From assembly GCF_008245225.1 (NCBI RefSeq), contig NZ_VTAW01000002.1, positions 186,001 to 250,000 of the forward strand: a DNA stretch of 64,000 nucleotides, in the 5' to 3' direction. The position numbers were made by a program, and so were the translations under genes. Numbering within the stretch: position 1 is the first letter of the stretch; each line of letters opens with the position of its first letter. The DNA is from Natrialba swarupiae. Lineage in GTDB: Archaea; Halobacteriota; Halobacteria; Halobacteriales; Natrialbaceae. The notes below the pieces were generated by a model that had not been told where the DNA came from, did no database searches, and saw only the letters and a list, made by a program, of their open reading frames with translations. Shown here one piece after another: positions 1 to 64,000 of this stretch.

Positions 1-44
1 AGGACGAACCCGACTACGACAGACAGTACCTCCGGCTGAAGTAA
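1..44 (+). CDS. C-terminal end of an unidentified protein
   Basis: The reading frame that starts at position 3 gives about 13 residues ending DRQYLRLK before a TAA at 42-44. Only this tail lies in the window, so the protein cannot be identified. The acidic residues before the tail fit a haloarchaeal protein. Confidence 0.4.
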   Translation, partial: DEPDYDRQYLRLK

Positions 45-195
45 CGTGGTCGCCACCCGGTCGACGGGCCTCGAGCGAACCATCGACTGTGACCGACCAC
101 GGTCGGAACCGGTTGCCCCTGAGGGCCGACGAACACTGGCGGTCGGATCGCGTCGACACGTGTGAGCAGTTCGCAGTACGGCAACGAACCGCCAC

Positions 196-205
196 GCCTT
201 TACCC
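196..205 (+). promoter_or_regulatory. TATA-like element of the DUF5786 gene
   Basis: The sequence GCCTTTACCC lies about 26 nt before the ATG at 226. This is the spacing of a leaderless haloarchaeal transcript. Inference from sequence only. Confidence 0.4.
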
Positions 206-225
206 ACCTACCGACCAGTAGTCCT

Positions 226-411
226 ATGGGTTTTGGTAGCTACGACGAGTCCGAACAGCGAGAGCAGACGAGCGAGGACGAGGAGGACGTCGAGGCGGTC
301 AACGTCCACGAGAACGACCACGACGGCCAGCTGTCGTTCGAGTCCGATCTCTCGACGAACGAACTCGTCTCCCAGCTCGACGGGATGAAAGACGACGACA
401 ACGACGACTAA
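226..411 (+). CDS. DUF5786 family small acidic protein
   Basis: A 61-residue, very acidic protein starting MGFGSYDESEQ, which matches the small conserved haloarchaeal DUF5786 family as I recall it. Its function is unknown. The first half is a hydrophilic D/E-rich segment, and residues 35-55 (QLSFESDLSTNELVSQL) could form a short amphipathic helix. The ATG sits about 26 nt downstream of a TATA-like element, so the mRNA is probably leaderless. It stands alone between the preceding truncated gene and a convergent pair of small genes. Confidence 0.75.
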   Translation: MGFGSYDESEQREQTSEDEEDVEAVNVHENDHDGQLSFESDLSTNELVSQLDGMKDDDNDD

Positions 412-561
412 CCGATCTCCGCGACCGGTTCCAATTTTCACGGCCGACGTCCCTGTTCCGGGAGCCGATACCGATCCACGACTCGTCTCTTCGTTCTCGA
501 GTGACGTCGCCAATCGAGTCGTCGTCGAACCAGTCCACTCACTGCTCGAGTCCCGATACAC

Positions 562-759
562 TTACCCCTGGGCTGTGACCCACAGCGCCGTCGACCCCAT
601 CAAAATCCCGGGAAGCATCGCGATCAGCCCGACGACGATCATCCGCGAGCCGTCAACCGCGGCCAGACCGCCGTTCGAGAAGAAGTAGGTGAGTCCGCCG
701 GGAATCAAGAGCAGTGACACGGCGATCGTCCCGAGAGTCACCATCCAACTTCCGTTCAT
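562..759 (-). CDS. small two-helix membrane protein
   Basis: A 65-residue protein with two hydrophobic segments, about residues 6-30 and 38-62, consistent with a two-pass membrane protein. I do not recognise the family. The ATG at 759 overlaps the stop of the upstream small gene (756..923) by 4 nt (ATGA), which suggests translational coupling. Longer upstream starts in this frame would read across the neighbouring gene and add a basic, non-haloarchaeal-looking tail, so the short start is preferred. Confidence 0.6.
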   Translation of the reverse strand: MNGSWMVTLGTIAVSLLLIPGGLTYFFSNGGLAAVDGSRMIVVGLIAMLPGILMGSTALWVTAQG

Positions 760-923
760 TCCGGCCTCACCGTTCGGTCGCCGTGATAGTGGTCGCTGAT
801 ATCGATCCCGAATAGCGCGTTGGTCCGTCGGCCCTCGAGAGACGCCACGGTCGCACCCACTAGCGTGACGATTCTCGCAATTCCCTCCGCGGTCCGACCG
901 GTTCCGGCAACGATCCGCTTCAT
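756..923 (-). CDS. small conserved-looking protein, first gene of a coupled pair
   Basis: A 55-residue protein beginning MKRIVAGTGR. A hydrophobic stretch at about 16-28 (ARIVTLVGATVAS) may be a membrane-associated helix, followed by a hydrophilic histidine-containing tail. No family is recognised. It overlaps the following membrane protein by 4 nt, so the two probably form an operon and may act together. It diverges from the HTH-10 regulator at 1061, and an AT-rich TATA-like sequence at 978-987 lies between them. Confidence 0.5.
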   Translation of the reverse strand: MKRIVAGTGRTAEGIARIVTLVGATVASLEGRRTNALFGIDISDHYHGDRTVRPE

Positions 924-977
924 ACGGGTGGAGACGCTCCGACGGGAGGAAGCACTCCTGCCGCATATTTCTCCCAC

Positions 978-987
978 CTTTATATTT
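978..987. promoter_or_regulatory. TATA-like element in a divergent intergenic region
   Basis: CTTTATATTT lies between the divergent starts at 923 (minus) and 1061 (plus) and is the only clearly AT-rich tract there. It could serve the minus-strand pair, the regulator, or both. Confidence 0.35.
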
Positions 988-1060
988 CGACGGCTGAGAT
1001 CCGTTCCGCGCTGTGACGCGTTCGCCAACGCTTTTCACCGGATCGCGAAATCAACGCTGT

Positions 1061-1738
1061 ATGAAACGCGTCCAAGTGACGATCGATCCGGGCGATTCGG
1101 ATCTGCCACTCACGTACGACGCCGTCACGGGGGCGGACGAGGAGTTCGCTCGAGTGGCGGTCGTCAACTGGAACGTCACGGAGTCACCCGCAACCTTTCT
1201 GTTGCGGGTCCGCGGCGACACGTCGCGTTTCGAATCGGTTCTCGAGCGCGACGATGCGATCAGCGAGTACGAACTGCTCTCGCTGTCGGCGGAGAAGTGT
1301 TACTGTTTCGTGCGGGGGACGGGGTCGGCGAGCGCTCGGGCACTCTGGGAGAACTTCAAACGGGGGAGTCTGATGACGATCCCGCCGGCGGAGTGGAACC
1401 CCGATGGTACCTACACGTTCACCGTCGTGGGTTCAGACGGCGACGTCCAGACCGCGGTCACGAACGCCCAGTCCACCGTGGCAGACATTCCTGACGACAT
1501 CACGGTCGAGATCGACTCCGTCGGCGGAACGCGGGTCGCACCCGACACCGTCGTCGACCGACTCTCCGAGCGCCAGCGGGAAGCGGTCGAATCCGCGATC
1601 GAACTCGGCTACTACGACACTCCCCGCGAAGCGACGAGCGAAGACGTCGCACGCGAGCTCGGCTGTGCAACGTCGACCGCGGCAGAACACCTCAGGAAAG
1701 CCGAAGCGGCGGTACTGACCGCACTCTTCGAGGAGTAG
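1061..1738 (+). CDS. HTH-10 (Bat-type) transcriptional regulator
   Basis: A 225-residue protein. The C-terminal region (about 165-225; LSERQREAVESAIELGYY, then EDVARELGC) is the haloarchaeal HTH-10 helix-turn-helix found in bacterioopsin-activator-like regulators. The N-terminal 160 residues form an alpha/beta sensor-like region of the kind seen in this family, with no PAS or GAF motif that I can recognise. The ATG at 1061 is preferred over an in-frame GTG 48 nt upstream because the downstream protein begins like other family members (MKRVQVTI). The signal and targets are unknown. It is a monocistronic gene facing the tRNA-Gly region. Confidence 0.85.
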   Translation: MKRVQVTIDPGDSDLPLTYDAVTGADEEFARVAVVNWNVTESPATFLLRVRGDTSRFESVLERDDAISEYELLSLSAEKCYCFVRGTGSASARALWENFKRGSLMTIPPAEWNPDGTYTFTVVGSDGDVQTAVTNAQSTVADIPDDITVEIDSVGGTRVAPDTVVDRLSERQREAVESAIELGYYDTPREATSEDVARELGCATSTAAEHLRKAEAAVLTALFEE

Positions 1739-1756
1739 GCACCGCCTCGAGGAACG

Positions 1757-1933
1757 GACGACTCGCTCTGGTCGTCGGTATTGTTCGTCGAAAAATGCGC
1801 TGGCTGGGATTTGAACCACGGTCGGAGCAAAGCTCCTCCCTGATTCAAATCCAGGTTCGATTTTCACTGGACAGACGACTCGCTTCGCTCGTCGTTGTTG
1901 TCCAGTGAAAATGCGCTGGCTGGGATTTGAACC
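1757..1933. repeat. partial tandem duplication of the tRNA-Gly 3' end and flank
   Basis: Segment 1757-1817 and segment 1874-1933 are imperfect tandem copies with a period of about 117 bp. They share GACGACTCGCT near their left ends and an exact 26-nt match at 1792-1817 and 1908-1933. The second copy runs into the intact minus-strand tRNA-Gly, and its 26 nt include the discriminator, the acceptor 3' strand and part of the T arm. The first copy diverges just after the T-loop and holds small palindromes (GGAGC-AAA-GCTCC at 1824-1836; GATTTGAA/TTCAAATC at 1808-1815/1844-1851). It looks like a tRNA-end scar rather than a second tRNA. Confidence 0.8.
1861..1911. repeat. long hairpin abutting the tRNA-Gly 3' end
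   Basis: Arms 1861-1873 (TTTTCACTGGACA) and 1899-1911 are perfect 13-bp inverted repeats around a GC-rich core that can itself pair (ACGAC/GTCGT). On the minus strand the hairpin begins directly after the tRNA discriminator base, so it may act in 3' processing or termination. It could instead be part of an integration scar. Confidence 0.6.
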
Positions 1934-1982
1934 CAGGTTGTGACCATGGCAAGGTCACGTGATACCACTACACTACCAGCGC
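1912..1982 (-). tRNA. tRNA-Gly (anticodon GCC)
   Basis: A 71-nt cloverleaf on the minus strand. The acceptor stem is GCGCTGG paired with CCAGCGC, with discriminator A. The anticodon stem is TGACC/GGTCA with the loop TTGCCAT (anticodon GCC), and the T arm contains GGTTCAAATCC. There is no encoded CCA and no intron. A TATA-like CTTATACA (minus strand, 2013-2022) sits about 35 nt upstream. Confidence 0.95.
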
Positions 1983-2335
1983 CCTGTTGCACTCTATTCT
2001 ACTCCCGGAGGGATGTATAAGGGTTGCGAATCGAGTCGGGTTCGGTACGCGCCACCACGACGAACGCGACGCCGTCGATCGATTTTTGAAGACTGTCCGG
2101 ATCACCGGCTCTCGAGTAGCGAGACCGGGTCGGTCCCGTCCGAGCGATCGCCGGCACCGAACGATACCGGTCCGTAACAATCGCCGATGAATTGCATCGC
2201 GTGTGAATGTCGCCCAAACTGCCTCAATACCACCCTGTGAGGCCGTCACAGCCGGGATGGATTCCGCTACCCTTTTAAGACCCTATCGGCAACAAAGCGC
2301 TACAGTCTAGTGACGCGGCGCCGAAGCGTTTCGGC
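1983..2335. other. intergenic region with two divergent promoters
   Basis: A gap of about 350 nt between the tRNA-Gly 5' end and the ribosomal operon. It holds a minus-strand TATA-like element for the tRNA (2013-2022) and a plus-strand TATA-like CCTTTTAAGA (2271-2280) for the operon, leaving a leader of roughly 35 nt. Open frames on both strands here are arginine-rich and do not look like haloarchaeal proteins. Confidence 0.6.
2271..2280 (+). promoter_or_regulatory. TATA-like element of the ribosomal operon
   Basis: CCTTTTAAGA lies 56-65 nt before the ATG of the first gene and is the last AT-rich promoter-like element before about 14.5 kb of nearly gapless genes. It is probably the main promoter of the string. 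Confidence 0.45.
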
Positions 2336-3187
2336 ATGACCGTCAGCGTACTCGTTCCGTCGTCACTGACCCGGGAAGCCGAGGACAAACGCGAGGCAAC
2401 TCGCAAGCTCGGATACGTCGCCCGCGCGGCGACGATCTTTCGGGTCGATCGCCTGCTCGTCTATCCCGATCGGGACGGCGAAACCGGGCGATTCGACGGC
2501 GGGTTCGTAAACACCGTCTTGCGGTACGCCGCAACGCCGCCGTACCTCAGAAACGAGGTCTGGGGCATGCGGGACGAACTGGAGTATGCGGGCGTCCTAC
2601 CGCCGCTCCGCGCCACGACACAGACCGGCTCCGAATCGAACGGTTCGGGGTCGACAAGACAAGGGATCGTGACCGAGGTCGGACCTGATCAACGCGTGCG
2701 GGTCAATTGCGGCATGCAACACCCGATCTCCCTCAACGTACCGCCGAAAATGGCGGTTTCCGAGGGCGAGCGCGTGACCATCAGGATCTCTTCGCGACGA
2801 CCGGTCCGGGCGAAACTCGTCGACGAGCCCCTCCCGGGGCTCTCAGTCGAGCGGACGGACCTTTCGGCAGCACTCGGCCGTGAGGACGCCGGCGTTTGCA
2901 TCGCGTCGTCCCGCTACGGTGAAGAACTCACCGTCGGGCGACTCGAGACGCTGGCCGGACGCGTCGAATCCGACGGAACGACCGTCGCGTTCGGTGCGCC
3001 CGAGAGAGGGCTGCCGGACATCCTCGGAATCGAGGTGTCATCCACCGACGACGGTGGTGGCAGAGTCGAACCCAGCGATCTAGGGTTCGACCTCTGGCTG
3101 AACACGGTTCCGAACCAGGGGAGCAAGGTCGTGCGAACGGAGGAGGCTCTGTTCGCCACCCTCGCGCCCCTCTCACTGAGAGCGTGA
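2336..3187 (+). CDS. SPOUT-family RNA methyltransferase (putative uridine-N3 type)
   Basis: A 283-residue protein of the archaeal and eukaryotic SPOUT family (Methyltrn_RNA_3) that sits beside rpl3 in many archaea. The N-terminal half gives the Rossmann-like part (VSVLVPSSL, LLVYPD). Residues about 100-170 look like the inserted OB-type beta domain (GIVTEVGPDQRVRVNC). The C-terminal end has the knot signature NTVPNQGSKVVRTEEA, where the S-adenosylmethionine-binding loop lies. It probably methylates rRNA during ribosome assembly, and the exact target is unproven. It is the first gene of the string and ends 4 nt before uL3. Confidence 0.85.
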   Translation: MTVSVLVPSSLTREAEDKREATRKLGYVARAATIFRVDRLLVYPDRDGETGRFDGGFVNTVLRYAATPPYLRNEVWGMRDELEYAGVLPPLRATTQTGSESNGSGSTRQGIVTEVGPDQRVRVNCGMQHPISLNVPPKMAVSEGERVTIRISSRRPVRAKLVDEPLPGLSVERTDLSAALGREDAGVCIASSRYGEELTVGRLETLAGRVESDGTTVAFGAPERGLPDILGIEVSSTDDGGGRVEPSDLGFDLWLNTVPNQGSKVVRTEEALFATLAPLSLRA

Positions 3188-3191
3188 TAGA

Positions 3192-4211
3192 ATGCCACAA
3201 CCAAACGCACCACGCAAAGGCTCACTCGGGTTCGGCCCACGAAAGCGTGCGACCAGCGAGGTCCCACGCTTCAACTCGTGGCCGGACGACGAAGGACAGC
3301 CGACGCTCCAGGGTTTCGCGGGCTACAAGGCCGGCATGACCCACGCCGTCATGGTCGACGACAAAGCGAACTCGGCGACCGAGGGGATGGAGACCACCGT
3401 CCCCGTGACGATCGTGGAGACGCCGCCAATGCGCGCCGTCGCTCTGCGAGCGTACGAAGATACACCGTACGGAAAGCAGCCGGTAACCGAGGTCTGGACC
3501 GACGAGTTCGTTCCCGAACTCGACCGCGTCCTCGACCTGCCCGGTGATGACTACGACGTCGACGCCGCCGAAGACGAGCTTCGGGGCCTCCTAGCGGAGG
3601 GTCGCGTCGACGACGTTCGCGTCATCACCCACACGGTTCCTGGCGACGTTCCATCGGTGCCCAAGAAGAAACCCGACGTGATGGAAACTCGAGTCGGCGG
3701 CGGTTCCGCCGAGGAACGCGTCGACTTTGGGCTCGAGACGATCGCCGAGGGCGGCGAGCACGTTATGAACGACGTGTTCCGCGCCGGCGAGTACGTCGAC
3801 GCAAGCGGCGTCACGAAAGGAAAAGGGACCCAGGGCCCCGTCAAGCGCTGGGGCGTCCAGAAACGCAAGGGCAAACACGCCCGGCAGGGCTGGCGTCGCC
3901 GCATCGGTAACCTCGGCCCGTGGAACCCGAGCCGCGTTCGCTCGACGGTTCCACAGCAGGGTCAGACGGGCTACCATCAGCGGACTGAACTGAACAAGCG
4001 CCTCGTCGATATCGGCGACGGTGCTGACGCGACGGTCGACGGCGGCTTCGTCAACTACGGCGAAGTCGACGGCCCGCACGCGTTGATCAAGGGCTCGCTC
4101 CCCGGGCCACAGAAGCGTCTCGTACGCTTCCGCCCGGCGATCCGACCCGGAGACCAGCCGCGCCTCGATCCCGAGGTCCGGTTCGTCTCTACCGCATCCA
4201 ACCAGGGCTAA
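3192..4211 (+). CDS. rpl3: 50S ribosomal protein uL3
   Basis: A 339-residue protein with the normal archaeal and eukaryotic length, starting PQPNAPRKGSLGFGPRKRA. It contains the uL3 signatures GYKAGMTHA and, in the long loop that reaches toward the peptidyl-transferase centre, the basic RWGVQKRKGKHARQGWRR region. It is among the first proteins to bind 23S rRNA during assembly. The gene starts 4 nt after the methyltransferase and ends 3 nt before uL4, so it lies well inside the operon. Confidence 0.98.
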   Translation: MPQPNAPRKGSLGFGPRKRATSEVPRFNSWPDDEGQPTLQGFAGYKAGMTHAVMVDDKANSATEGMETTVPVTIVETPPMRAVALRAYEDTPYGKQPVTEVWTDEFVPELDRVLDLPGDDYDVDAAEDELRGLLAEGRVDDVRVITHTVPGDVPSVPKKKPDVMETRVGGGSAEERVDFGLETIAEGGEHVMNDVFRAGEYVDASGVTKGKGTQGPVKRWGVQKRKGKHARQGWRRRIGNLGPWNPSRVRSTVPQQGQTGYHQRTELNKRLVDIGDGADATVDGGFVNYGEVDGPHALIKGSLPGPQKRLVRFRPAIRPGDQPRLDPEVRFVSTASNQG

Positions 4212-4214
4212 ACA

Positions 4215-4967
4215 ATGGAAGTAACAGTACGCAACCTGGACGGCTCGGACGCGGACTCGGTCGAGCTCCCGGCGGTCTTCGACACGCAGTACCGCCCGGA
4301 TCTGATCGCTCGTGCCGTTCGCGTCGCCCAGGCAAACCGAAAACAGGATTACGGCGCCGACGAGTTCGCCGGCAAACGAACGCCGGCCGAATCGCTCGGT
4401 AGCGGTCGCGGGATGGCACACGTCCCGCGACAGGACGGTCGTGCCCGCCGCGTTCCCCAGGCGGTCAAGGGACGCAAGGCACACCCGCCGAAAGCCGAGA
4501 AAGAGCAGGGAGAATCGATCAACACGAAGACGAAGAAACTCGCCATCCGAAGCGCGGTCGCCGCGACGACCGACGCCGAACTGGTCGCCGAACGTGGCCA
4601 CCGCTTCGACGCCGACACGGACGTTCCGGTCGTCGTCGACGACGAGTTCGAGGACCTCCAGAAGACGAAGGAGGTCGTCGAGTTCCTCGAGGCCGCCGGC
4701 ATCGCCGACGACATCGAACGCGCCGAGGAGGGCCGCAGCGTCCGCTCTGGTCAGGGGAAAGCCCGTGGCCGGAAGTACAAGACGCCAAAGTCGATCCTTT
4801 TCGTCACCTCGAGCGAGACCGGCCCATCCCGGGCCGCACGAAATCTCGCCGGGGCCGACGTCGCGACGGCCGCCGAGGTCAACGCAGAGGATCTCGCACC
4901 CGGCGCACAGCCGGGTCGACTAACCGTCTGGACCGAAAGCGCACTCGAGGAGGTGGCGGACCGATGA
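4215..4967 (+). CDS. rpl4: 50S ribosomal protein uL4
   Basis: A 250-residue archaeal uL4 (L1e-type). The extended loop that lines the nascent-chain tunnel is visible at about residues 48-100 (DEFAGKRTPAESLGSGRGMAH, basic and glycine-rich). The globular part continues through RSGQGKARGRKYK and ends LTVWTESALEEVADR. The protein contacts 23S rRNA domain I. Its stop overlaps the uL23 start by 4 nt, suggesting translational coupling. Confidence 0.98.
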   Translation: MEVTVRNLDGSDADSVELPAVFDTQYRPDLIARAVRVAQANRKQDYGADEFAGKRTPAESLGSGRGMAHVPRQDGRARRVPQAVKGRKAHPPKAEKEQGESINTKTKKLAIRSAVAATTDAELVAERGHRFDADTDVPVVVDDEFEDLQKTKEVVEFLEAAGIADDIERAEEGRSVRSGQGKARGRKYKTPKSILFVTSSETGPSRAARNLAGADVATAAEVNAEDLAPGAQPGRLTVWTESALEEVADR

Positions 4968-5218
4968 CCGGTATCATCGAACACCCGCTCGTGACGGAGA
5001 AGGCGATGAACGACATGGACTTCGAGAACAAGCTCCAGTTCGTCGTCAACCCGGATGCGACCAAACACGACATTCGTGATGCGGTCGAAGAGCGCTTCGA
5101 CGTCTCGGTCGACAACATCAACACCCAGCTAACGATGAAGGGCAAGAAGAAAGCGACAGTTCGACTCTCCGAGGACGACGACGCCCAGGAAGTCGCCTCG
5201 CGTATCGGGGTGTTCTGA
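4964..5218 (+). CDS. rpl23: 50S ribosomal protein uL23
   Basis: An 84-residue protein starting MTGIIEHPLVTEKAM, with the family core KLQFVVNPDATKHDIRDAVEERFDV. It has the short archaeal form without a long N-terminal extension. uL23 lies at the exit of the ribosomal tunnel and is a docking point for signal recognition particle and other nascent-chain factors. It overlaps uL4 by 4 nt and is separated from uL2 by one base. Confidence 0.98.
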   Translation: MTGIIEHPLVTEKAMNDMDFENKLQFVVNPDATKHDIRDAVEERFDVSVDNINTQLTMKGKKKATVRLSEDDDAQEVASRIGVF

Positions 5219-5219
5219 G

Positions 5220-5942
5220 ATGGGACGACGAATTCTCGGACAGCGACGTGGTCGCGGTACCTCCACGTTCCGTGCCCCGTCGCACCGATACAAGGCGAAG
5301 CTCGATCACAAGAAAGAAGAGGACGGCGACGTCGTTCGCGGAACGGTTGTGGATATCGAACACGATCCGGCCCGCTCAGCGCCGATTGCCGCCATCGAGT
5401 TCGACGACGGTGATCAGCGACTCGTGCTCGCTCCGGAAGGAATCGGCGTCGGCGAGGAGATCCAAGTCGGCGTCTCCGCGGAGATCAAACCCGGCAACAC
5501 GATGCCGCTCGCGGAGATTCCCGAAGGTGTGCCGGTCTGTAACGTCGAAGCCAACCCCGGCGACGGCGGGAAGTTCGCCCGGGCGTCTGGAACGAACGCG
5601 GACCTGATCACCCACGACCGCAACGCCGCGGTCGTCCAGCTGCCAAGCGGCGAGGTCAAGCGCCTCGATCCGCAGTGTCGTGCCACCATCGGCGTCGTCG
5701 CCGGTGGCGGACGCACGGAGAAACCGATGGTCAAAGCCGGAAACAAGTACCACAAGATGAAAGCCCGCGGGACCAAGTGGCCCCGCGTCCGCGGTGTCGC
5801 GATGAACGCCGTCGACCACCCGTTCGGTGGCGGCGGCCGCCAACACCCGGGGAAACCGAAATCCGTCTCGCGGGACGCCCCGCCGGGACGCAAAGTCGGT
5901 GACATTTCCTCGCGCCGAACCGGCCGAGGTGGAAACAAATGA
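5220..5942 (+). CDS. rpl2: 50S ribosomal protein uL2
   Basis: A 240-residue protein starting [17 protein letters not shown]. The C-terminal motif [17 protein letters not shown] contains the conserved histidine and glycine loop that approaches the peptidyl-transferase centre. The middle part is the SH3-like and OB-like fold (residues about 85-200). It is essential for subunit joining and catalytic-centre structure. Its stop overlaps the start of uS19 by 4 nt. Confidence 0.98.
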
Positions 5943-6364
5943 GCCAGGAGTACCGAACCGGCCGTGAGGGTGAGGAGTTCACCTACCGCGGTCACACCGT
6001 CGAGGAGCTGCAGGAGATGGAGCTCGAAGACGTCGCGGAACTGCTGCCCGCACGCAAGCGGCGAAGTATCAAACGCGGCCTCTCCGTCGAGAAACAAAAG
6101 CTTCTCGAGAAGGCCCGCGAGAAAGGCGAAGAGGAGACGGCAAACGCGCCGATCCGGACCCACCTTCGTGATATGCCGATCCTGCCGGAGTTCGTCGGTC
6201 TCACGTTCGAGGTGTACAACGGACAGTCGTTCGAGCGCGTCCGCGTCGAGCCCGAGATGATCGGACACTATCTCGGCGAGTTCCAGCTGACTCGCAACTC
6301 CGTCGAACACGGACAGGCTGGTATCGGCGCGACTCGATCGTCGAAGTTCGTCCCACTGAAGTGA
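5939..6364 (+). CDS. rps19: 30S ribosomal protein uS19
   Basis: A 141-residue protein with the archaeal N-terminal extension ([20 protein letters not shown]) before the family core. The core signatures are [20 protein letters not shown] and the ending [29 protein letters not shown]. It sits in the head of the small subunit near the A site, together with uS13. It overlaps uL2 by 4 nt, and 7 nt separate it from uL22. Confidence 0.98.
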
Positions 6365-6371
6365 TCCACGC

Positions 6372-6857
6372 ATGGGAATCAACTACTCAGTCGACGCCGA
6401 CCCGGACGCCACCGCGAAAGCGATGCTTCGGGAGCGTCACATGAGCCACAAGCACAGCAAAGAAATCGCGCGCGAACTGAAGGGACGAACCGTCGACGAC
6501 GCACAGGCGTACCTTCAGGACGTGATCGACGGCGAACAGTCGGTTCCGTTCAAGTCCCACAACAGCGGCGTCGGACACCGTTCCGACATCGACGGCTGGG
6601 ACGCAGGCCGGTATCCCGAGAAGGCCTCCAAGGCGTTTCTCGACTTACTCGAGAACGTCGAGGCCAACGCCGACCATCAGGGATTCGACGGTTCGTCGAT
6701 GGAGATCGTCCACGTCGCCGCCCACAAGGTCGGCGAGGCGGTCGGTCGTAAACCCCGTGCGATGGGCCGAGCATCGGCCTGGAACACGCCCGAAGTCGAC
6801 GTCGAAATCGTCGTCGAGGACGCCGACGAAAGCGAATCCGAGGAGGACGACAACTAA
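6372..6857 (+). CDS. rpl22: 50S ribosomal protein uL22
   Basis: A 161-residue archaeal uL22. The globular domain shows KAMLRERHMSHKHSKEIARELKG, and the tunnel-wall hairpin region follows at GRKPRAMGRASAWNTPEVDVEIVVED. The last roughly 15 residues are nearly all D/E/S, a haloarchaeal acidic tail. The stop and the uS3 start share one base (TAATG), so the two are coupled. Confidence 0.98.
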   Translation: MGINYSVDADPDATAKAMLRERHMSHKHSKEIARELKGRTVDDAQAYLQDVIDGEQSVPFKSHNSGVGHRSDIDGWDAGRYPEKASKAFLDLLENVEANADHQGFDGSSMEIVHVAAHKVGEAVGRKPRAMGRASAWNTPEVDVEIVVEDADESESEEDDN

Positions 6858-7828
6858 TGGCTGACGAACACCAGTTCATCGAAAACGGCCTGCAGCGGTC
6901 CCAGATAGACGAGTTCTTCCAGGAAGAGCTCGGCCGCGCGGGCTACGGTGGCATGGACGTCGCCAAAACGCCGATGGGAACCCAGATCGTCCTCAAGGCA
7001 GAGAAGCCAGGGATGGTCATCGGCAAAGGCGGCGAGAACATCCGAAAGGTCACGACGGCGCTCGAAGAGCGCTTCAACCTCGAGGATCCCCAGATCGACG
7101 TCCAGGAGGTCGACGAGCCGGATCTCAACGCCCGGATCGTCGCGGACCGACTGGCGAACGCACTCGAGCGCGGCTGGTACTTCCGCAAAGCCGGTCACAC
7201 GACGATCGACCGGATCATGGAAGCCGGTGCGCTCGGCGCCGAGATCGTCCTCTCCGGGAAGGTCACGGGCGCTCGCTCGCGCGTCGAGAAGTTCAACCGA
7301 GGATACATCAAGCACAACGGCGAACCCGCCGAGGAGATCGTCGACCACGGTCAGGGCGTCGCCGTCATGAAGCTCGGAACGATCGGCGTCACGGTCAAGA
7401 TCATCCCGCCGAACGCCGAACTCCCCGACGACTTCGGCGTCCACGAGGACCTCGATCCCGAAGAGCTCGTTCCCGATGCCGTCGAGGCCAACGAGGCCGA
7501 GGGTGTCGAGGAACTGCTCGAGGGCGAACCCGAGGAAGCGGAAGCCGTCGAGGCCGGCGTCGAAGCGCCGGCCGACGAGGCCGTCGAGACGGCGGCTGAC
7601 GAGGACGGCGACCTCGACGAGGAAGTCGTCGAAGAGGTCATCGAGGAGGAACTCGAGGACGACGACGCTGAGGCCGACGCTGACGCCGACGCGGACGACG
7701 AGGCCGACGCCGAGGAGGACCTCGAGGACCTCGAAGAGGACGTCGAGGCCGAAGCCGAAGAGCTGATGGCCGAGATGGAAGACGAGGAAGCCACAGACGA
7801 AAGCGACGACGAGGGAGGTGACGCCTGA
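6857..7828 (+). CDS. rps3: 30S ribosomal protein uS3 with a long acidic tail
   Basis: A 323-residue protein. The KH domain is at about residues 15-90, with the GxxG RNA-binding loop inside [14 protein letters not shown], followed by the C-terminal S3 domain to about residue 200. From about residue 205 to the end (nt 7470-7828) it is an Asp/Glu/Ala-rich extension of nearly 120 residues, longer than the fold needs. uS3 lies at the mRNA entry site. It overlaps uL22 and uL29 by one base each. Confidence 0.97.
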
Positions 7829-8040
7829 TGGCGATCATCCACGTCGAGGAAATTCGCGACATGACGCCCGCCGAACGCGAGGAGGAACTCGAGGAACTCG
7901 AGACCGAACTCCTGAACGCCAAATCCGTCCTCGCAGCCGGTGGTGCCCCGGAGAACCCGGGTCGAATCGGCGAACTCGGACGGACGATCGCGCGGATCAA
8001 GACGATCCAGCAGGAAGAAGACGATTTCGACGACGAATAA
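7828..8040 (+). CDS. rpl29: 50S ribosomal protein uL29
   Basis: A 70-residue two-helix protein ([20 protein letters not shown], then [14 protein letters not shown]) of typical archaeal length. It sits next to uL23 near the tunnel exit. The start shares one base with the uS3 stop, and 7 nt separate it from the RNase P gene. Confidence 0.96.
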
Positions 8041-8047
8041 CACAGCA

Positions 8048-8452
8048 ATGGCACTGACACCCGAGACGCTCCCCCGACACGAACTCAACGGGCTTCCGGT
8101 CCGCGTCGTCGACAGCGACGACGACGGACGGGTCGGCCTCGAGGGCCGCGTCGTCATCGAGACGACGAACACACTCTCGATAGAGGTTCGAACCGACGGG
8201 GAGTCCCGGGTCGTCACGGTGCCAAAATCGGGCTCGACGTTCGAGTTCGCGATCACAGATGAAGCCGCCGACTCCACGAAGGAGTCGGGGACTACGTCCA
8301 AACTGGCCGACACTCAACCTGGTGGAACCGAGCGATCGGCACCATCAGACAGCGCTGGCGAGGGTGTAGCCTACGTTACGGTCGATGGATCGCGACTGCT
8401 CTCACGACCCGCCCGACGCACGGAAACGAATGGTGACTCACCATGGCAATAG
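8048..8452 (+). CDS. rnp1: RNase P protein component 1 (Rpp29/Pop4-like)
   Basis: A 134-residue protein. The N-terminal 80 or so residues give the Sm-like barrel of archaeal Rpp29 (LPRHELNGLPVRVVDSDDDG, then GRVVIETTNTLSIEV). It supports 5' maturation of tRNAs as part of RNase P, working with Rpp21. A gap of about 45 hydrophilic residues precedes the last conserved strand (YVTVDGSRLLSRPARR), so it is longer than minimal Rpp29. The ATG at 8048 follows uL29 by 7 nt, and the end overlaps uS17 by 10 nt. This position between uL29 and uS17 is typical for archaea. Confidence 0.93.
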   Translation: MALTPETLPRHELNGLPVRVVDSDDDGRVGLEGRVVIETTNTLSIEVRTDGESRVVTVPKSGSTFEFAITDEAADSTKESGTTSKLADTQPGGTERSAPSDSAGEGVAYVTVDGSRLLSRPARRTETNGDSPWQ

Positions 8453-8880
8453 GACTAGACGTTGAAACCCCTCCGGAACCTGAGAATCCGGAGGAATACG
8501 ACTACGAGAAGTGCCCGTTCTACGGCGACCTTTCCGTTCGAGGACAGATCCTCGAGGGGCAGGTCGTCTCGACGGACATGGACAAGACCGTAGTCGTCGA
8601 ACGAGAGTACGATGTAGCGGTTCCGAAGTACGACCGCTCCATGAAACGACGCTCGCGCATTCCGGCTCACGTGCCGGGCGTGCTCGAGCCGCTCTCGGTC
8701 GGTGACACGGTCAAGATCGCAGAGACCCGACCACTGTCGAAGACGAAATCGCACGTGGTCGTCGAAATAACCGAAGAAGCGACTGCGGTGGACGTCGCCG
8801 AGCTGACGGGGCAGGCAGAGCCTGAGCCGGAACTCTCGGACGAAGACCTCGCCGCGGCTGCAGACGAAGGTGATGAGTGA
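8443..8880 (+). CDS. rps17: 30S ribosomal protein uS17
   Basis: A 145-residue protein. The OB-fold core includes [22 protein letters not shown] and [22 protein letters not shown]. An N-terminal archaeal extension (residues 1-30) and an acidic C-terminal tail of about 35 residues flank it. It binds 16S rRNA in the body. It starts inside the last codons of rnp1 (10-nt overlap), and its stop shares one base with the uL14 ATG. Confidence 0.97.
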
Positions 8881-9278
8881 TGGAGGCGATGAAAGCTGAC
8901 GTCACCCAGGGACTCAAGAAGGGGTCGCTGGTCACGTGTGCCGACAACACGGGCGCACGTGAACTCAAAGTCATCAGCGTCGCGGGCTACCACGGCACCA
9001 AGAACCGCCAGCCGAAGGCGGGACTCGGTGACAAAGTGACCGTCTCGGTCACGAAGGGGACCCCCGAGATGCGCCGACAGGTTCTCGAGGCAGTCATCGT
9101 CCGCCAGCGGAAGTCGGTCCGCCGACCGGACGGCACTCGACTCAAGTTCGAGGACAACGCGGCGGTCATCATCGACGAGAACGAAGAGCCCCGCGGCACG
9201 GAGATCAAGGGGCCGATCGCCCGCGAAGTCGCAGAGCGCTTCGGAGCAATCGCCAGCACGGCGACGATGATCGTATAG
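8880..9278 (+). CDS. rpl14: 50S ribosomal protein uL14
   Basis: A 132-residue protein starting [17 protein letters not shown]. Family motifs are [16 protein letters not shown] and [12 protein letters not shown] near the end. A GTG one codon upstream is also in frame, but the ATG at 8880 matches the usual haloarchaeal length and gives a TGATG junction with uS17. uL14 forms part of the intersubunit surface and the factor-binding region. Confidence 0.97.
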
Positions 9279-9281
9279 ACA

Positions 9282-9638
9282 ATGAGCAAACAACCACACA
9301 AACAGCGAAATCAGACGGAGCGTGCCCCGCTGCACCAGCGAGGGAAGCAGCTTCACGCGACGCTCTCCGAGGACCTCCGCGAGGAGTACGACACGCGTCG
9401 AACCCGCGTCAACGCGGGCGATACGGTCGAGGTCATGCGTGGCGACCACGCCGGCGAGGAAGGCGAGGTTCTACGCGTCGTCCTCGAGGACGGCGTCATC
9501 CACGTCGAGGACGTGACGATCGAGACGGCCGACGGCGAGGAAGTTCCCCGTCCGCTCGACTCTTCGAACGTTCGAATTACGGACCTCGATCTCTCGGACG
9601 AGCGTCGCGAGGCGCGTCTCGAAGGTGATAGCGAATGA
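9282..9638 (+). CDS. rpl24: 50S ribosomal protein uL24
   Basis: A 118-residue protein with a KOW motif ([21 protein letters not shown], about residues 44-64). The basic N-terminus ([21 protein letters not shown]) is typical of archaeal L24. It is one of the early assembly proteins and contacts 23S rRNA near the tunnel exit. The end overlaps eS4 by 4 nt. Confidence 0.97.
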
Positions 9639-10342
9639 CGAAACACCAGAAACGACTCTCAGTTCCGAACTCCTGGCCGGTCGAGCGAAAGACCGATGTC
9701 TTCACGGTCAAAGCCGGTGGCGGACCGCACGGCGAAGACGGCGTTCCACTCGTCGTTCTTCTGCGGGACGTCCTCGGCTACGTGGACTCCACGAAGGAAG
9801 CGCGCTACGCCCTTTCGGAGGATTCGATCCTCGTCAACGGCGTCGCGATCAACGACGAACAGCGTCCGATCGGAATCTTCGACATCATCGCCTTCCCCGG
9901 ACGAGAGGAGTACTACCGTGTCTTCCCCGACGAGGGCGGTCGGCTCGCGCTGACCGAAATCGACGAGGAGGCCGCCGGGAGTCGCCTCGGCAAGATCGAC
10001 GGCAAACGCCAGGTCTCCGGCGGCGACACCCAGCTTACGCTTCACGATGGGACGAACGTCATCGTCGACGACCCATCCTACAGCGCAAACGACTCCATCG
10101 TCGTCGACAACGAGGACAAATCGATCGTCGCACACTTCCCCTACGAGGAAGGTGCGCTCGTCACCGCCATCCAGGGCAACCACGGCGGCAAGATCGGCGA
10201 GATCGAAGCGATCGATGTCACGCCCGGAAGTGGCTCGAACACCGTCACCGTCTCCACTGACGACGGCGGGTTCGAGACCGTCGAAGAGTACGTCGTCGTG
10301 ATCGACGAGAACTTTACTGACGACGGAGGTGACGACGAATGA
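9635..10342 (+). CDS. rps4e: 30S ribosomal protein eS4
   Basis: A 235-residue archaeal and eukaryotic-specific eS4. Visible parts are the N-terminal [17 protein letters not shown], an S4-type RNA-binding segment at about 45-105 ([20 protein letters not shown]), a central domain, and a KOW-like stretch near 175-190 ([20 protein letters not shown]). It overlaps uL24 and uL5 by 4 nt each, so it is translationally coupled on both sides. Confidence 0.97.
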
Positions 10343-10878
10343 GCGAAGCCGAATCCGGCGAGTTCCACGAGATGCGCAAACCCCGCGTCGAGAAGGTCGT
10401 CGTCCACATGGGCGTCGGTCAGGGTGGCCGTGAACTCGGCAAAGCCGAGGACATCATCGAGGAGGTCACGGACCAACAGAGCGTCCGTACCCAGGCCAAA
10501 CACACCGAACCCGACTTCGGCATCCGCCAGGGCGACCCGATCGGCACGAAGGTCACCATCCGTGGCGAAGACGCCCACGAGTTCCTCGAGACGGCTCTGC
10601 CGATCGCGGAGCTCTCGTCGTCGCAGTTCGACGACACGGGCAACTTCAGCTTCGGCATCGCCGAACACACGGATTTCCCGAGTCAGGAGTACGACCCGAA
10701 CGTCGGGATCTACGGTCTGGACGTCACCGTGAACCTGGTCCGTCCGGGCTACCGTATCGCCAAACGTGACAAGGCGACGCGGTCGATCCCCTCGAGTCAC
10801 CGACTCACCCCCGAGGACGCGGTCGCGTTCCTCGAGGCGAACTTCGACGTCACCGTAGAGGACCCCGAGGATGAGTGA
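10339..10878 (+). CDS. rpl5: 50S ribosomal protein uL5
   Basis: A 179-residue protein with motifs [20 protein letters not shown] and [20 protein letters not shown]. uL5 binds 5S rRNA together with uL18 and forms part of the central protuberance that touches the P-site tRNA. The start overlaps eS4 by 4 nt, and the end overlaps uS14 by 8 nt. Confidence 0.97.
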
Positions 10879-11053
10879 AAGCGAACACGAACACGACAGC
10901 ACGGGCGAGCACGCCGCAAAGCGCACGGGCCAGGAAGCGGCCTGCCAGCGTTGTGGCCGCAAGCAAGGCCTGGTTGGCAAGTACGACATCAACCTCTGCC
11001 GGCAGTGCTTCCGCGAGATCGCCCGCGACATGGGATTCAAGAAGTACCGATAA
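10871..11053 (+). CDS. rps14: 30S ribosomal protein uS14 (zinc-binding form)
   Basis: A 60-residue protein. The four zinc-ligand cysteines are present in two CxxC pairs ([19 protein letters not shown] and RQCF), followed by [13 protein letters not shown], the typical archaeal ending. An acidic, histidine-rich N-terminus of about 20 residues precedes the finger. It lies in the 30S head. It overlaps uL5 by 8 nt and is one base from uS8. Confidence 0.97.
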
Positions 11054-11054
11054 C

Positions 11055-11447
11055 ATGACTGGAAATGATCCACTCAGCAACGCGCTCTCGGGGCTCGACA
11101 ACGCCGAGAGCGTCGGTAAACTGAGCCACGAGGTAACGCCCGCCTCGAACGAGATCGGCAGCGTACTCGAGGTCTTCTACGACCGCGGGTACATCGACGG
11201 CTTCGAGTACGTCGACGACGGTAAAGCCGGTCAGTTCGAGATCGAACTGCGAGGAGCGATCAACGCCTGCGGACCCGTCAAACCCCGATACAGCGCCGGT
11301 GCCGACGACTTCGAGAAGTGGGAGAAACGATTCCTCCCGGCTCGAGACTTCGGTGCACTCGTCGTCACGACGAGCAGTGGCATCATGAGCCACTACGAAG
11401 CGCGCGAACAGGGGATCGGCGGCCAGGTGATCGCATACGTCTACTAA
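11055..11447 (+). CDS. rps8: 30S ribosomal protein uS8
   Basis: A 130-residue protein starting [18 protein letters not shown]. Its C-terminal signature is [28 protein letters not shown]. It binds the central domain of 16S rRNA. The ATG at 11055 is used because it lies one base after the uS14 stop and gives the standard length; a longer upstream frame overlaps uS14 and has no uS8 similarity. Confidence 0.97.
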
Positions 11448-11449
11448 CC

Positions 11450-11983
11450 ATGCGAGTCGAACTGGAAATCCCCGACAACGTAACCGTCGAGATCGACCAT
11501 CTCGACGTGACCGTCGACGGCCCAGAAGGCACCGTTACCCGGCGTCTCTGGTACCCCGACGTGAGCGTCGACGTGGAAGACGACAGCGTGGTAATCGAAA
11601 GCGAGTCCGAGGACGCGAAAACGAACGCGACCGTCGGCACCTTCGAGAGCCACGTCGAGAACGCCTTCCGCGGCGTGACCGATGGATGGGAGTACAAGAT
11701 GGAAGTCTTCTACTCTCACTTTCCAATGCAGGTCCGCGCGGAGGGCGAGGAAGTCGTCATCGAGAACTTCCTCGGCGAGAAGGCACCGCGACGAACGAAC
11801 ATCCACGGTGACACCGACGTCTCCGTCGACGGCGAAGTCGTCGTCCTCTCCGGCCCGAACAAAGAGGACGTCGGCCAGACGGCGGCAGACATCGAACAGC
11901 TGACCCGAGTCAGCGGCAAGGACACCCGCGTCTTCCAGGACGGGGTCTACATCACCGAGAAACCCGCCAAAAGAGGTGTCTGA
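11450..11983 (+). CDS. rpl6: 50S ribosomal protein uL6
   Basis: A 177-residue protein with the two-repeat uL6 layout: VTVDGPEGTVTRRL in the first half, and FLGEKAPRRTNIHGDTDVSV near the conserved rRNA-binding region of the second. It is located near the factor-binding site and sarcin-ricin loop. The ATG at 11450 lies 2 nt after uS8, and 3 nt separate it from eL32. Confidence 0.97.
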   Translation: MRVELEIPDNVTVEIDHLDVTVDGPEGTVTRRLWYPDVSVDVEDDSVVIESESEDAKTNATVGTFESHVENAFRGVTDGWEYKMEVFYSHFPMQVRAEGEEVVIENFLGEKAPRRTNIHGDTDVSVDGEVVVLSGPNKEDVGQTAADIEQLTRVSGKDTRVFQDGVYITEKPAKRGV

Positions 11984-11986
11984 TAG

Positions 11987-12733
11987 ATGGCAGACGACGA
12001 ACCAGAAACTGAGGAGACGCCGGCCGACGACGGACCGGAGGAACTCGAGGACATCAGTGGCGTCGGCGCAAGCAAGGCCGATGCCTTGCGCGAGGCCGGC
12101 TTCGAGTCCATCGAGGACGTCAAGGAAGCCGACCAGGACGATCTGGCCGAAGCCGAGGGTATCGGCAACGCGCTCGCCGCGCGTATCAAGGCTGACGTCG
12201 GCGATCTCGAGGTCTCCGAGGAGACCGAAGCGGAGATCGAAGACGACGGCGTTGACGAAGAAGAGGAACTGGCCGAGGACGTCGAGACGGAACTGCAGCC
12301 TCGTGGACTGGTCGAGAAGACGCCGGAGCTCTCCGATGAGGAGACACGGCTTCTCGAGCGCCGTAAGAGCGAGGGGAAGCCGCAGTTCAACCGCCAGGAT
12401 TACCACATGAAAAAACGGACGCCGGAATCCTGGCGCCGCCCCCGCGGACAGCTCTCGAAACAGCGCCGTGGCGTCAAGGGCAAAGGGCCGACTGTCGAAG
12501 CCGGCTACCGAACGCCCGACGCCGTTCGGGGAAAACACCCCAGCGGCTTCGAGGAGGTCTACGTCGAGAACACGGACGACCTCGAGGGCGTCGACGGCGA
12601 CACGGAAGCGGTCCGTATCGCGTCCTCGGTTGGCGCGCGCAAGCGCGAGCGGATCGAGGAGACGGCGGAAGACGAGGGCATTCGTGTCCTGAACCCAACG
12701 TACGAAGAAGTCGAGGTGGAATCCGATGACTGA
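11987..12733 (+). CDS. rpl32e: 50S ribosomal protein eL32 with N-terminal helix-hairpin-helix extension
   Basis: A 248-residue protein, while the eL32 core is about 130. Residues 20-75 form a helix-hairpin-helix repeat ([19 protein letters not shown], then [13 protein letters not shown]), followed by an acidic linker. The eL32 domain begins at about 120 ([20 protein letters not shown]) and contains [20 protein letters not shown]. Such N-terminal extensions are known in haloarchaeal eL32. It overlaps eL19 by 8 nt. Confidence 0.96.
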
Positions 12734-13175
12734 TCTCTCCGCACAGAAGCGACTCGCGGCCGACGTCTTGGACGTCGGAAAGAATCGCATCTGGCTCGAC
12801 CCGAGCGCCCAGGCCGATATCGCCGAAGCGATCACGCGCGACGAGATCCGCGAACTCGTCGACGAGGGCCTCATCCAGGCCGAAGACGCAACGGGCAACT
12901 CCCGCGGCCGAGCCCGCGAGCGCAACGCAAAGCGCGCCTACGGCCACCAGAAGGGGCCAGGCAAGCGCCGCGGCAAGAAGGGTGCCCGCCAGAATCCCAA
13001 AGACGAGTGGCAGAACAAGATTCGTGCACAGCGACGGAAGCTGCGCGAACTCCGTGACAAGGGCGAGGTTACGCCCACGCAGTACCGCGAGCTCTACAAG
13101 AAGGCTGGCGGTGGGGAGTTCCGTAGCGTCCAATACCTGTTGAATTATATCAACGAAAACTACGGTGACCAATAA
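12726..13175 (+). CDS. rpl19e: 50S ribosomal protein eL19
   Basis: A 149-residue archaeal and eukaryotic eL19 with motifs [20 protein letters not shown] and a highly basic middle ([19 protein letters not shown]), then a long helix to the C-terminus. It takes part in an intersubunit bridge at the large-subunit base. The start overlaps eL32 by 8 nt, and the last base is shared with the uL18 ATG. Confidence 0.97.
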
Positions 13176-13723
13176 TGGCGACAGGACCACGATACAAGGT
13201 GCCGATGCGGCGTCGGCGCGAGGTCCGGACGGACTACCATCAGAGGTTGCGCCTGCTAAAATCGGGCAAGCCCCGCCTCGTTGCTCGCAAGAGCAACAAG
13301 CACACTACGGCGCAGCTGATCGTTCCCGGACCCAACGGCGACGAAACGCTCGCGAGCGCACACTCGAGCGATCTCGAGGAGTACGGCTGGGACGCCCCCA
13401 CGAGCAACATTTCGGCGGCGTACCTGACCGGCCTGCTAGCCGGCCAGCGAGCCGTCGACGCTGGTCTCGAGGAAGCGGTTCTCGATATCGGCCTCAACAC
13501 CGCGACGCCCGGCAACAAGGTGTTCGCGGTTCAGGAAGGCGCAATCGACGCCGGCCTCGAGATACCGCACAACGATAGCGTGCTCGCGGACTGGTCGCGT
13601 ACCCGCGGCGAGCATATCGCCGAGTACGCAGAACAGCTAGACGAGCCGCTGTACAGCGGCGAGTTCGACGCGACCGAACTCCCAGAACACTTCGACGACG
13701 TACGAGAGGCGATTCTCGAATGA
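13175..13723 (+). CDS. rpl18: 50S ribosomal protein uL18
   Basis: A 182-residue protein of the archaeal L18/L5e type, starting [25 protein letters not shown]. The 5S rRNA-binding N-terminal region is followed by the globular part with [12 protein letters not shown] and [21 protein letters not shown]. It joins 5S rRNA to the central protuberance together with uL5. It overlaps uS5 by 4 nt. Confidence 0.97.
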
Positions 13724-14382
13724 GTGGAAACAACTACAATGACGACGGATGGGAACCCGTCACCCGTCTCGGCCGGAAGGTCCAGGAGGGCGAAATCGAC
13801 ACGATGGAAGCCGCCCTCAACTCGGGGCTCCCGCTGAAGGAACCCGAGATCGTCGACCAGCTCCTCCCTGGACTGGACGACGAAGTGCTGGACATCAACA
13901 TGGTCCAGCGAATGACCGACTCGGGCCGCCGCGTGAAGTTCCGATGTGTCGTCGTCGTGGGCAACCGCGACGGCTACGTCGGCTACGCGGAAGGCCGAGA
14001 CGATCAGGTCGGCTCCGCCATCCAGAAGGCGATCGGTATCGCGAAGCTGAACATGCTCAAGGTCCCTCGAGGATCCGGCTCGTGGGAGGACCGTTCGGAG
14101 CGGCCACACTCGCTGAGCCGACGGACGACCGGAAAGGCCGGCTCCGTCGAGGTTGAGGTCATCCCGGCCCCCGAAGGGCTCGGACTGGCCGCGAGTGACA
14201 CCGTCCGCCACGTCCTCGAACTGGCCGGTCTCGAGAACGCTTGGACCAAGAGCCACGGCAATACGCGCACGACCGTCAACCTCGCGAAGGCGACGTTCAA
14301 CGCGCTCGAGAACGCTTCGCAGTCCCGACAACCGGCACCGCGCACAAGCGACCGTGACGAAGCCGAGGTGGCCGACCAATGA
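13720..14382 (+). CDS. rps5: 30S ribosomal protein uS5
   Basis: A 220-residue protein. The double-stranded-RNA-binding-like N-terminal domain includes [28 protein letters not shown], and the C-terminal domain includes [24 protein letters not shown]. It is important for decoding accuracy near the mRNA entry channel. It overlaps uL18 and uL30 by 4 nt each. Confidence 0.97.
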
Positions 14383-14846
14383 AGGCAATCGTCCAGATTC
14401 GCGGTGAAGTGAACCGCCAGCAGGACGTCCAGGACACCCTGGAGATGCTCAACATCCACAGCGTCAACCACTGTGCGCTCGTCCCCGAGACCGACACCTA
14501 TCAGGGGATGATCACCAAGGTCAACGACTACGTCGCACACGGTGAGCCGACGGAGGACGTTCTCGCGACGCTGCTCGAAAAGCGCGCCGAACCCCTCGAG
14601 GGCAACCAGTCCGACGTCGACGGGGAGTGGCTCGCGGAGAACACCGAGTACGACGACTTCGACGCACTCGCGAACGCCCTCCTCACAGAGGAGACGACGC
14701 TTCGAGACGTTGGGCTGTCGCCGACGCTTCGGCTCCACCCACCACGTGGTGGTCACGACGGTATCAAAAAGCCGACCGTCGAGGGAGGCCAACTCGGAAA
14801 GCATACAACAGAGCAGATTAACGACCTGCTAGAATCGATGCGATAA
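14379..14846 (+). CDS. rpl30: 50S ribosomal protein uL30
   Basis: A 155-residue archaeal uL30 with N-terminal [21 protein letters not shown] and the core [21 protein letters not shown]. The archaeal C-terminal extension ends [21 protein letters not shown] plus an acidic helix. It overlaps uS5 by 4 nt and ends 2 nt before uL15. Confidence 0.97.
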
Positions 14847-14848
14847 CC

Positions 14849-15331
14849 ATGACGAGTAAAAAACGACGTCAGCGCGGATCGCGGACACATAGCGGTGGTA
14901 CCCACAAGAATCGACGGGGTGCTGGCCACCGTGGCGGACGCGGCCGCGCCGGACGAAGCAAACACGAGTTCCACAACTACGAACCGAAAGGCAAACACGG
15001 CTTCAAACGTCCACACGACATCCGCGAGGAGGTCGTAGAGATCGATGTCCAGAAGTTAGACGAGGACGCCATCCTCTACGTTGCCGACGATCTCGCCGAC
15101 GAGGCCAACGGTGGCTACGAACTGGATGCTCGCGACATCGTCGAAGACGGACACGAAGCCGACGTCGTCAAAGTCCTCGGATCCGGCCAGGTCCGCAACC
15201 AGCTGACGGTGACGGCCGACGCCTTCTCCGAGGCCGCTCGAGAGAAACTCGAGGCTGCCGGCGGTGAGGCAGTGCTCTCGGAGCGAGCACAGGACGCTGA
15301 AGACGACGACTCCGAACAGAACGAGGACTAA
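14849..15331 (+). CDS. rpl15: 50S ribosomal protein uL15
   Basis: A 160-residue protein. The basic, glycine-rich N-terminal arm (KKRRQRGSRTHSGGTHKNRRG, HRGGRGRAGRSKHEF) threads through 23S rRNA, and the globular C-terminal domain ends with an acidic haloarchaeal tail. It has the usual place between uL30 and SecY, and it ends 3 nt before secY. Confidence 0.97.
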   Translation: MTSKKRRQRGSRTHSGGTHKNRRGAGHRGGRGRAGRSKHEFHNYEPKGKHGFKRPHDIREEVVEIDVQKLDEDAILYVADDLADEANGGYELDARDIVEDGHEADVVKVLGSGQVRNQLTVTADAFSEAAREKLEAAGGEAVLSERAQDAEDDDSEQNED

Positions 15332-15334
15332 CGT

Positions 15335-16825
15335 ATGGGATGGAAGGAAGCCGCCGAACCGGTCTTGACGCGGATGCCCGCAGTCCAGCGACCGGAGGGA
15401 CACGTTCCCTTCAAGCGCAAGCTGACCTGGACGGCGGGGATCCTCGTGTTGTACTTCTTCCTGACGAACATCGGACTGTTCGGAATGGAATCCGGTGCAG
15501 GGGACGACCTCTTCGGCGAGTTCCGTGCGGTTCTTGCGGGTGAACAGGGCTCGCTGATGCAGGTCGGTATCGGACCGATCGTCACGGCGAGCATCGTCAT
15601 GCAGTTGCTCGGCGGGGCGAACCTTCTCGGGCTGGATACGGACGATCCCCGAGATCAGGTGCTCTACCAGGGCCTACAGAAGCTGCTCGTCATCGTCATG
15701 ACGGCGCTGACCGCACTCCCGATGGTGTTCGCCGGCGGCTTCCTGCCACCCCAGCAGTCGCTGACGCTCGGCGGGTTCACTTTCGATCAGACCCAGATTC
15801 AGGCGCTGATGTTCACCCAGATCTTCATCGGGGGTGTCCTCATCCTCTATATGGACGAGGTCGTCAGTAAGTGGGGGGTCGGCAGCGGGATCGGGCTGTT
15901 CATCATCGCTGGCGTGAGCCAGAAGCTCGTTACTGGGTTTATCCAACCAGCTGAGGGAGGGTTCTTCTACGACTGGTATCGGATCTTTACCGGCCAGGTA
16001 GAAGTTGGCTCGCTCGTTGCTGGTGACGGCCTCTACACGCTGTTACTACAGGACGGGCACATTATCGCCCTCTTTACGACGCTGTTGATCTTCGGGATCG
16101 TCGTCTATGCGGAGTCTGTCCGCGTCGAGATCCCACTGAGTCACGCCAGAGTGAAGGGTGCTCGCGGTCGCTTCCCCGTGAAGCTCATCTACGCGAGCGT
16201 CCTGCCGATGATCCTCGTTCGCGCGTTGCAGGCGAACGTTCAGTTCATCGGTCAGATTCTCAACCGCCAGACTGGCGACGCGTCGACCATCGCGTTGCTC
16301 GGCCGAGAGTTACCGTGGCTCGGCGTCTACGATAGTCAAGGCCAGCCCGTGAGCGGATTCTTCTACTACACCGCACCGATCTACTCGCCAAACGACTGGA
16401 TGTGGTGGACGGGTGAAGTCGCCCAGCAGGCGTGGATGGTGATGATCCGTATCTCCGTGGACCTGACGTTTATGGTCATCGGCGGCGCGATCTTCGCGAT
16501 CTTCTGGGTCGAAACGACGAACATGGGGCCGGAAGCGACGGCCCGTCAGATCCAAAACTCCGGGATGCAGATCCCTGGCTTCCGACAGAACGTCGGCGTC
16601 ATCGAGAAAGTCATGGAACGGTACATTCCGCAGGTGACCGTCATCGGCGGCGCGCTCGTCGGTATCCTGGCGGTCTGGGCGAACATGCTCGGAACGATCG
16701 GTGCCGTTACCGGAACGGGTCTGCTGCTGGCTGTCTCGATCACGTACAAACTGTACGAAGAGATCGCCGAGGAGCAGATGATGGAGATGCATCCGATGAT
16801 GCGCCAGATGTTCGGCAAGGAGTAA
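15335..16825 (+). CDS. secY: protein translocase subunit SecY (Sec61 alpha)
   Basis: A 496-residue integral membrane protein forming the channel of the general secretion pathway with SecE and Sec61-beta. It starts MGWKEAAEPVLTRMPAVQRPEG and shows about ten hydrophobic segments. The plug region follows the first helix. The cytoplasmic loop VRVEIPLSHARVKGARGRFPVKLIY contains the conserved arginines that contact the ribosome and SecA-independent partners. Compared with bacteria, the loop between TM7 and TM8 is longer (residues about 300-355). It is the last gene of the ribosomal string, which ends at a hairpin followed by a T-rich tract. Confidence 0.97.
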   Translation: MGWKEAAEPVLTRMPAVQRPEGHVPFKRKLTWTAGILVLYFFLTNIGLFGMESGAGDDLFGEFRAVLAGEQGSLMQVGIGPIVTASIVMQLLGGANLLGLDTDDPRDQVLYQGLQKLLVIVMTALTALPMVFAGGFLPPQQSLTLGGFTFDQTQIQALMFTQIFIGGVLILYMDEVVSKWGVGSGIGLFIIAGVSQKLVTGFIQPAEGGFFYDWYRIFTGQVEVGSLVAGDGLYTLLLQDGHIIALFTTLLIFGIVVYAESVRVEIPLSHARVKGARGRFPVKLIYASVLPMILVRALQANVQFIGQILNRQTGDASTIALLGRELPWLGVYDSQGQPVSGFFYYTAPIYSPNDWMWWTGEVAQQAWMVMIRISVDLTFMVIGGAIFAIFWVETTNMGPEATARQIQNSGMQIPGFRQNVGVIEKVMERYIPQVTVIGGALVGILAVWANMLGTIGAVTGTGLLLAVSITYKLYEEIAEEQMMEMHPMMRQMFGKE

Positions 16826-16833
16826 CGGACCTC

Positions 16834-16880
16834 CGGGCCGCTTTGGCCCGATTTCGTTCGGACTGCGTCTCTTTCTTTCT
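16834..16880 (+). terminator. hairpin plus T-rich tract after secY
   Basis: CGGGCC-GCTTT-GGCCCG (16834-16850) is a perfect 6-bp stem, and a pyrimidine tract CTCTTTCTTTCT follows at about 16869-16880. It lies 9 nt after the secY stop and is a plausible end for the ribosomal operon transcript. Confidence 0.5.
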
Positions 16881-16955
16881 GCTGGCCAGTCGGTCACTGT
16901 TACAGTTTACTATCAGTCAGTTCCGCCACACCGGCTGCCCGGGTCGCGGTTGCGC

Positions 16956-16982
16956 CGGAAATGATTTACAGTAAATCGTATC
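16956..16982 (-). repeat. dispersed repeat, TTTACTGT family, copy 1
   Basis: On the minus strand this reads GATACGATTTACTGTAAATC followed by ATTTCCG. It matches 20 of 27 positions with the copy at 60670-60696 and resembles 58879-58905. All three lie between genes. Confidence 0.5.
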
Positions 16983-17135
16983 ACAATAGGCGTACGAGCC
17001 ATGGCCACTACAGCGCAATCCGCTTCGAGAGCGACCACGATTCGAACCGTCCATCTCTTCTCGTAAGCCGATTGGATCGCTTGCAACAAGCGCATTCGAA
17101 AACCCGCCACTGTGGCTCGAGTGTGTCAGACGGCC

Positions 17136-17206
17136 TGCGATGACTGATTGCCGGTCGATCGCTCGGCGGTTTGGGATCGACCGAGACAGACACATCGCGG
17201 TCCGTA
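17136..17206. repeat. 71-nt hairpin repeat, copy A
   Basis: This copy agrees at 62 of 71 positions with 35957-36027. Both begin TGCGATGACTGATTGCCGGT and end with GTCCGTA. Outer arms (GCGATG/CATCGC) and inner arms (CGGTCGATC/GATCGACCG) can pair to a long hairpin. It lies between convergent gene ends (secY and a minus-strand gene). Confidence 0.75.
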
Positions 17207-17271
17207 CCGGTTCCTACAGGAGACGGAATCGAACTGTCGCCAAGATGAACGGAGAACAGAGTGCTCGGGCG

Positions 17272-17529
17272 TTACTGGATGGAGTATCCTGCTGCGATCG
17301 TCAGCAGAAATACCATGAACACGGCGAGGCCCATCATGTAGGAGATAGACCGTGGCTCTTCGAGGAGGTGTTGGTAGTAGCCCGCGATCAACAGTATCTT
17401 GGCCACCGCGAGCACGATCGTCCCTGCGAGGGCCATTTCGTACGTCAGAAACTCGAAAAAGGCGAACTTGCCCGTACCCAACACCAGCAATGCGACGTAG
17501 ATCAGCGAGTACGTTCGAACGTTAGCCAT
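17272..17529 (-). CDS. cytochrome c oxidase subunit IV-like membrane protein
   Basis: An 85-residue protein with three hydrophobic helices (about 8-22, 33-50, 64-82). This resembles the short prokaryotic cytochrome c oxidase subunit IV family that helps assemble the CuB centre of heme-copper oxidases. It lies near the oxidase subunit genes (20155-23648), though it is separated from them by a protease gene. The ATG at 17529 is about 28 nt from a TATA-like element (GGTATAAG on the minus strand, about 17554-17562), implying a leaderless mRNA. Longer starts would add a basic non-membrane leader. Confidence 0.75.
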   Translation of the reverse strand: MANVRTYSLIYVALLVLGTGKFAFFEFLTYEMALAGTIVLAVAKILLIAGYYQHLLEEPRSISYMMGLAVFMVFLLTIAAGYSIQ

Positions 17530-17734
17530 TGCTGGGTATTCGGGGCGAGGGGCACTTATACCTTCCTCAACGCCCTCGAGTCCGTCCGGACAAGTTGTCA
17601 TCGAACAACGGTAAACTCGTCGTCGGTATGTCGGTACTGACCGCCACAGGAGTCCGCATCGGCGGCGATAGTGGGATATCAAACGAGTGCGCCACCAGAA
17701 TGTCTTTGTTCGATGACTTCCCAGTTATCGTATC

Positions 17735-19342
17735 GTGGTACGCTTTCGGCCAACGTCACGGACGATCGCTTGCGTCGTCTGCGCGTTGCTGGTGTCTTCT
17801 CTCGTGATCTCGGGGTTCGTGGTGCCCATAGTAGCGAACCAGAACGCGGACCTCGTTAGCAGTGACGATGACCTCGAAATCGACGACAGTCTTCGTGATC
17901 TCGAAGACTCGGAAACGGTCGAACTCGTCGTTCGATTCGAGGAAGCAACCGTCCCCGAGGATGCAAGCGACGACGAGGTCGAGTATCGCCTCGAGGAACA
18001 CGCAGCAAAAACACAAGCACCGTTGCTCGATTACGCGACCGAAACAGCGTGGATCTCCGTCGAAGAGGAGTTCTGGGTGACCAATGCCGTCTTACTCGAG
18101 GTCGAGACGGATCGCGTCGACCTCGAGGCGTTCGAGCGATTCGATGCAATCGAAGCGATCCACGAGAACTTCGAACTATCGGTGCCACCGGAACCGGACG
18201 AACGCGACGACGTTGCCGATGAGGATGACGATCCGTCGGCAACCTGGGGTGTCGAAGCGGTGAACGCACCCACGGTCTGGGAAGAGCACGACGCTCGTGG
18301 AGATGGCGTCCGCGTCGCCGTCCTCGACACCGGTGTCGACGCGGACCATCCGGACATCGAGTTACACACGGACGACCCAACCGATCCGACGTATCCCGGC
18401 GGCTGGGCGGAGTTCAACGAGAGCGGTGATCGCGTCGTGGGATCGACGCCGTACGATTCGGGAGCGCACGGAACACACGTCAGTGCCACCGTCGCCGGTG
18501 GAAATCAGAGCGGAACGGCGATCGGTGTCGCTCCCGAGGCCGAGTTGCTCCACGGACTCGTCCTGGACGAGGAAGGCGGGACGTTTGCACAGATCATCGC
18601 CGGAATGGAGTGGGCACTCGAGGAAGAGGCCGACGTGATCAGTATGAGCTTCGGGGCGACCGGCCGACACCACCAGCTGACCGACCCGGTTCGGAACGCA
18701 GAAGAGAGCGGCGTTGCCGTGGTTGCGGCGATCGGAAACGAGGGAGAGGACACCTCTGGATCGCCCGCGAACGTCTACAATTCGATCAGCGTCGGCGCGG
18801 TGGGTCCGGACGGGACCGTCGCGTCTTTCTCGGGGGGAGAACGTCTCGAGCGGACTGAGTGGGAGACGGGGCCGGAAACGTACGTTGCGCCCGACGTCGT
18901 CGCACCTGGCGTTGCGATCGACAGCGCGGTTCCTGGCGGGGGATACGAACCGTTCCCCGGAACGTCGATGGCCACGCCACACGTCGCCGGAACGATCGCG
19001 TTGTTACTGGAGATCGAACCGGATACGACGCCATCTGACGTCTCGAGAATCCTCACGGAGACAGCGTGGAAGCCAGCTGACGCACCGGATGAGAAAGACA
19101 CTCGGTACGGATACGGGATCGTCGACGCAGACGCCGCGGCGACCCAGTTAGTTGACGAACGCGTCGAACCCGAGGAAGTCGCCAGCACACAGGCGAGTGA
19201 CGACCACTCGACCGACGATGTTGAAGCCGAATCGTGGCTCGAATCGATGTCAACGTCTCCCATCGGCGAGGTTATCGTGCTCACCGTCGCTGCCGTCCTG
19301 TTGGGGCTTTTCGTCGTAGTTGCCCGAAATATCGACACGTGA
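17735..19342 (+). CDS. membrane-anchored subtilisin-like serine protease (S8)
   Basis: A 535-residue protein. It has a hydrophobic signal sequence at about residues 10-34, an I9-type propeptide-like region at about 60-150, then the S8 catalytic domain. Catalytic residues are Asp198 (VLDTGVD), His245 (HGTHVS) and Ser411 (GTSMATPH), with an oxyanion Asn near 335 (IGNEG). A hydrophobic segment at about 510-530 followed by RNID suggests a C-terminal membrane anchor, unlike secreted halolysins that carry a C-terminal domain. The start is a GTG at 17735; upstream alternatives are not better. It probably processes or degrades extracellular or surface proteins. It has no clear operon partner. Confidence 0.9.
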   Translation: MVRFRPTSRTIACVVCALLVSSLVISGFVVPIVANQNADLVSSDDDLEIDDSLRDLEDSETVELVVRFEEATVPEDASDDEVEYRLEEHAAKTQAPLLDYATETAWISVEEEFWVTNAVLLEVETDRVDLEAFERFDAIEAIHENFELSVPPEPDERDDVADEDDDPSATWGVEAVNAPTVWEEHDARGDGVRVAVLDTGVDADHPDIELHTDDPTDPTYPGGWAEFNESGDRVVGSTPYDSGAHGTHVSATVAGGNQSGTAIGVAPEAELLHGLVLDEEGGTFAQIIAGMEWALEEEADVISMSFGATGRHHQLTDPVRNAEESGVAVVAAIGNEGEDTSGSPANVYNSISVGAVGPDGTVASFSGGERLERTEWETGPETYVAPDVVAPGVAIDSAVPGGGYEPFPGTSMATPHVAGTIALLLEIEPDTTPSDVSRILTETAWKPADAPDEKDTRYGYGIVDADAAATQLVDERVEPEEVASTQASDDHSTDDVEAESWLESMSTSPIGEVIVLTVAAVLLGLFVVVARNIDT

Positions 19343-19450
19343 TCTCCGAACTTAACCTTCTAGAGAAAAACTCTGTGTCCTATCTAAGATGAGAAGAGAT
19401 ATAGTATAGAAATCGAGGGCGAGTTCCGCCCCAACGAATCGTCACTTGCG

Positions 19451-19795
19451 GTGATCGAACCGACTACGACGGAGTCCTACGACCGACACGTCGGCGAGTG
19501 GACCGTCACCCCGCGTAGCACCGAAAGCGAAATCGGCGTCTACGGGAGCGCCACGGCGACGAATAAACACGAAGGGAAACAGCTTCGAAAAGGATTCTCG
19601 GAGTTCGACGTTCCGCCAGAGGATGTCGAAGTAACGATATCGGCCAGTAGGACCGACGGAGAGGACATTCGCTTTATCGGTTCCGCGTATCTGACGAGGG
19701 ACCCACGGGAGATACGCCGAAGCCAAGCGCTGACCTATCGCCAGGACCCCGACTACGCGGAAACTGGTCTCACCTTTTTCGACCGAGACGTCTGA
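19451..19795 (+). CDS. uncharacterised protein or remnant
   Basis: A 114-residue frame from a GTG. The sequence (DVEVTISASRTDGEDIRFIG) looks coding, with haloarchaeal amino-acid composition, but I do not recognise the family. The open frame continues upstream to 19388 with sensible residues (EGEFRPNESS) but no start codon, and the DNA before it is AT-rich. It may therefore be the C-terminal part of a broken gene. No neighbour is close enough to suggest an operon. Confidence 0.4.
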   Translation: MIEPTTTESYDRHVGEWTVTPRSTESEIGVYGSATATNKHEGKQLRKGFSEFDVPPEDVEVTISASRTDGEDIRFIGSAYLTRDPREIRRSQALTYRQDPDYAETGLTFFDRDV

Positions 19796-20154
19796 GATGG
19801 ATCACTGTGCCGACGCCTCGGCGGATCCCCCACGGGTCGCGGCTGCGCCGGCACTGACGGACAGGAACTCGTATGAGACAGTTTCCGCCGATTACGGGCT
19901 CTCGTCGCTATTGACCATCAGTTCTCGTCCGGACACAGCGCCCGGACGATCACTGTGTAGATCCGTGTCGTTGGTGCAGTATCCGACTCGACGTGCTCGT
20001 TCACGCCAATAGTAACCACTGAACGCCAACACTCACCCGCTCACGAAACAGCGGCCAGCACTGGCCGTGCTGAGTGCTCGAGTGCAGAGGGGAAATCGTT
20101 TCGACGATTACTATCGGAGTCGAAAGTCGAGAGAACTGATGTAACGAATCGCCG
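19796..20154. other. intergenic region without a supported gene
   Basis: About 360 nt. Only short low-quality frames are seen. The segment around 19836-19905 has phrases similar to the 16936-16982 region (CGGGTCGCGGCTGCGCCGG), which suggests decayed repeat material. No RNA gene was recognised. Confidence 0.4.
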
Positions 20155-22638
20155 CTACATCAGGTAGAACAGCGGGAAGAGGATGACCCAGACGATGTCG
20201 ACGAAGTGCCAGTAGAGTCCGAAGAACTCGACCGGCCGGTGGTCCTCGAGGTAGGCATCCACGCTGACGATCCGGTAGATCATGAACAGCGCGATGAGCA
20301 CGCCGAATATCACGTGAAGCGCGTGCAAGCCGGTGGTCACGAAGTAGATGGAGTACTCGATTCCGGTCCACCAGAACTCGCCTTGCTGGAACTTGACGCC
20401 GTACTCGTAGGCTTTCACGCCCATGAACGTCAGCGCGAGCAACAGCGTCGCACCCATCGCCCCGAGTAGACCCTTCTTACTCTGGCGTTCGGCGAAGACG
20501 AGCGCCAGGATGACGGTGAAACTCGAGGTGAGCAGGACGTAGGTGTTGAGCAGACCTGGCCACGAGGCGAATGGAACGGTCGTCCAGTCGCTCCAGCCCG
20601 TATGAAGGCGCATGAAGATGAACGCACCGATCACGGCACCGAAGACGACGACGTCGGATGCGAGGAACACCCAGACACCGAATTTCGTGTTACCGACGCC
20701 GCCGAACGGCCATCGTTCGGCGACCGCCATCTCGGGGACGTCGAACTGTTCGACGCCGAACTTGAACAGCGTGTATCCCATCGCCACGATGCCGACTACC
20801 GTCAGGATCGGATAGACGATGTTCGGCTCTCCAGCCATACCGACGAAACCTTCGGGCGGTGTCTCGGTTCCCTGTGCGAATTCGGCGATATACGGCGTGA
20901 TTCCCGTTAACCCGAAGAAGAACAGGAACGTCGAGATACCGATCCCGAGCGGCCAGATACTCGCGTGATCGGGGTGGTCTTCTTCGTGAGTCGAGGCAAC
21001 CTCGGCAGCCGCCGCCTCACCCTGGGCGACGCCGCCGTCGGTCGCCGCCTTCGAGTCCTCGACGAACTCGAGATTGCCGGTCCTGTAGCTCGGCCGACCA
21101 GTCCAGTTCTCGAGTGGCGGCGGCGATGGAACGGCCCACTCAGCAGTACGCGAGTACTCCCACGGGTTGTCGGGTGCTCGCGGTCCGTAGAGATAGCTGT
21201 GGGCGAACGTTGCGAACATGATCAGGAACGATGCGCCGAAGACGAACGCGCCCACGGTCGAAAGCTGGTGGTAGAACTCGGCACCCTCGGCGAAGTGGAA
21301 GACACGTCGTGGCGTCTCCCAGGCGAGGAACTGCGGGAAGTACAACAGGTTGAAGCCGACGAAGTAGACGGCGAAGTTGATCTTTCCGAGCGTCTCGGAG
21401 TACATCTTCCCGGAGATCTTCGGCCACCAGTAGTAGAGGCCGGCGACTAACGCGGTCACACCGGAGACCATCACGTAGTGGAAGTGAGCAACGACCCAGT
21501 AGGTTCCCCGGAACTCGTAGTCCAGCACGACTGCGCCGAGGAACACCCCGGTGATCCCACCGAGGATGAACAGTACGAGTGCGCCCAGGCTGAACAGGAA
21601 CGGCGTCGTAAACCGGACGCGCCCTTTGACCATCGTGTAGATCAACGCGAAGACCATCAGGTCGAACGGCAACGAGATCCCGATGGTCGTCGCCATCATC
21701 AGCGTCTTGATCTCTAAGTTGATGGTCGTCAGGTACATGTGGTGCATCCAGACGAGGAACGACTGGACTGCCACCAGAACCATCGCGATGATGACCCACT
21801 TTCGGCCGACTAACCGTCGACCAGTGAACGTCTGGAACGTCTCGAACATGATTCCCAACGCAGGGAAGAAGACGATATAGACCTCCGGATGGCCGAAGAA
21901 CCAGAACAGGTGCGCCCACAGCAGGCTCGAACCCTGTTCGGCCGCGAAGTACTGTGTGAGGAAGACCCGGTCAGTCGCGAGCAACAGCAACGCGGCGAGC
22001 AGCGCCGCGAACGCGAACAACATCATCCAGACCGTGAGCAGCCACGACCAGGTGAAAATCGGCATGTTCCAGAGGCCGAGGCCCTCGGCGCGCGACCGGT
22101 GGATCGTCACCAGGAAGTTTACGGTACCGATGGTGATCGAGATGACGAACAACATCAAGCCGAGGATCGTCGCGTTGCCACCCGTCGTCGCCTCCATTGC
22201 GGGTGTGTACGTCGGTACGTTCAACGGCGCGTACATCGTCCACCCGCCGGCGTACGCCCCGCCCTGGAAGAACGAGAAGGCGATGAGAACGCCGGAGAAG
22301 AGGTAGAACCAGTAGCTGAGTGCGTTCATCCGGGGGAACGCGAGGTCCTTTGCACCAATCTGGAGCGGAACGAAATAGTTCGCGAACCCGGATGCGATCG
22401 GCGAGAGGAACCAGAACACCATCAACAGGCCGTGAGCCGTGACTGCCTGATTGAACTCGTTACCGCTCAGGAGTCCGATTCCGCCGGCCTCCCACAGATG
22501 TGCGCGAAACGCGAGCGCCATTACTCCTCCAAAGAGGAGGAAAAACAGGGCCGTCACGATGTAGAGAATCCCGACGTCCTTGTGGTTCGTCGTAACCAGC
22601 CACCGTTTGACTGACGTCATCGGGGGAAGGTCACTCAT
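20155..22638 (-). CDS. cytochrome c oxidase subunit I/III fusion
   Basis: An 827-residue membrane protein. Residues 1 to about 560 are a heme-copper oxidase subunit I: low-spin heme histidine in TAHGLLM, the CuB and cross-link motif HPEVY, CuB histidines in MHHMY, and heme ligands in HFHYVM. After a hydrophilic linker (about 565-600), residues 605-827 are subunit III (KFGVWVFLASDVVVFGA, ending WHFVDIVWVILFPLFYLM). The enzyme reduces oxygen and pumps protons in the cytoplasmic membrane. HPEVY and the fused subunit III suggest the A-type family. It starts 4 nt inside the end of subunit II. Confidence 0.96.
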   Translation of the reverse strand: MSDLPPMTSVKRWLVTTNHKDVGILYIVTALFFLLFGGVMALAFRAHLWEAGGIGLLSGNEFNQAVTAHGLLMVFWFLSPIASGFANYFVPLQIGAKDLAFPRMNALSYWFYLFSGVLIAFSFFQGGAYAGGWTMYAPLNVPTYTPAMEATTGGNATILGLMLFVISITIGTVNFLVTIHRSRAEGLGLWNMPIFTWSWLLTVWMMLFAFAALLAALLLLATDRVFLTQYFAAEQGSSLLWAHLFWFFGHPEVYIVFFPALGIMFETFQTFTGRRLVGRKWVIIAMVLVAVQSFLVWMHHMYLTTINLEIKTLMMATTIGISLPFDLMVFALIYTMVKGRVRFTTPFLFSLGALVLFILGGITGVFLGAVVLDYEFRGTYWVVAHFHYVMVSGVTALVAGLYYWWPKISGKMYSETLGKINFAVYFVGFNLLYFPQFLAWETPRRVFHFAEGAEFYHQLSTVGAFVFGASFLIMFATFAHSYLYGPRAPDNPWEYSRTAEWAVPSPPPLENWTGRPSYRTGNLEFVEDSKAATDGGVAQGEAAAAEVASTHEEDHPDHASIWPLGIGISTFLFFFGLTGITPYIAEFAQGTETPPEGFVGMAGEPNIVYPILTVVGIVAMGYTLFKFGVEQFDVPEMAVAERWPFGGVGNTKFGVWVFLASDVVVFGAVIGAFIFMRLHTGWSDWTTVPFASWPGLLNTYVLLTSSFTVILALVFAERQSKKGLLGAMGATLLLALTFMGVKAYEYGVKFQQGEFWWTGIEYSIYFVTTGLHALHVIFGVLIALFMIYRIVSVDAYLEDHRPVEFFGLYWHFVDIVWVILFPLFYLM

Positions 22639-23648
22639 TCGTCGTCACCTCCGTCGTTATTGTTGTCATCGTCTTCGTCGTCTGCATCAGGGTCCTCAAG
22701 TTCGTAGGTTTCGTCGGTTGGACCGGTGAAGTCGATCGTGTCTTCGATCGCTTCGAACTCGTCGTCGGTCGGCGTGATCGTCACGTCGTACGCACCGCCC
22801 TGCTCGAAGTCCCCGAGTTCGACCGTTCCGTCCTCGAAGTCGTCGGGTCCGAGCGTCGCCGAGAGATCCTCGTCGAACTCGTCGTTCTCCTGGTGCTCGA
22901 TGGAGAGTTCGAAGCCGTCGGTGACTGGTTCTTCGTTCTCGTCCTCGAGAGTGATCGTCAGCGTGAGCTGATCGTCCATCCACTGATCGAACTCGTCTTG
23001 TGGAAGGACGATTACGTCGGAGTCCATATCCGAGTGACCGGGTCCACAGAGTTCGAAACACTCGGCGGTGTACTCGCCAGGTTCCTCTGCCATGAACCAG
23101 GTTTCGTCGACTTCACCCGGGATCGCGTCGGCTTTCACCTTGAGTTCTGAGATCCCGAACGTATGCCAGACGTCGGTGCCAGTCACCTCGAGCCAGACCG
23201 GGGTGTCCGCCGGAACGACCATTCCCTCACCGAGGGAGTTCGTCTCGACACCGTTTTCGTAGGTGAATCCCCAGTCGAACGCCCATCCCTCGACATCGAC
23301 TTCGATTGCGTCTTCGGGGGCTTCCTGTGGGCCATCCTCGACGTACAGCAACCAGCCGTACGTCCAGATGATCAACGAAATAACGATGATGGCGCTCAGC
23401 CCGAAGGATACGAACAGTTTCTTTCCGCCCTTTCCACCCGTCGGTAGTTCCCCGAGTGTTGGTACATCGTCGCCGTCGCTCGTCTCGCCCTCGTCGCGGT
23501 ACTTGTACGCGTTGTACAAAGTGTACGCGATGACGACGGCACCAACGAGCGTGCCGAGTCCGAGGAAGACGAGGAAAATCATCTCGAACACGTCGACGCG
23601 TGTCTGCACCTGCATCGGGATCGTGAGTGCGCTGTAGATTGTATCCAC
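22635..23648 (-). CDS. coxB: cytochrome c oxidase subunit II with acidic C-terminal extension
   Basis: A 337-residue protein. Two N-terminal transmembrane helices (about 22-46 and 78-102) precede the cupredoxin domain that accepts electrons. CuA ligands are visible in DVWHTFG and CFELCGPGHSDMD. After the normal end of the cupredoxin domain come about 110 further residues with a strand-rich segment (VTDGFELSIEHQ) and a highly acidic tail (DDEDDDNNNDGGDDE). The GTG at 23648 is used here; an ATG at 23615 (MQVQTRVDVFE) is a real alternative. It is first in the operon with the I/III fusion (4-nt overlap). Confidence 0.94.
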   Translation of the reverse strand: MDTIYSALTIPMQVQTRVDVFEMIFLVFLGLGTLVGAVVIAYTLYNAYKYRDEGETSDGDDVPTLGELPTGGKGGKKLFVSFGLSAIIVISLIIWTYGWLLYVEDGPQEAPEDAIEVDVEGWAFDWGFTYENGVETNSLGEGMVVPADTPVWLEVTGTDVWHTFGISELKVKADAIPGEVDETWFMAEEPGEYTAECFELCGPGHSDMDSDVIVLPQDEFDQWMDDQLTLTITLEDENEEPVTDGFELSIEHQENDEFDEDLSATLGPDDFEDGTVELGDFEQGGAYDVTITPTDDEFEAIEDTIDFTGPTDETYELEDPDADDEDDDNNNDGGDDE

Positions 23649-24021
23649 CTCTATTGAAGACCGCTTATATGTCGGACGATGGTCGCTGGGGGCACTTATC
23701 TATTTGGAAACGAGCCGATAGTGGCTTTGTCTCGAAACCGGCCGAAACCACACGGGTACCGCCGGTTGTCCCCGTTTGCCCGCTTCGGTCCCTCACCGAT
23801 TCGTAGGATTCATCGACCTTGTTTCTATCGCTGATCGATCGGCTTCCTATATCCGTGTTGACAGCTATTCGATCGCGTGCCGACCCGAGTCGAACACCTT
23901 CGGTTCGAACGCGGGTACGGCAGGACGGATGACGTTCGACTGTCGCCAGGACGGACGACGTTCGCTTCGCGCGCGCCGGTCACGGCGTAACGCTCTATAC
24001 CGTTCGGCCCAACGTTCAGGT
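23649..24021. other. divergent promoter region between coxB and the amphi-Trp gene
   Basis: About 370 nt. A minus-strand TATA-like element (ATATAAGCG, about 23662-23670) is close to coxB, and CTCTATAC (23993-24000) lies about 26 nt before the amphi-Trp ATG. A plus-strand frame reads through the gap from 23776, but its composition is arginine- and serine-rich and it lacks a family match. No RNA gene was seen. Confidence 0.5.
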
Positions 24022-24303
24022 ATGACGGAAGAAGTCCTCTTCAAGTTCGAACGGCGAATGGACCGTGCGGAGATCGCCGACTACCTCAGAACCGTCGCCG
24101 ACAGCCTCGAGTCGGACGAGGACCTCACCCTCGAATCCGGTGGTGAGTCGGTGACACTGGCGCCGCCGTCTCGACCGACGTTCGAAATCAAAGCCGAGCG
24201 TGAAACCTCGAGTTCCGGCGGGCCAGACGAACTCGGCGTCGAGTTCGAACTCGAGTGGGACGAAGGCGAGGACGGAACGGACGGCGACCTGCACATCGGA
24301 TAA
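24022..24303 (+). CDS. amphi-Trp domain-containing protein
   Basis: A 93-residue protein. The pattern MTEEVLFKFERRMDRAEIADYLRTVADSLE followed by a beta-strand (DLTLESGGESVTLAPP) and FEIKAER matches the small haloarchaeal amphi-Trp family of unknown function. A TATA-like CTCTATAC about 26 nt upstream points to a leaderless transcript. It converges with the 24319..24780 gene. Confidence 0.8.
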   Translation: MTEEVLFKFERRMDRAEIADYLRTVADSLESDEDLTLESGGESVTLAPPSRPTFEIKAERETSSSGGPDELGVEFELEWDEGEDGTDGDLHIG

Positions 24304-24318
24304 CCACACAGAGGGCGA

Positions 24319-24780
24319 TTAGATTTCGACAGCCCAGACGCGAAATCCCTCGGGGAGGTCGTACACGCGACGGAAGACGCTGTCGACGAACTGAGCGATT
24401 CGGTTCGGATCCGCCTTCGCACTCACGCGGGCGTTCACTCCTTCGGCCTCCTCGGGACGCGTCAGTTCGTCGATCTTGAACGCCGGAAACTCCTCGAGCA
24501 GCCCCTTCAGGGTCTCGAGTTCGTCCTCTGTACAGTCGAGATTGATCGTCCCGTCACCGAACTGGATCCACGGAGGGGTAGCGAGTTCGGCGTCGTCGCT
24601 GGCGGTCGACGCCGTCCCCGGTTCGTTTTCGTCGGACGGACTCGCCATCATATCGCTCTCGAGACGGTCGTTGTCGGCTTCGAGCGTCAGGAAGTGGCTC
24701 CCTCGAGTCCGGTGAGCCGTAATGGAATCGACGTAGAGTTTCTGTCGCTCGGTCGGATCGGTGGCCTCGAATCGAGTCAT
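24319..24780 (-). CDS. uncharacterised haloarchaeal protein
   Basis: A 153-residue protein that I cannot assign to a family. The N-terminal segment [20 protein letters not shown] is followed by a low-complexity linker (about 45-70), then a likely alpha/beta domain ending [31 protein letters not shown]. The ATG at 24780 is preferred to one 9 nt upstream because MTRFEAT is followed directly by the conserved-looking segment. It diverges from adk across 59 nt, so expression of the two may be linked. Confidence 0.65.
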
Positions 24781-24802
24781 ACGATACACCTCGGCCTCGT
24801 TT

Positions 24803-24817
24803 CTTTAAGCCTTTATG
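24803..24817. promoter_or_regulatory. AT-rich divergent promoter between the 24780 gene and adk
   Basis: CTTTAAG (24803-24809) and CTTTATG (24811-24817) lie about 25-35 nt upstream of both start codons (24780 minus, 24840 plus), as expected for leaderless transcripts in both directions. Confidence 0.4.
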
Positions 24818-24839
24818 CGCTGGCGGTGAACGGGGCGAC

Positions 24840-25475
24840 ATGGCACAACCACGAGTCCTGATTCTCGGCGCGCCGGGAGCAGGGAAGGGAACCCAGAGTT
24901 CGAAGATCGCCTCCGAGTTCGACGTCGAACACGTGACGACTGGGGACGCACTCCGTGCGAACAAGGAGATGGACATCTCCGAGATGGACACCGAGTACGA
25001 CACGCCACGCGAGTACATGGACCAGGGTGAACTCGTCCCCGACGAGGTCGTCAACGCGATCGTCGACGAGGCACTTACCCAGGCCGACGGCTTCGTTCTC
25101 GATGGCTACCCCCGCAACCCCGAGCAGGCCGAAGAACTCGAGGAGATGACCGACCTCGACGTCGTCCTCTCTCTCGACGTCGGCGAGGAGGAACTCGTCC
25201 ACCGGCTGACCGGTCGCCGACTCGACCCCGAGACCGGCGAGATCTACCACCTCGAGTACAACCCGCCCGAGGACCCCGAGGTGGAGGACCGACTCGAGCA
25301 ACGCGAAGACGACACCGAGGAGACCGTCAAAGAGCGACTCCGCGTCTACCGCGAGAACACCGAACCCGTCATCGACCACTACGACGAGCAGGGCGTCCTC
25401 GAGCGCGTCGACGGCGAGCAGGCTCCCGACGAGGTGTGGGAAGACGTGAAGGCGACGATCGAAGACGCGGCGTAA
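24840..25475 (+). CDS. adk: adenylate kinase
   Basis: A 211-residue protein of the bacterial-type adenylate kinase family. The P-loop GAPGAGKGT (residues 9-17), the AMP-binding TTGDALR, and the [13 protein letters not shown] motif are present. The lid region ([19 protein letters not shown]) is long but has no zinc-binding cysteines. It converts ATP and AMP to two ADP. In many archaea adk follows secY. Here it is separated from secY by about 8 kb of unrelated genes, and from DUF106 by a secreted protein gene. Confidence 0.96.
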
Positions 25476-25555
25476 GCTGATTTTCTCCGCGTTCAGTGCA
25501 CGCAGTATTCGATCTGAAGAAGGTTCGACTGTGAAAATGGCGACACGAGTCGACG

Positions 25556-27967
25556 CTACCCGATGATGATTTCGTCCGTTCCGACGTCGATGTCGCTTTC
25601 GGTTATGTTACCCTGCTCTCGGTGGGATTCGTCACCGGGCTCGAAATCAGAGCCACTACCGCTTCCCGGATCGAAGGAGGGGGGATCAAGAGTTTCACCT
25701 TCCGGTGGCGTAATTTCGACGTGTGCGATCGCGTCGTTGAAGTTCGGATCGTCGCTTCCCTCACCGAACGCTTCCTCCCAATAGTCGTCGGCACTTTGTC
25801 CCGAATCGGGCGCGTCGGTGATCTCAAAGACGAAGATGTACTCGTGTTCATCGAGTTGGAGGTACCCTTCGCCGTCTTCACCCTTTTCAACGTCGACATC
25901 GACGCCATCTCGTTCGAGAACTTCGTCGGCGCTCAACTGTGTGTAGTGTCCACCCCGTAGTTCAGGTAGGTGGTTGTTTTCCTGACTCAGGACGCGAACA
26001 CCGGCAGTATCACTATCGGTATCCGCCTCGATGGTGTGAAGTATGTTATCTTCGGTGTGGGCCGGAAGGTCGTCCTCGTCACACTGATAAATATCCCAGT
26101 CTCTATCGACGTATTCGACGGTGTCTTTGTATCCCCACGATGGACACGTTTCACGTTCGTACGATGTGGCCTCGAGTTGGAGGCTCGATCGCTCTTCGAC
26201 CGTGAAACTGGACCCCCAGATCTCCCATCGGTTCTGATAGGTGTTCAGGTTCTTGTCGTCCCATCCAGTATCCCAATAGTTTGCGGGTTCTCCGGTTGAA
26301 TCACCGTTTTCGTCGACTGGTTGTGTTTTGACGTCAACAGAAATTGCGGGATTCTCTTTCCGCCAACTCCCATACCACTCATATTCTGCAGATACTTCAG
26401 TACCAACAACTGAAACGTCAACGTCGGTTCCCGGTTCGATGACGACCTCCGTGTCTCCGACATCAATTCCATCAGGGACGGTAAAGTACCCGGTGGCGCT
26501 GTCTCCGTTCGACGCCGAGACGGTAAACTCGTGGCCGCCTTCGTACAGATCGTCAGGATCGAGAGTAAAGGTCGCTGTTCCGGTTTCTCCGACGTCTCGG
26601 TCGTGAATCTCTCCGGTATAGCCCTCGAGACCGTAGGGGTCACTCTCAGAGGTTTCGTCGGGCTCGAGACTCAACTCGAGTTCACCCATCTCCGTCCCCC
26701 ACTCTGAGAGGTCGGAGCCGCCGGTGTTCGTCACGTCTACCTCGAGCGTGACCTTCTCCTCGGTTGCTTCCACCGGATCGTCCTCGTCACTGGCATCCAT
26801 CCCGTCTACGTGCGGGACGTCGATATCGAGGTACGGTTCCGGTTCCGGGCTAAAGTAAAACGAACCCGGCTGTTCGAGTCGGTCCTGATCAGTATAGATC
26901 TGGTAGTCGTACTCTTCTCCCTGTTCGAGGTAATCGTGGGGGTCCTCGAGGATGAAGGTGACATTCTCCTCATCACCACTAGAGAGGTTAACCGGTTCGG
27001 ATGTTGGGACCGTCGGACCGCCGATGATATCAAGTTTGACGTCCTGTTCTTCCTCTACTTCACCGACGTTCTCGAGGGTCGCTTTGAACTCGAGGTCGTC
27101 GGTACCGACGTGTTTGTTCTCGCCGTCCTCGCCGCTGACGACGCCGTGGTCCTCTTTGATCCAGAAGTCCGCACTCGAGTCGGTGACGTTCTCCATGATG
27201 ACCTCGACGGTTTCGTCGCTTCCGGTACCGACCACGGGGCTCGTCTCGCCGCTGTTCACCGTGAAGTTTTCGCGATTGTCGAACTCGGAGGTGAGAAACT
27301 CCGACCAGCCGTCGTGATACTCGCTTTCGATCACGAGTGCCATATCGTTGTAGCCGTCTCTGGTCGCGTTTTCGCTGGCTTCCTCGAGCCGTTCGGAGAG
27401 ATCGCTGTCGGGGTTTGGCTGTGCAGTCCCTTCGCTTTGCTGGACCTCGTCTTCGGTCAACGTCAACAGTCGAAGCTGAAGGGACTCGTCCTCGTACCCG
27501 ATGTCCGGTTCGGAATTTACGCGGTACTCGCCGTTTCGATCCACCCAGCTTCCACCACCCTGGAGGATGACCGTCATGTCGTCTGATTCGTCCACGAGTG
27601 CACCGAGTGGATCGATCTCGACCGTTTCGTTCCCGGCTTCGACCGCATCGTGTTTAGTAGCACCAGCGGAGGCGTTGTACCACGCGATGTGAACTTCGCC
27701 ATCGGGCCGGTAGTTGTCTATCGGAATAGACGTCGTCTGGTCCGTCGATGCGGTCGTCTCGATACTGTGTTCGGTCGTATCGATCGCGGAGTGCGTAATC
27801 TCCGCTTCGCTGTCGTCCTCGAGCGACTCGAGTAATCCGATCCCCAACACGAGAACGAGCACTGAACCCATCAGCACGATCCCGAGTAACAGCGTAAACC
27901 CCACTACGTGAGACACCCCCCGGTCTCCACGCAGTGTCTGACGGAGTCGGTCAGCTCCCGGAGTCAT
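25556..27967 (-). CDS. large secreted pilin-like protein (DUF7289-type)
   Basis: An 803-residue protein. Near the N-terminus RGVSHVVGFTLLLGIVLMGS and a following hydrophobic stretch resemble the conserved hydrophobic start of haloarchaeal pilin-like (class III signal peptide) proteins, here probably anchoring a long extracellular domain. The rest is acidic and beta-rich, with repeated CARDB-like strands (LEFKATLENVGEVEEEQ, TLEVDVTNTGGSDLSEWG). It ends with a serine/glycine/aspartate-rich tail. Surface or adhesive function is inference. Its GC content seems lower than that of the neighbouring genes. It interrupts the usual adk-DUF106 order. A TATA-like TTTATTAT lies about 29 nt upstream on the minus strand (27992-28000). 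Confidence 0.7.
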   Translation of the reverse strand: MTPGADRLRQTLRGDRGVSHVVGFTLLLGIVLMGSVLVLVLGIGLLESLEDDSEAEITHSAIDTTEHSIETTASTDQTTSIPIDNYRPDGEVHIAWYNASAGATKHDAVEAGNETVEIDPLGALVDESDDMTVILQGGGSWVDRNGEYRVNSEPDIGYEDESLQLRLLTLTEDEVQQSEGTAQPNPDSDLSERLEEASENATRDGYNDMALVIESEYHDGWSEFLTSEFDNRENFTVNSGETSPVVGTGSDETVEVIMENVTDSSADFWIKEDHGVVSGEDGENKHVGTDDLEFKATLENVGEVEEEQDVKLDIIGGPTVPTSEPVNLSSGDEENVTFILEDPHDYLEQGEEYDYQIYTDQDRLEQPGSFYFSPEPEPYLDIDVPHVDGMDASDEDDPVEATEEKVTLEVDVTNTGGSDLSEWGTEMGELELSLEPDETSESDPYGLEGYTGEIHDRDVGETGTATFTLDPDDLYEGGHEFTVSASNGDSATGYFTVPDGIDVGDTEVVIEPGTDVDVSVVGTEVSAEYEWYGSWRKENPAISVDVKTQPVDENGDSTGEPANYWDTGWDDKNLNTYQNRWEIWGSSFTVEERSSLQLEATSYERETCPSWGYKDTVEYVDRDWDIYQCDEDDLPAHTEDNILHTIEADTDSDTAGVRVLSQENNHLPELRGGHYTQLSADEVLERDGVDVDVEKGEDGEGYLQLDEHEYIFVFEITDAPDSGQSADDYWEEAFGEGSDDPNFNDAIAHVEITPPEGETLDPPSFDPGSGSGSDFEPGDESHREQGNITESDIDVGTDEIIIG

Positions 27968-28115
27968 TATTTTGTACTGATTTAGTTTTCGAGATAATAA
28001 ATGTTGTCCAAATCACTGTGCTGAGGCAATGTCCGAAAAGAATCCCCAGCAAGCGGTCGAATGTCGCCGAGGGAGGCCACCACTCGTTCGTTCGTCGCTC
28101 TTCCGACGAAGATAA

Positions 28116-28125
28116 ACACTTGTAT
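28116..28125 (+). promoter_or_regulatory. TATA-like element of the DUF106 gene
   Basis: CTTGTATACC lies about 30 nt before the ATG at 28151. It suggests that DUF106 starts its own transcript. Confidence 0.4.
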
Positions 28126-28150
28126 ACCGAACGGCCGCTAGAACAATCAG

Positions 28151-29104
28151 ATGACGCGTACAGCCGAGAAGATCAACTCCCTCGTTCGTGAGGATTCCTC
28201 GCTCGCCGACGGCCTCGAGACGATCCGCGAGCAAGCCGACGAAAACGGCGGCGAGGTTACCTGGCAGGACGTCAACGACGACCTGACCAGCGGACAATGG
28301 GGACGACTGATCGAGAAGGGAGTGTTGGTTGACGGGGACGAGGGGTTCGAGATCGCCGACAGAGAGGCGTACGACGAAGCGCTGGACGGCGACGGCGACG
28401 GCGAGACGGGAGTGCCGGACGTCGACATCAGCGACGAGGAGTCGAAGTGGTCCCAGTGGGACAAGATCGCCGCAGTCGGCTCGGTCCTATTGATGATCGG
28501 CTACTGGCTCGATTCGGTTCGGAACACGGTCGGCGGAGCGATCGACTTTCTGCTTGCACCGCTCGACGCCGCGCTCCCGTTTTACGCCGTGATTCTCTCC
28601 GTGGCGCTGTTGACCGGCCTCTACTCGACGCTGTTGCAGGCCAACCTGATGAATCCGGAGATCATCGGGAAGTACCAAAAGCGGATGAAGGCGATGCAGG
28701 AAAAACAGAAAGACGTCCGCGAGCGCAAGAAAGAAGCCGAAGAACGCGACGCGAGCGACGCCGAGATCGAACGCCTCGAAAACGAGATGGACCGCGTCCG
28801 CGAGGAACAGATGGAGGCGATGGCCGACAACATCGGAATGTTCAAAGAGCAGTTCCGACCGATGGTCTGGATCATGTTGTTTACCATTCCGTTGTTTCTC
28901 TGGATGTACTGGAAGATCCTCGACGGTCACGTCAGCGAGGCCGAATTGACGATGATCATGCCGATCGCGGGCGAAGTGCGGCTGAACCAGGGTCTCGTCG
29001 GCCCGATGTGGGCGTGGATCGTCTGGTATTTCCTCTGTTCGATGGGCTTTACGCAGCTGTTGCGCAAGGCGCTGAACATCGATATGACCCCAGCAGGAAC
29101 CTGA
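28151..29104 (+). CDS. DUF106 membrane protein (YidC/Get1/EMC3 superfamily)
   Basis: A 317-residue protein. An N-terminal soluble region of about 105 residues looks like a small winged-helix or coiled part (EVTWQDVNDDLTSGQWGRLIEKG). Then come a hydrophobic segment at about 111-130, a second at about 140-160, and a long charged coiled coil (KRMKAMQEKQKDVRERKKEAE, about 176-228). Further membrane helices follow (MVWIMLFTIPLFLWMY and AWIVWYFLCSMGFTQLLRK). Three helices around a cytoplasmic coiled coil are the mark of archaeal DUF106/Ylp1, distantly related to Oxa1/YidC/Get1/EMC3 insertases. It probably inserts membrane proteins next to SecY or Get3. Confidence 0.9.
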   Translation: MTRTAEKINSLVREDSSLADGLETIREQADENGGEVTWQDVNDDLTSGQWGRLIEKGVLVDGDEGFEIADREAYDEALDGDGDGETGVPDVDISDEESKWSQWDKIAAVGSVLLMIGYWLDSVRNTVGGAIDFLLAPLDAALPFYAVILSVALLTGLYSTLLQANLMNPEIIGKYQKRMKAMQEKQKDVRERKKEAEERDASDAEIERLENEMDRVREEQMEAMADNIGMFKEQFRPMVWIMLFTIPLFLWMYWKILDGHVSEAELTMIMPIAGEVRLNQGLVGPMWAWIVWYFLCSMGFTQLLRKALNIDMTPAGT

Positions 29105-29157
29105 TCGAGCCCCGACGGATTCAAAACCCCTTTTAGTCACGCCGTCGCAGGTCGAAT

Positions 29158-29736
29158 ATGTTACTCACCGTCTCCGGTCCGCCGGGTAGCGGGAAGAGCA
29201 CCACCGCCGGGTTGCTCGCCGAGGCGTTCGACCTCGATCACGTCAGCGGCGGCGACATCTTCCGAGAACTCGCGGACGAACGGGGCTACACCCCCCTCGA
29301 GTTCAACAAGCTGGCCGAGGAGAACGATCAGATCGATCGTGATCTGGATCGACGGCTCCGCGAAATCGCCCTCCAGGAGGACGATCTCGTCCTCGAGTCC
29401 CGACTCGCAGGGTGGCTCGCCGGCGACGAGGCGAACTTCAGATTCTGGCTCGATGCGCCGGCTCGAGTCCGCGGCGAACGGATCGCCGAACGAGAACAGA
29501 AAGATCCCGACCGGGCAACCGAAGAGACGAAAGCGCGTGAAGCCAGCGAGGCCCAACGGTATCAAGAGTACTACGGCATCGACATTCGGGACCTAACGAT
29601 ATACGATCTCTCGGTGAATACCGCTCGGTGGGAGCCGGATGCGGTCCTCGACATGCTCGTGACCGCCGTCGACGAGTACGAAGCCGTCGGCGACGAAGGA
29701 AAAGCGAACGTCTCACTCGAGTACGAGTTCGAATGA
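29158..29736 (+). CDS. cmk: archaeal (d)CMP kinase
   Basis: A 192-residue protein with the P-loop [10 protein letters not shown] (residues 6-15), the CMP-binding region [16 protein letters not shown], and a lid-like helix [24 protein letters not shown]. It phosphorylates CMP and dCMP. A TATA-like CCTTTTAG lies about 25-30 nt upstream, so the gene can have its own leaderless transcript. Its stop overlaps the cbf5 ATG by 4 nt (ATGA), and cmk-cbf5 is a common archaeal pair. Confidence 0.95.
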
Positions 29737-30641
29737 CGCTCCGTGGCCCGCCCGGCGATCGGTCGCCGGCCGAACTCCTGACGTTCGGCGTCGTCAACCT
29801 GGACAAACCGCCGGGTCCATCCTCGCATCAGGTCAGTGGGTGGATACGTGACGCCGTCGACGAGAAACTCTCGACGCTCGAGGCGAGCGAACCGATCGAT
29901 CGTGCCGCGCACGCGGGGACGCTCGATCCGAAGGTAACTGGCTGTCTTCCGGTTATGCTCGGCGACGCAACCCGTCTCGCGCAGGTGTTTCTCGAGGGGA
30001 AAAAGGAGTACGTTGCTGTCCTCGAGTGTCACGGTCGGGTGCCGTCGGACGCAGAATCGATCGTCGCCGAGTTCGAGGGACCGATCTACCAGAAGCCGCC
30101 GCGAAAGAGCGCCGTCTCTCGTCGGTTGCGCGTTCGAACCATTCACGACCTCGACGTTCTGGAACGAGAAGAGCGACGGATCCTGTTACGGATCCGGTGT
30201 GAGAGCGGCACTTACGTTCGAAAACTCTGTCACGACCTTGGACTTGCGATGGGGACGGGCGGTCACATGGGCGCGCTCCGCCGAACGATGACGGAGCCGT
30301 TCGACGATACGGACCTTCATACCGCGACCGAGTTCCTCGATGCACTCGCGTTCTGGCTCGAGGACGACGATCCGGAACCGCTGTACGACGTCGTCGACCC
30401 AGCCGAGCGAATTCTCGAAAATCTGGCGCGGGTAACGATCGCCGAGAGCGCCGCACACGAAGTTGCAAACGGCGCACCGGTCTACGCACCCGGCGTACTC
30501 GACGTCGGCAGCGACGCCAGCCACGGTGACCTCGTCGCCTGTTTCACACCCGCAGGTGCGGCGGTCTGTCTCGGTGAACTCGTCGGCAGCCGTGAGGCCG
30601 ATTCGGGTGTCGTCGTGGATCTCGAGCGTGTTCTCGTCTAA
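29733..30641 (+). CDS. cbf5: tRNA/rRNA pseudouridine synthase Cbf5
   Basis: A 302-residue protein. The catalytic aspartate is in [22 protein letters not shown]. Other family motifs are [20 protein letters not shown] and [22 protein letters not shown]-terminal PUA domain (about 225-302) binds guide RNA. Cbf5 modifies rRNA as the catalytic part of H/ACA particles and can also act on tRNA U55. The start ATG at 29733 overlaps cmk by 4 nt. The tRNA-Pro gene follows 84 nt downstream. Confidence 0.95.
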
Positions 30642-30692
30642 CTCCGGCCAACGACTCGAGTTCCGATCCGTGTGGGCAAAGCGAAACGACAC

Positions 30693-30700
30693 GCTTAAAC
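30693..30700 (+). promoter_or_regulatory. TATA-like element of tRNA-Pro
   Basis: GCTTAAAC lies 26-33 nt upstream of the mature tRNA start at 30726, in the right place for a tRNA promoter. Confidence 0.45.
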
Positions 30701-30725
30701 AGCAGACGGCCGTCGATCCACGTGC

Positions 30726-30796
30726 GGGACCGTGGGGTAGTGGTATCCTCTGCGGATGGGGTCCGTAGGACCCGAGTTCAATTCTCGGCGGTCCCA
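30726..30796 (+). tRNA. tRNA-Pro (anticodon GGG)
   Basis: A 71-nt cloverleaf. The acceptor stem is GGGACCG/CGGTCCC with discriminator A. The anticodon stem is TGCGG/CCGTA around the loop ATGGGGT (anticodon GGG). The T arm has CGAG/CTCG with loop TTCAATT. No intron or encoded CCA. Its 3' end borders a lower-GC block, a common place for integration. Confidence 0.93.
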
Positions 30797-31124
30797 CTGG
30801 AATTTTAATAACACGAGAAAATAAGAACCTCAGACACCTCTTTGTTCAACGTTCTCATACCGAGGTGTGCAATAAATGATACACTGGAAATCCAGCGTAT
30901 CGGCTCGAAACCGGTATCAGAAATGTGGTAGTCACGTCACTGGTGAGTTCCGCCGCGCGTACGGGTCACTTCGAGTTGGATATTAGAGATGACCCTGTTT
31001 CCAGAGGAATCGGTTACGGCCTACGAGTTTGCGACATGACCAATAATTGAGCCCGACCCACTAGAATCCTAGTAAATATGACACCTTCTGGGAGCTACTA
31101 CCCTGAGCGGTCCGCTTGATTTGT
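30797..31124. other. AT-rich intergenic region after tRNA-Pro
   Basis: About 330 nt with no supported gene. It holds two small palindromes: a near-perfect hairpin at 30878-30901 (GATACACTGG with CCAGCGTATC) and ACTAG-AATC-CTAGT at 31060-31073, close to the 3' end of the DUF59 gene. No second copy of the tRNA-Pro 3' end was found by eye. Confidence 0.5.
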
Positions 31125-31484
31125 TCACTCATCTGCTTGTTCACGGAGATACCTCCGTTTGTGTTCGTCTATAACTGCCTGTCGCCGCTGTTTGGCCTGC
31201 TCAGTCATCATATCAGGAGACCACTCGAACCCATTGTCGGTTTCCAACTCGACCGTTTTAATCTCCGAGAAGTCTTCCAGGCAATCCTCGACTTCCTCCA
31301 TGAAGTATGGAATCATGTGACAGGACGGTGTAGTAAGCCGCATCTGGATGAGTGCTTTGTCTTCTCTAATTTCGATAGATTCGACAAGCCCCATCTCGAC
31401 GATGTCGAGGTTCGAACCAGTCGCAGCACTACACGGATCGACGATCTCACGCAGGGAGTCACGGACCCGTTCAGTCGTGCTCAT
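31125..31484 (-). CDS. DUF59/MIP18-type metal-sulfur cluster assembly factor
   Basis: A 119-residue protein. The pattern LREIVDPCSAATGSNLDIVEMGLVESIEI followed by LTTPSCHMIPYFMEEVEDCL is the DUF59 fold, with the conserved cysteine in the TxPxC motif. Family members help load iron-sulfur or other metal centres onto client enzymes. The ATG at 31484 overlaps the upstream amidohydrolase stop by 4 nt. The pair plus the divergent alcohol dehydrogenase resembles genes that accompany bacterial propane or other soluble diiron monooxygenases. Here no monooxygenase gene is visible. Confidence 0.85.
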   Translation of the reverse strand: MSTTERVRDSLREIVDPCSAATGSNLDIVEMGLVESIEIREDKALIQMRLTTPSCHMIPYFMEEVEDCLEDFSEIKTVELETDNGFEWSPDMMTEQAKQRRQAVIDEHKRRYLREQADE

Positions 31485-32551
31485 GTTGTGGCCACCTCGA
31501 AGTTCGTTGTTGACCACGGATCCGCGACCTCACCGTCAGACTCATCAGCTTCGGTTTGTGCCCTGAGTTCGTCGAGGTCAAATCCGTGTGCCTTAGCAAA
31601 ATTCTCGCCGAGGATTTTTTGTTTGTCTTCCTGAGTTATTGTGAACGTTCCGGCAAAACCATCCATCTCCGGGAAATCGAACTCCCAGAACCGCTCGAGA
31701 AGCAGTTGCGGATGGAAGTGAGGAGCACCCGTGCCCCAAATGAGTTTGTCTACCGCCTGTTTTCCACCTGCGTACAGAAGTTCCTGCATTGTGTCTACGA
31801 ACGTTTTCGGCGTGGTTACGGCTTCGGACAGTGTCAACTCCAGATTGATGTAGACGTTGGGGTGGCGCATGATCTGCCAGCCAGTCTCCTCCGCGAAGGT
31901 CAGACCACCGTGAACTATCTCGAAGTTCAGATCTGGGAAACTGATCGCGGCTTCCTCAATATCATCGACCTTATACGGTTTCATCGGAACCGTACCGAAG
32001 GGGAACGCTTTGTGTACGGCTACGACATCCAGTCCAAGATCGGCAGCGTGTTCCCATAGTGGAAATGCAGTTTCTGGATCGTCCATTCTGAAACCGCGAT
32101 GAGTGCCGTCTGCTTCCCAGTATGATGGGTATATCTTCACACCGTGTGCACCTAACTCTTCGACCTGTCTCGTCAACTCTTCTTTCGGATTATCCATTCC
32201 AATCGGATCGATTCCGGCCAGGGCTGCCCCCTGGTTCGGGTTCCTCTCTACGAATTGCTTTGCTTTCTCGTATGAGGTTAACCCATCCTCGAAGACCATG
32301 ATCGTTTGCGGGTGGAAAACACTGAAGTCGGTAGCACTCTCCTGAAATAGCGTGGACTCAGTGTCTGCGAGTTGCCAGTCGTCGAGGAACGTCTCTTCTG
32401 TTCGAACGTATTTGTCTGGCATCGACGATTCCAACCCGTATCCGTTTCTGGCGACCGGCTCGGCTTGTTCGGCAACCCGATAATTCGAGGGCGACAGGTT
32501 GTATGAATGTGATACGGCGTCGACCACGAGGGTATCGTCCAATGATACCAT
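31481..32551 (-). CDS. amidohydrolase-2 family protein
   Basis: A 356-residue TIM-barrel protein of the amidohydrolase-2 (PF04909-like) family. It begins LVVDAVSHSYNLSPSNY, where the family often has a DxHxH metal motif; only one histidine is evident here, so metal ligation may be altered. Later features are GAHGVKIYPSYW, VVAVHKAFPFG, and FEIVHGGLTFAEE. The substrate is unknown. In bacterial propane-monooxygenase loci a similar protein is encoded with DUF59 and alcohol dehydrogenase genes, which suggests a role in diiron-enzyme maturation or acetone-type metabolism. The start at 32551 (MVSLDD) is preferred over an ATG 27 nt upstream. Base composition is less GC-rich than in flanking genes. 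Confidence 0.8.
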   Translation of the reverse strand: MVSLDDTLVVDAVSHSYNLSPSNYRVAEQAEPVARNGYGLESSMPDKYVRTEETFLDDWQLADTESTLFQESATDFSVFHPQTIMVFEDGLTSYEKAKQFVERNPNQGAALAGIDPIGMDNPKEELTRQVEELGAHGVKIYPSYWEADGTHRGFRMDDPETAFPLWEHAADLGLDVVAVHKAFPFGTVPMKPYKVDDIEEAAISFPDLNFEIVHGGLTFAEETGWQIMRHPNVYINLELTLSEAVTTPKTFVDTMQELLYAGGKQAVDKLIWGTGAPHFHPQLLLERFWEFDFPEMDGFAGTFTITQEDKQKILGENFAKAHGFDLDELRAQTEADESDGEVADPWSTTNFEVATT

Positions 32552-32687
32552 ACACCATACATGGTGAATATCCTTCAAAATCCTTTCTCAAATGGACATT
32601 GAATAAACAGATACATAAAGAACCATTTCTGCCTACATTGGCACTCTCACACAAGAAATAACTGTGATGAGTTAACTTACACCAATC
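32552..32687. promoter_or_regulatory. AT-rich divergent promoter region
   Basis: The 136 nt between the divergent amidohydrolase and alcohol dehydrogenase genes are strongly AT-rich, with several TATA-like tracts (GAATAAACAGATACATAAAG, about 32601-32620). One shared control region is likely. Confidence 0.5.
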
Positions 32688-33719
32688 ATGGACGCTGCAC
32701 GCCTGCATGAATACACAGACGAGATGTCGATGGCGTTTTCGTTTGAGGAGTTACCAAGGCCGGAACCGGAACGATCAGACGATATTGTCGTTCGCATCGA
32801 AGCAGCAGGGTGGTGTCACACCGACAACCATATCGTCCATGGAGATTTTGAAGGGGTTGCGGATATCAATTTGCCGCACACCCCAGGCCACGAGAACGCT
32901 GGCACCGTAGAGTCGGTCGGTGACGAAGTGACAGCAGTGGACCCCGGTGATGAGGTAGTCCTTCATCCAGCACTCACGTGTGGAACCTGTCGCTCCTGTC
33001 GACTCGGTGAAGAAATGTACTGCGATGAACACGTGTTTTGCGGTATGGACACGGACGGTGGATTCGCAGAGTATATGCGAACAAGCGAACGGAGTGCAGT
33101 CCAGCTAACCAACGTAGATCCCGTCGAGGCGGCACCTCACGCAGACGCTGGACTTACGGCCTATCGAGCAGTCAAGCGCGCACGTGCCAATCTCGTACCA
33201 GGTGATACGGTGCTTGCAATCGGAGTTGGTGGCCTCGGACACATCGGCATTCAATTGCTCGATGAACTGACAGCAGCTACAATCATCGCCGCAGACATCA
33301 AAGATGAGGCGCTCGCATTAGCAGATTCTGCCGACCATACTGTAAATCTCAGAGACGAGGAGATATCTGAGCTAGTCGATACAGTGACTGATGAACACGG
33401 TATCGATGCGATACTCGATTTTGTTGGTTCCGACGAGACGCTTGATCTCGGCTTGTCGTTGCTGAAACAGGGCGGGGATCACTACGTCGTCGGCTATGGC
33501 GGTCACGTGACTGCACCGGCTCAGGCGATGGTGGGTCTCGAGATCAATTACTGTGGAACGCTGTGCGGATCATTCACTGAACTCCAAGAATTGATGTCGT
33601 TGGTAGAGGATGGACAAATTGACGTTCGGACCGTCGAGTATCCGCTCGCGGAAATAAACGACGTCGCCGCAAAACTGGAAGACGGTGAAATCCAAGGGCG
33701 AGCAGTCCTCAAGCCCTGA
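32688..33719 (+). CDS. zinc-dependent alcohol dehydrogenase
   Basis: A 343-residue medium-chain dehydrogenase. Catalytic zinc ligands are in GWCHTDNH (Cys42) and GHENAG. The structural zinc lobe has four cysteines (CGTCRSCRLGEEMYC). The Rossmann NAD(P) loop is GVGGLG (about 182-187). It oxidises an alcohol or reduces a carbonyl; the substrate is not visible in the sequence. It diverges from the amidohydrolase-DUF59 pair. The codon use is visibly less GC-rich than in neighbouring genes, which suggests transfer as a block next to tRNA-Pro. Confidence 0.93.
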   Translation: MDAARLHEYTDEMSMAFSFEELPRPEPERSDDIVVRIEAAGWCHTDNHIVHGDFEGVADINLPHTPGHENAGTVESVGDEVTAVDPGDEVVLHPALTCGTCRSCRLGEEMYCDEHVFCGMDTDGGFAEYMRTSERSAVQLTNVDPVEAAPHADAGLTAYRAVKRARANLVPGDTVLAIGVGGLGHIGIQLLDELTAATIIAADIKDEALALADSADHTVNLRDEEISELVDTVTDEHGIDAILDFVGSDETLDLGLSLLKQGGDHYVVGYGGHVTAPAQAMVGLEINYCGTLCGSFTELQELMSLVEDGQIDVRTVEYPLAEINDVAAKLEDGEIQGRAVLKP

Positions 33720-33747
33720 AACAAAAGCAGATTCTCGGTACTTCTTG

Positions 33748-33906
33748 TCAGGAGACGTCACCGTACGTCAACGTTTCGTTCTCGCAAACGACGAACCTCG
33801 CCAACTCCCGCTTCGAGTGATTCTCGAGCAGATGGTTCTCGAGCGTCAGCGTCGGCTCGACGACTCGACGACAGAGGGGGCACTCGACGGGAGTTTTCGA
33901 CGCCAT
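33748..33906 (-). CDS. small C2H2-like zinc-finger protein
   Basis: A 52-residue protein with CPLCRRVVEPTLTLENHLLENH, which is a CxxC followed by HxxxxH with C2H2-type spacing, so it probably binds one zinc. It ends with FVVCENETLTYGDVS. Such one-finger proteins are common in haloarchaea and most are uncharacterised. It converges with the alcohol dehydrogenase (28 nt between stops). Confidence 0.6.
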   Translation of the reverse strand: MASKTPVECPLCRRVVEPTLTLENHLLENHSKRELARFVVCENETLTYGDVS

Positions 33907-34163
33907 ACCGTCGAATCGGGCCGTGGACCCAAAAGTATGGAGCAAGCACTGTACGGACCGAAACGGTTCCGACTCGAGCTGTAAACTGATACAAAGATTC
34001 AAGCGGTCGGACCGTCCAGATAGGAGTGTACGTTCAATGACCGCAAGGGACGGCATCACTCCCACAGATCGACGTGTCGTTCGGGAACACTGGTCTCGTT
34101 CGGCGACCTCACGACGACGTGTGCGTTCGACGGAGGCGGGGACACGGGTCGAACGGTGAGTCG

Positions 34164-34424
34164 ATGATCGGCGTACTCGAGAACCGACTGCCGCCAGAGG
34201 TTACGAGGACGACGCTGTATCACGTCGTGCGTCTCGTGTTGCGGCTGTACGTGGGAAGTTTGCTCGTCGCCGGGGTGTACAGTCTGCTCTGGGTCGCTGA
34301 CGTCGCGGGACTGATCCCGGAAGCGCTGTTGTCGACGATCTGGATCGGAATCGCGGTCATGGGATCGCTCTTTCTCGTCCTCCTGATTCCACTGTTCTAC
34401 ACGTCACGCTCGAGCCACCGGTAA
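34164..34424 (+). CDS. small two-helix membrane protein
   Basis: An 86-residue protein with two hydrophobic helices (about 31-50 and 58-79) after an amphipathic N-terminal part (MIGVLENRLPPEVTRTTLYH). No family is recognised. The ATG at 34164 is preferred to earlier in-frame starts because upstream residues are arginine-rich and unlike haloarchaeal proteins. Confidence 0.55.
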   Translation: MIGVLENRLPPEVTRTTLYHVVRLVLRLYVGSLLVAGVYSLLWVADVAGLIPEALLSTIWIGIAVMGSLFLVLLIPLFYTSRSSHR

Positions 34425-34506
34425 TCTGCTCAGGATTCGGCTCGAGTCGTCCGTACCTTCCTCGAAATTCGAGGCGTTTAACCCGTCGTCATCCGGATCT
34501 AGTACT

Positions 34507-35382
34507 ATGACGGTGGTTCTGGCAGGTGTCGGCGCCGATAGCACCAATCTCGGGGCTCTCGGGCCGCTGTACGACGACGGCCGGTTCGAGTACGTCCCGA
34601 TTCCGGAGAAGACGGCCGAGACGACCGAATCCACGACCCTCGGGGATTGGTCCTTATCGGCAGACGGTCGCGTCGCGGCCGACCTGACGACGCGAATCGA
34701 GCCACAGCCCGTCCGCGGAGGGGTCGACGCCGTCAGCGGTTCCGAACTCGAGTCCTGGCCGCTTCACCACGACCCGAACTTCGAGGCGCTCACCTACGGC
34801 GAGCACAGGACCAGCGGCTACGTCTCTCGGCTCCAGTCGCTCGAGGACGGGGACGTCGTGGGGTTCTACGTCGGCCTGCGCCGTCCCGATGGCGACAGGG
34901 CACACCGGTACCTGATCGGATACGCAACGGTCGACCGGGTCGACGTCGTCACGCCCGACACCCCACGAGCCGAGCGAGAGGCAATCCTCGAGCGACACGC
35001 GGAGAACGCTCACGCGAAGCGCGCTCGAGACGGGACGCTCTACCTCGAGGAGAAGACGGTCGTCTTCGTCGACGGGCGCGAACCGGGTGGCCTCTTCGAT
35101 CGTCATCCGATCCGCCTCAGCGAGTACGAGGTGAAACCGGGTAACGTTCGTGCACAGTACTATCTCCGCGAGTCGATCGAGGCGGGCTGGAACGTACGGG
35201 CGGGCGGGTCGAACATGATGTACAAGCCGGCGTACCGCTGTGGGCTCTCGGCCGAAGAGTTTCGCTCTCTCGTCGGTCCGCTTCGTGGCCGGTCGGCGAC
35301 AGACGCCGACGTGGAATCGGGTCTCGAGTCCGTGCCGGAACGGTCGGTTTCTTGTAACGATACGTCGAAGGACCGACAGTGA
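34507..35382 (+). CDS. Nmad3-like protein
   Basis: A 291-residue protein. The N-terminal VLAGVGADSTNLGALGPLYD followed by FEYVPIPEK looks like the Nmad3 family (nucleotide-modification-associated domain 3), recognised from memory rather than by a search. The middle has DPNFEALTYGE, GDVVGFYVGLRRPDG and HRYLIGYATVDRVDVV, and the end carries a basic glycine-rich segment (WNVRAGGSNMMYKP). Nmad3 was proposed to act with modified bases, but the activity is unproven. A GTG start of the next gene overlaps its stop, so it may be co-expressed with a hexapeptide-repeat acyltransferase. Confidence 0.5.
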   Translation: MTVVLAGVGADSTNLGALGPLYDDGRFEYVPIPEKTAETTESTTLGDWSLSADGRVAADLTTRIEPQPVRGGVDAVSGSELESWPLHHDPNFEALTYGEHRTSGYVSRLQSLEDGDVVGFYVGLRRPDGDRAHRYLIGYATVDRVDVVTPDTPRAEREAILERHAENAHAKRARDGTLYLEEKTVVFVDGREPGGLFDRHPIRLSEYEVKPGNVRAQYYLRESIEAGWNVRAGGSNMMYKPAYRCGLSAEEFRSLVGPLRGRSATDADVESGLESVPERSVSCNDTSKDRQ

Positions 35383-35894
35383 CCGAGGATAGGACCCGAC
35401 ACGACCGTATTAGCCGCCACGCCACGCCCGGGGTCGGAAACTCGCTCGCCACCTGGACCGCGGCGAAACACCCCATACGGATCGCGATCAACTACGTCGT
35501 CGTCTGGCTCGTCCGCATCTCGCCGAGCCTCCGGCTCAAGCGCTGGCTCCTTCGCCGAATCGGTACGACGGTTGGTGAGGGCGTCTCCTGGGGACTCGAG
35601 GCAACGCCGGACGTCTTCTGGCCGGAACTCCTCACGGTCGAAGATCACGCTATCGTCGGTTACGACGCGACGTTGCTCTGTCACGAGTTCCTGCAAGACG
35701 AGTACCGAACCGGCCGAGTCGTCGTCGGCGAACGGGCGATGATCGGCGCCGGTGCCATCGTCTTGCCCGGCGTCGAAATCGGGGCAGACGCACGGGTTGC
35801 GGCCAATTCGCTAGTGACGAAGGACGTCCCTCCGGGCGGGACCGTCGCCGGCGTCCCCGCCAGGCCAATGGGGTCAGACGACGATGACGAGTGA
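35379..35894 (+). CDS. hexapeptide-repeat acyltransferase
   Basis: A 171-residue protein. The C-terminal part shows the left-handed beta-helix hexad pattern (VVVGERAMIGAGAIVLPGVEIG, then NSLVTKDVPPGGTVAGVPAR), as in LpxA/maltose-acetyltransferase-type enzymes. The N-terminus (HPIRIAINYVVVWLVRISPSL) is hydrophobic and may contact the membrane. It has few full coils, so it probably works as a trimer. The acceptor is unknown. The GTG start overlaps the upstream Nmad3-like gene by 4 nt. Confidence 0.75.
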   Translation: MTEDRTRHDRISRHATPGVGNSLATWTAAKHPIRIAINYVVVWLVRISPSLRLKRWLLRRIGTTVGEGVSWGLEATPDVFWPELLTVEDHAIVGYDATLLCHEFLQDEYRTGRVVVGERAMIGAGAIVLPGVEIGADARVAANSLVTKDVPPGGTVAGVPARPMGSDDDDE

Positions 35895-35956
35895 ATTGCG
35901 ACGAGAGAGCTGACGATTTGGCGGCGACGTCGAACACCCGGCTCGACTCTACGGGT

Positions 35957-36027
35957 TGCGATGACTGATTGCCGGTCGATCGCTTACCGATCTGCGATCG
36001 ACCGGGACAGACGCATCGCAGTCCGTA
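35957..36027. repeat. 71-nt hairpin repeat, copy B
   Basis: The second copy of the element at 17136-17206 (62 of 71 positions match). In this copy the inner stem is perfect (CCGGTCGATCGC with GCGATCGACCGG), as is the outer stem TGCGATG/CATCGCA. It lies between the convergent ends of the acyltransferase and MATE genes and touches the MATE stop codon. Confidence 0.75.
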
Positions 36028-37617
36028 TCAGCCTGCTGGTTCTTCCGCGACCGGTTCAGCGTCGGACTCGTCGATATAGGTGCTCTTCCACGTTCCTCGA
36101 GAGAACCAGGCGACGCCGACGATCGCGCCGAGGACGTTGCCGACGGCCATCCCGGTCCAGATGCCGGTCTCGCCCCAGCCGAGCCCGAAAACGAGGACGA
36201 AGACGGTTCCGACGCGGCCGACCCACAGCGTGATCACGGAGATCGTCATCGCGATCTTGGTGTTGCCGGCGCCGCGGAAAGCGCCGAGCATCACCTGCGA
36301 GACGCCGATGAACGCGAACTCGACCGAGCGAATTCGGACGTACTCGACGCCGTAGGCGATCGTCGCCGGCGCGTCGGGGACGTCCCCCAGGAACACGCCG
36401 ACGATCGGCTCGGTGAACGTCACGGCGACGACCGCGACGAGGAACATGACGCCAGCGCCGGTCGACGCGGCGAGCCACGCCGAACGGGACGCTCGATCGG
36501 CCCGACCAGCGCCGAGATTTTGTCCGACCATCGTGTCGATCGCCCGACCTAGCCCCATCGCCGGCAGGAACACGAGCGAGATGAGCCGATTGCCGAGCCC
36601 GTAGGCGGCGACGACCGGCGGCGAGAACGTGACGACCATCGCAGTCAGGGCGATCATCGCCAGCGCGCTCGTGCTCTGTTCGATCATACTCGGCGTTCCG
36701 AGGCGAACGATGTCCTCGATGAACGCGAGGTCGGGTTTGAGGTGGGCGAGAGTGGTGGTTGGTCCGACAGTCGTCCCGAACAGTAACCACAACCCGATGC
36801 CGGTTCCGACGCCACGCGCAACGATCGTCGCGACCGCCGCTCCCTCGATCCCCCAGCCCGTAAAGCCGGTCGCCGAGAACAGCGATCCCTCGAGCGTTCG
36901 GAGCCCGAGCCAGCCGAACAGCGGATTCTCCTGGAAGCCGAAGATCAAGAACGGATCGAGGACGACGTTGACGATCACGGAGACGACCATCACCAGCATC
37001 GGCGTCCGCGTATCGCCGTAGCCACGCATCAGCGCGGAGAAGACAAAGAAACCGAACATGAGTGGAATTCCGAGGAAGAACACTTCCATGTAGTCCGCTG
37101 CGAGTGGGATGACTGCCGCGGACGTTTCGGGATCGCTCGGCAGAATCTCGAGGGCCGGCCGGGTGTAGAAGTAGCCACCGATCGCGATCACGACGGACAG
37201 TAGCCCGACGAACGAAACCGTCTGCCCGGCGACCAGTCCGGCCGACCGGTTCCCTTCGGCGCCCATGTACTGGGCGACGAGGATCGCTCCGGCGGTCGTG
37301 AACCCGCCGGCGATCGCGATCAACAGGAAGACGAGCGGGAACGCGAGACTGATCGCGCCGACAGCGTCCGCGGAGAGTCGGCCGAGATAGAGCGTGTCGA
37401 CGACGTTGTAGGTGACCTGCAACAGCTGAATAACGACGATCGGCCAGGCGAGGTGAAACAACGGGCGGATGAGACTCCCCTCGGTGATCGACTCGGTCGG
37501 ATCGTCGAACGCAGACTCCGACCCCCCGTCCAACCCCTCATCCGCCGTGTCGCGTTCGAACTCGCCACTCGAGTCGGAGTGATCGTCGGGGTCGGAGGTT
37601 GGATCGTCTGAACTCAT
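36028..37617 (-). CDS. MATE family efflux transporter
   Basis: A 529-residue membrane protein with about twelve hydrophobic helices in two similar halves. The first begins RPLFHLAWPIVVIQLLQVTYNVVDTLYLG, which has the usual MATE start. MATE pumps export cationic compounds with sodium or proton exchange. An acidic, serine-rich cytoplasmic N-terminus of about 45 residues precedes the first helix. It is transcribed from the same strand as the Get3/ArsA gene upstream, but 177 nt separate them. Confidence 0.93.
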   Translation of the reverse strand: MSSDDPTSDPDDHSDSSGEFERDTADEGLDGGSESAFDDPTESITEGSLIRPLFHLAWPIVVIQLLQVTYNVVDTLYLGRLSADAVGAISLAFPLVFLLIAIAGGFTTAGAILVAQYMGAEGNRSAGLVAGQTVSFVGLLSVVIAIGGYFYTRPALEILPSDPETSAAVIPLAADYMEVFFLGIPLMFGFFVFSALMRGYGDTRTPMLVMVVSVIVNVVLDPFLIFGFQENPLFGWLGLRTLEGSLFSATGFTGWGIEGAAVATIVARGVGTGIGLWLLFGTTVGPTTTLAHLKPDLAFIEDIVRLGTPSMIEQSTSALAMIALTAMVVTFSPPVVAAYGLGNRLISLVFLPAMGLGRAIDTMVGQNLGAGRADRASRSAWLAASTGAGVMFLVAVVAVTFTEPIVGVFLGDVPDAPATIAYGVEYVRIRSVEFAFIGVSQVMLGAFRGAGNTKIAMTISVITLWVGRVGTVFVLVFGLGWGETGIWTGMAVGNVLGAIVGVAWFSRGTWKSTYIDESDAEPVAEEPAG

Positions 37618-37794
37618 GCGTAAACGCCGTCGGCGAGTCCGTACCCGAAGGCCCGCGTCAGTTCGCGGCCATCCCGAGTGCGGACACCACAGGATGTGCC
37701 TCGACTGGTTGGAGAGGGGCCGGAGGCGGGAACCGCAGTCACTGACCGAATAGTCAGTTACGGCCGGGAAAATCCTTTCGAAACGATATTTCGA

Positions 37795-38967
37795 TTACCG
37801 GAGACAGGCGGCGACGACCTCGAGCATCCCCTCGCCGCGAACCTCGTCTGCGAACAGCGGGACGCGCTTGACGTCGGTCCCCCGGAACAGTTCCTGTGCC
37901 TCCGAGAGTGCTGATTGCTGGACGTCCCACCGACGCTGGCAGAACGCACAGTCCTCGAGGTTCGGCTGGAGGAACTCCCCCTCGACGTCGTCGGTGACGT
38001 CCGAGAGTGGCTCCATGACGCGGTTGACGACGATCGTCCCGACCGGAATGTCGAACTCGTCGAGACGCGTGCGAAGTCGCTTGGACTCGAGGACGCTCAT
38101 CTCCTCGGGGATCATCACGATCCGGAAGTCCGTCCGCTTCGGATCACGGAGTGCGGCTCGAAGACGCTCGATCCGCTCGCGAAGCACCTCCAGATCCTCG
38201 AGGCCTTCCTCGTCAGGTATTTCCTCGCCGCCGAACATCCCCTTGACGTTCTCGAACATCCCGCCGATCCGCTGGCGAAACTGGAGGAGACGGCCCGTCA
38301 TGGTGTCCATGAGTTCGGGCAACTGAAGCAGTCGAAGCGTGTGGCCCGTCGGTGCCGTGTCGACGACGACCCGCTCGAATCGGGGGTCGTCGAGGTACTC
38401 GAGAAGCAGTTGCATCGCCGCCGCCTCGTCGGCACCGGGCATCGCGCCGCCAAGGAGAGCGTCCATCGGATTCCCTTCGCCGAGCATCTCGCCCAGGCCG
38501 CCGAGATCGCCGGGCATCTCGGGACCGCCGGCCCCTCCGGCCTCACTGCCTCCGCCTCCGGCTCCGCCGAACGCCGCCTTCCCGCCCTCGATCGCCGCGT
38601 CCGGATCGATCTCGACCCCGTAGAGGGGCACGTCCTCCCGAATGCGACCGGGTTCCGTGGGAACGGGGGTCTCGAAGGTATCGGAGAGCGAGTGTGCCGG
38701 GTCCGTCGAGACGACGAGCGTCGAGGTACCGCCGCGGGCGCTGTCCAGCGCGGTCGCCGCGGCCATCGTCGTCTTCCCGACACCGCCTTTCCCGCCGTAG
38801 AGGACGTACTCCGGCCCCTCGAGTGGCTCGTCTGAGGGTTCGACCTCGATCGTTTCGCGGTCGTCGACGGAGCCAGCGTCGTCCGTCGGGGTGACCTCGA
38901 TGGTGTGTGCACCGCCGTCGCCATCGTCTGCGTTCTCCTCGACCGGCTCGACGTCGATTCCGCTCAT
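37795..38967 (-). CDS. Get3/ArsA-type ATPase
   Basis: A 390-residue protein. The P-loop is GGKGGVGKTT (residues about 58-67), and DPAHSLSDTF is switch I. A glycine- and methionine-rich insert (AFGGAGGGGSEAGG, then PMDALLGGAMPGADEAAAMQ) replaces part of the helical client-binding region. CxxC is found in LEDCAFCQRRW and may hold a dimer-bridging zinc. It has one ATPase domain, as in Get3, not the double ArsA. It probably escorts tail-anchored or other membrane proteins. The start at 38967 is preferred over one 24 nt upstream. An acidic N-terminal extension of about 50 residues is present. Confidence 0.9.
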   Translation of the reverse strand: MSGIDVEPVEENADDGDGGAHTIEVTPTDDAGSVDDRETIEVEPSDEPLEGPEYVLYGGKGGVGKTTMAAATALDSARGGTSTLVVSTDPAHSLSDTFETPVPTEPGRIREDVPLYGVEIDPDAAIEGGKAAFGGAGGGGSEAGGAGGPEMPGDLGGLGEMLGEGNPMDALLGGAMPGADEAAAMQLLLEYLDDPRFERVVVDTAPTGHTLRLLQLPELMDTMTGRLLQFRQRIGGMFENVKGMFGGEEIPDEEGLEDLEVLRERIERLRAALRDPKRTDFRIVMIPEEMSVLESKRLRTRLDEFDIPVGTIVVNRVMEPLSDVTDDVEGEFLQPNLEDCAFCQRRWDVQQSALSEAQELFRGTDVKRVPLFADEVRGEGMLEVVAACLR

Positions 38968-39149
38968 GGTCGTGATACCTCGTCCCAACACCTGTATTCG
39001 TCGGTCCGGATCGGTCAGGTGCGCAATGACGTGCAGTGGCTACGACACCTCGAGCGCCGCCCACGGTACCCGGCCGGATCTACCGCTACTCGAGACCGTT
39101 CGAATTACCGACACTTGGGATGGTGATTTAACACCATTATATATTTAGT

Positions 39150-39186
39150 CGGCATATTATCGTTTAAGCCACATCATTAAATACGA
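39150..39186. promoter_or_regulatory. AT-rich promoter region before the 39253 gene
   Basis: The tract from about 39130 to 39186 (ATATATTTAG, then CATTAAATACGAG) is the most AT-rich part of the gap between the Get3 gene and the small zinc-ribbon gene. CATTAAATAC at about 39174-39183 would leave a leader of about 45 nt. Confidence 0.35.
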
Positions 39187-39252
39187 GATCGCCGTTCGTT
39201 CGGTCAAGAGATCCGATCCGAGATCGGGTCACCGACAACACGCCTCACTACC

Positions 39253-39531
39253 ATGTCACTACAAACCACGCAACGGACGGCGACGGAATCGACACTCGAG
39301 GAGACCACACCGACCCGCCAGGGCAACACCGAATCGTTCCCGTACGAAACGCCCGCCACCGGTGTCGCGCTTCCGACGCCAACCACCCGCGGTGTCCTCC
39401 GGTCCGAAGACGAGAACCAACCGACGGGGACGACAGGAACGACCGACTGTCCCGTCTGTGGCGAATCGACAGTCAACGGTGCAGGCCTGTTCGCCTGTAC
39501 CGACTGTTGCTGGACCGGATCGCTCCGGTAA
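39253..39531 (+). CDS. small zinc-ribbon protein
   Basis: A 92-residue protein. Two CxxC pairs at the C-terminus (DCPVCGESTVNGAGLFACTDCCW) form a zinc ribbon. The N-terminal 60 residues are threonine-rich and probably disordered, with the short motif FPYETPATGVALPTP. A conserved haloarchaeal small protein is likely; its function is unknown. Confidence 0.6.
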   Translation: MSLQTTQRTATESTLEETTPTRQGNTESFPYETPATGVALPTPTTRGVLRSEDENQPTGTTGTTDCPVCGESTVNGAGLFACTDCCWTGSLR

Positions 39532-39605
39532 CTCGAGGAGCACGCAGCTTTCGGAGTCGATGACACGATTCTTCCCGCTCACGCTCCGAATCATACACAC
39601 ACAAC

Positions 39606-40706
39606 CTACACGAATCGAGTCGCCAACCGCTCGGCGGCTTCCTCGACTCGAGGCGTGACGAGTGCGAACCGGAGCCACTCGGTCCGCGAGTCGCCGAACG
39701 CCTCGCCGGGCATACCGGCGACACCGGCTTCGTCGATCAGTTCGAAGACGTTCTCGAGCGTTCCCGGATACCCCTCGAAGCGCGCCATCACGTAGAACGC
39801 GCCCTTCGGTGTCGTGTACTCGGCACCCGCTTCCTCGAGTGCGTCGGTGAACGCGTCCACCCGCTCGCGGAGGAGTTCGCGGTTTCGCTCGTAGTAGTCG
39901 GGTTCGGTCTCCCGGAGCGCGTTCAAGACGGCGTACTGTGAGGGACGACTGCCGGCGACGTTGACCAGCATGTGCCGGCTCCTCGCGTTCTCGACAAGCT
40001 CGGGCGGGAAGATCGCGTAGCCGACGCGAAAGCCCGTGATCGCCAGCGACTTCGAGAAGGCGTTCGTAACGATCCGGTGGTTGGAGTCGACCGAGAGGGC
40101 GCTCGCGAACTCCCCCGAGAGGTCGAAGTTGTCGTACACCTCGTCGCTAATCAACAGGGCGTCGTACTCCTCGGCGATCGCCACGAGTTCGCGGACGGTT
40201 TCGGCGGAATAGACCGCCCCCGTCGGGTTGTTCGGCGAGTTCACGACGATCGCCGCCGTCTCCTCGCTCGCCGCCGCACGGACGTCCGCCGGATCGAGCT
40301 GGCCCTCGTCGTCGGTCGCGACGAACCGTTGAGTGCCGCCGAGCATCGTCGTCTTCCCCGGATAGTAGGGGTAGACCGGGTCCGTCAGAATTACGTCCTC
40401 CCCACGATCGCGCTCGAGCGCCCGTGCCATCGCGAGGTAGTTCGCCTCGCCCGCGCCGTTGGTCACCACGACCTGTTCGACGTCGACGCCGCGACGGGCG
40501 GCGATCTCCTTCCGAAGCTCGAGCAGTCCGTCGCTCGGCGGATACTGAAACGCGGCGGGTTCGAGGTCGGCGTACTCGGAGAGTCCGTCGCGCAGCGCCT
40601 GGGGTGGCTCCCAGTCGGGGTTGCCACTCACCATGTCGATCACGTCACGATCCACACTCGAGGCGTACTTCATGACCCGGAAGAACAGCGGCGTCTCGTA
40701 CTCCAT
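39606..40706 (-). CDS. PLP-dependent aminotransferase (class I/II)
   Basis: A 366-residue fold-type I aminotransferase. The Schiff-base lysine is in TNAFSKSLAITGFRVGYA, and SPNNPTGAVYS and DEVYDNFDL are the usual substrate and cofactor signatures. The substrate amino acid cannot be fixed from sequence; aspartate or a branched or aromatic amino acid is possible. The ATG at 40706 (MEYETPLFFRV) is chosen because the longer frame upstream is arginine-rich and non-homologous. It follows the frameshifted propeller gene on the same strand after 124 nt. Confidence 0.92.
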   Translation of the reverse strand: MEYETPLFFRVMKYASSVDRDVIDMVSGNPDWEPPQALRDGLSEYADLEPAAFQYPPSDGLLELRKEIAARRGVDVEQVVVTNGAGEANYLAMARALERDRGEDVILTDPVYPYYPGKTTMLGGTQRFVATDDEGQLDPADVRAAASEETAAIVVNSPNNPTGAVYSAETVRELVAIAEEYDALLISDEVYDNFDLSGEFASALSVDSNHRIVTNAFSKSLAITGFRVGYAIFPPELVENARSRHMLVNVAGSRPSQYAVLNALRETEPDYYERNRELLRERVDAFTDALEEAGAEYTTPKGAFYVMARFEGYPGTLENVFELIDEAGVAGMPGEAFGDSRTEWLRFALVTPRVEEAAERLATRFV

Positions 40707-40830
40707 GCGTGATACTGTCGCCGGCGATACGTCGTTCTTTCCGTTGACAGCGTACGGCGCTCTCGCCGGTCGTCGGTCGTCCGACTGCAGTGATCGACCG
40801 CCGACCGCACGTTTCGACGCCACGGAGCGA

Positions 40831-41798
40831 TCAATCGATCGAAATCGAGGCCAGTGTGCCGTCGACGAGCGCGTAGAGATCGCCGGCGGCGGCGAACAGC
40901 CCATCGATCGTCCCCTCGAACCGGTGTCGCCAGCGGCGTCGTCCCCGCGTTTCGTCCCACAACTCGAGCCCGTTCGTCCCGACGAATCCCGCGGCGAAGG
41001 AGTCCTCGAAAGTGATGATCTCCGGCGGCGTGTAGACGAGTTCCCCGGTTATCGGGCTACTGACCCGCGGGACAACTCGCATGTTGCCCTCCCATCCGAG
41101 GCTCCCGTTTCGCGATCGAGCGCGACGACCGACCTGTGCTCCGACCGGTCGGGTTCGACCGACAGGACGACCACGTCGTCGACGACCGCGATCGGCGTGT
41201 GTCGGTCCCCGTCGCGAAACGACCACTCGACGGTCCCCTCGCTCAGGTCGAAGGCGCGGTAGCCGTCACCTGGAACGAGTCCAAACGACGGGGAGTAGGT
41301 GTAGATCATGTTCCCCTCCCACCGCCAGCGTTCGTCGCCCGTTTCGGGATCGAACCCGACCGTCTCGCGCCCGTTCGACGCATAACAGACGACCGCGTCG
41401 TCGGCCCGGAACAGCCGCTGGTAGCTCCCCTCCGTGTGCCACAGTTCGTCCCCACTCGAGCGATCGACCGCGAGCACGCCACCGTCGCCGTAGGCGTACC
41501 ACCCCGAGTCGTCTTCCTCGATTCCCCGGATCGGTCCGTGGACGTGGCGTCGGACGGGACCGCCGTTCGATCGTGAGAGTACGAGCAGTTCGCGCTCGGT
41601 CGCGACGACCGTCAGATTCGGAGTCGCCTCGATTGCCACCACGTCGGCGGAGACGTCGCGTTTCCAGGCGACCGTCGGGCCGTCTTCCAGATAGAACCCG
41701 ACGTCGAGGTCCTCCTCGAGGGAATCGACGTCGAGACAGCCCGCGGTTAGCCCGATGCCGGCGACGCCGATCGATCCGAGAAGACCTCGACGGTTCAT
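40831..41798 (-). pseudogene. frameshifted PQQ-type beta-propeller lipoprotein
   Basis: Two reading frames together encode one PQQ-like beta-propeller protein. The first (stop at 41049) starts MNRRGLLGSIGVAGIGLTAGC, a Tat-like signal with a lipobox, and carries blades such as VLAVDRSSGDELWHTEG. It changes sense within ETG at about 41104-41106. The second frame continues with SLGWEGNMRVVPRVSSP to the stop at 40831. Adding one G to the GGG run (minus strand) restores one frame of about 322 codons. It is therefore either a recent single-base deletion or a sequencing error. The full protein would be an extracellular lipoprotein. Confidence 0.82.
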
Positions 41799-41914
41799 CC
41801 AGTAGAAGTCATTCGATTTCCTATATAATCCAATCGGAACGTCAAACGAGACTATCGTCGGTGCTGGCGTCGGGTCCCGACCATTGACAACGACCGACGC
41901 CGTTCGTTCGGACG

Positions 41915-42436
41915 ATGACCGATCAGATCGATCGCGAGCGCCCCGTGGCGGTCGCCGACGCGCTTCGAGAGACGGACGAGACCCTGGCGGTCGCCGAGTC
42001 CTGTACCGGCGGGCTGATCGGGGCCGCGATCACCGCCGTTCCCGGCGCGAGCGACTTCTTCGATTCGGGGGTGACGGCCTATGCCTACGGCGCAAAGCGG
42101 AGATTCCTCGGGGTCAGCCGCGAGTCACTCGACGAACACGGCGCCGTCTCCGCGCCGGTCGCTCGCGAGATGGCCCGCGGCGTCCGTGACGTCGCAGACG
42201 TCACCTGGGGGCTCTCCACGACTGGAATCGCGGGGCCGACCGGCGGAACGGCGGAGAATCCCGTCGGCACCGTCTACGTCGGCGTCGCCTACGCTGGTCC
42301 CTGGGGGAGCGAGTCCTCGTTTGCGACCGCCACGCGGTACGAGTTCGACGGCGACCGTGCGGAGATCCGCGCACGAACGGTCGACCAGGCGCTCGAGGAC
42401 CTGCTCGCGGCGATCGACGAGCGCGACCGCGAATAA
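41915..42436 (+). CDS. CinA C-terminal family protein (nicotinamide-nucleotide amidase type)
   Basis: A 173-residue protein. LAVAESCTGGLIGAAITAVPGASDFF and STTGIAGPTGGTAENPVGTVYVG are the hallmark motifs of CinA/PncC, which deamidates nicotinamide mononucleotide in NAD recycling. It consists only of this domain, with no CinA N-terminal part. The catalytic serine and lysine region (SCTGG; YGAKRRFLGV) is present. Expression partners are not clear. Confidence 0.88.
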   Translation: MTDQIDRERPVAVADALRETDETLAVAESCTGGLIGAAITAVPGASDFFDSGVTAYAYGAKRRFLGVSRESLDEHGAVSAPVAREMARGVRDVADVTWGLSTTGIAGPTGGTAENPVGTVYVGVAYAGPWGSESSFATATRYEFDGDRAEIRARTVDQALEDLLAAIDERDRE

Positions 42437-42520
42437 ACGGTTCGGGTTCGAAGAGCTTTCCACTCGGGGAACACTCTCGAGAGAAAGGTATTCGTCCGTC
42501 GGTTCACGAGTAGGGGGTGG

Positions 42521-43018
42521 ATGAACAAGAAGGGACACGTGCTCAACGCCGTGTTGTTGAGCATCGGGCTGGGGTATATCCTCGAGCCGGCGACGGAGCT
42601 GTCGGCGGTACCGGAAACACTCTGGACGATGGTAGCGATCACGGTTCCGGTCACGCTCGGTGCCATGGTTCCGGACATCGACACGGCCTTCGGCACGCAC
42701 CGAAAGACGCTCCACAATCTCCCGTTGTTGATCGGGTTCGTCGCGTTCCCGTTTTACTTCGGGAACCTCGAGTACGTCTGGATCGGCGTCCTGACCCACT
42801 ACGTCCTCGACATGGCCGGGAGCAGACGCGGCATCGCGCTGTTCTACCCGCTGCTCTCGACGGAGTACGATCTTCCGACCGGCGTCCCCGTCAGCAGCCG
42901 GTACGCGACGATCGTCACGGTGCTCGTGACGGGTGTCGAACTGGCGGTCGCAGCGGCGATCGTCTTCGACGTGCCCCAGTGGGGACTCGAGGTCGGTCGC
43001 CAGACGCTCGGGATCTGA
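42521..43018 (+). CDS. YdjM/DUF457-type membrane protein
   Basis: A 165-residue membrane protein. MNKKGHVLNA at the start and MVPDIDTAFGTHRKTLHNLP carry the conserved histidine and aspartate residues of the metal-dependent-hydrolase-like YdjM family. Four or five hydrophobic helices are visible. Its biochemical role is unknown. Confidence 0.82.
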   Translation: MNKKGHVLNAVLLSIGLGYILEPATELSAVPETLWTMVAITVPVTLGAMVPDIDTAFGTHRKTLHNLPLLIGFVAFPFYFGNLEYVWIGVLTHYVLDMAGSRRGIALFYPLLSTEYDLPTGVPVSSRYATIVTVLVTGVELAVAAAIVFDVPQWGLEVGRQTLGI

Positions 43019-43036
43019 AAACGAAACGGACCGACG

Positions 43037-44059
43037 CTACCGCTTGTTCGGAACCCACTGCTCGCAGGCGTCCATGTCGTCCATCGCCCGTTCGTGGCGG
43101 GCGCAGTACGGAACCATGCCCGAGGAGGACCGAACGTACTCGAAGTGTCGGCAGTTCCCACAGTAGCGGTCGGTCGGATCGGGGTCGGGTTCGGCCGGGG
43201 CGTCGACGATCTCGGCGTCGTCGCCACCGTCCATGGGCGAGGAGACGTTGTCAGTTGTCGACCCGCCGTCGCTGGTCGGTGTCGGCGTAGCGATGCCGTT
43301 TCCGGCAGAACGACCCGACGTCCCGCCCGTCGAAGACGGACTCGAGCGAGCAGACTGGGAACCGTCGTCGTCGGCGGAGAGAACAGTTCCGTCGTCGGCT
43401 CTCGACGCCGTCTCGGTCGTCCCTTTCGATCCAGTCGAATCGGCGTTCGTCTGCGTCTCGACATCGCCGTCGGGCGTTCCGCCCAGTAGACCGATACCGC
43501 CGAATCCGCCAGACGACTGCTCTTCTTCAGGGACTTCGACGATCGTCTGGTTTCGGCGGGTGACGTTCATCTCGAGCATGCCGCCAGGGTCGTTTCGCGT
43601 CTTGAAGTTGACGACGGCGGTGAACAGACACCAGACGGCGGTGAACAGGCCGAGAAGGTAGACGGCCGAGACCTGCAGGGTAAGGTCGTCGCCGACGCCA
43701 CGCCAGTGGTAGGGGTAGGCGTACCAGAACAGTGCGACGCCCAACAGACAGAGACTCGCGCTGATCGCGGCAGCCGCCCGGACGCGACGGCCCGCGGGTA
43801 ACACTGTGAAGACGCCGACGAGCGCGACGGGAACGCCGAGGCCGGCGAGCAGACCGCCGATGCGAACCGACGCGTACGTCTCGCCCATCTCCCAGCCCAG
43901 CGAGCCGACGAACCCGCCGAAGAGATCGGTCGCCGCCAGGAGGACGGCGACGACGGCCAGGAGCGCGCCGACCAGGACGAGCGCCGTTCCCGCGTACAAC
44001 CGCCGGGGAGTGGTTACTCCCCGTGCGTTCCCCTCGTAGACGTCCGTCAGGCTTGTCAT
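43037..44059 (-). CDS. haloarchaeal four-helix membrane protein with C-terminal zinc ribbon-like motif
   Basis: A 340-residue protein. Four hydrophobic helices lie at about 23-44, 65-85, 92-113 and 130-151. A long low-complexity Ser/Thr/Gly/Asp linker (about 185-290) leads to a short C-terminal region, DRYCGNCRHFEYVRSSSGMVPYC, then ARHERAMDDMDACEQW, which has four cysteines and a histidine and probably binds zinc. The family is a haloarchaeal domain of unknown function. It converges with the YdjM-type gene (18 nt). Confidence 0.7.
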   Translation of the reverse strand: MTSLTDVYEGNARGVTTPRRLYAGTALVLVGALLAVVAVLLAATDLFGGFVGSLGWEMGETYASVRIGGLLAGLGVPVALVGVFTVLPAGRRVRAAAAISASLCLLGVALFWYAYPYHWRGVGDDLTLQVSAVYLLGLFTAVWCLFTAVVNFKTRNDPGGMLEMNVTRRNQTIVEVPEEEQSSGGFGGIGLLGGTPDGDVETQTNADSTGSKGTTETASRADDGTVLSADDDGSQSARSSPSSTGGTSGRSAGNGIATPTPTSDGGSTTDNVSSPMDGGDDAEIVDAPAEPDPDPTDRYCGNCRHFEYVRSSSGMVPYCARHERAMDDMDACEQWVPNKR

Positions 44060-44163
44060 GCGGGGTCATTCGACCTCCCTCCACAAAACGGTACGTCAGA
44101 CACAGGTCAGTTCACAGAGGGGAACGGGCGTTCGTCGGACGCGTCTCTCACCGGTTGCGAGCG

Positions 44164-45273
44164 CTACTCGAGATCCCACCACGCCGCGTAGTGGTCGACG
44201 ACCTCGTCGACCGCGGCGACCGCAGAGTCGGTATCTCCCTCGAGCCAGACGAACGGGTCGTCGATCGTCGAGTCGATGCCGAGTACGCCCTCGATCGTGC
44301 CGAGTGTCGCGTACGCGAGGTGGCTGGGGTGGTAGCCGCCTTCCTGGATCAGTGCGAGCCGACCGCTCGCGGAGGTTTCGGCGATCCGACGCGCTCGCTG
44401 ACCGAACGATTCGAACCCGGCTTTCGTCACGACGTTCCGTCCGAGCGGATCGACCGTTCCGGGGTCCCCACCGGCGCTGACCAGCAGGAGGTCGGGGTCG
44501 TACTGGCCCACGATGGGGTCGACGAGGCGGTCGAACGTCACCGCGTAGCCGTCGTCGCCGGTCCCCGGCGGAAGCGGAACGTTGACGTTGTAGCCGACGC
44601 CGTCGCCCGTCCCGTGTTCGTCCACGTTGCCCGTCTGGGGGTGAGCCTCGGGGTTCCACGAGACGTGCTCGCTGTGGAGGCTGATCGTCAGGATGTCCGC
44701 GCGATCGAAGAAGATCTCCTGCGTGCCGTTGCCGTGGTGGACGTCCCAGTCGAGAATCGCGACGCGGTCGATGTCCCCGTGTGTGAGCGCCTCCTCGGCT
44801 GCCACCGCGACGTTGTTGAAAAAGCAGAAGCCGTCGACCTGTGCCGGCTGGGCGTGGTGTCCGCTCGGTCTGACGGCCGCGTACGGGACGTCCTCGAGTC
44901 CGTGCGCGATGGCGTAGTCGGCGGCTTCGGCGGCGGCACCCGCGGCGTACCGGGCGGCCCTGTACGTCGCCTTGTTAGCGCCGGTCCCGCCGGTGATTCG
45001 GCCGCCGCCCCCAGCGCAGAACGTGCGTAACTCCTCGACGTGAGACGGATCGTGGACGCGGTGAAGCTGCTCGTCCGTCGCTTCCGGCGCGTCGCGCCAC
45101 CGAACCCGGTCCTCGAGTTCGTGACGGAGGACGTGGCGGATGTTTCGCAAGCGGACCGCCCGATCGGGGTGGGGCTGTTCGACCGCGAGTCGTCCCGTCC
45201 ACGGTGCTTCCCCCTCTCCTGCTGGCGGTTCGTGCTCGAGAAACCGCTCGTCCCAGAGTGCGGTTACCTCCAT
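44164..45273 (-). CDS. histone-deacetylase-family enzyme (acetylpolyamine amidohydrolase-like)
   Basis: A 369-residue HDAC/AcuC/AphA-superfamily protein. The active-site histidines are in RPSGHHA, zinc ligands are in DWDVHHGNG, and a further aspartate is in SAGGDPGTVDPLG (usually SAGFD). A variant phenylalanine-to-glycine change near this aspartate may alter substrate preference. In prokaryotes such enzymes remove acetyl groups from polyamines or proteins. The gene lies in a polyamine-type cluster, so acetylpolyamine is the likely substrate by context. It diverges from a class III aminotransferase and has a GGAA-N6-TTCC palindrome 40-63 nt before its ATG. Confidence 0.88.
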   Translation of the reverse strand: MEVTALWDERFLEHEPPAGEGEAPWTGRLAVEQPHPDRAVRLRNIRHVLRHELEDRVRWRDAPEATDEQLHRVHDPSHVEELRTFCAGGGGRITGGTGANKATYRAARYAAGAAAEAADYAIAHGLEDVPYAAVRPSGHHAQPAQVDGFCFFNNVAVAAEEALTHGDIDRVAILDWDVHHGNGTQEIFFDRADILTISLHSEHVSWNPEAHPQTGNVDEHGTGDGVGYNVNVPLPPGTGDDGYAVTFDRLVDPIVGQYDPDLLLVSAGGDPGTVDPLGRNVVTKAGFESFGQRARRIAETSASGRLALIQEGGYHPSHLAYATLGTIEGVLGIDSTIDDPFVWLEGDTDSAVAAVDEVVDHYAAWWDLE

Positions 45274-45291
45274 CGTCTCTGAACAGAGACG
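45274..45291 (-). promoter_or_regulatory. palindrome in the leader of the HDAC-family gene
   Basis: CGTCTCT-GAAC-AGAGACG directly precedes the start codon (one to eighteen nt upstream). On the mRNA it would form a stem just before the ATG and could affect translation. It may also bind a regulator. Confidence 0.4.
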
Positions 45292-45312
45292 ACCGACGAG
45301 TTAGGTGTACCG

Positions 45313-45336
45313 ATTGCGGAAGTGTACTTCCGCAAT
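45313..45336. promoter_or_regulatory. GGAA-N6-TTCC palindrome, site 1 (NrpR-type operator candidate)
   Basis: Arms of nine bases (ATTGCGGAA and TTCCGCAAT) surround the spacer GTGTAC. The core GGAA-N6-TTCC equals the operator of NrpR in methanogens. It lies upstream of the HDAC-family gene, in the gap shared with the class III aminotransferase and NrpR-like operon. Confidence 0.7.
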
Positions 45337-45476
45337 AGCCGTCGCGCCCGTCACTCGAGCGATCGAATAGACGGTGGGTTGAACGACTGTGGCGGCGGTA
45401 TCGAGGGAAGACGGTCGATCGATACGATCGCTGCCTGCGATAGCTATATGAGGATCCACGTCAATAGAGCAGATAA

Positions 45477-45494
45477 CCGGAAGTATATTTCCGG
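45477..45494. promoter_or_regulatory. GGAA-N6-TTCC palindrome, site 2 (NrpR-type operator candidate)
   Basis: CCGGAA-GTATAT-TTCCGG ends 8 nt before the ATG of the class III aminotransferase. It shares the GGAA-N6-TTCC core and 6-nt spacer with site 1. It would lie over the start region of the transcript that also encodes an NrpR-like regulator, which suggests autoregulation. Confidence 0.7.
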
Positions 45495-45502
45495 GTTTCG
45501 TG

Positions 45503-46906
45503 ATGACCGAGAGGAACTCGAGCCCCGACCCAGCGATCGACGAACTGCTCGCTCGCGAGTACGAACGGTATCGAGAGCGGACGCCGAACTCGAAGACGAT
45601 GGCCGACGAGCTCCGAGAGATCGTCCCGGCCGGCGTCTGCAGCACGTTCCGGGCGTACGATCCGTACCCGTTCCACGCCGAGCGTGCGGAGGGTACGACG
45701 ATTCACGACGTCGACGGCAACGAGTACCTCGACTTCGCGCTGAACAACGGAACCCAGCTCGTCGGTCACACCCATCCACGACTGACGGACGTCGCCACCG
45801 ATCAGATCGAACGAGGGACACTCTACACCCGGCCGAGCGAGCTGCTCGAGTTCGCAGCGACTCCGCTGATCGATCGGTGGGAAGCGATCGAACAGGTCCG
45901 CTTTACGAACAGCGGAACGGAGGCCGTGATGCACGCCACTCGTCTCGCACGCGCGTACACCGGACGCGAGAAGATCGTTCGAATGGAGGGAGCCTACCAC
46001 GGCGCACACGACCCGGCGCTCGTAAGCAAGATGCCGCCACTCGAGCAGGCCGGTCCGGCAGGCGATCCGCGGCCGGTCCGCGAGTCTCAGGGGATCCCGT
46101 CGTCGGTTCCCGACGACGTCCTTCTCGCTCAGTACAACGACGCAGAGAGCGTCGAAGGGTTGTTACGCGAACGCGGATCGGAGATCGCCGCAATCCTGGT
46201 CGAACCTGCCTGTCTCAACCTCGGGCTCGTCGAACCGGAGGACGGATTTTTACAGCGCCTGCGCGAACTCGCCGACGAGTACAACGTGGTGTTGATCTTC
46301 GACGAGGTGAAAACCGGCGTCAAACTCGCGCCCGGTGGCGGTGCGGAGTACTACGGCGTCCAGCCGGACCTCGTCGCGCTCGCGAAAGCCATCGGCGGCG
46401 GCTACCCGGTCGGCGCGTTCGGCGGCCGACGCGAGATCATGGAGCTGATCGCCGACGATCTGAACGACGGCGTCGCGACCGGCGCGGCACACTACGGGAC
46501 GTACAACGGAAACCCACTGTCGCTTCGCGCCGTCGGTGTCACGCTCCGGGAAATCCTGACAGACGAGGCCTACGACCACGTCGCCGACCTCAATGCTCGG
46601 CTGGCCACCGGCTATCGCGAGGTCATCGAAGACTCCGGCCTCGAGGCCCAGGTGAAAGCCGTGGGCTCTCAGGGGATGGTCCACTTCACCGAGGAGCCGA
46701 TTCGTACCTTCCGCGACTGGACGCACGTCGACGAGGAGTTCCACGAAGCCTACTGGATCGGGATGGTAAACAGAGACGTTCTTCCACACCCCCACGACGC
46801 CTCCCAGCAGTGGACGGTAAGCGTTCGACACACTGCCGAGGACGTCGACGCCCACGTCGACGCGTTCGCGGATCTCGCCACGCATTTATCCGACGCCCAA
46901 CACTAG
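45503..46906 (+). CDS. class III aminotransferase, aspartate aminotransferase family
   Basis: A 467-residue PLP enzyme. Motifs are FTNSGTEAVMHATRLARAYTG, FDEVKTG, and LAKAIGGGYPVGAFGG, where the lysine binds PLP. It is nearer to glutamate-1-semialdehyde-type members than to the second class III enzyme at 54253. The normal heme-pathway role is unlikely given the context. A polyamine or omega-amino acid is a reasonable substrate, but this is inference. A GTG one codon upstream is also possible. It is followed by the NrpR-like gene after 7 nt, and a GGAA-N6-TTCC palindrome lies directly before it. Confidence 0.9.
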   Translation: MTERNSSPDPAIDELLAREYERYRERTPNSKTMADELREIVPAGVCSTFRAYDPYPFHAERAEGTTIHDVDGNEYLDFALNNGTQLVGHTHPRLTDVATDQIERGTLYTRPSELLEFAATPLIDRWEAIEQVRFTNSGTEAVMHATRLARAYTGREKIVRMEGAYHGAHDPALVSKMPPLEQAGPAGDPRPVRESQGIPSSVPDDVLLAQYNDAESVEGLLRERGSEIAAILVEPACLNLGLVEPEDGFLQRLRELADEYNVVLIFDEVKTGVKLAPGGGAEYYGVQPDLVALAKAIGGGYPVGAFGGRREIMELIADDLNDGVATGAAHYGTYNGNPLSLRAVGVTLREILTDEAYDHVADLNARLATGYREVIEDSGLEAQVKAVGSQGMVHFTEEPIRTFRDWTHVDEEFHEAYWIGMVNRDVLPHPHDASQQWTVSVRHTAEDVDAHVDAFADLATHLSDAQH

Positions 46907-46913
46907 TCGGGCG

Positions 46914-47918
46914 ATGACGAACGATCCCGACCGGCGGACGTACGACGTGCTTCGGCTGCTGGCAGAGCACGAGCCGATCGGTAGCGTCCGCCTCACGGAC
47001 CACCTCCGAGAGCGGGGCTACTCGATCACCGAGCGAGCGGTTCGGCTCACGCTCGCCGACCTGGACGACGCTGGCCTGACCGAGAAGGTCGGCGGCAAGG
47101 GCCGACGACTCACCGCGAACGGACGCGCCGAACTCGAGCGCGGCGGCGTCCGTGGCCGGGTCGAACAGGTGCGGGAGAAACTGGCCGACATGACGAGTCG
47201 GGTTACCTACGATCCGTCGACCGATACCGGTGACGTTATCGCCGGCACCGTCACCGTCCCGCGGGCGAAACGCGACGAACTCGAGGCGGTGCTCGAACGG
47301 ATCGACGACTCCCCGCTGGGGCCGGTTGCCGCCGGTATCGAACCCGTCGACCGGAACGGAACCGACTGTCTCGAGGTGGCCGTCCCCTCGAGCGTGACGA
47401 TCGACGGCGTCTTTCTCTCACACGGGATCGAAAGCTACCCCGATACGATCGGTGTCGTCGAGTACGACCCGGACTCCGACGACGTTCCGTACGAGGGTCC
47501 AGATCAGGCGGAAAACGGTGGGGCGATCCGACGGTACACGGACGTGATCGGCGACGAACGAGCGACGCTCGACGTCGTCTCCCTGTTGATCGAAGCTCAC
47601 CGGACCGACGTGACGAGTGCACTCGACGGAGAGGTCGGGTTGCTGGTCGCCGACAACAGGGAGTTTCCGCTCGCACATTACGAAACTGCCCGCGAACTCG
47701 CGGTCGGAACCCGCAACGCACTCGGTGGTTCACTGGACGTTCGTCGACCGCGTGAGTCGGGCCCGTTTCCCTGGGGAGATCCGGGCTGGGCGTTCGGCTC
47801 ACTCACCTACGCCGGAGGATCCGAATGCGTCATTTCGGCTTGTGTAGAGGCTGACTTGGCACTCGAGTGGGAGACACTTCGGGGGCTCCGACCGCGTTCC
47901 ACTCTCACCCATGAGTGA
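46914..47918 (+). CDS. NrpR-like transcriptional regulator 1
   Basis: A 334-residue protein. Residues 5-70 form a winged helix (TYDVLRLLAEHEPIGSVRLTDHLRERGY, then ERAVRLTLADLDDAGL). Residues about 95-325 form one DUF128-type effector domain (SRVTYDPSTDTGDVIAGTV, PSSVTIDGVFLSHG, and EVGLLVADNREFP). NrpR of methanogens has two such domains and is released from DNA by 2-oxoglutarate. This one has a single domain. It is co-transcribed with the upstream aminotransferase (7-nt gap). It shares the whole layout with the regulator at 53000. Confidence 0.85.
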   Translation: MTNDPDRRTYDVLRLLAEHEPIGSVRLTDHLRERGYSITERAVRLTLADLDDAGLTEKVGGKGRRLTANGRAELERGGVRGRVEQVREKLADMTSRVTYDPSTDTGDVIAGTVTVPRAKRDELEAVLERIDDSPLGPVAAGIEPVDRNGTDCLEVAVPSSVTIDGVFLSHGIESYPDTIGVVEYDPDSDDVPYEGPDQAENGGAIRRYTDVIGDERATLDVVSLLIEAHRTDVTSALDGEVGLLVADNREFPLAHYETARELAVGTRNALGGSLDVRRPRESGPFPWGDPGWAFGSLTYAGGSECVISACVEADLALEWETLRGLRPRSTLTHE

Positions 47919-48023
47919 TTAGGTATGGTTATCTTCAAGGAATTACACCTAGTTGTGGGGTAAGTTGCCCTCGAACCGCGATCCACAATTAATATATAAA
48001 CAATTTCTGAAGTACCGTGAGAA

Positions 48024-48033
48024 GGTTTATGTA
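48024..48033 (+). promoter_or_regulatory. TATA-like element of the ABC transporter operon
   Basis: GGTTTATGTA lies about 40 nt before the ATG at 48070. Transcription would begin near 48055, just before the TGGCA-N6-TGCCA palindrome. Confidence 0.4.
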
Positions 48034-48059
48034 TTGGAAACGTAGATAGTGTGATACGG

Positions 48060-48075
48060 TGGCAAGAGTATGCCA
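48060..48075. promoter_or_regulatory. TGGCA-N6-TGCCA palindrome, site 1
   Basis: TGGCA-AGAGTA-TGCCA covers the start codon (48070-48072) of the transporter operon. It shares arms and spacer length with 54225-54240. A repressor here would block the early transcribed region. Confidence 0.6.
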
Positions 48076-49164
48076 GGACAAACACACGGACGACGGACGT
48101 TTCTCGAGCGAGCGGCCGCCGGCGGAAGCGCGGTCACGCTCGCCGGGCTCGCAGGGTGTACAGGGGTCCTCGAAGACGACACGCTGACGGTCGCCGTCTA
48201 CGGCGGCGTGTTTCAGGACGTGATGGACGAAGAGCTGTTCGCTCCGTTCGAAGAGGAGGTCGACTTCGAGGTCGAATCCGAAGCGCAGCCGACCTCCGAG
48301 GAGGCGCTCACCCAGTACGAAAACGCCGTGGGAGCGGGGGAAGCGCCCGTCGACGTCGCCATCATGGCTCAGACCGGCGTCATGCAGGGTCTGAACTCCG
48401 ATCTGTGGCACATCTGGGACCACGACGACTTCGACAACGTCGAGTACATCAGCGACGACCTCGTCGGCGAGGCCGACGGTGGAATCTCGAGCGTCGGTGC
48501 GCTGTCGTGGTATATCAACCTCGTCCAGAACACGGACGTCATCGAAGAGCCAGTCGACACGTGGGAGGCGTTGTGGGACGAGGAGTACGAGGATACGCTC
48601 GGACTGCTGGGCTACGCCTCGAACTCGTTTTTACTCGAGGTCACAGCAGAGTTACACTTTGGCGGCCAGGAGATCCTCGACGACCGCGACGGCGTGATGG
48701 AGGTCTTCGAGGAACTCGAGGGCGTAACCGACCAGGCGAACTTCTGGTACGAGAACGAAGCGGAGTTCCAACAGCGACTTCGGGACGGCGAAGTGCCGGC
48801 GGGGATGCTCTACAGTGACATTACGCTCGTCATGCAAGACGACGGCGCGCCGGTCCAGTCGAACTTCGTCGAAGAGGGGTCGATCCTCGACTCCGGACTC
48901 TGGGTTACACTCGAGACCTCGGAGGTCAAAGAGGAGGCACGGCAGTTCATCGATTATGCGAGCCAGCCCGAGGTACAGGACCTCCTCGCCGAAAATCTGT
49001 ATACGAGTCCGACGGTCGAAGAACAGTACTCCGAGATCGACGGCGAGTTGTACGAACAGATCGCCGGCCCCGGACCGGACGCCGCAATCTCACCCAAGTA
49101 CGAACTCTACGTCGAGGACGAAGACTGGGTGAGCGAACGCTGGGAGGAGTTCATCATCGGCTAA
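48070..49164 (+). CDS. PotD-type ABC transporter substrate-binding lipoprotein
   Basis: A 364-residue protein. A Tat-type signal (GRRTFLERAAAGG) ends with the lipobox LAGC, so it is exported folded and then lipid-anchored. The mature part has the periplasmic-binding fold of spermidine/putrescine-binding proteins (LTVAVYGGVFQDVMDEELF, SDLWHIWDHDDFDNVEYISDDL, GALSWYINLVQNTD). The ligand could be a polyamine or related cation such as agmatine. It is the first gene of a four-gene operon with the ATPase, the fused permease and a nitrilase-family amidase. Confidence 0.9.
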   Translation: MPGQTHGRRTFLERAAAGGSAVTLAGLAGCTGVLEDDTLTVAVYGGVFQDVMDEELFAPFEEEVDFEVESEAQPTSEEALTQYENAVGAGEAPVDVAIMAQTGVMQGLNSDLWHIWDHDDFDNVEYISDDLVGEADGGISSVGALSWYINLVQNTDVIEEPVDTWEALWDEEYEDTLGLLGYASNSFLLEVTAELHFGGQEILDDRDGVMEVFEELEGVTDQANFWYENEAEFQQRLRDGEVPAGMLYSDITLVMQDDGAPVQSNFVEEGSILDSGLWVTLETSEVKEEARQFIDYASQPEVQDLLAENLYTSPTVEEQYSEIDGELYEQIAGPGPDAAISPKYELYVEDEDWVSERWEEFIIG

Positions 49165-49170
49165 GCCAGA

Positions 49171-50265
49171 ATGAGCGGAATCTCACTCGAGGGCGTGACG
49201 AAGCGGTATCCGGGCGGCGTCCTCGCCGTCAAGGGCGTCGACATCGACATCGAAAGCGGCGAGTTCGTCACGCTCGTCGGCCCGTCGGGCTGTGGAAAGA
49301 CGACGACGTTACGGATGATCGCCGGCTTCGAGACGCCGACCGACGGGACGGTTGGAATCGACGGCGAGAACGTTACCGACGCGCCGCCCTACGAGCGCGA
49401 CACCGGGATGGTCTTTCAGGACTTCGCGTTGTTCCCCCACATGACCATCGACCAGAACGTCGCCTACGGGATGGAGGCGGCGGGCGAGTACACCGACGAG
49501 GAGATAGACGCACGCGTCGCCGAGATGCTCGAGTTAGTCGAACTCCCCGACGTCGGCGATCGGACGCCCGACCAGCTTTCTGGCGGCCAACAACAGCGGA
49601 TTGCGCTGGCTCGCGCGCTCGCTCCGAAGCCGAAGGCGCTGTTGCTCGACGAGCCACTCGCGAGCCTCGACAAGAAGCTTCGCGAGCAGATGCAAGTCGA
49701 GTTACGCCGAATCCAACAGGAGATCGGCATCACGACGGTGTTCGTCACGCACAACCAGGAGGAGGCGTTGACGATGTCCGACCGCCTCGCGGTGATGAAC
49801 GACGGCCGCTTCGAACAGATCGGACCACCGGAGGAGGTCTACGACGATCCCGACTCCCGGTTCGTCGCCGACTTCCTCGGCACCGCCAACATCTTCGACG
49901 GCACCGTCGCGTCCGTCGAAGACGGCTACGCGACCGTCGACTGTCCCGACGTGACACTCCAGTCGACGAATCCGGCCGGCGTCGAGGCCGGAACTGAGGT
50001 CTCGGTCGTCGTTCGACCCGAGCGGTTCCGACTTCGGGACGCGAGCACCGACGGCGGCGTCGGTCTCGACGCCGACGGGACCAACGTGTTCGAGGGAGAA
50101 GTCACGTTCAAACGACACCTCGGCAGCAGCGTCGAGTTCCGCCTCGAGACCGACGGCGGTCGCGAGATCGTCGTCGTCCGCCGGAGCGGGCTCGACGAAC
50201 TCGAGCCCGGCGACCGGACGACGGTCGCTATCGACGCCGAGGACTGCCGGCTCGTGGAGGCGTAG
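49171..50265 (+). CDS. PotA-type ABC transporter ATP-binding protein
   Basis: A 364-residue ATPase. Walker A is GPSGCGKTT (about 38-46), the signature is LSGGQQQR, and Walker B is KALLLDEPLASLD. The C-terminal 120 residues form the TOBE/OB domain typical of the PotA/MalK group. It powers import with the fused permease. The 6-nt gap to the binding protein and immediate junction to the permease place it in the operon. Confidence 0.95.
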   Translation: MSGISLEGVTKRYPGGVLAVKGVDIDIESGEFVTLVGPSGCGKTTTLRMIAGFETPTDGTVGIDGENVTDAPPYERDTGMVFQDFALFPHMTIDQNVAYGMEAAGEYTDEEIDARVAEMLELVELPDVGDRTPDQLSGGQQQRIALARALAPKPKALLLDEPLASLDKKLREQMQVELRRIQQEIGITTVFVTHNQEEALTMSDRLAVMNDGRFEQIGPPEEVYDDPDSRFVADFLGTANIFDGTVASVEDGYATVDCPDVTLQSTNPAGVEAGTEVSVVVRPERFRLRDASTDGGVGLDADGTNVFEGEVTFKRHLGSSVEFRLETDGGREIVVVRRSGLDELEPGDRTTVAIDAEDCRLVEA

Positions 50266-52140
50266 ATGGCGACGGAGACGCCCACGGACGACGGTGCCGG
50301 CGAGTCGGGCCGTGCGGGCCTGAAGGCGAACGCGAAGTGGTACGTCCTCTCGTACCCGCTGTTCTGGCTCGTCGCCGTCTTCCTCATCCCGCTGTCCATG
50401 CTGGTCGTGTTCAGCTTCTGGGTAAACATCCCCGGCGGGCAATACGAGATGGGCTTTACGCTCGAGAACTACGTCAGGTTCCTCACGAGCAGCCTCTATC
50501 TCGGCCAGACGTGGCTGACGATCGAACTCTCGCTCGTCACTGCAATCCTCTCGCTGGTGCTTGGCTACCCGATCGCCTACTACCTCGCGCGGATGAACCG
50601 TCCGTGGCTGCGGAGTCTGCTGTTGCTCACGATCATCTCCTCGCTGTGGGTGACGTACGTCATCCGGGCGTACGCCTGGCAGGTTATCCTCGCCTCGGGC
50701 GGCTTTCTGAGTTCCTTCGGCGTCGCCGTCGGAATCCTCTCTGAACCCCGGTCGTTCTACCCGGGCTACTGGGGGCTGGTGGTCGGCATGGTGTACGTCT
50801 TCTTGCCGTTCATGATCCTCACGCTGTACAGTAGCATCCGCAACATCGACGACGAACTGCTCGAGGCCTCGAGGAATCTCGGCGCAGGGCCGGCGAGGAC
50901 GTTCAGGAAGGTGACGTACCCGCTGTCGAAAAACGGCATCGCGAGCGGCACCGCACTCGTCTTCATCCTCGCGCTGGGTTCGTACGTCCTGCCGCGACTG
51001 CTGGGGAGTTCCGCCGAACGGACCCTGCCGGTGTTGATCGAACAGCAGATCATGAGCGAGAGCAACTACCCGTTCGGCGCTGCGATGAGTATCGGGCTGA
51101 TCGTGGTCGTGCTCGCGTTCCTCTGGGTGATGGTTCGCTTTACCAACGTGACGACCGCAAGCCTGAGCGGAAGCGACGAAATCGCAACCGACGGCGGATC
51201 CGAGGCTACACCGGCGGTCGGCTCCTCGAGTTCCCCCATAGGGATGCGCATCCGGTCTGCAGTCGTCGACGCGGCCTCGGTTGTCGGTCTCACGTACGTC
51301 GTTGCCCGAATCGCGGGGGGCGTCGACTCGCTCGTGACGACGGTAGACTCCTCGACCCGGGAATCGATCATCTGGGTGACGTTCAGAGCGTACGTCGCGG
51401 CGGCGATGGCCTTTATCGCCGTTCCGCTCGCGATCATCGTTGCGGTCTCGGTTACGCCCGAGGAGTTCCTGACGTTCCCACCGGGTGGCGTCTCGGGACG
51501 GTGGTACGTCGAGTTCTTCACCGACACAAGCTGGATGGGCGCACTCGCGAACAGCCTCGGGATCGCTCTCGGTGCGGCGATCCTCAGCACGACGATCGGT
51601 GGCGGTCTCGCGTTTGCGCTCGATCGATTCGACTACCGCTTTGGCACGATCTACGGCACGCTCGGCGTCCTCCCGATCCTCGTTCCACCCGTGATCATCG
51701 GCGTCGCCTTCCTCGTGTTCTTCCTCGAGGTCGGCCTCGCCGGCTCGCGGACGGCCATCGTCGTCGCACACGGGATCTTCTACGCGCCGTTCCCGTTCAT
51801 CCTGATCTCTCAGGGGCTTCGAGAGATCGACCGAACGTACGAGGAGGCCGCGATGAACCTCGGAGCGTCGCCGGTGCGGACGATTCGGACGATCACTTAC
51901 CCGCTCTTGCGCGCGAACGTGATCTCCGGGGCGTTGTTCGCCTTCATCCTCTCGCTCAACGAGTACATCATCGCGTGGCTGCTCTCGTTGTTCCTCGTCG
52001 AGACGATCCCGATCGAGATCTTCAACCAGCTCCGATACTCCTATCCGCCGACTATCGCGGCCGCGAGCGTGGTCTTCATCGGCCTCACCGTCGTCGTGAT
52101 GACGGCGATCGATCGGCTCTCCGGAGGGATCTGGGAGTAA
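50266..52140 (+). CDS. fused PotB-PotC-type ABC permease
   Basis: A 624-residue protein with two permease modules. The N-terminal one (about 25-300) has the EAA loop EASRNLGAGPARTFRKVTYPLS. After a hydrophilic linker of about 50 residues, the C-terminal one (about 365-620) has the loop EEAAMNLGASPVRTIRTITYPLL. In bacteria PotB and PotC are normally separate proteins. The fused form should work as one unit with two ATPase subunits. Confidence 0.93.
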   Translation: MATETPTDDGAGESGRAGLKANAKWYVLSYPLFWLVAVFLIPLSMLVVFSFWVNIPGGQYEMGFTLENYVRFLTSSLYLGQTWLTIELSLVTAILSLVLGYPIAYYLARMNRPWLRSLLLLTIISSLWVTYVIRAYAWQVILASGGFLSSFGVAVGILSEPRSFYPGYWGLVVGMVYVFLPFMILTLYSSIRNIDDELLEASRNLGAGPARTFRKVTYPLSKNGIASGTALVFILALGSYVLPRLLGSSAERTLPVLIEQQIMSESNYPFGAAMSIGLIVVVLAFLWVMVRFTNVTTASLSGSDEIATDGGSEATPAVGSSSSPIGMRIRSAVVDAASVVGLTYVVARIAGGVDSLVTTVDSSTRESIIWVTFRAYVAAAMAFIAVPLAIIVAVSVTPEEFLTFPPGGVSGRWYVEFFTDTSWMGALANSLGIALGAAILSTTIGGGLAFALDRFDYRFGTIYGTLGVLPILVPPVIIGVAFLVFFLEVGLAGSRTAIVVAHGIFYAPFPFILISQGLREIDRTYEEAAMNLGASPVRTIRTITYPLLRANVISGALFAFILSLNEYIIAWLLSLFLVETIPIEIFNQLRYSYPPTIAAASVVFIGLTVVVMTAIDRLSGGIWE

Positions 52141-52168
52141 TGTCCGTTCGAATGGAGATGAGTGGCTG

Positions 52169-52996
52169 ATGGCGGACGAAACCCGAATCGTCGTCGCTCA
52201 GACGGTCCCCGAGTTCGGGGCCGTTGCCGACAACCGCGAACGAACGCTCGAGATCGTCCGCTCCCATCCGACGGCCGATCTCGTCGTGCTTCCGGAACTC
52301 GCGACGTCGGGCTACGTGTTCGAGTCGACCGACGAACTGGCGTCGATGGCCGAACCCCGGGACGGGGAGACCGCTCGAGCGTGGTCCGCGGTCGCCGCGG
52401 AGACTGAAACGTGGATCGTCGGCGGCGTTCCCGAGCGAGCGGACGACCGGTACTACAACAGCGCCTTCGTCGTCTCGCCGGACGGCCTAGAAGGCGTCTT
52501 CCGGAAGGTCCATCTCTGGAACGAGGAGAACCGCTGGTTCGAGGCGGGTGACCGGCTGCCGGTGTTCGACGCGCCGTTTGGCCGGCTCGGGGTCCAGATC
52601 TGCAACGACCTGTGGTTTCCCGAGGCAACGATCACGCAGGCCCGACGCGGTGTTGACCTGATCGCCGTGCCGACGAACTGGGTCCCCGATCCCGGTGTGG
52701 CGAGGGAGAACCGACCTGCCGACTGGACGATGGGCGTTCACCAGGCGGTCGCACACGCCAACGCCAATCGAGTGTTCGTCGCCTGTGCGGACCGCGCCGG
52801 CCTCGAGCGCGACGTTCCGTTCGAAGGCCAGAGCGTCGTCCTCGATCCGAACGGGCGACCGCTTGCCGGACCCGCGCCGGCCGACGGCGAGTACGTCCTC
52901 GAGGCCGACTGCGATCTCTCGCGGGCGCGGGACAAATCGCTGACCGACCGCGACGACGTGCTCGCGGACCGTCGACCCGACGTCTACGACTTGTAA
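52169..52996 (+). CDS. carbon-nitrogen hydrolase (nitrilase superfamily amidase)
   Basis: A 275-residue protein. The catalytic triad is visible: Glu in VVLPELATSGY, Lys in VFRKVHLW and Cys in LGVQICNDLWFPE. Family members hydrolyse amides, such as N-carbamoylputrescine or guanidinobutyramide, and the context suggests one of these. It ends the transporter operon, 28 nt after the permease, and converges with the second NrpR-like regulator (3 nt between stops). Confidence 0.93.
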   Translation: MADETRIVVAQTVPEFGAVADNRERTLEIVRSHPTADLVVLPELATSGYVFESTDELASMAEPRDGETARAWSAVAAETETWIVGGVPERADDRYYNSAFVVSPDGLEGVFRKVHLWNEENRWFEAGDRLPVFDAPFGRLGVQICNDLWFPEATITQARRGVDLIAVPTNWVPDPGVARENRPADWTMGVHQAVAHANANRVFVACADRAGLERDVPFEGQSVVLDPNGRPLAGPAPADGEYVLEADCDLSRARDKSLTDRDDVLADRRPDVYDL

Positions 52997-52999
52997 GTA

Positions 53000-54028
53000 C
53001 TAGCCGTTCGGCTCTGGGACGCGAGTGATCGACTGTACTGGCTCGAGTTTGTGCCGGGAGACCATCCCGTACAGCGTCTCCCAGGAGGTCGTAAGATCGT
53101 ACTCGTACAGCGACGACAACAACAGCTCCCCCGTCCCGGCGTACGTGATCGAGCCGAACGCCCATCCCGAGTTGCTATCCTGAAACTGGGTTCGCTCGCG
53201 TGGCCGTTGAAAGTCGACGACGCCGCCGAGTTCCCCACGCGTCGATTCGGCGAGGTCGCGAGCCTCCTCGAATCGGTTGATCGGAAACTCCCGATCGTCG
53301 CCGAGCAGGAATCCGGTTTCCGACGACTCGAGGACGCTTTCGACGTCGCTTCGGTTCGCCTCGATGAGGAGCGTGATGACGTCGATCGACGACCCCTTCC
53401 CGTTCAGGACGTCGACGTGGCGAACGATTCGACCGTCTCGGTCGCTCGAGTCGTCCGTCCCGTCCGCCGGGGGCTCGTACTCGAGGACGGCGGCGTTCGT
53501 AAGCGTCGCGTTGATTCCGTGGGTGAGTAACACACCGTCGAGTGAGATACTCGAGGGGACGAGCAGACGGTAGTCGCCGGGCTCGTTCTCGGCGCTTTCC
53601 TCGAACGACGCGGGGATCGGGCCGAACGATCGCGCGTCGAGCCGTGCGAGCAATGACAGCGCGTCTGCCACGTCGTCCTCCGCGAGGAACGCGCCCGACG
53701 CGATGAGTACTCCGGCGTCTTCGGTCGGATCGTAGGTCACGCGACTCGTGAGCTGTGCGATTCGCGCTCGGATCTGCTCGAGTCGGCCGCTGACGTGGCC
53801 TTGCTCGAGTTCTCGTCGCCCCTTCTCGGTGAGTCGACGGCCGCGTCCCGGAACCTTCGTGGTCAGCCCCAGATCGTCGAGCTCCGACAGTGTGAGCCTG
53901 ATCGTCCGGCCTTTGATCTCGTAGCCGTGAACCTGCATCAGTTCGACGAGCTGAATGCTGCCGATCGGGCCGTGGCGGTCGACGAGCCTGAGAATGTCGT
54001 ACGTTCGTCGATCGAGATCCGGGGGCAT
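53000..54028 (-). CDS. NrpR-like transcriptional regulator 2
   Basis: A 342-residue paralog of the 46914 regulator. It has a winged helix at residues 3-70 (RRTYDILRLVDRHGPIGSIQLVE) and one DUF128-type domain (SRVTYDPTEDAGVLIASGAF, PSSISLDGVLLTHGINA, and ETGFLLGDDREFP). The two share arrangement and many identities across their length. It diverges from the aminotransferase-agmatinase operon at 54253, whose promoter has a TGGCA-N6-TGCCA palindrome that it may bind. Confidence 0.86.
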   Translation of the reverse strand: MPPDLDRRTYDILRLVDRHGPIGSIQLVELMQVHGYEIKGRTIRLTLSELDDLGLTTKVPGRGRRLTEKGRRELEQGHVSGRLEQIRARIAQLTSRVTYDPTEDAGVLIASGAFLAEDDVADALSLLARLDARSFGPIPASFEESAENEPGDYRLLVPSSISLDGVLLTHGINATLTNAAVLEYEPPADGTDDSSDRDGRIVRHVDVLNGKGSSIDVITLLIEANRSDVESVLESSETGFLLGDDREFPINRFEEARDLAESTRGELGGVVDFQRPRERTQFQDSNSGWAFGSITYAGTGELLLSSLYEYDLTTSWETLYGMVSRHKLEPVQSITRVPEPNG

Positions 54029-54193
54029 TCAGGCGAACAAATGGCGACGGGATACACTAATGTTTGTGTTCGGTACCGGAACACGACCGTCACTGGTGGC
54101 GATAGAGGAGCTATCCGTTCTCGCCGGACAAACGGCTCGCATCGGACACTCGCCGTGGCACCGTCTCCGCGACGGATCCGTGATCGTGGGTAA

Positions 54194-54203
54194 GCTTTTA
54201 TTT
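54194..54203 (+). promoter_or_regulatory. TATA-like element of the aminotransferase-agmatinase operon
   Basis: GCTTTTATTT lies 50-59 nt before the ATG at 54253. Transcription would start near 54225-54230, inside the palindrome. Confidence 0.45.
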
Positions 54204-54224
54204 CCTGTGGACCGTCGCATAGGG

Positions 54225-54240
54225 TGGCAACAAATTGCCA
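54225..54240. promoter_or_regulatory. TGGCA-N6-TGCCA palindrome, site 2
   Basis: TGGCA-ACAAAT-TGCCA with arms extending to TGGCAA/TTGCCA. It sits at the likely transcription start of the operon and opposite the divergent NrpR-like gene. Its arms and spacer equal those of the site at 48060. Confidence 0.65.
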
Positions 54241-54252
54241 TACTGTGTGACA

Positions 54253-55578
54253 ATGGCACCCAATACGACGTTCACGAATAATCGGGAAGTCGAGTCACGG
54301 TACGACGAGTACGTGATGTCAGTGTGGAAAGACCTCGACGTGCCCGTCGAGCGGGCCGAGGGCTGTACGCTCGAGGATTTCGACGGAAACGAGTATCTCG
54401 ATCTCTTTTCGGGAATTTCGGTGGCGAACGTTGGCCATAACAATCCAGCAGTCGTCGAAGCGACACGGGACCAACTCGAGGAGTTCGTCCACGGCTGTTC
54501 GTACGTCCACCCGAACGCGCCGGTCGCAGAACTCGCCGAACGGATCGCCGAGATCACGCCGGGCGACCTCGAGAAGAGTTTCTTCTGTAATTCGGGGACC
54601 GAAGCGGTCGAGGGCGCGATCAAACTCGCCCGGAAACACACGGGCAACACGGAGGTCGTCGCCCTCGAGATGGCGTTTCACGGCCGGACGCTCGGCAGTC
54701 TCGCGCTGACGGGCAACGAGGCGTACAAAAAGGAGATGGCACCGACGATCAACGACGTCGCCCACGCGCCGGCACCGTACGCTTACCGGTGTTCGTCCTG
54801 CGACGGCGAGTGTACGACGGCGTGTGCCGACCGCATAGAGCACGTCATCGGCACCCATACCTCGGGAGATCTGGCCGCGATCGTCGTCGAGCCGGTGATG
54901 GGCGAGGGGGGGATCGTCGTTCCGCCGGAAGGATGGCTCGAGCGCGTCCAGGAGGTCGCCCACGACCACGGCGGACTCCTGATCGCCGACGAAGTTCAGT
55001 CGGGATACGGCCGAACCGGCGAGCTGTTCGCCGTCGAGCACTTCGACGTCGAACCGGACATCGTCACCCAGGCGAAGGGAATCGCGAACGGGCTCCCGCT
55101 CGGTGCGTTCACCGCCCCGAGAGAGATCGCGGACAGCTTCGAATCCGGTGATCACCTCTCGACGTTCGGTGGCAACCCTGTCGCCTGCGCCGCCGCGCTG
55201 GCGACGATCGACGAACTCGAGGGCGGAATCGTCGACGACGCACGCGAACAGGGCGAGTGGCTCTCCGATCGACTCGGGGCGCTCGAGTCGTCGTTCGACG
55301 TCGTCGGCGAGACCCGCGGTCTCGGCCTGATGCAGGGGATCGAACTCGTCGATCCCGACGAGAAGGGACCACTCGGCGTCGCGGCGGCCCCGGACGACCA
55401 CCTCGCGAAGGCCGTCTCGAAACGCCTGCGCGAAGAGGGAATCGTCATCGGCGTCGGCGGCTACTACGGCAACATCTTGCGGTTCCAGCCGCCGTTGACG
55501 ATCACACGGAACCAGCTCGAGCGAGCGGTGGAGTCACTGGAAGCCGCGCTCGAGGCGGAGGTCGAGACGAATGCGTGA
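54253..55578 (+). CDS. class III aminotransferase (GABA/putrescine/ornithine type)
   Basis: A 441-residue PLP enzyme. FFCNSGTEAVEGAIKLARKHTG, MAFHGRTLGSLALTGN, and DEVQSGYGRTGELFA are typical, and the PLP lysine is in VTQAKGIANGLPLGAF. A cysteine cluster (RCSSCDGECTTACADRIEH) occurs where many class III members have a similar insert. It probably handles GABA or putrescine. The ATG at 54253 is chosen; an in-frame TTG further upstream falls inside the palindrome. It overlaps the ureohydrolase by 8 nt. Confidence 0.9.
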   Translation: MAPNTTFTNNREVESRYDEYVMSVWKDLDVPVERAEGCTLEDFDGNEYLDLFSGISVANVGHNNPAVVEATRDQLEEFVHGCSYVHPNAPVAELAERIAEITPGDLEKSFFCNSGTEAVEGAIKLARKHTGNTEVVALEMAFHGRTLGSLALTGNEAYKKEMAPTINDVAHAPAPYAYRCSSCDGECTTACADRIEHVIGTHTSGDLAAIVVEPVMGEGGIVVPPEGWLERVQEVAHDHGGLLIADEVQSGYGRTGELFAVEHFDVEPDIVTQAKGIANGLPLGAFTAPREIADSFESGDHLSTFGGNPVACAAALATIDELEGGIVDDAREQGEWLSDRLGALESSFDVVGETRGLGLMQGIELVDPDEKGPLGVAAAPDDHLAKAVSKRLREEGIVIGVGGYYGNILRFQPPLTITRNQLERAVESLEAALEAEVETNA

Positions 55579-56575
55579 GCGCGGTCGAGCCGGGGCGTTT
55601 CGTGAGTCGGTGACCGGCGCTGACGTCGAACTCGCGTACGCCGGCTTCGATCGGTTCCTCAAAGGCGAGGAACGCGCATTCGACGACGTCGACGACGTCG
55701 ACGCGGCGGTCGTCGGCGTCCCCTACGACGGCGCGGTTTCCAATCGGCCGGGCGCCCGGTACGGTCCGGCGGCGATCCGGGAGGCCAGCGGCTGGTGGGC
55801 CTACATCTCCGACTACAAGGGCGGACTCACGAACATGCAGACCGGGAAGAACGTCGACTTCGGGAACCTCGAGGTCGCCGACTGCGGCGACGTTCCCGTC
55901 TTCCCGATGGACCACGAGACCACCGCCGAGAGCATCACTGCCCACGTCGCCGCGCTCGCCGCACAGACGTTCCCGGTCCTGCTCGGTGGCGACCACTACT
56001 GTACGTTCCCCTCGGTCCGCGGCTTCGCCGAAGGCAGGGGATACGACAGCGTCGGCTTCGTCCAGATCGACGCCCACACCGACACCGTCTCGGAGAGCCC
56101 CGTCTTCGGCACCGAGTTCCACGGATCGAGTACGGCCCAGATCGCCGACACTCCGTACGTCGACTACGAGAACGTCAGCCAGGTCGGGATCCGTGGCTAC
56201 GAATCCCCCGATTTCTTCGAGTTCGCCGACGAAACCGGTCTCAATCTCTACACGATGCGCGAGGTCGAAGACCGTGGAATCGGCGACGTCGTCTCCGACG
56301 CCGTCGAGGCCGCGGCCGACGGCACCGACGCGGTCTACGTCAGCTTCGACATCGACGCGGTCGACCCCAGCGTCGCACCGGGAACTGGAACGCCGATCCC
56401 CGGCGGACTCTCCGCACAGCAAGCTCTCGAGACGATGGAGGTCCTCGGCGCACACGACGCCGTTTCCGGTGCCGATCTGATGGAGGTCTCGCCGCGGTAC
56501 GACTCGACCGAAGGAACCCAACGGCTCGCGGCGTATCTCCTCGTAACGTTGCTCGAGCGCGCGTTCGCGGAGTGA
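55571..56575 (+). CDS. agmatinase-family ureohydrolase
   Basis: A 334-residue arginase/agmatinase-family protein. Manganese-binding motifs are all present: LLGGDHYCTFP, FVQIDAHTDTVSE and SFDIDAVDPSVAPGTGTP. It hydrolyses a guanidino compound to urea plus an amine, with agmatine or 4-guanidinobutyrate the likely substrate. It overlaps the upstream class III aminotransferase by 8 nt and precedes a class I aminotransferase by 9 nt, so the three are one operon. Confidence 0.94.
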   Translation: MRERGRAGAFRESVTGADVELAYAGFDRFLKGEERAFDDVDDVDAAVVGVPYDGAVSNRPGARYGPAAIREASGWWAYISDYKGGLTNMQTGKNVDFGNLEVADCGDVPVFPMDHETTAESITAHVAALAAQTFPVLLGGDHYCTFPSVRGFAEGRGYDSVGFVQIDAHTDTVSESPVFGTEFHGSSTAQIADTPYVDYENVSQVGIRGYESPDFFEFADETGLNLYTMREVEDRGIGDVVSDAVEAAADGTDAVYVSFDIDAVDPSVAPGTGTPIPGGLSAQQALETMEVLGAHDAVSGADLMEVSPRYDSTEGTQRLAAYLLVTLLERAFAE

Positions 56576-56584
56576 GCACAGATC

Positions 56585-57763
56585 ATGGACACACCACACA
56601 ACGGCGGACTTCCCGACGGCGTCGTCGGCACCGGCCGGACCACCGGCGTCGCCGAATCGGTCATCCGCGAGATGACCCGCGAGGCGATCGACCGGGGCGC
56701 GATCAACCTCTCACAGGGCATCCCCGACGAGGACGAGACGCCGCCCGAGATCAAACGCGCCGCGAAGGAGGCGATCGACACCGACAGTCAGTACACCATC
56801 ACCTGGGGGCTGCCCGAACTCCGGGAGGCGGTCTCCGAGCGCTACGCCGAGTGGAAGGGGATCGAATACGATCCCGAGACGGAGGTGACCATCACCAGCG
56901 GGACCAGCGAGGCGATCATGTCGACGATGCTCGCACTCGCGGGCCCCGGTGACGAGGTGATCTACTTCGAACCCGTCTACGAGAGCTACATCCCCGCGAG
57001 TCAGTTCGCCGGCGCGAACCCGATCCCGCTGGACATGACCGACGGCGTAGAGCCCGATTACGAGGCACTCGCCGAAGCCGCGGAGCGGGCGCGAATCCTC
57101 GTACTCAACACGCCGATGAACCCGACCGGGAAGGTCTTTACCCGCGAGGAACTCGAGCGGATCGAGGAGATCGTCTTCGAGCACGACCTGATCGTCCTCA
57201 CCGACGAAATCTACGAGCACATCGTCTACACGGACGACTACGTCAGCCCGGTCGAGGTCGGCGACCTCGCAGAGCGAACCGTCGTCTGTACGGGCATGTC
57301 GAAGACGTTCAGCGTCACCGGCTGGCGGATCGGGTTCTGTCTGGCTCCCGAGTACCTCTCCCGGGAACTCCGGAAGGTCCACGATTACACGAGCATCTGC
57401 GCGCCGACGCCGTTCCAGCGCGCTGGCGTCGAGGCGCTGTCGCTCCCCGACTCGTACTACGCGGAGCTTTCGAAGTCGTACGAACGGCGTCGCGATCAGC
57501 TCTGTTCGGGTCTCCGTGAGGCCGGTCTCGAGCCCGTCGAACCCGACGGCGCCTACTACGTGATGACTCGCTACCCGACCGACGAGACCGACCTCGAGTT
57601 CTGTTATCGGCTCATTCGAGAGGCCGGCGTCGCGCCGGTTCCCGGCAGCAGCTTCTACACCGATCCCGACGCCGAGGCCGACTGGGTCCGGTTTACGTTC
57701 TCGCGAAACGAGTCGACCATCGACGAGGCGATCGATCGGTTGCTCGAGAACCGGTGGTGGTAG
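56585..57763 (+). CDS. class I/II aminotransferase
   Basis: A 392-residue fold-type I enzyme. NTPMNPTGKVFTREEL, LTDEIYEHIVY and the PLP-lysine motif GMSKTFSVTGWRIGF are visible. An aspartate or arginine-family amino acid is a possible substrate, but sequence does not decide this. It is the third gene after the ureohydrolase. Together with the two class III enzymes this gives three transaminases in about 12 kb. Confidence 0.93.
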   Translation: MDTPHNGGLPDGVVGTGRTTGVAESVIREMTREAIDRGAINLSQGIPDEDETPPEIKRAAKEAIDTDSQYTITWGLPELREAVSERYAEWKGIEYDPETEVTITSGTSEAIMSTMLALAGPGDEVIYFEPVYESYIPASQFAGANPIPLDMTDGVEPDYEALAEAAERARILVLNTPMNPTGKVFTREELERIEEIVFEHDLIVLTDEIYEHIVYTDDYVSPVEVGDLAERTVVCTGMSKTFSVTGWRIGFCLAPEYLSRELRKVHDYTSICAPTPFQRAGVEALSLPDSYYAELSKSYERRRDQLCSGLREAGLEPVEPDGAYYVMTRYPTDETDLEFCYRLIREAGVAPVPGSSFYTDPDAEADWVRFTFSRNESTIDEAIDRLLENRWW

Positions 57764-57841
57764 CGGGAGACGGCCTTCGGGCGCCCGGACCGACTCGGCG
57801 GAAGCGAAACCTTGAATCGCCGCGCTCGCGAACCGGCGATC

Positions 57842-58126
57842 ATGAGCGACGACGAGGACGAGGAACCCGCCGTCTCACTCGGAGAACATACGCCGGTCGA
57901 GGGCGCGCCCCTCGCACGGGTCACCTCGCGGCTCACCTGGCCAAAGGAGAAAAGCGAGATCGATCGCCTCGAGGGGGACAGCGTGATCCGAACGCCCGAC
58001 GGACCGAGAGAGCTGGCGTCGATCCTCGAGGAGGTCGAGGAGACGTACTTCGAACGCCACCAGGAGTTCGAAACCCACGTCCGCGAGGTCGTCGGCACCG
58101 GACCGATTCCGACCGCGGACGAGTAA
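57842..58126 (+). CDS. DUF5789 family small protein
   Basis: A 94-residue protein with ARVTSRLTWPKEKSEIDRLEGD and GPRELASILEEVEETYFERHQEFE, matching the small haloarchaeal DUF5789 family as I recall it. The last part forms an amphipathic helix. Function unknown. The ATG at 57842 is preferred to an in-frame start 30 nt upstream (MNRRAREPAI), since the shorter version starts with a typical acidic stretch. It ends 6 nt before the CPBP-family gene. Confidence 0.7.
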   Translation: MSDDEDEEPAVSLGEHTPVEGAPLARVTSRLTWPKEKSEIDRLEGDSVIRTPDGPRELASILEEVEETYFERHQEFETHVREVVGTGPIPTADE

Positions 58127-58132
58127 TCAGCC

Positions 58133-58831
58133 GTGGCGACCGAGAGCGAGGGGGGCGTTCTCGAGGGCGTTCGTGACCAGTTCGATCGACTTTCCTGGGT
58201 ACAGAAGTCGCTTCTGACCGGCGCGGTTCTGACGATCGTCTGGATGCACTGGGTCCCCGGCGAACTCGATCGTCGAGTCGTGTTCGAATCGATCTTGATG
58301 ATCGGCGGGCCGCTCGCGCTCGGACTCACTCACGGTCGACACATCGGCTGGAACGTCAACCGCATCGCGGTCCGAAACGCCGTCTTGCTCTCGATGTTCG
58401 TTCTCCCCTTTTATCTCGTGGGTTCGACGCTTCCGACGATCCGTGCGTTTTACCCGATCTGGGAGGCCTCCGCCGCACCGGGCGAGTTCGTCCCACACGC
58501 GATCCAGCTGTTCGTGCTCGCGTTGGCGACCGAGACCTACTACCGGGGACTGCTCTGTGTTGGCGTCAAGGAACTCGGATTCAAGGCGGTGTTCATCAGT
58601 CCTATCGTCTACATGATCCACCACTCCTCGAAGCCCCCGATCGAGTTCCTGCTGTCGGGGCCGACTGACGTCCTCTTCGGCGCGGTCGACTACAAATCGA
58701 ACTCCATCCTCCCGTCGGTGATCGCCCACGGTGCGGGACTCGTCTTGCTCGACTGGCTCGTCCTGCACGACCCGCTGTTCGATCCCACGGCCGCGTTACG
58801 GTACCTCGAGTGGCTCCCGATCCCGCTGTGA
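58133..58831 (+). CDS. CPBP-family intramembrane protease-like protein
   Basis: A 232-residue membrane protein from a GTG start. About six hydrophobic helices are seen. The motif ATETYYRGLL (Glu134) matches the first CPBP/Abi motif EExxxR in reduced form, with threonine in place of the second glutamate. Later histidines are in VYMIHHSSKPP and SVIAHGAGL. Such enzymes are site-2-type or Rce1-like proteases. Activity is uncertain because the paired glutamate is incomplete. It is probably co-transcribed with DUF5789. Confidence 0.65.
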   Translation: MATESEGGVLEGVRDQFDRLSWVQKSLLTGAVLTIVWMHWVPGELDRRVVFESILMIGGPLALGLTHGRHIGWNVNRIAVRNAVLLSMFVLPFYLVGSTLPTIRAFYPIWEASAAPGEFVPHAIQLFVLALATETYYRGLLCVGVKELGFKAVFISPIVYMIHHSSKPPIEFLLSGPTDVLFGAVDYKSNSILPSVIAHGAGLVLLDWLVLHDPLFDPTAALRYLEWLPIPL

Positions 58832-58878
58832 TCACCGTCGCGTTCGGACCGATCGATCCGAACCGCCGACCGGCAGTA

Positions 58879-58905
58879 TATACGGGTTACTGTCAATCGG
58901 TTCCG
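58879..58905 (+). repeat. dispersed repeat, TTTACTGT family, copy 2
   Basis: TATACGGGTTACTGTCAATC followed by GGTTCCG. It resembles 60670-60696 and the reverse complement of 16956-16982. It lies between the CPBP and DUF302 genes. Confidence 0.5.
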
Positions 58906-58986
58906 TCGAGCCCGCGACCGGTCTGTGGTTTCAGCGGTAACACGGTACAGCAATCCTATAAGGCGTCGGACGACGAACCCTCGTGT

Positions 58987-59451
58987 ATGAGTCTCCCGAT
59001 CGACCCCGAGACGATCGATCCCGACGCCTTCGGCGAGAAACAGGCCGTCCTCGAGATGGACCACGAGGAGGCGATCGAGCACGTCCGCGAGGTCTGTGAG
59101 GACGTTGGCTTCGGTATCCCGGTCGAGTTCTCACCCTCCGAACTCCTAAACGAGAAAGTCGACGCCGACCACGACCCCTACTACGTGCTCGGGGCTTGCA
59201 ACCCCGAAATCGCGGACCGAGCGCTCGACGAGACGATGCGAATCGGCGGCCTCTTTCCCTGCAACATGATCGTTTACCAGGAGGAGCCGGGTCGACAGCG
59301 CGTCTACCACGTCTCGATCATGCGCATCGCCCGCCTGCTCGGAACTGCACCCGACAACGAAGCCTGGGAAGAGATTATCGACACCACCGGCGACCTCACG
59401 GAGGAGGCCTTCGATCGGTTCGACTCGGTCGAACGCGAGACGCGCGAGTAA
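58987..59451 (+). CDS. DUF302 domain-containing protein
   Basis: A 154-residue protein. DHEEAIEHVREVCEDVGFGIPVEFSPSELL and YYVLGACNPEIADRALDETMRIGGLFPCNMIV are characteristic of DUF302. This small alpha/beta family has unknown function and was linked to periplasmic or metal-associated proteins in other organisms. The ATG at 58987 follows an AT-rich CCTATAAGG at about 58955-58963, giving a leaderless transcript. Confidence 0.85.
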   Translation: MSLPIDPETIDPDAFGEKQAVLEMDHEEAIEHVREVCEDVGFGIPVEFSPSELLNEKVDADHDPYYVLGACNPEIADRALDETMRIGGLFPCNMIVYQEEPGRQRVYHVSIMRIARLLGTAPDNEAWEEIIDTTGDLTEEAFDRFDSVERETRE

Positions 59452-59576
59452 GGTTCTGTCTATTCTCGAATCCTCGAGACCACCCAAACCGATTCCCATC
59501 TATCGCCTCGAGTTTCCACCATCGGCGGGTTCGCGGAATTGTCAACGTTTACGTATCCGCTCTGGGATAACGGAGC

Positions 59577-60671
59577 ATGGACGTCCGAACCGCCTTCTTC
59601 GCCCTCCTGCTCGTCGTCCTCGGTGCGATCGCGACGCTGATGATCGCACCGCTGTTACAGTACGTACTGGCCGCGGCACTGCTAGCGTTCGTACTCTTCC
59701 CCGCGTACGAACGTCTCGAGCCACGTCTGGGCTCGAAGATCGCTGCGCTTGCACTGACGATCCTCGCGGTCGTCGGAGCGGTCGTTCCACTGTTGTTCGT
59801 CTCGCTGATCGTTCTCCAGACGGTCGCCTCCTTTCTCGGCGACATCGACGGGGCGAGCCTCGTCACACGGGGTCGCGAAATCGCTCGAGACGAGTTCGGC
59901 CTCGAAGTCGAACAGATTCAGGCACTCGAAATGGCCGTCCTCACGGAGATCGACTCGTCGCTGTCGAACGCCGCCGAACTCGCGTTGCTCGAGTTACTCA
60001 GTCTCGTCAACACGAGCATCGAGATGGGGCTCGGACTGATCGTCTTCGTCTTTCTCCTGTACTATCTGCTGGCCGACGGCGAGACGTTCGTCGTCTGGCT
60101 CCGAGAGGTCGTCCCGCTCGAGGAGGAGGTCCGCGAGGAGCTGTTCGCGGAGATCAACGTCGTCACCTGGGCGGTGATCAAGAGTCACGTCCTCGTCGCG
60201 ATCGTCGAAGGGGTTCTCGGCGGACTCGGACTGTACCTGCTCGGCGTTCCGAACGTCGCGTTCTGGACGATCATCATGACCGTCGTCGCGTTTCTCCCAG
60301 CCGTCGGCGTCTGGCTCGTCTGGGCACCCGCGGTGGGCTATCTCGCGATAACCAGTGGCCCGGTTCCAGCCCTCGCGTTGTTCCTCTATGGCGTCACCGT
60401 CCTCTCGCTCGTCGACAACTATCTGCGAGCGATCTTCGTCGACCGAGACTCGGGGCTCCATCCGGCCGTCGTCATCGTCGGCGTCATCGGCGGGATCTAT
60501 CTGCTTGGAATCATGGGGCTGTTTCTCGGCCCCGTCCTGCTCGCGGTGTTCAAAGCGGGCCTGAACGTCTTTAGCCGGTACGACTTCACAGCGGCTGGTG
60601 CCGAATCCGACCGAGCGGTCAAGACGGGAGAACCACTCGCCGAGGACAGCTCGCCGAGCGCAACCGATTGA
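59577..60671 (+). CDS. AI-2E family transporter (PerM-like)
   Basis: A 364-residue membrane protein with about eight hydrophobic helices. GETFVVWLREVVPLEEEVREEL, then EGVLGGLGLYLLGVPNVAFW and the C-terminal PSVG-like part (FLPAVGVWLVWAPA) are the pattern of the PerM/AI-2E exporter superfamily. The exported solute is unknown, and sodium/proton antiport has been reported for some members. It is monocistronic. Confidence 0.9.
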   Translation: MDVRTAFFALLLVVLGAIATLMIAPLLQYVLAAALLAFVLFPAYERLEPRLGSKIAALALTILAVVGAVVPLLFVSLIVLQTVASFLGDIDGASLVTRGREIARDEFGLEVEQIQALEMAVLTEIDSSLSNAAELALLELLSLVNTSIEMGLGLIVFVFLLYYLLADGETFVVWLREVVPLEEEVREELFAEINVVTWAVIKSHVLVAIVEGVLGGLGLYLLGVPNVAFWTIIMTVVAFLPAVGVWLVWAPAVGYLAITSGPVPALALFLYGVTVLSLVDNYLRAIFVDRDSGLHPAVVIVGVIGGIYLLGIMGLFLGPVLLAVFKAGLNVFSRYDFTAAGAESDRAVKTGEPLAEDSSPSATD

Positions 60672-60696
60672 TACGGTTTACTGTTAGTCGGTACCG
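60670..60696 (+). repeat. dispersed repeat, TTTACTGT family, copy 3
   Basis: GATACGGTTTACTGTTAGTC followed by GGTACCG. It starts at the stop codon of the AI-2E gene. It is the best-preserved copy in this window. Confidence 0.5.
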
Positions 60697-60795
60697 GTCG
60701 ACGGCCGGCCCGACCGCAACTCGCGGACGATTGTGACGGAGGCCACAGATAGCGTTTCGGTTCCACGAGAACTGACGAACGTCGATCCGTCCGAT

Positions 60796-61002
60796 CTACT
60801 GGTCGTTCGACTCAGCAACGCCCTCGTCCCCGTGCTCGTCGACCCCTTCCTCCGCTTCAGCCTCGAGTTCCTCGAGATACTGTTCGGCGTCGTAGCGCAC
60901 GTAGCCGGTGTACAGCAAGACGATCGAGAACAGGATCAGCGGAACGCCAAAGAGCATGAACAGCGCTGCCAGAAGCGTGATGAGATCGGGTGGGAGCGCC
61001 AT
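60796..61002 (-). CDS. small single-helix membrane protein
   Basis: A 68-residue protein. A long hydrophobic segment (ITLLAALFMLFGVPLILFSIVLLY, about residues 7-30) is followed by a charged, acidic C-terminal tail. The family is unknown but it looks coding, and its ATG at 61002 lies close to an AT-rich stretch. It sits between the convergent AI-2E gene and nreA (same strand as nreA). Confidence 0.6.
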   Translation of the reverse strand: MALPPDLITLLAALFMLFGVPLILFSIVLLYTGYVRYDAEQYLEELEAEAEEGVDEHGDEGVAESNDQ

Positions 61003-61101
61003 AAGGTGACTCGGCGCCGATCGATTAAAGGCGTTTTCCTCGAGTGCGCCGACGGATACCGCCACAGCCATCGCCCGAATTCGGACGATGTGATGACCCG
61101 A

Positions 61102-62409
61102 TCACGGCTCCTTCGAGCGAGCAAACGCGTCCAGACTCGACTGCAAGCCGGCGGCCAGCTCCGACTTCCGGCGCAAGCGCGCGTGCGAAACCGGGAGTCG
61201 GGTCGCGACCTCCGAGACGGCGTCGTGGAAGGTTTCGGCTTCGCCGTACTCCCCCTCGAAGGCGTTTCGGACGCTCTCGCGGACCTGCCAGACGCCGACC
61301 GGGGCCCAGTAGTCGTCGCTCACCTCACGTAAGACGAGACACTTCGCCTGGCGACCGATCGACTCGAGGTACTCGAAGACGCCGAGGCGGGCGGCGTAGT
61401 ACGCGCCGGCAGTCTCCTCGACGTAGCTCGTCCGGCCCTCGTAGCCCTCGCTGGCGCTGGCCATCCAGACGTCGTCGTGGGGATCCGGATTCCAGATGCT
61501 ACCCGGCGCTTTCATCTCGACGAGTTCGAACTCCCAGCGTCCGGGGGCGAGGATCACCCAGTACCGATTCCCCATATACTCGTTTGCCCACACCTGTACC
61601 TCGTCGACGCTCGGCGCGTTTCGGATGCGCCCCCGGAGGAACTGCCCGACGGTGTCGTCGACCGCCGTGATCGACCACCGCGTCGGAACGAGTCGCCGCT
61701 GTTTCGCCTCGCCCAGCGCGCCCGCAGAGAGGATCGAGTTGATCTCGTAGACGTCGAATCCCCGCCGGTAGAGGTAGGTCATCGCCCCCTGGGCCTGCCA
61801 GTCGTCGTCTTCTAAGGTCTTCTTGACCGGCTTCGGAACGTACGGATTCTCCCGCAGTTCGGCGTTGCGAGCATTGGCGCGGGGGCCACGCGGGGTCGCC
61901 ACGTCCGTTCCTGCCTCGAGTCCGAGGTCGGGTTTGTCGTCCAGACCGATCTCGAGGTCGACCGGCCGGTCCGCGATGGCGACCTCCCGCTGGACGCCGA
62001 CGAAGCCGTCCCAGGTGTCGTGAACGGAGGGCGTGAGTCGACTCGCGATCCCCGGTGAGTCGACGTTCGCACGCTTGCTCGAGTTCAACAGTCCGGTTCT
62101 GCGCTGGAGGACGTCGTCGATGGCGTACCCCTGACGATACCAGTTTCCATCCGTGACGTACTCCTCGGCGGCCTCCTCGTCGCCGACCGGCGAGAGCAAT
62201 CCGACGGGAATGTCGGGATAGTTCGATCGCCCGACGAAGATCGACGGCGACGTCGAGCCGACGAGGGCATCGCCCGAGAGCGCGTCGTCGAACCGGCGCT
62301 CGAAGTCCGCCAAATGGTCCGTAATCGCGTAGGATTTCTCCTTTGCGAGACGACGGCGCTCGGCCTCCTCGTCGGGCTCGAGTTCCTCGATGTAGTCGTC
62401 GAGGCGCAT
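61102..62409 (-). CDS. nreA: archaeal DNA repair protein NreA
   Basis: A 435-residue Nre-family protein. Motifs GSTSPSIFVGRSNYPDIPVGLLSP, LDDKPDLGLEAGTDVATPRGPRA and PTRWSITAVDDTVG are typical. The last residues (QSSLDAFARSKEP) form a PIP-like box, fitting the known interaction of NreA with PCNA. NreA helps resist DNA damage. The ATG at 62409 (MRLDDYIEELEPD) is preferred over one 81 nt upstream, since the longer start adds an unlikely leader. Confidence 0.92.
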   Translation of the reverse strand: MRLDDYIEELEPDEEAERRRLAKEKSYAITDHLADFERRFDDALSGDALVGSTSPSIFVGRSNYPDIPVGLLSPVGDEEAAEEYVTDGNWYRQGYAIDDVLQRRTGLLNSSKRANVDSPGIASRLTPSVHDTWDGFVGVQREVAIADRPVDLEIGLDDKPDLGLEAGTDVATPRGPRANARNAELRENPYVPKPVKKTLEDDDWQAQGAMTYLYRRGFDVYEINSILSAGALGEAKQRRLVPTRWSITAVDDTVGQFLRGRIRNAPSVDEVQVWANEYMGNRYWVILAPGRWEFELVEMKAPGSIWNPDPHDDVWMASASEGYEGRTSYVEETAGAYYAARLGVFEYLESIGRQAKCLVLREVSDDYWAPVGVWQVRESVRNAFEGEYGEAETFHDAVSEVATRLPVSHARLRRKSELAAGLQSSLDAFARSKEP

Positions 62410-62658
62410 TCGGTCGGTGTAGGGTGGCGGACCGCTTGAATGTTGAGTTCCGGCTTCGAACGCCACTCGGCTCACCGATAGTACAAACACGGTCGGTACT
62501 CCTAGCTCCTCATCAGTCTGCGATGACTGATACGGATCGTTGTCGTATCACTCGATCCACGACAGAAGTGTCAGAGGCACGGCCCGATCGGCGATCGGCG
62601 CTTCACCGACGTGGTGGGCCGCACCCACACATTTCGAACGGGAGATAAAATACCTATA

Positions 62659-62687
62659 AGGGTGTTTTCTGGCTCAGAAAATACCCT
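62659..62687 (+). promoter_or_regulatory. 12-bp hairpin downstream of a TATA-like element
   Basis: AGGGTGTTTTCT, loop GGCTC, then AGAAAATACCCT: a perfect stem apart from one G-T pair. A TATA-like sequence is just upstream. It could be an operator, a terminator or part of a small RNA. Confidence 0.5.
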
Positions 62688-62764
62688 GAACCCAGAGTCA
62701 ACGGCCGTCTCGAGATATATCGGCTCGCCGGCGGTGCCGGCGTCGAGAGCTCGCAAAAGACAAC

Positions 62765-62773
62765 GGTTAAAAA
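62765..62773 (+). promoter_or_regulatory. TATA-like element before the zinc-finger/aEF1-beta operon
   Basis: GTTAAAAAC lies about 26 nt before the ATG at 62796, so the transcript could be leaderless. GGAGG is also close to the ATG, too close for a standard ribosome-binding site. Confidence 0.4.
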
Positions 62774-62795
62774 CGACGGGCGGAAAGGGAGGAGT

Positions 62796-62975
62796 ATGAG
62801 TACGACCGACGACCAAGGGACGCGATCCTGCGTCTCCTGTGGGATCAATATCGCCGGAACGAACGCCGCCGCGTTCAAGTGTCCCGACTGTGGGGCCCAG
62901 ATCTACCGCTGTGCCAAGTGCCGCAAGCAGAGTAACCTCTACGAGTGCCCCGACTGCGGATTCATGGGTCCGTGA
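62796..62975 (+). CDS. HVO_2753-type double zinc-finger microprotein
   Basis: A 59-residue protein. Four CxxC units are present: CVSCG, CPDCG, CAKC and CPDCGF. This matches the family of the Haloferax volcanii microprotein HVO_2753, which has two zinc sites. It begins [10 protein letters not shown] and ends CGFMGP. It is too short for many gene finders. It lies 10 nt before aEF1-beta, a conserved haloarchaeal neighbour pair. Confidence 0.88.
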
Positions 62976-62985
62976 GACGATTACT

Positions 62986-63252
62986 ATGGGAAAAGTAGCT
63001 GCCAAAATCAAGGTCATGCCGAACAGCCCCGAGATCGACCTCGACGCGCTCCAGGAACGTCTCGAGAGTTCGCTTCCCGAGGGAGCGAAGATCAACGGCG
63101 TCGAACGGGAGGAGGTCGCGTTCGGCCTCGTCGCGCTCTACCCCACCGTGATCGTCCCCGACGGCTCCGGCGGAACCGAAACCGTCGAAGAGAACTTCAC
63201 GGGCGTCGAAGGCGTCGAGAGCGTCGGCGTCGAGAACGTCGGCCGTATCTGA
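62986..63252 (+). CDS. ef1b: translation elongation factor aEF-1 beta
   Basis: An 88-residue protein, the usual length of the archaeal nucleotide-exchange factor for aEF-1 alpha. [22 protein letters not shown] starts the fold, and [12 protein letters not shown]-like [16 protein letters not shown] and the C-terminal [16 protein letters not shown] complete it. It releases GDP from aEF-1 alpha. It is 10 nt downstream of the zinc-finger gene, so it is probably in one operon with it. Confidence 0.95.
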
Positions 63253-63463
63253 TCGGACAGCCGTTTTTCACCGCTCGAGGGACACCGCTTCCAGTCTGTA
63301 CTACGTGGTTGTGAACGGGTGAGTTTGCGCTCCTTACGTGTCATCGCGGCCGAACCGGGAGTGAGCTGATCAATCTCTCCGAGCGGACCGTTCGGGCACA
63401 CCGAACCTGGACTCCCCGATCCGATCACAATTCTTACTGTCGCGAACGGGAAACGACTCGAGC

Positions 63464-64000
63464 GTGAACGCGCTGTCGGACCCGCGAAAGCGTCGGTGGC
63501 TCGCATGGGGAGCGCTCGCGGTCGTCTTCTTGCTCGTCAATCTTCACCGACTCTCGACGGCCGTCCTCTCCGAGCGGCTGACGGCGGATTTCGCCACGAC
63601 AGCGGCCCAGTTGGGAACGCTTCACGCGTCGTTTTTCCTGATCTACGCGGCGATTCAGATCCCGACCGGTGTGCTCGCGGATCGGGTCGGGCCGCGCCAC
63701 GTTGGGTCGATCGGCGGCGTCGTGTTGAGCGTCGGCGCGATCGGCTTCGCCGTCAGCGACGGCTACGTGCTCGCACTTGCCTCTCGGGCGCTGATCGGTC
63801 TCGGAAGCGGCGTCATCTTCATCTCCATCCTCCGGTTCTGTGCGAACTGGTATCGGGCGGGCGAGTTCGCGACGATGACGGGGTTGACCGCCGGTGTCGC
63901 GGGCCTCGGTGCCATCCTCGCAACCACGCCGCTCGCGATCACCGTCGACTCGTTCGGTTGGCGACCGACCGTCCTCGGACTGGCGGTCGTCGGCTTCCTC
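63464..64000 (+). CDS. MFS transporter, N-terminal part
   Basis: 179 codons from a GTG at 63464 to the window edge. Hydrophobic helices and the MFS loop motif TGVLADRVGPRH between TM2 and TM3 mark a major facilitator protein. The C-terminal half lies outside. The substrate is unknown. The upstream gap (63253-63463) has no gene that I can support. Confidence 0.88.
   Translation, partial: MNALSDPRKRRWLAWGALAVVFLLVNLHRLSTAVLSERLTADFATTAAQLGTLHASFFLIYAAIQIPTGVLADRVGPRHVGSIGGVVLSVGAIGFAVSDGYVLALASRALIGLGSGVIFISILRFCANWYRAGEFATMTGLTAGVAGLGAILATTPLAITVDSFGWRPTVLGLAVVGFL

Follow-up and report, generated by a model that had tools for sequence, protein, structure and literature searches.

A divergent DUF59, amidohydrolase-fold and alcohol dehydrogenase module beside a tRNA-Pro gene in Natrialba swarupiae

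Results

A compact three-gene module follows tRNA-Pro

The window, the whole stretch of 64,000 nucleotides of Natrialba swarupiae DNA that was analysed (contig NZ_VTAW01000002.1, positions 186,001 to 250,000), contains a tRNA-Pro gene and, directly after it, genes for a DUF59 protein, an amidohydrolase-fold protein (AH) and an alcohol dehydrogenase (ADH) in a compact divergent arrangement. The features are as follows.

30726-30797, + strand: tRNA-Pro (GGG), identified by ARAGORN; left border of the insertion
30798-33747, no strand: inserted low-GC stretch with all three genes; no DNA match in seven relatives; GC minimum of the window
31125-31484, - strand: DUF59/MIP18-type protein, 119 aa; PF01883, 40.1 bits; ATG at 31484
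31481-32551, - strand: AH, 356 aa, clade B by alignment, ligand table and quick trees; PF04909, 84.5 bits
32552-32687, no strand: divergent intergenic region, 136 bp, 35% GC by composition
32688-33719, + strand: Zn-dependent medium-chain ADH, 343 aa; PF08240/PF00107 (ADH_N 98.7 bits, ADH_zinc_N 62.1 bits)

The AH stop codon overlaps the DUF59 start codon as ATGA, and all three reading frames are intact. Judging from gene orientation, the intergenic region presumably holds both promoters. An earlier note on this DNA had described such a module after tRNA-Pro, and the ARAGORN call, the Pfam matches and the exact borders confirm it.

The window AH has an altered metal site

The PF04909 (Amidohydro_2) score of the window AH exceeds the curated cut-off of 26.4 bits; enzymes of this family include ACMSD and gamma-resorcylate decarboxylase. 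The Amidohydro_2 metal site is made up of an HxH motif, a His on strand 5, a His on strand 6 and an Asp on strand 8. Although the window AH belongs to this family by profile, the first His of HxH and the strand-8 Asp are lost and His280 is gained, so that the canonical ligand set is incomplete.

In quick trees with SH-aLRT support only, the AH family splits into three clades. Clade A is the propane-operon type, with a long DUF59 and canonical metal ligands; clade B is the window type, with a short DUF59 carrying an added Cys and with changed AH ligands; and clade C has NifU as the AH partner. In the first tree a long branch places locus L077 with clade C, and the second tree left out L077, three outgroup rows, L001 (the same sequence as L033) and L056. 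The full set of His13, His15, His180, His214 and Asp275 is present in 24 of 25 clade A rows. Clade B, with 47 rows counting near-copies, has neither His13 nor Asp275 in any row, but His15, His180, His214 and His280 in every one. Eight residues (Lys139, Tyr141, His180, Lys181, Asp197, His214, Asn232 and Lys310) are invariant in 55/55 AH sequences. Because the alignment contains no conserved Cys, AH is not an ordinary Fe-S protein. A single-sequence search of the PDB gave nothing at E 0.01, and a profile search returned the uncharacterised protein BB4693 (3irs) as its sole match. An AlphaFold2 model built from two sequences only (window and L001) had a mean pLDDT of 42.0, too poor for fold or ligand placement.

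AH is paired with an iron-sulfur-type carrier

AH is followed directly by DUF59 in all 40 haloarchaeal clade B loci (L032-L071; 38 pairs by gene caller, L061 and L064 by translation) and in five of six bacterial ones, none being found in L077. A DUF59 neighbour is present in 25/25 clade A rows, placed before AH in L078, and NifU lies directly downstream of AH in each of the three clade C loci (one confirmed by Pfam). AH-DUF59 is therefore shown to be a conserved gene pair, and AH nearly always has the gene of an iron-sulfur-type carrier as its neighbour, whether NifU or a DUF59, the latter either long or short and Cys-bearing. A scan of 75 loci marked the ATGA overlap in 28, with L073 doubtful among them.

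The window DUF59 passes the PF01883 cut-off (40.1 versus 23.5 bits) in scans run on 31125-31490, two residues longer than the coding sequence. It has the domain and the T-x-x-x-C cysteine in common with SufT/MIP18/PaaD-type proteins (PF01883; TM0487, 1uwd), but it differs from them in a Cys-bearing insert ('DPCSxA') and scores below the cut-offs of the NCBIfam SUF-associated, SufT and PaaD models (score/cut-off 46.5/143.4, 45.8/202.6, 41.6/180 and 29.4/108.15 bits). The two cysteines are Cys18 in 'DPCS' and Cys55 in 'TTPSC' (20 and 57 in the two-residue-longer numbering). The T-x-x-x-C cysteine is invariant across 19 aligned sequences. DPC[STA] is found in 39/39 clade B partners tested; 'DPEL' stands instead in L078 and in the 24 clade A partners that the pattern scan picked up, and the added Cys is absent from the three other PF01883 proteins of the window's genome. 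The pattern scan missed L058-L060, L062, L074, L076 and L078, in which DUF59 was seen by other reads, as well as L061, which holds a run of N, and it found no DUF59 in L077, L083, L169 or L170. The added Cys of the carrier and the ligand change of AH go together by clade. The window AH and DUF59 are thus not of the propane-operon type; they fall into a distinct clade, in which the metal ligands have changed and a Cys has been gained.

Clade B pairs from Halostagnicola A-GB9-2 (L001), Natrinema, Natronorubrum, Bradyrhizobium, Sphingopyxis and Rhodococcus, whose AHs are 34-73% identical to that of the window, share its ligand pattern, its gene order and, where read, a DPC-type DUF59. Their surroundings are varied, and the neighbours shared by close pairs are mostly genus-wide. 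Genes near other clade B pairs encode SDR, aldehyde dehydrogenase, aldehyde ferredoxin oxidoreductase, AMP-ligase, thiolase and 2-oxoacid dehydrogenase; together they constitute an alcohol-to-carbonyl-to-acyl-CoA setting.

With two canonical ligands gone throughout clade B, AH could be an inactive scaffold. AH and DUF59 might then form a maturation complex for another metalloenzyme, with the ADH either unrelated or a client, as would suit a partner from an assembly-factor family and the AFOR or oxygenase genes near some pairs. However, close clade B pairs of different genera do not share any one third gene as neighbour, and the invariance of the eight residues from Lys139 to Lys310 is what would be expected of an active site; we consider a maturation complex rather unlikely. 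Less likely still is the reading of AH as a conventional zinc amidohydrolase or decarboxylase, with DUF59 no more than its operon partner. The PF04909 score well above the cut-off and the full ligand set of clade A agree with an ordinary enzyme, whereas the two missing ligands of clade B, the pairing with a carrier in both bacteria and archaea (of NifU type in clade C) and the clade-wise linkage of the carrier's added Cys to the AH ligand change argue against it.

The ADH belongs to the type found beside clade A pairs

The window ADH contains ADH_N and ADH_zinc_N domains and zinc motifs; the four-Cys stretch CGTCRSCRLGEEMYC in its translation presumably serves as a zinc motif. Its closest solved structure is 1h2b, and others include the Rhodococcus ruber secondary-alcohol dehydrogenase ADH-A. 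It is 53-60% identical to the best haloarchaeal ADHs among the matches listed and 40-44% identical to the ADHs in L079 and L082. In a midpoint-rooted FastTree tree, support value not taken into account, the closest ADH is that of a genome of the same genus (G308).

Of 16 clade A loci picked from the matches listed, 15 have an ADH next to AH-DUF59. The haloarchaeal clade A modules (Halomicrococcus L084, Halorarius L174) mostly have the same divergent architecture as the window module, with ADH read away from AH and a long DUF59; that of G308 (L116) has a same-strand form. Their ADHs are 49-58% identical to the window ADH, whereas their AHs are only about 27% identical and, like their DUF59 proteins, belong to the other clade. 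Since the window ADH is of the kind adjoining clade A in haloarchaea, the module is a hybrid, joining a clade B AH-DUF59 pair to an ADH of the clade A-adjoining kind.

ADH lies within 5 kb of AH in 70 of 75 genomes of a selected set, own genome included, which is not an unbiased rate because genomes were picked with both genes and a clade A-like AH row was taken where there were several; the exceptions are G178, G316, G014, G256 and G283. Eleven of 20 ADH loci, taken from the best ADH matches listed, have no AH within their 1.5 kb flanks. The 19 distinct close clade B loci (59-100% identity) include just one, that of the window, where an ADH of this identity adjoins the pair, and the ADH may therefore lie there by chance. 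Nor does such an ADH adjoin any other clade B pair read. Seven other clade B loci have ADH-family genes of 28-36% identity, adjoining the pair in L049 and L057; elsewhere, clade B pairs are accompanied by SDRs, AMP-ligases, thiolases, transporters or other ADHs, or are apparently alone.

The module is a low-GC insertion beside the tRNA

In 2,923-base sliding windows moved in 200-base steps, GC content reaches its minimum of 51.4% near 30801, against a mean of 62.1% (sd 3.0). The module genes have a GC3 of 0.53-0.59; TruB, just upstream, has 0.68, and EMC3, Nmad3 and MatE have 0.79-0.84. The AT-richer composition suspected at the outset was thus borne out, the module being the lowest-GC stretch of the window.

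The tRNA-Pro gene is present in 7/7 related loci scanned. DNA matching the left flank ends at 30796-30814 in six of these relatives and at 30964 in the seventh (L167). Right-flank matching resumes at 33748 in G308 (L163) and at 34191-34506 in L162, L164 and L165, the right flank being outside the compared stretch in L166, L167 and L168. In relative G130, about 0.83 kb separates the tRNA from the next syntenic match and holds no ORF of at least 100 codons, which makes the module an insertion with respect to this genome. The proposal that the tRNA had served as an integration site therefore stands in part: an empty site in relatives and a deviant composition were found, but no integrase lies inside the module, and no att-like repeat or duplicated tRNA 3' end was found at it. 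A search of viral contigs gave none, and PADLOC gave no match. Rfam gave no match at gathering score in 30500-34500, tRNA included, though ARAGORN finds the tRNA here and in the seven relatives.

The insert could be a piece of foreign DNA that is decaying and serves no function in this host, as its position beside a tRNA, its low GC and the lack of integrase and att repeat would allow. The three intact frames, the kept clade ligands and the kept ATGA overlap speak against decay, which we regard as improbable.

No diiron hydroxylase accompanies the module

Amidohydrolase, DUF59, adh1 and groEL are accessory genes of the prm/mim propane (acetone) monooxygenase operons of Gordonia and Mycobacterium, according to the available text of PMC6849523, in which the amidohydrolase and DUF59 of propane-oxidation operons are traced to Kotani 2003; passages of PMC9213486 likewise attest accessory genes of this kind for bacterial propane-type monooxygenase operons. 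Bacterial loci L079, L080, L081 and L082 have AH and DUF59 beside hydroxylase genes; L079, L080 and L082 have an ADH in the same stretch as well, and in L081 none is annotated. The likeness to this accessory set drawn in the earlier note accordingly holds as to families and their side-by-side order, AH being next to DUF59 in both, but the tie is distant: hydroxylase and GroEL are missing from the module, the prm/mim AHs are 24-31% identical to the window AH, which lacks two of the metal ligands, and their DUF59 is of ~250 aa, against 119 aa with an extra Cys in the window. Of the traits of a propane-type operon, the window has the adjoining Zn-ADH and lacks the hydroxylase, MimG, and the clade A AH with a ~250-aa DUF59.

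The missing hydroxylase gene reported in the note was corroborated by zero matches to PF02332 in the own genome (a 99-contig assembly), with the control positive in three of five plasmid records; tblastn found no PF02332-type hydroxylase subunits and no MimG-like GroEL in the window. Relatives of PrmA, PrmC, TmoA, TmoE and GroEL were likewise absent by tblastn from 40 clade B loci, 18 haloarchaeal clade A loci and the window, control loci being positive. A GroEL-like gene of 28% identity is located on another contig (L136). PF02332 is present in 4/391 haloarchaea, and the one typed cluster (L113) is toluene-monooxygenase-like; two of the four have no AH match and two a clade B copy only, among the matches listed. 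These results do not bear out the suggestion that the oxygenase lies elsewhere and leave a different metabolic role as the better of the note's two options. The neighbourhood comparison that it had proposed gave the AH-DUF59 adjacency of all 40 haloarchaeal clade B loci and no diiron hydroxylase among the compared neighbours.

An orphaned accessory module that matures or serves a propane-type SDIMO hydroxylase located elsewhere would account for the gene families shared with the SDIMO operons of L079-L082 and has parallels in T. roseum, where ~370 kb of a single plasmid separates the module from SDIMO genes, and in Mycobacterium sp. AT1, whose AH, DUF59 and ADH genes are apart from the oxygenase (as given in the portion of PMC6849523 at hand), but it is highly improbable and close to refuted for this genome by the PF02332 counts, the toluene-monooxygenase-like character of L113, the absence of a clade A-like AH from all four PF02332 haloarchaea among the matches listed, and the placement of the window AH in another clade.

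Discussion

We tentatively favour the reading that the insert is a small catabolic module in which the ADH makes a carbonyl and AH, metal-loaded by a dedicated DUF59, processes it. The ADH would turn a small alcohol, probably a secondary one, into a ketone or aldehyde. DUF59 would load a metal into AH, most likely iron, as the nature of the carrier partner suggests. The loaded AH would then act on this carbonyl or on something derived from it and so supply acids or acyl-CoA. On this reading the module is not a remnant of a propane monooxygenase. The varied clade B neighbourhoods and the 11 of 20 ADH loci with no AH in their flanks count against this reading.

Two literature leads were set aside. 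Protein abundance was dropped as support, since in the accessible part of PMC7176365 an AH-like protein reaches 3.2% but the chaperonin MimG reaches 4.0% too; and the 'metal-sulfur cluster' gene in an excerpt of PMC10694973 was rejected as a member of this pair, being PaaD of a phenylacetate cluster. The consulted part of PMC11852219 describes proteomics of a Gordonia propane-type operon, and the functional guess of its authors is not adopted here. The text obtained from PMC11057499, on the group 6 SDIMO, makes no mention of 'hydrolase', and the matches seen in PMC8305020 are in its reference list only.

A bolder proposal, which we hold to be possible but on the unlikely side, is that the amidohydrolase fold of clades B and C carries a metalloenzyme of a new type. 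The HxH, His, His, Asp site would have been rebuilt as an iron-holding His15/His180/His214/His280 site that is filled or kept reduced by an Fe-S-type carrier (the Cys-bearing DUF59 in B, NifU in C), and the enzyme would be non-hydrolytic, possibly O2-using or C-C-cleaving, and act on carbonyls from alcohol catabolism.

The AH and DUF59 of propane-oxidation operons are assigned no function in the available text of PMC6849523 and of the other literature consulted, and no paper giving the pair a function was found in the open-access literature among the matches listed. That the pair is widespread in loci lacking a diiron hydroxylase sets it apart from the maturation of oxygenases. The change of carrier, from long DUF59 to Cys-bearing DUF59 or NifU, together with the change of ligands offers a direct and cheap test of metal loading by DUF59 into a single client; if clades B and C are indeed such metalloenzymes, the joint change of the carrier's Cys and the enzyme's ligands would be their hallmark.

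A low-GC insertion borders tRNA-Pro

Natrialba swarupiae (genome assembly of 4.2 Mb in 99 contigs) is haloarchaeal by the relatives of its sequences. Three genes are located between tRNA-Pro and the Nmad3 gene:

30726-30797, tRNA-Pro, left of the module
31125-31484, minus strand, DUF59/MIP18 protein
31481-32551, minus strand, amidohydrolase (AH)
32688-33719, plus strand, zinc alcohol dehydrogenase (ADH)
34507, Nmad3 gene, right of the module

The AH and DUF59 genes are joined by an ATGA overlap, which fits translational coupling, and the ADH gene is divergent from them; the earlier note's description of the trio is borne out in content and divergence. Its claim of deviating composition also holds: the module has 51.4% GC, the minimum of the window, and equal-length windows average 62.1% (sd 3.0).

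TruB and tRNA-Pro are kept together in all seven relatives read, and none of the seven compared has a DNA match to the module. In G130, tRNA and next syntenic match are separated by only ~0.83 kb without an ORF of at least 100 codons, and unmatched sequence occupies the site in G308 (~4.8 kb), G116 (~7.3 kb) and G047 (~10.2 kb); the right flank of G312, G119 and G004 lies outside the fetched stretch. By this comparison the site right of tRNA-Pro is variable and the module is an insertion there. No attachment repeat was found at the insertion and no integrase gene within the insert. Because the relatives compared show no match to the module, the tRNA marks an insertion border, and this part of the earlier proposal of a tRNA integration site stands; an element made by an integrase is not shown.

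Just right of the insertion lies a small ORF (33748-33906, minus strand) with a CxxC...HxxxxH pattern and no Pfam match; G308 has this DNA at 70% identity. Elsewhere, AT skew is strongly positive (0.22-0.37 per kb) over the 12 kb at 3001-15000, the highest of the whole window.

No diiron hydroxylase accompanies the module

A profile search of the genome with PF02332 (diiron hydroxylase) gave 0 matches. The 14 standard control genomes were silent for this family, and five plasmid records were therefore searched: those of the bacterial propane-type operon loci L079 and L080 and of T. roseum were positive, those of L084 and L086 negative. Tblastn with PrmA, PrmC, TmoA, TmoE and GroEL found no relative in the window, in 40 loci of clade B (the window AH type) or in 18 haloarchaeal loci of clade A (the propane-operon AH type), and was positive in six control loci. 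The module thus lacks a hydroxylase gene, as had been noted, and the propane-oxygenase frame proposed for this genome is unsupported. On T. roseum plasmid NC_011961, a DUF59-AH-ADH module (L078) lies ~370 kb from hydroxylase genes of a soluble diiron monooxygenase (SDIMO) near 899-902 kb.

PF02332 is present in 4 of 391 haloarchaea, in these diiron clusters:

L112, genome G064
L113, genome G216
L114, genome G095
L115, genome G348

L113 contains two PF02332 subunits, TmoB, Rieske and MmoB proteins, with catechol-dioxygenase-like and IclR neighbours. Because of the TmoB, Rieske and MmoB proteins and the catechol-dioxygenase-like neighbour, it is classed from gene content as toluene-monooxygenase-like. 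Hydroxylase subunits of the other three genomes are 69-98% identical to those of L113, and 69-98% between the four (tblastn). In L112 a 430-aa opposite-strand gene sits between the two subunit genes. The AH search matched 205 of the 391 haloarchaea at E 0.001, many distantly. Among the matches listed, G064 has none and G095 is outside the 205; G216 and G348 have one apiece, the clade B ortholog.

Three AH clades and their carriers

In quick maximum-likelihood trees, both with unsure long-branch joins, clade A (25 rows) has support 99 and clade C (3 rows) support 100. Clade B has support 90 without outgroups (44 rows); with outgroups, 46 of 47 rows group at support 93 and Nonomuraea L077 joins clade C. 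Clade A comprises SDIMO-operon AHs and a haloarchaeal branch, and its DUF59 proteins are long (237-300 aa). In clade C, from Shinella (L083), Ensifer (L169) and Pararhizobium (L170) plasmids, a NifU-like protein (PF01106 match for the Shinella copy) directly follows AH where DUF59 would stand. DUF59 directly follows AH in all 40 haloarchaeal clade B loci read (L032-L071), own locus included (38 by gene caller, L061 and L064 by translation). Each clade thus has an Fe-S-type carrier, but a different one. Clade B pairs are also present in bacteria, on Rhodococcus, Sphingopyxis, Bradyrhizobium, Sinorhizobium and Streptomyces plasmids; no partner of AH was found in L077.

No single third gene is common to close clade B pairs across genera. 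More distant pairs have one of two kinds of setting: either sugar-type ABC transporters, SDR, aldehyde dehydrogenase, aldehyde ferredoxin oxidoreductase, AMP-ligase and thiolase with an OB-fold protein, or subunits of 2-oxoacid dehydrogenase together with thiolase and acyl-CoA dehydrogenase. A 64-67 aa gene adjoins the pair in L045-L048, from four genomes that share a genus. It lies upstream and is divergent in three of these loci and lies downstream in L045, whose copy is a cold-shock-domain protein (PF00313).

The metal site and the carrier change together

In an alignment of 78 AH rows, what we take to be the amidohydrolase metal ligands (HxH, His180, His214 and the strand-8 Asp) are complete in 24 of 25 clade A rows; L086 is missing the second His of HxH. 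Throughout the 47 clade B rows, the first HxH His is replaced by Val, Ile or Ser and the strand-8 Asp by Gly, Ala or, in L077, Glu, and His15, His180, His214 and His280 are each present in 47/47. At the altered positions, clade C carries Ala, Glu and His280. Only one clade A row, L116 from the window's genus, has His280, alongside the full old ligand set. The clade B DUF59 motif DPC[STA] was found in 39/39 proteins tested, and clade A DUF59 reads DPEL in 24 proteins and L078; the genome's three other PF01883 proteins lack a Cys at this position. Of the signs that carrier and enzyme act on one and the same metal, this co-change is the strongest; as it spans three clades only, it amounts to one or two events.

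A clade A-type ADH beside a clade B pair

The window ADH has matches at E 1e-100 in 217 of 391 haloarchaea, the best matches listed being 53-60% identical. ADH adjoins AH in 15 of the 16 clade A loci read (exception L130), and is near AH in 70 of 75 genomes when rows are paired among the matches listed, which is not an unbiased rate: genomes were selected and the clade A-like AH row was taken where there were several. No AH was seen within 1.5 kb flanks in 11 of 20 ADH loci fetched, so ADH also occurs without AH. In a midpoint-rooted FastTree of fetched ADH loci and clade A neighbours, with long branches and no support value read, the ADH of the window falls together with the G308 one; G308 belongs to the same genus, and its ADH is partnered by a clade A pair. 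Among close clade B loci, an ADH of this identity adjoins the pair only in the window (1 of 19 distinct); beside their pairs, L049 has two ADHs (36% and 30% identity) and the more distant L057 one (32%). In L069, a second AH (28% identity) and the edge of an ADH (57% identity) lie ~12 kb away from the clade B pair. Since a clade A-type ADH stands beside a clade B pair, we read the module as a probable hybrid, which suggests that clade A and clade B pairs may be able to stand in for each other.

Possible roles of the pair

DUF59 may load or service the AH metal, and AH would be the enzyme after ADH, acting on a carbonyl compound. Furuya 2013 reportedly found AH and DUF59 not to be needed for oxygenase expression. 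An actinobacterium degrades 2-hydroxyisobutyrate via acetone, the Mim-cluster AH-like protein and Adh1 make up 3.2% and 6.1% of its proteome during growth on 2-hydroxyisobutyrate, and induction is also strong on acetone (PMC7176365). The chaperonin MimG makes up 4.0% of the proteome, so protein abundance cannot tell enzyme from helper (PMC7176365). A GroEL-like protein is described as needed for oxygenase expression in PMC6849523 (citing Furuya 2013). What is left is an enzyme-carrier pair that is widespread, uncharacterised and altered at its metal site; in this genome it belongs to an inserted, probably hybrid, module.

Follow-up and report, generated by a model that had tools for sequence, protein, structure and literature searches.

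The window analysed here, a 64,000-nucleotide stretch of the Natrialba swarupiae genome, contains two GGAA-type palindromes beside a gene for an NrpR-like protein, and raises the question of whether a haloarchaeon uses the operator of the methanogen nitrogen regulator and, if so, for what. The NrpR operator of M. maripaludis is GGAAN6TTCC (PMC2723118) and that of M. mazei NrpRI is GGTA-N6-TACC (PMC3177094). In haloarchaea, nitrogen regulation is described as poorly understood and a master NrpR is said not to be conserved (PMC6801745). The literature searched, which covered few subscription papers, yielded no account of NrpR-like operators from haloarchaea.

Both palindromes lie in one intergenic region. 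The distal palindrome (45313-45336) reads ATTGCGGAA-GTGTAC-TTCCGCAAT and has two perfect 9-bp arms; the proximal one (45477-45494) reads CCGGAA-GTATAT-TTCCGG and has two perfect 6-bp arms. They are 140 bp apart, between a divergent gene on the minus strand for an HDAC/acetylpolyamine amidohydrolase-family protein (44164-45273; PF00850, 1.4e-77, with relatives in the PDB) and, on the plus strand, a class III aminotransferase gene, AT1 (45503-46906; PF00202), followed by the NrpR-like gene NR1 (46914-47918). The sequence agrees exactly with the preliminary description of this divergent promoter. Gene starts were taken as conserved ATGs, so that AT1 begins at 45503 rather than at the GTG at 45500 of the open reading frame list. 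The distal palindrome precedes the HDAC-family start codon (45273) by 40-63 bp. The proximal one, a predicted operator with its core CGGAA-N6-TTCCG at 45478-45493, is just 5' of the AT1 start; a TATA-like box (TATAT, 45445-45449, plus strand) begins 33 bp before it.

Palindromes can arise by chance in GC-rich DNA, and we weighed this explanation against the counts. The window contains five GGAA-N6-TTCC sites where 1.03 would be expected, and no shuffle reached five; three of the five are outside the AT1-HDAC intergenic region. When that 239-bp region was shuffled 20,000 times, one such site appeared in 0.14% of shuffles and two in none. The extended form CGGAA-N6-TTCCG is found within the window only in the distal and proximal palindromes; the genome holds 12 other such sites, and open frames are no guide to whether those are coding, since long spurious ones cover the promoter sites too. 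On the other hand, perfect 6-6-6 palindromes (49 in the window) are three times commoner than random, and the genome-wide scan that had been proposed returned a total near chance, 81 bare GGAA-N6-TTCC sites across 4.2 Mb against about 68 extrapolated from the window shuffles. We therefore dropped the genome-wide count as evidence, and because the core is near chance and such palindromes are common, the weight falls on conservation across species and not on the motif alone.

Among the 125 genomes of the family that we searched, NR1 and AT1 orthologues (at least 76% identity) were present in exactly the same 15, and in every one of these CGGAA-N6-TTCCG stands immediately 5' of AT1. Three more genomes with the operon (L197, L209 and L210), which belong to other family codes (f5 and f12) and were fetched after the pattern was set, have it as well, so that the proximal site precedes the AT1-NR1 operon in 18/18 genomes found with it, under three haloarchaeal family codes. 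In an alignment of 13 representatives, the ten arm bases were the only invariant promoter columns, with the spacer 38% identical and the flanks 27-37%; across all genomes the AT1-promoter half-sites read CGGAA in 36/36. Such conservation at a fixed promoter position leaves the chance explanation a negligible probability and already refutes it for the proximal site. A lack of conservation of the palindromes upstream of orthologous genes was one outcome that, according to the preliminary description, would refute its proposal of an NrpR-type operator. The proximal site passed that test and is a predicted operator of this type in every genome with the operon, while the distal palindrome is kept in few relatives: it is intact in the window, L062, L064 and L209, reduced to a half-site in L065-L067 and otherwise absent. 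It is probably the operator of the divergent HDAC-family gene, as a less certain operator than the proximal one. Sites inside AT1 in relatives, such as AACCGGAAGATGGTTTCC, were rejected as candidates because they look like conserved codons. At locus L061 13606 (Natrarchaeobius chitinivorans), another CCGGAA-N6-TTCCG precedes a DUF7139-type gene, some 500 bp 5' of AT1, and there is no HDAC gene at that place.

The same alignments bear on whether the palindromes act as RNA. Inverted repeats close to start codons could form hairpins in a leader transcript and act by attenuation or by occluding the start codon. The arms, however, are invariant in base identity and show no compensatory changes, the flanks are near random, and in related loci there are asymmetric sites, with GGCA on one side and TTCC on the other, whose arms would mispair, all of which makes a hairpin highly improbable.

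We then asked whether NR1 belongs to the NrpR family. Its NRD domain scored 69.1 bits with PF01995 against a cut-off of 25 (4.4e-19), and phmmer matched it to 3nek (MJ0159; E 3.4e-5). The N-terminal winged helix scored 53.6 bits with PF08461 (2.1e-14) and aligns with methanogen NrpRI. NR1 and methanogen NrpRI share 39 well-conserved positions, with 19-23% identity in the NRD. A predicted structure of NR1, computed from four sequences, was poor (mean pLDDT 43) outside the helix-turn-helix (HTH), which was its confident part, and did not suffice for a fold search. The single DUF128/NRD domain had earlier been held as a reservation; it falls away, as the methanogen NrpRI proteins compared likewise consist of an HTH and one NRD in about 324 aa. 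The genome has only two PF01995 genes, NR1 and a second regulator, NR2 (53000-54028, minus strand; PF01995 3.3e-16, PF08461 5.2e-10), both with an HTH; an NrpRII-like partner, an NRD without HTH, was not found among these PF01995 genes. Control genomes with no PF01995 match at all include that of Haloferax volcanii. In the phylogenetic tree NR1 forms one clade with 100/100 support, and a long branch separates the haloarchaeal proteins from methanogen NrpRI.

NR2 lies in the same gene cluster. Downstream of NR1 on the plus strand are genes for a PotD-like solute-binding protein (48070-49164), a PotA-like ABC ATPase (49171-50265; TIGR01187 above cut-off), a PotB-PotC-like permease (50266-52140) and a nitrilase-superfamily amidohydrolase (52169-52996). 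The permease is a fusion, a single open frame that encodes both the PotB-like and the PotC-like domain. Beyond NR2 follow, again on the plus strand, a second class III aminotransferase gene, AT2 (54253-55578, with its ATG at 54253 and the open reading frame list starting it at a TTG at 54235), an agmatinase/guanidino-acid hydrolase-family gene (55571-56575; TIGR01230 above cut-off) and, adjoining it, a class I/II aminotransferase gene (56585-57763), which is a conserved neighbour. This gene content points to a polyamine or guanidino compound that the cell takes up and breaks down.

The cluster also contains a second type of predicted operator. TGGCA-N6-TGCCA occurs exactly twice in the whole 4.2 Mb genome, both times here: as GGTGGCA-AGAGTA-TGCCA at 48058-48075, overlapping the potD-like start codon, and as GGTGGCA-ACAAAT-TGCCA at 54223-54240, upstream of AT2. 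Sites of the TGGCA-N6-TGCC type are present at 21/21 potD-like starts in relatives, with GGCA in 42/42 half-sites, although the ATGCC start lies within the right arm's reach and part of the conservation there may be coding. GG(C/A/T)A half-sites also occur at the agmatinase/AT2 promoters of almost every relative, single-regulator loci among them, with the site assignment unsure for L218 and L221. At three loci the automatic scan missed the operator owing to the assumed start, and it was visible on direct inspection. By comparison across genomes, sites that fit the NrpR-family operator form GGNA-N6-TNCC are thus predicted at 18/18 AT1 and 21/21 potD-like promoters. The motifs themselves are widespread: ACCGGAA-N6-TTCCG matched in 76 of the 125 genomes, mostly with GC-rich spacers, so that its mere presence does not follow that of NR1. 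Relatives' genomes often contain GGTGGCA-N6-TGCC too, and only position in the cluster is diagnostic. The preliminary description had linked the palindromes to an NrpR-like gene in the downstream operon, NR1, with which the CGGAA type goes, and had overlooked the second operator.

Two further sequences may belong to this picture. Upstream of NR2, at about 54075-54095, is a box, ACACTAAnGTTTG, which reads CCAAGGTTTGG in many relatives and is kept in most NR2 loci; it may be the promoter of NR2 or a site of another kind. In two other haloarchaea (loci L181 2640 and L182 2552), an apparent sodium:solute symporter gene that lies downstream of the NrpR-like gene has GTGGCA-N6-TTCCA at its start, which makes this symporter gene a possible further member of the regulon.

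Which regulator reads which site? The genomes L085-L087 keep NR2, the cluster and the TGGCA sites, and have neither AT1-NR1 nor a CGGAA promoter site. The start of the recognition helix differs: NR1 has T39-E40 in 18/18 genomes, NR2 has K39 followed by D or G at position 40, methanogen NrpRI has G-E, and proteins from single-gene loci mostly have K39 with G, D or S. This match between residues 39-40 and operator type is a correlation resting on one clade. Since NR1 is a single clade and goes together with its CGGAA promoter in one operon, the suggested pairing of NR1 with CGGAA and NR2 with TGGCA rests on essentially one evolutionary switch, together with the absence in L085-L087. Alternatively, NR2, or both paralogues in a shared or hetero-dimer network, might bind the CGGAA sites, with another role for NR1. 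Specificity is not absolute, since TGGCA, TGGAA and occasionally TGGTA half-sites are found in relatives that have only one NrpR-like gene; some of these use mixed TGGCA/TTCCA sites as well as symmetric TGGAA sites, and a single protein may accept either A or C at that base. Against this, genomes with NR2 but without NR1 retain only the TGGCA type at these promoters, and the AT1 and potD half-sites each hold to their own sequence (CGGAA and GGCA) without exception. We consider binding by NR2 or by both proteins unlikely.

We favor a model in which NR1 acts on the CGGAA sites and NR2 on the TGGCA sites, as local repressors of the uptake and breakdown cluster, and give this model as a whole a probability of about three in four. 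With five-base half-sites and a six-base spacer, the half-site centres are 11 bp apart, or one turn of the helix, a spacing that suits a dimer bound to one face of the DNA. An NR1 dimer on the two CGGAA half-sites, downstream of the TATA-like box, would block transcription of AT1-NR1, and NR1 would thereby repress its own operon; the autoregulation suggested earlier is likely, to judge from the operator at the promoter of NR1's own operon in all 18 genomes. Through the distal site NR1 may also repress the divergent HDAC-family gene. NR2 would repress the polyamine-type transporter operon and the AT2-agmatinase operon through TGGCA-N6-TGCCA, and an effector, either a pathway intermediate or 2-oxoglutarate, would presumably release both proteins.

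The position of the sites suggests the direction of control. From the TATA-like box to the operator the distance is mostly 33-37 bp at the AT1 and potD promoters (24 bp in L197, and some promoters have no called box) and 25-35 bp in the called cases at agmatinase/AT2 promoters. Archaeal repressors usually sit downstream of the TATA box, at or near the transcription start, so repression at the transcription start is the likeliest mechanism suggested by these spacings. Sequence does not reveal the direction of control, and the regulator, though bound downstream of the promoter, could activate transcription or have both effects; with the operators at or near the expected transcription start, where archaeal repressors are usually found, we regard this as very unlikely.

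Is NR1, then, a true functional NrpR, a global nitrogen repressor released by 2-oxoglutarate whose regulon includes nitrogen assimilation genes? The domain family and core operator are the same, and the cluster encodes nitrogen-releasing enzymes. However, no GGHA-N6-TDCC was found within 1.5 kb of this genome's three glutamine-synthetase-family domains, TGGCA-N6-TGCCA is confined to the cluster, and the gene is patchy, with NR relatives in 28/125 genomes of the family and 51/392 of the order. A global role is quite unlikely in our estimation, though NR1 may still respond to 2-oxoglutarate as such. With no site near the glutamine-synthetase-family genes, NR1 and NR2 look like local pathway regulators rather than a global nitrogen switch. 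Sequence comparison thus supports membership of the NrpR family and suggests an NrpR-like DNA code, leaving a role in global nitrogen control unsupported. Of the earlier proposal that this haloarchaeon has the methanogen operator, the GGAA-N6-TTCC core stands, and the global nitrogen control that it suggested is not supported.

More broadly, we lean towards the view that the haloarchaeal NrpR family comprises pathway-specific regulators of polyamine or guanidino uptake and catabolism, in which a duplication split the operator code within one cluster into CGGAA-N6-TTCCG and TGGCA-N6-TGCCA, a change that maps to where the recognition helix begins. For work on archaea that are aerobic and culturable, the cluster supplies concrete candidate regulators with their operators and target genes. 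A single cell has two paralogues that appear with the same operator geometry and different half-site bases, and together with the methanogen GGAA and GGTA operators they offer a natural series for how an NrpR-type winged helix reads DNA, how duplicated regulators of this type avoid cross-talk and how DNA preference shifts.

How do these regulators compare with known systems? The GGAA, GGTA and GGCA half-sites share one geometry with a variable third base, GGCA being a further variant. NR1 resembles M. maripaludis NrpR in its wHTH and NRD family, in the GGAA-N6-TTCC core and in the 6-bp spacer. M. maripaludis NrpR has two NRDs, whereas NR1 has one; NR1 also differs in its extended CGGAA half-site and in an apparent regulon of one local cluster instead of nif, glnA and glnK-amtB. 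Methanosarcina mazei NrpRI and its relatives are closer in architecture, length (about 324 aa against 334 for NR1) and operator geometry, but differ in NRD sequence, in the half-site base and in having a separate NrpRII-like protein. Regulators of bacterial polyamine and guanidino catabolic operons, such as PuuR, belong to a protein family unrelated to NrpR, yet they exert the same kind of local, cluster-linked control of uptake and catabolism that we propose for NR1 and NR2.
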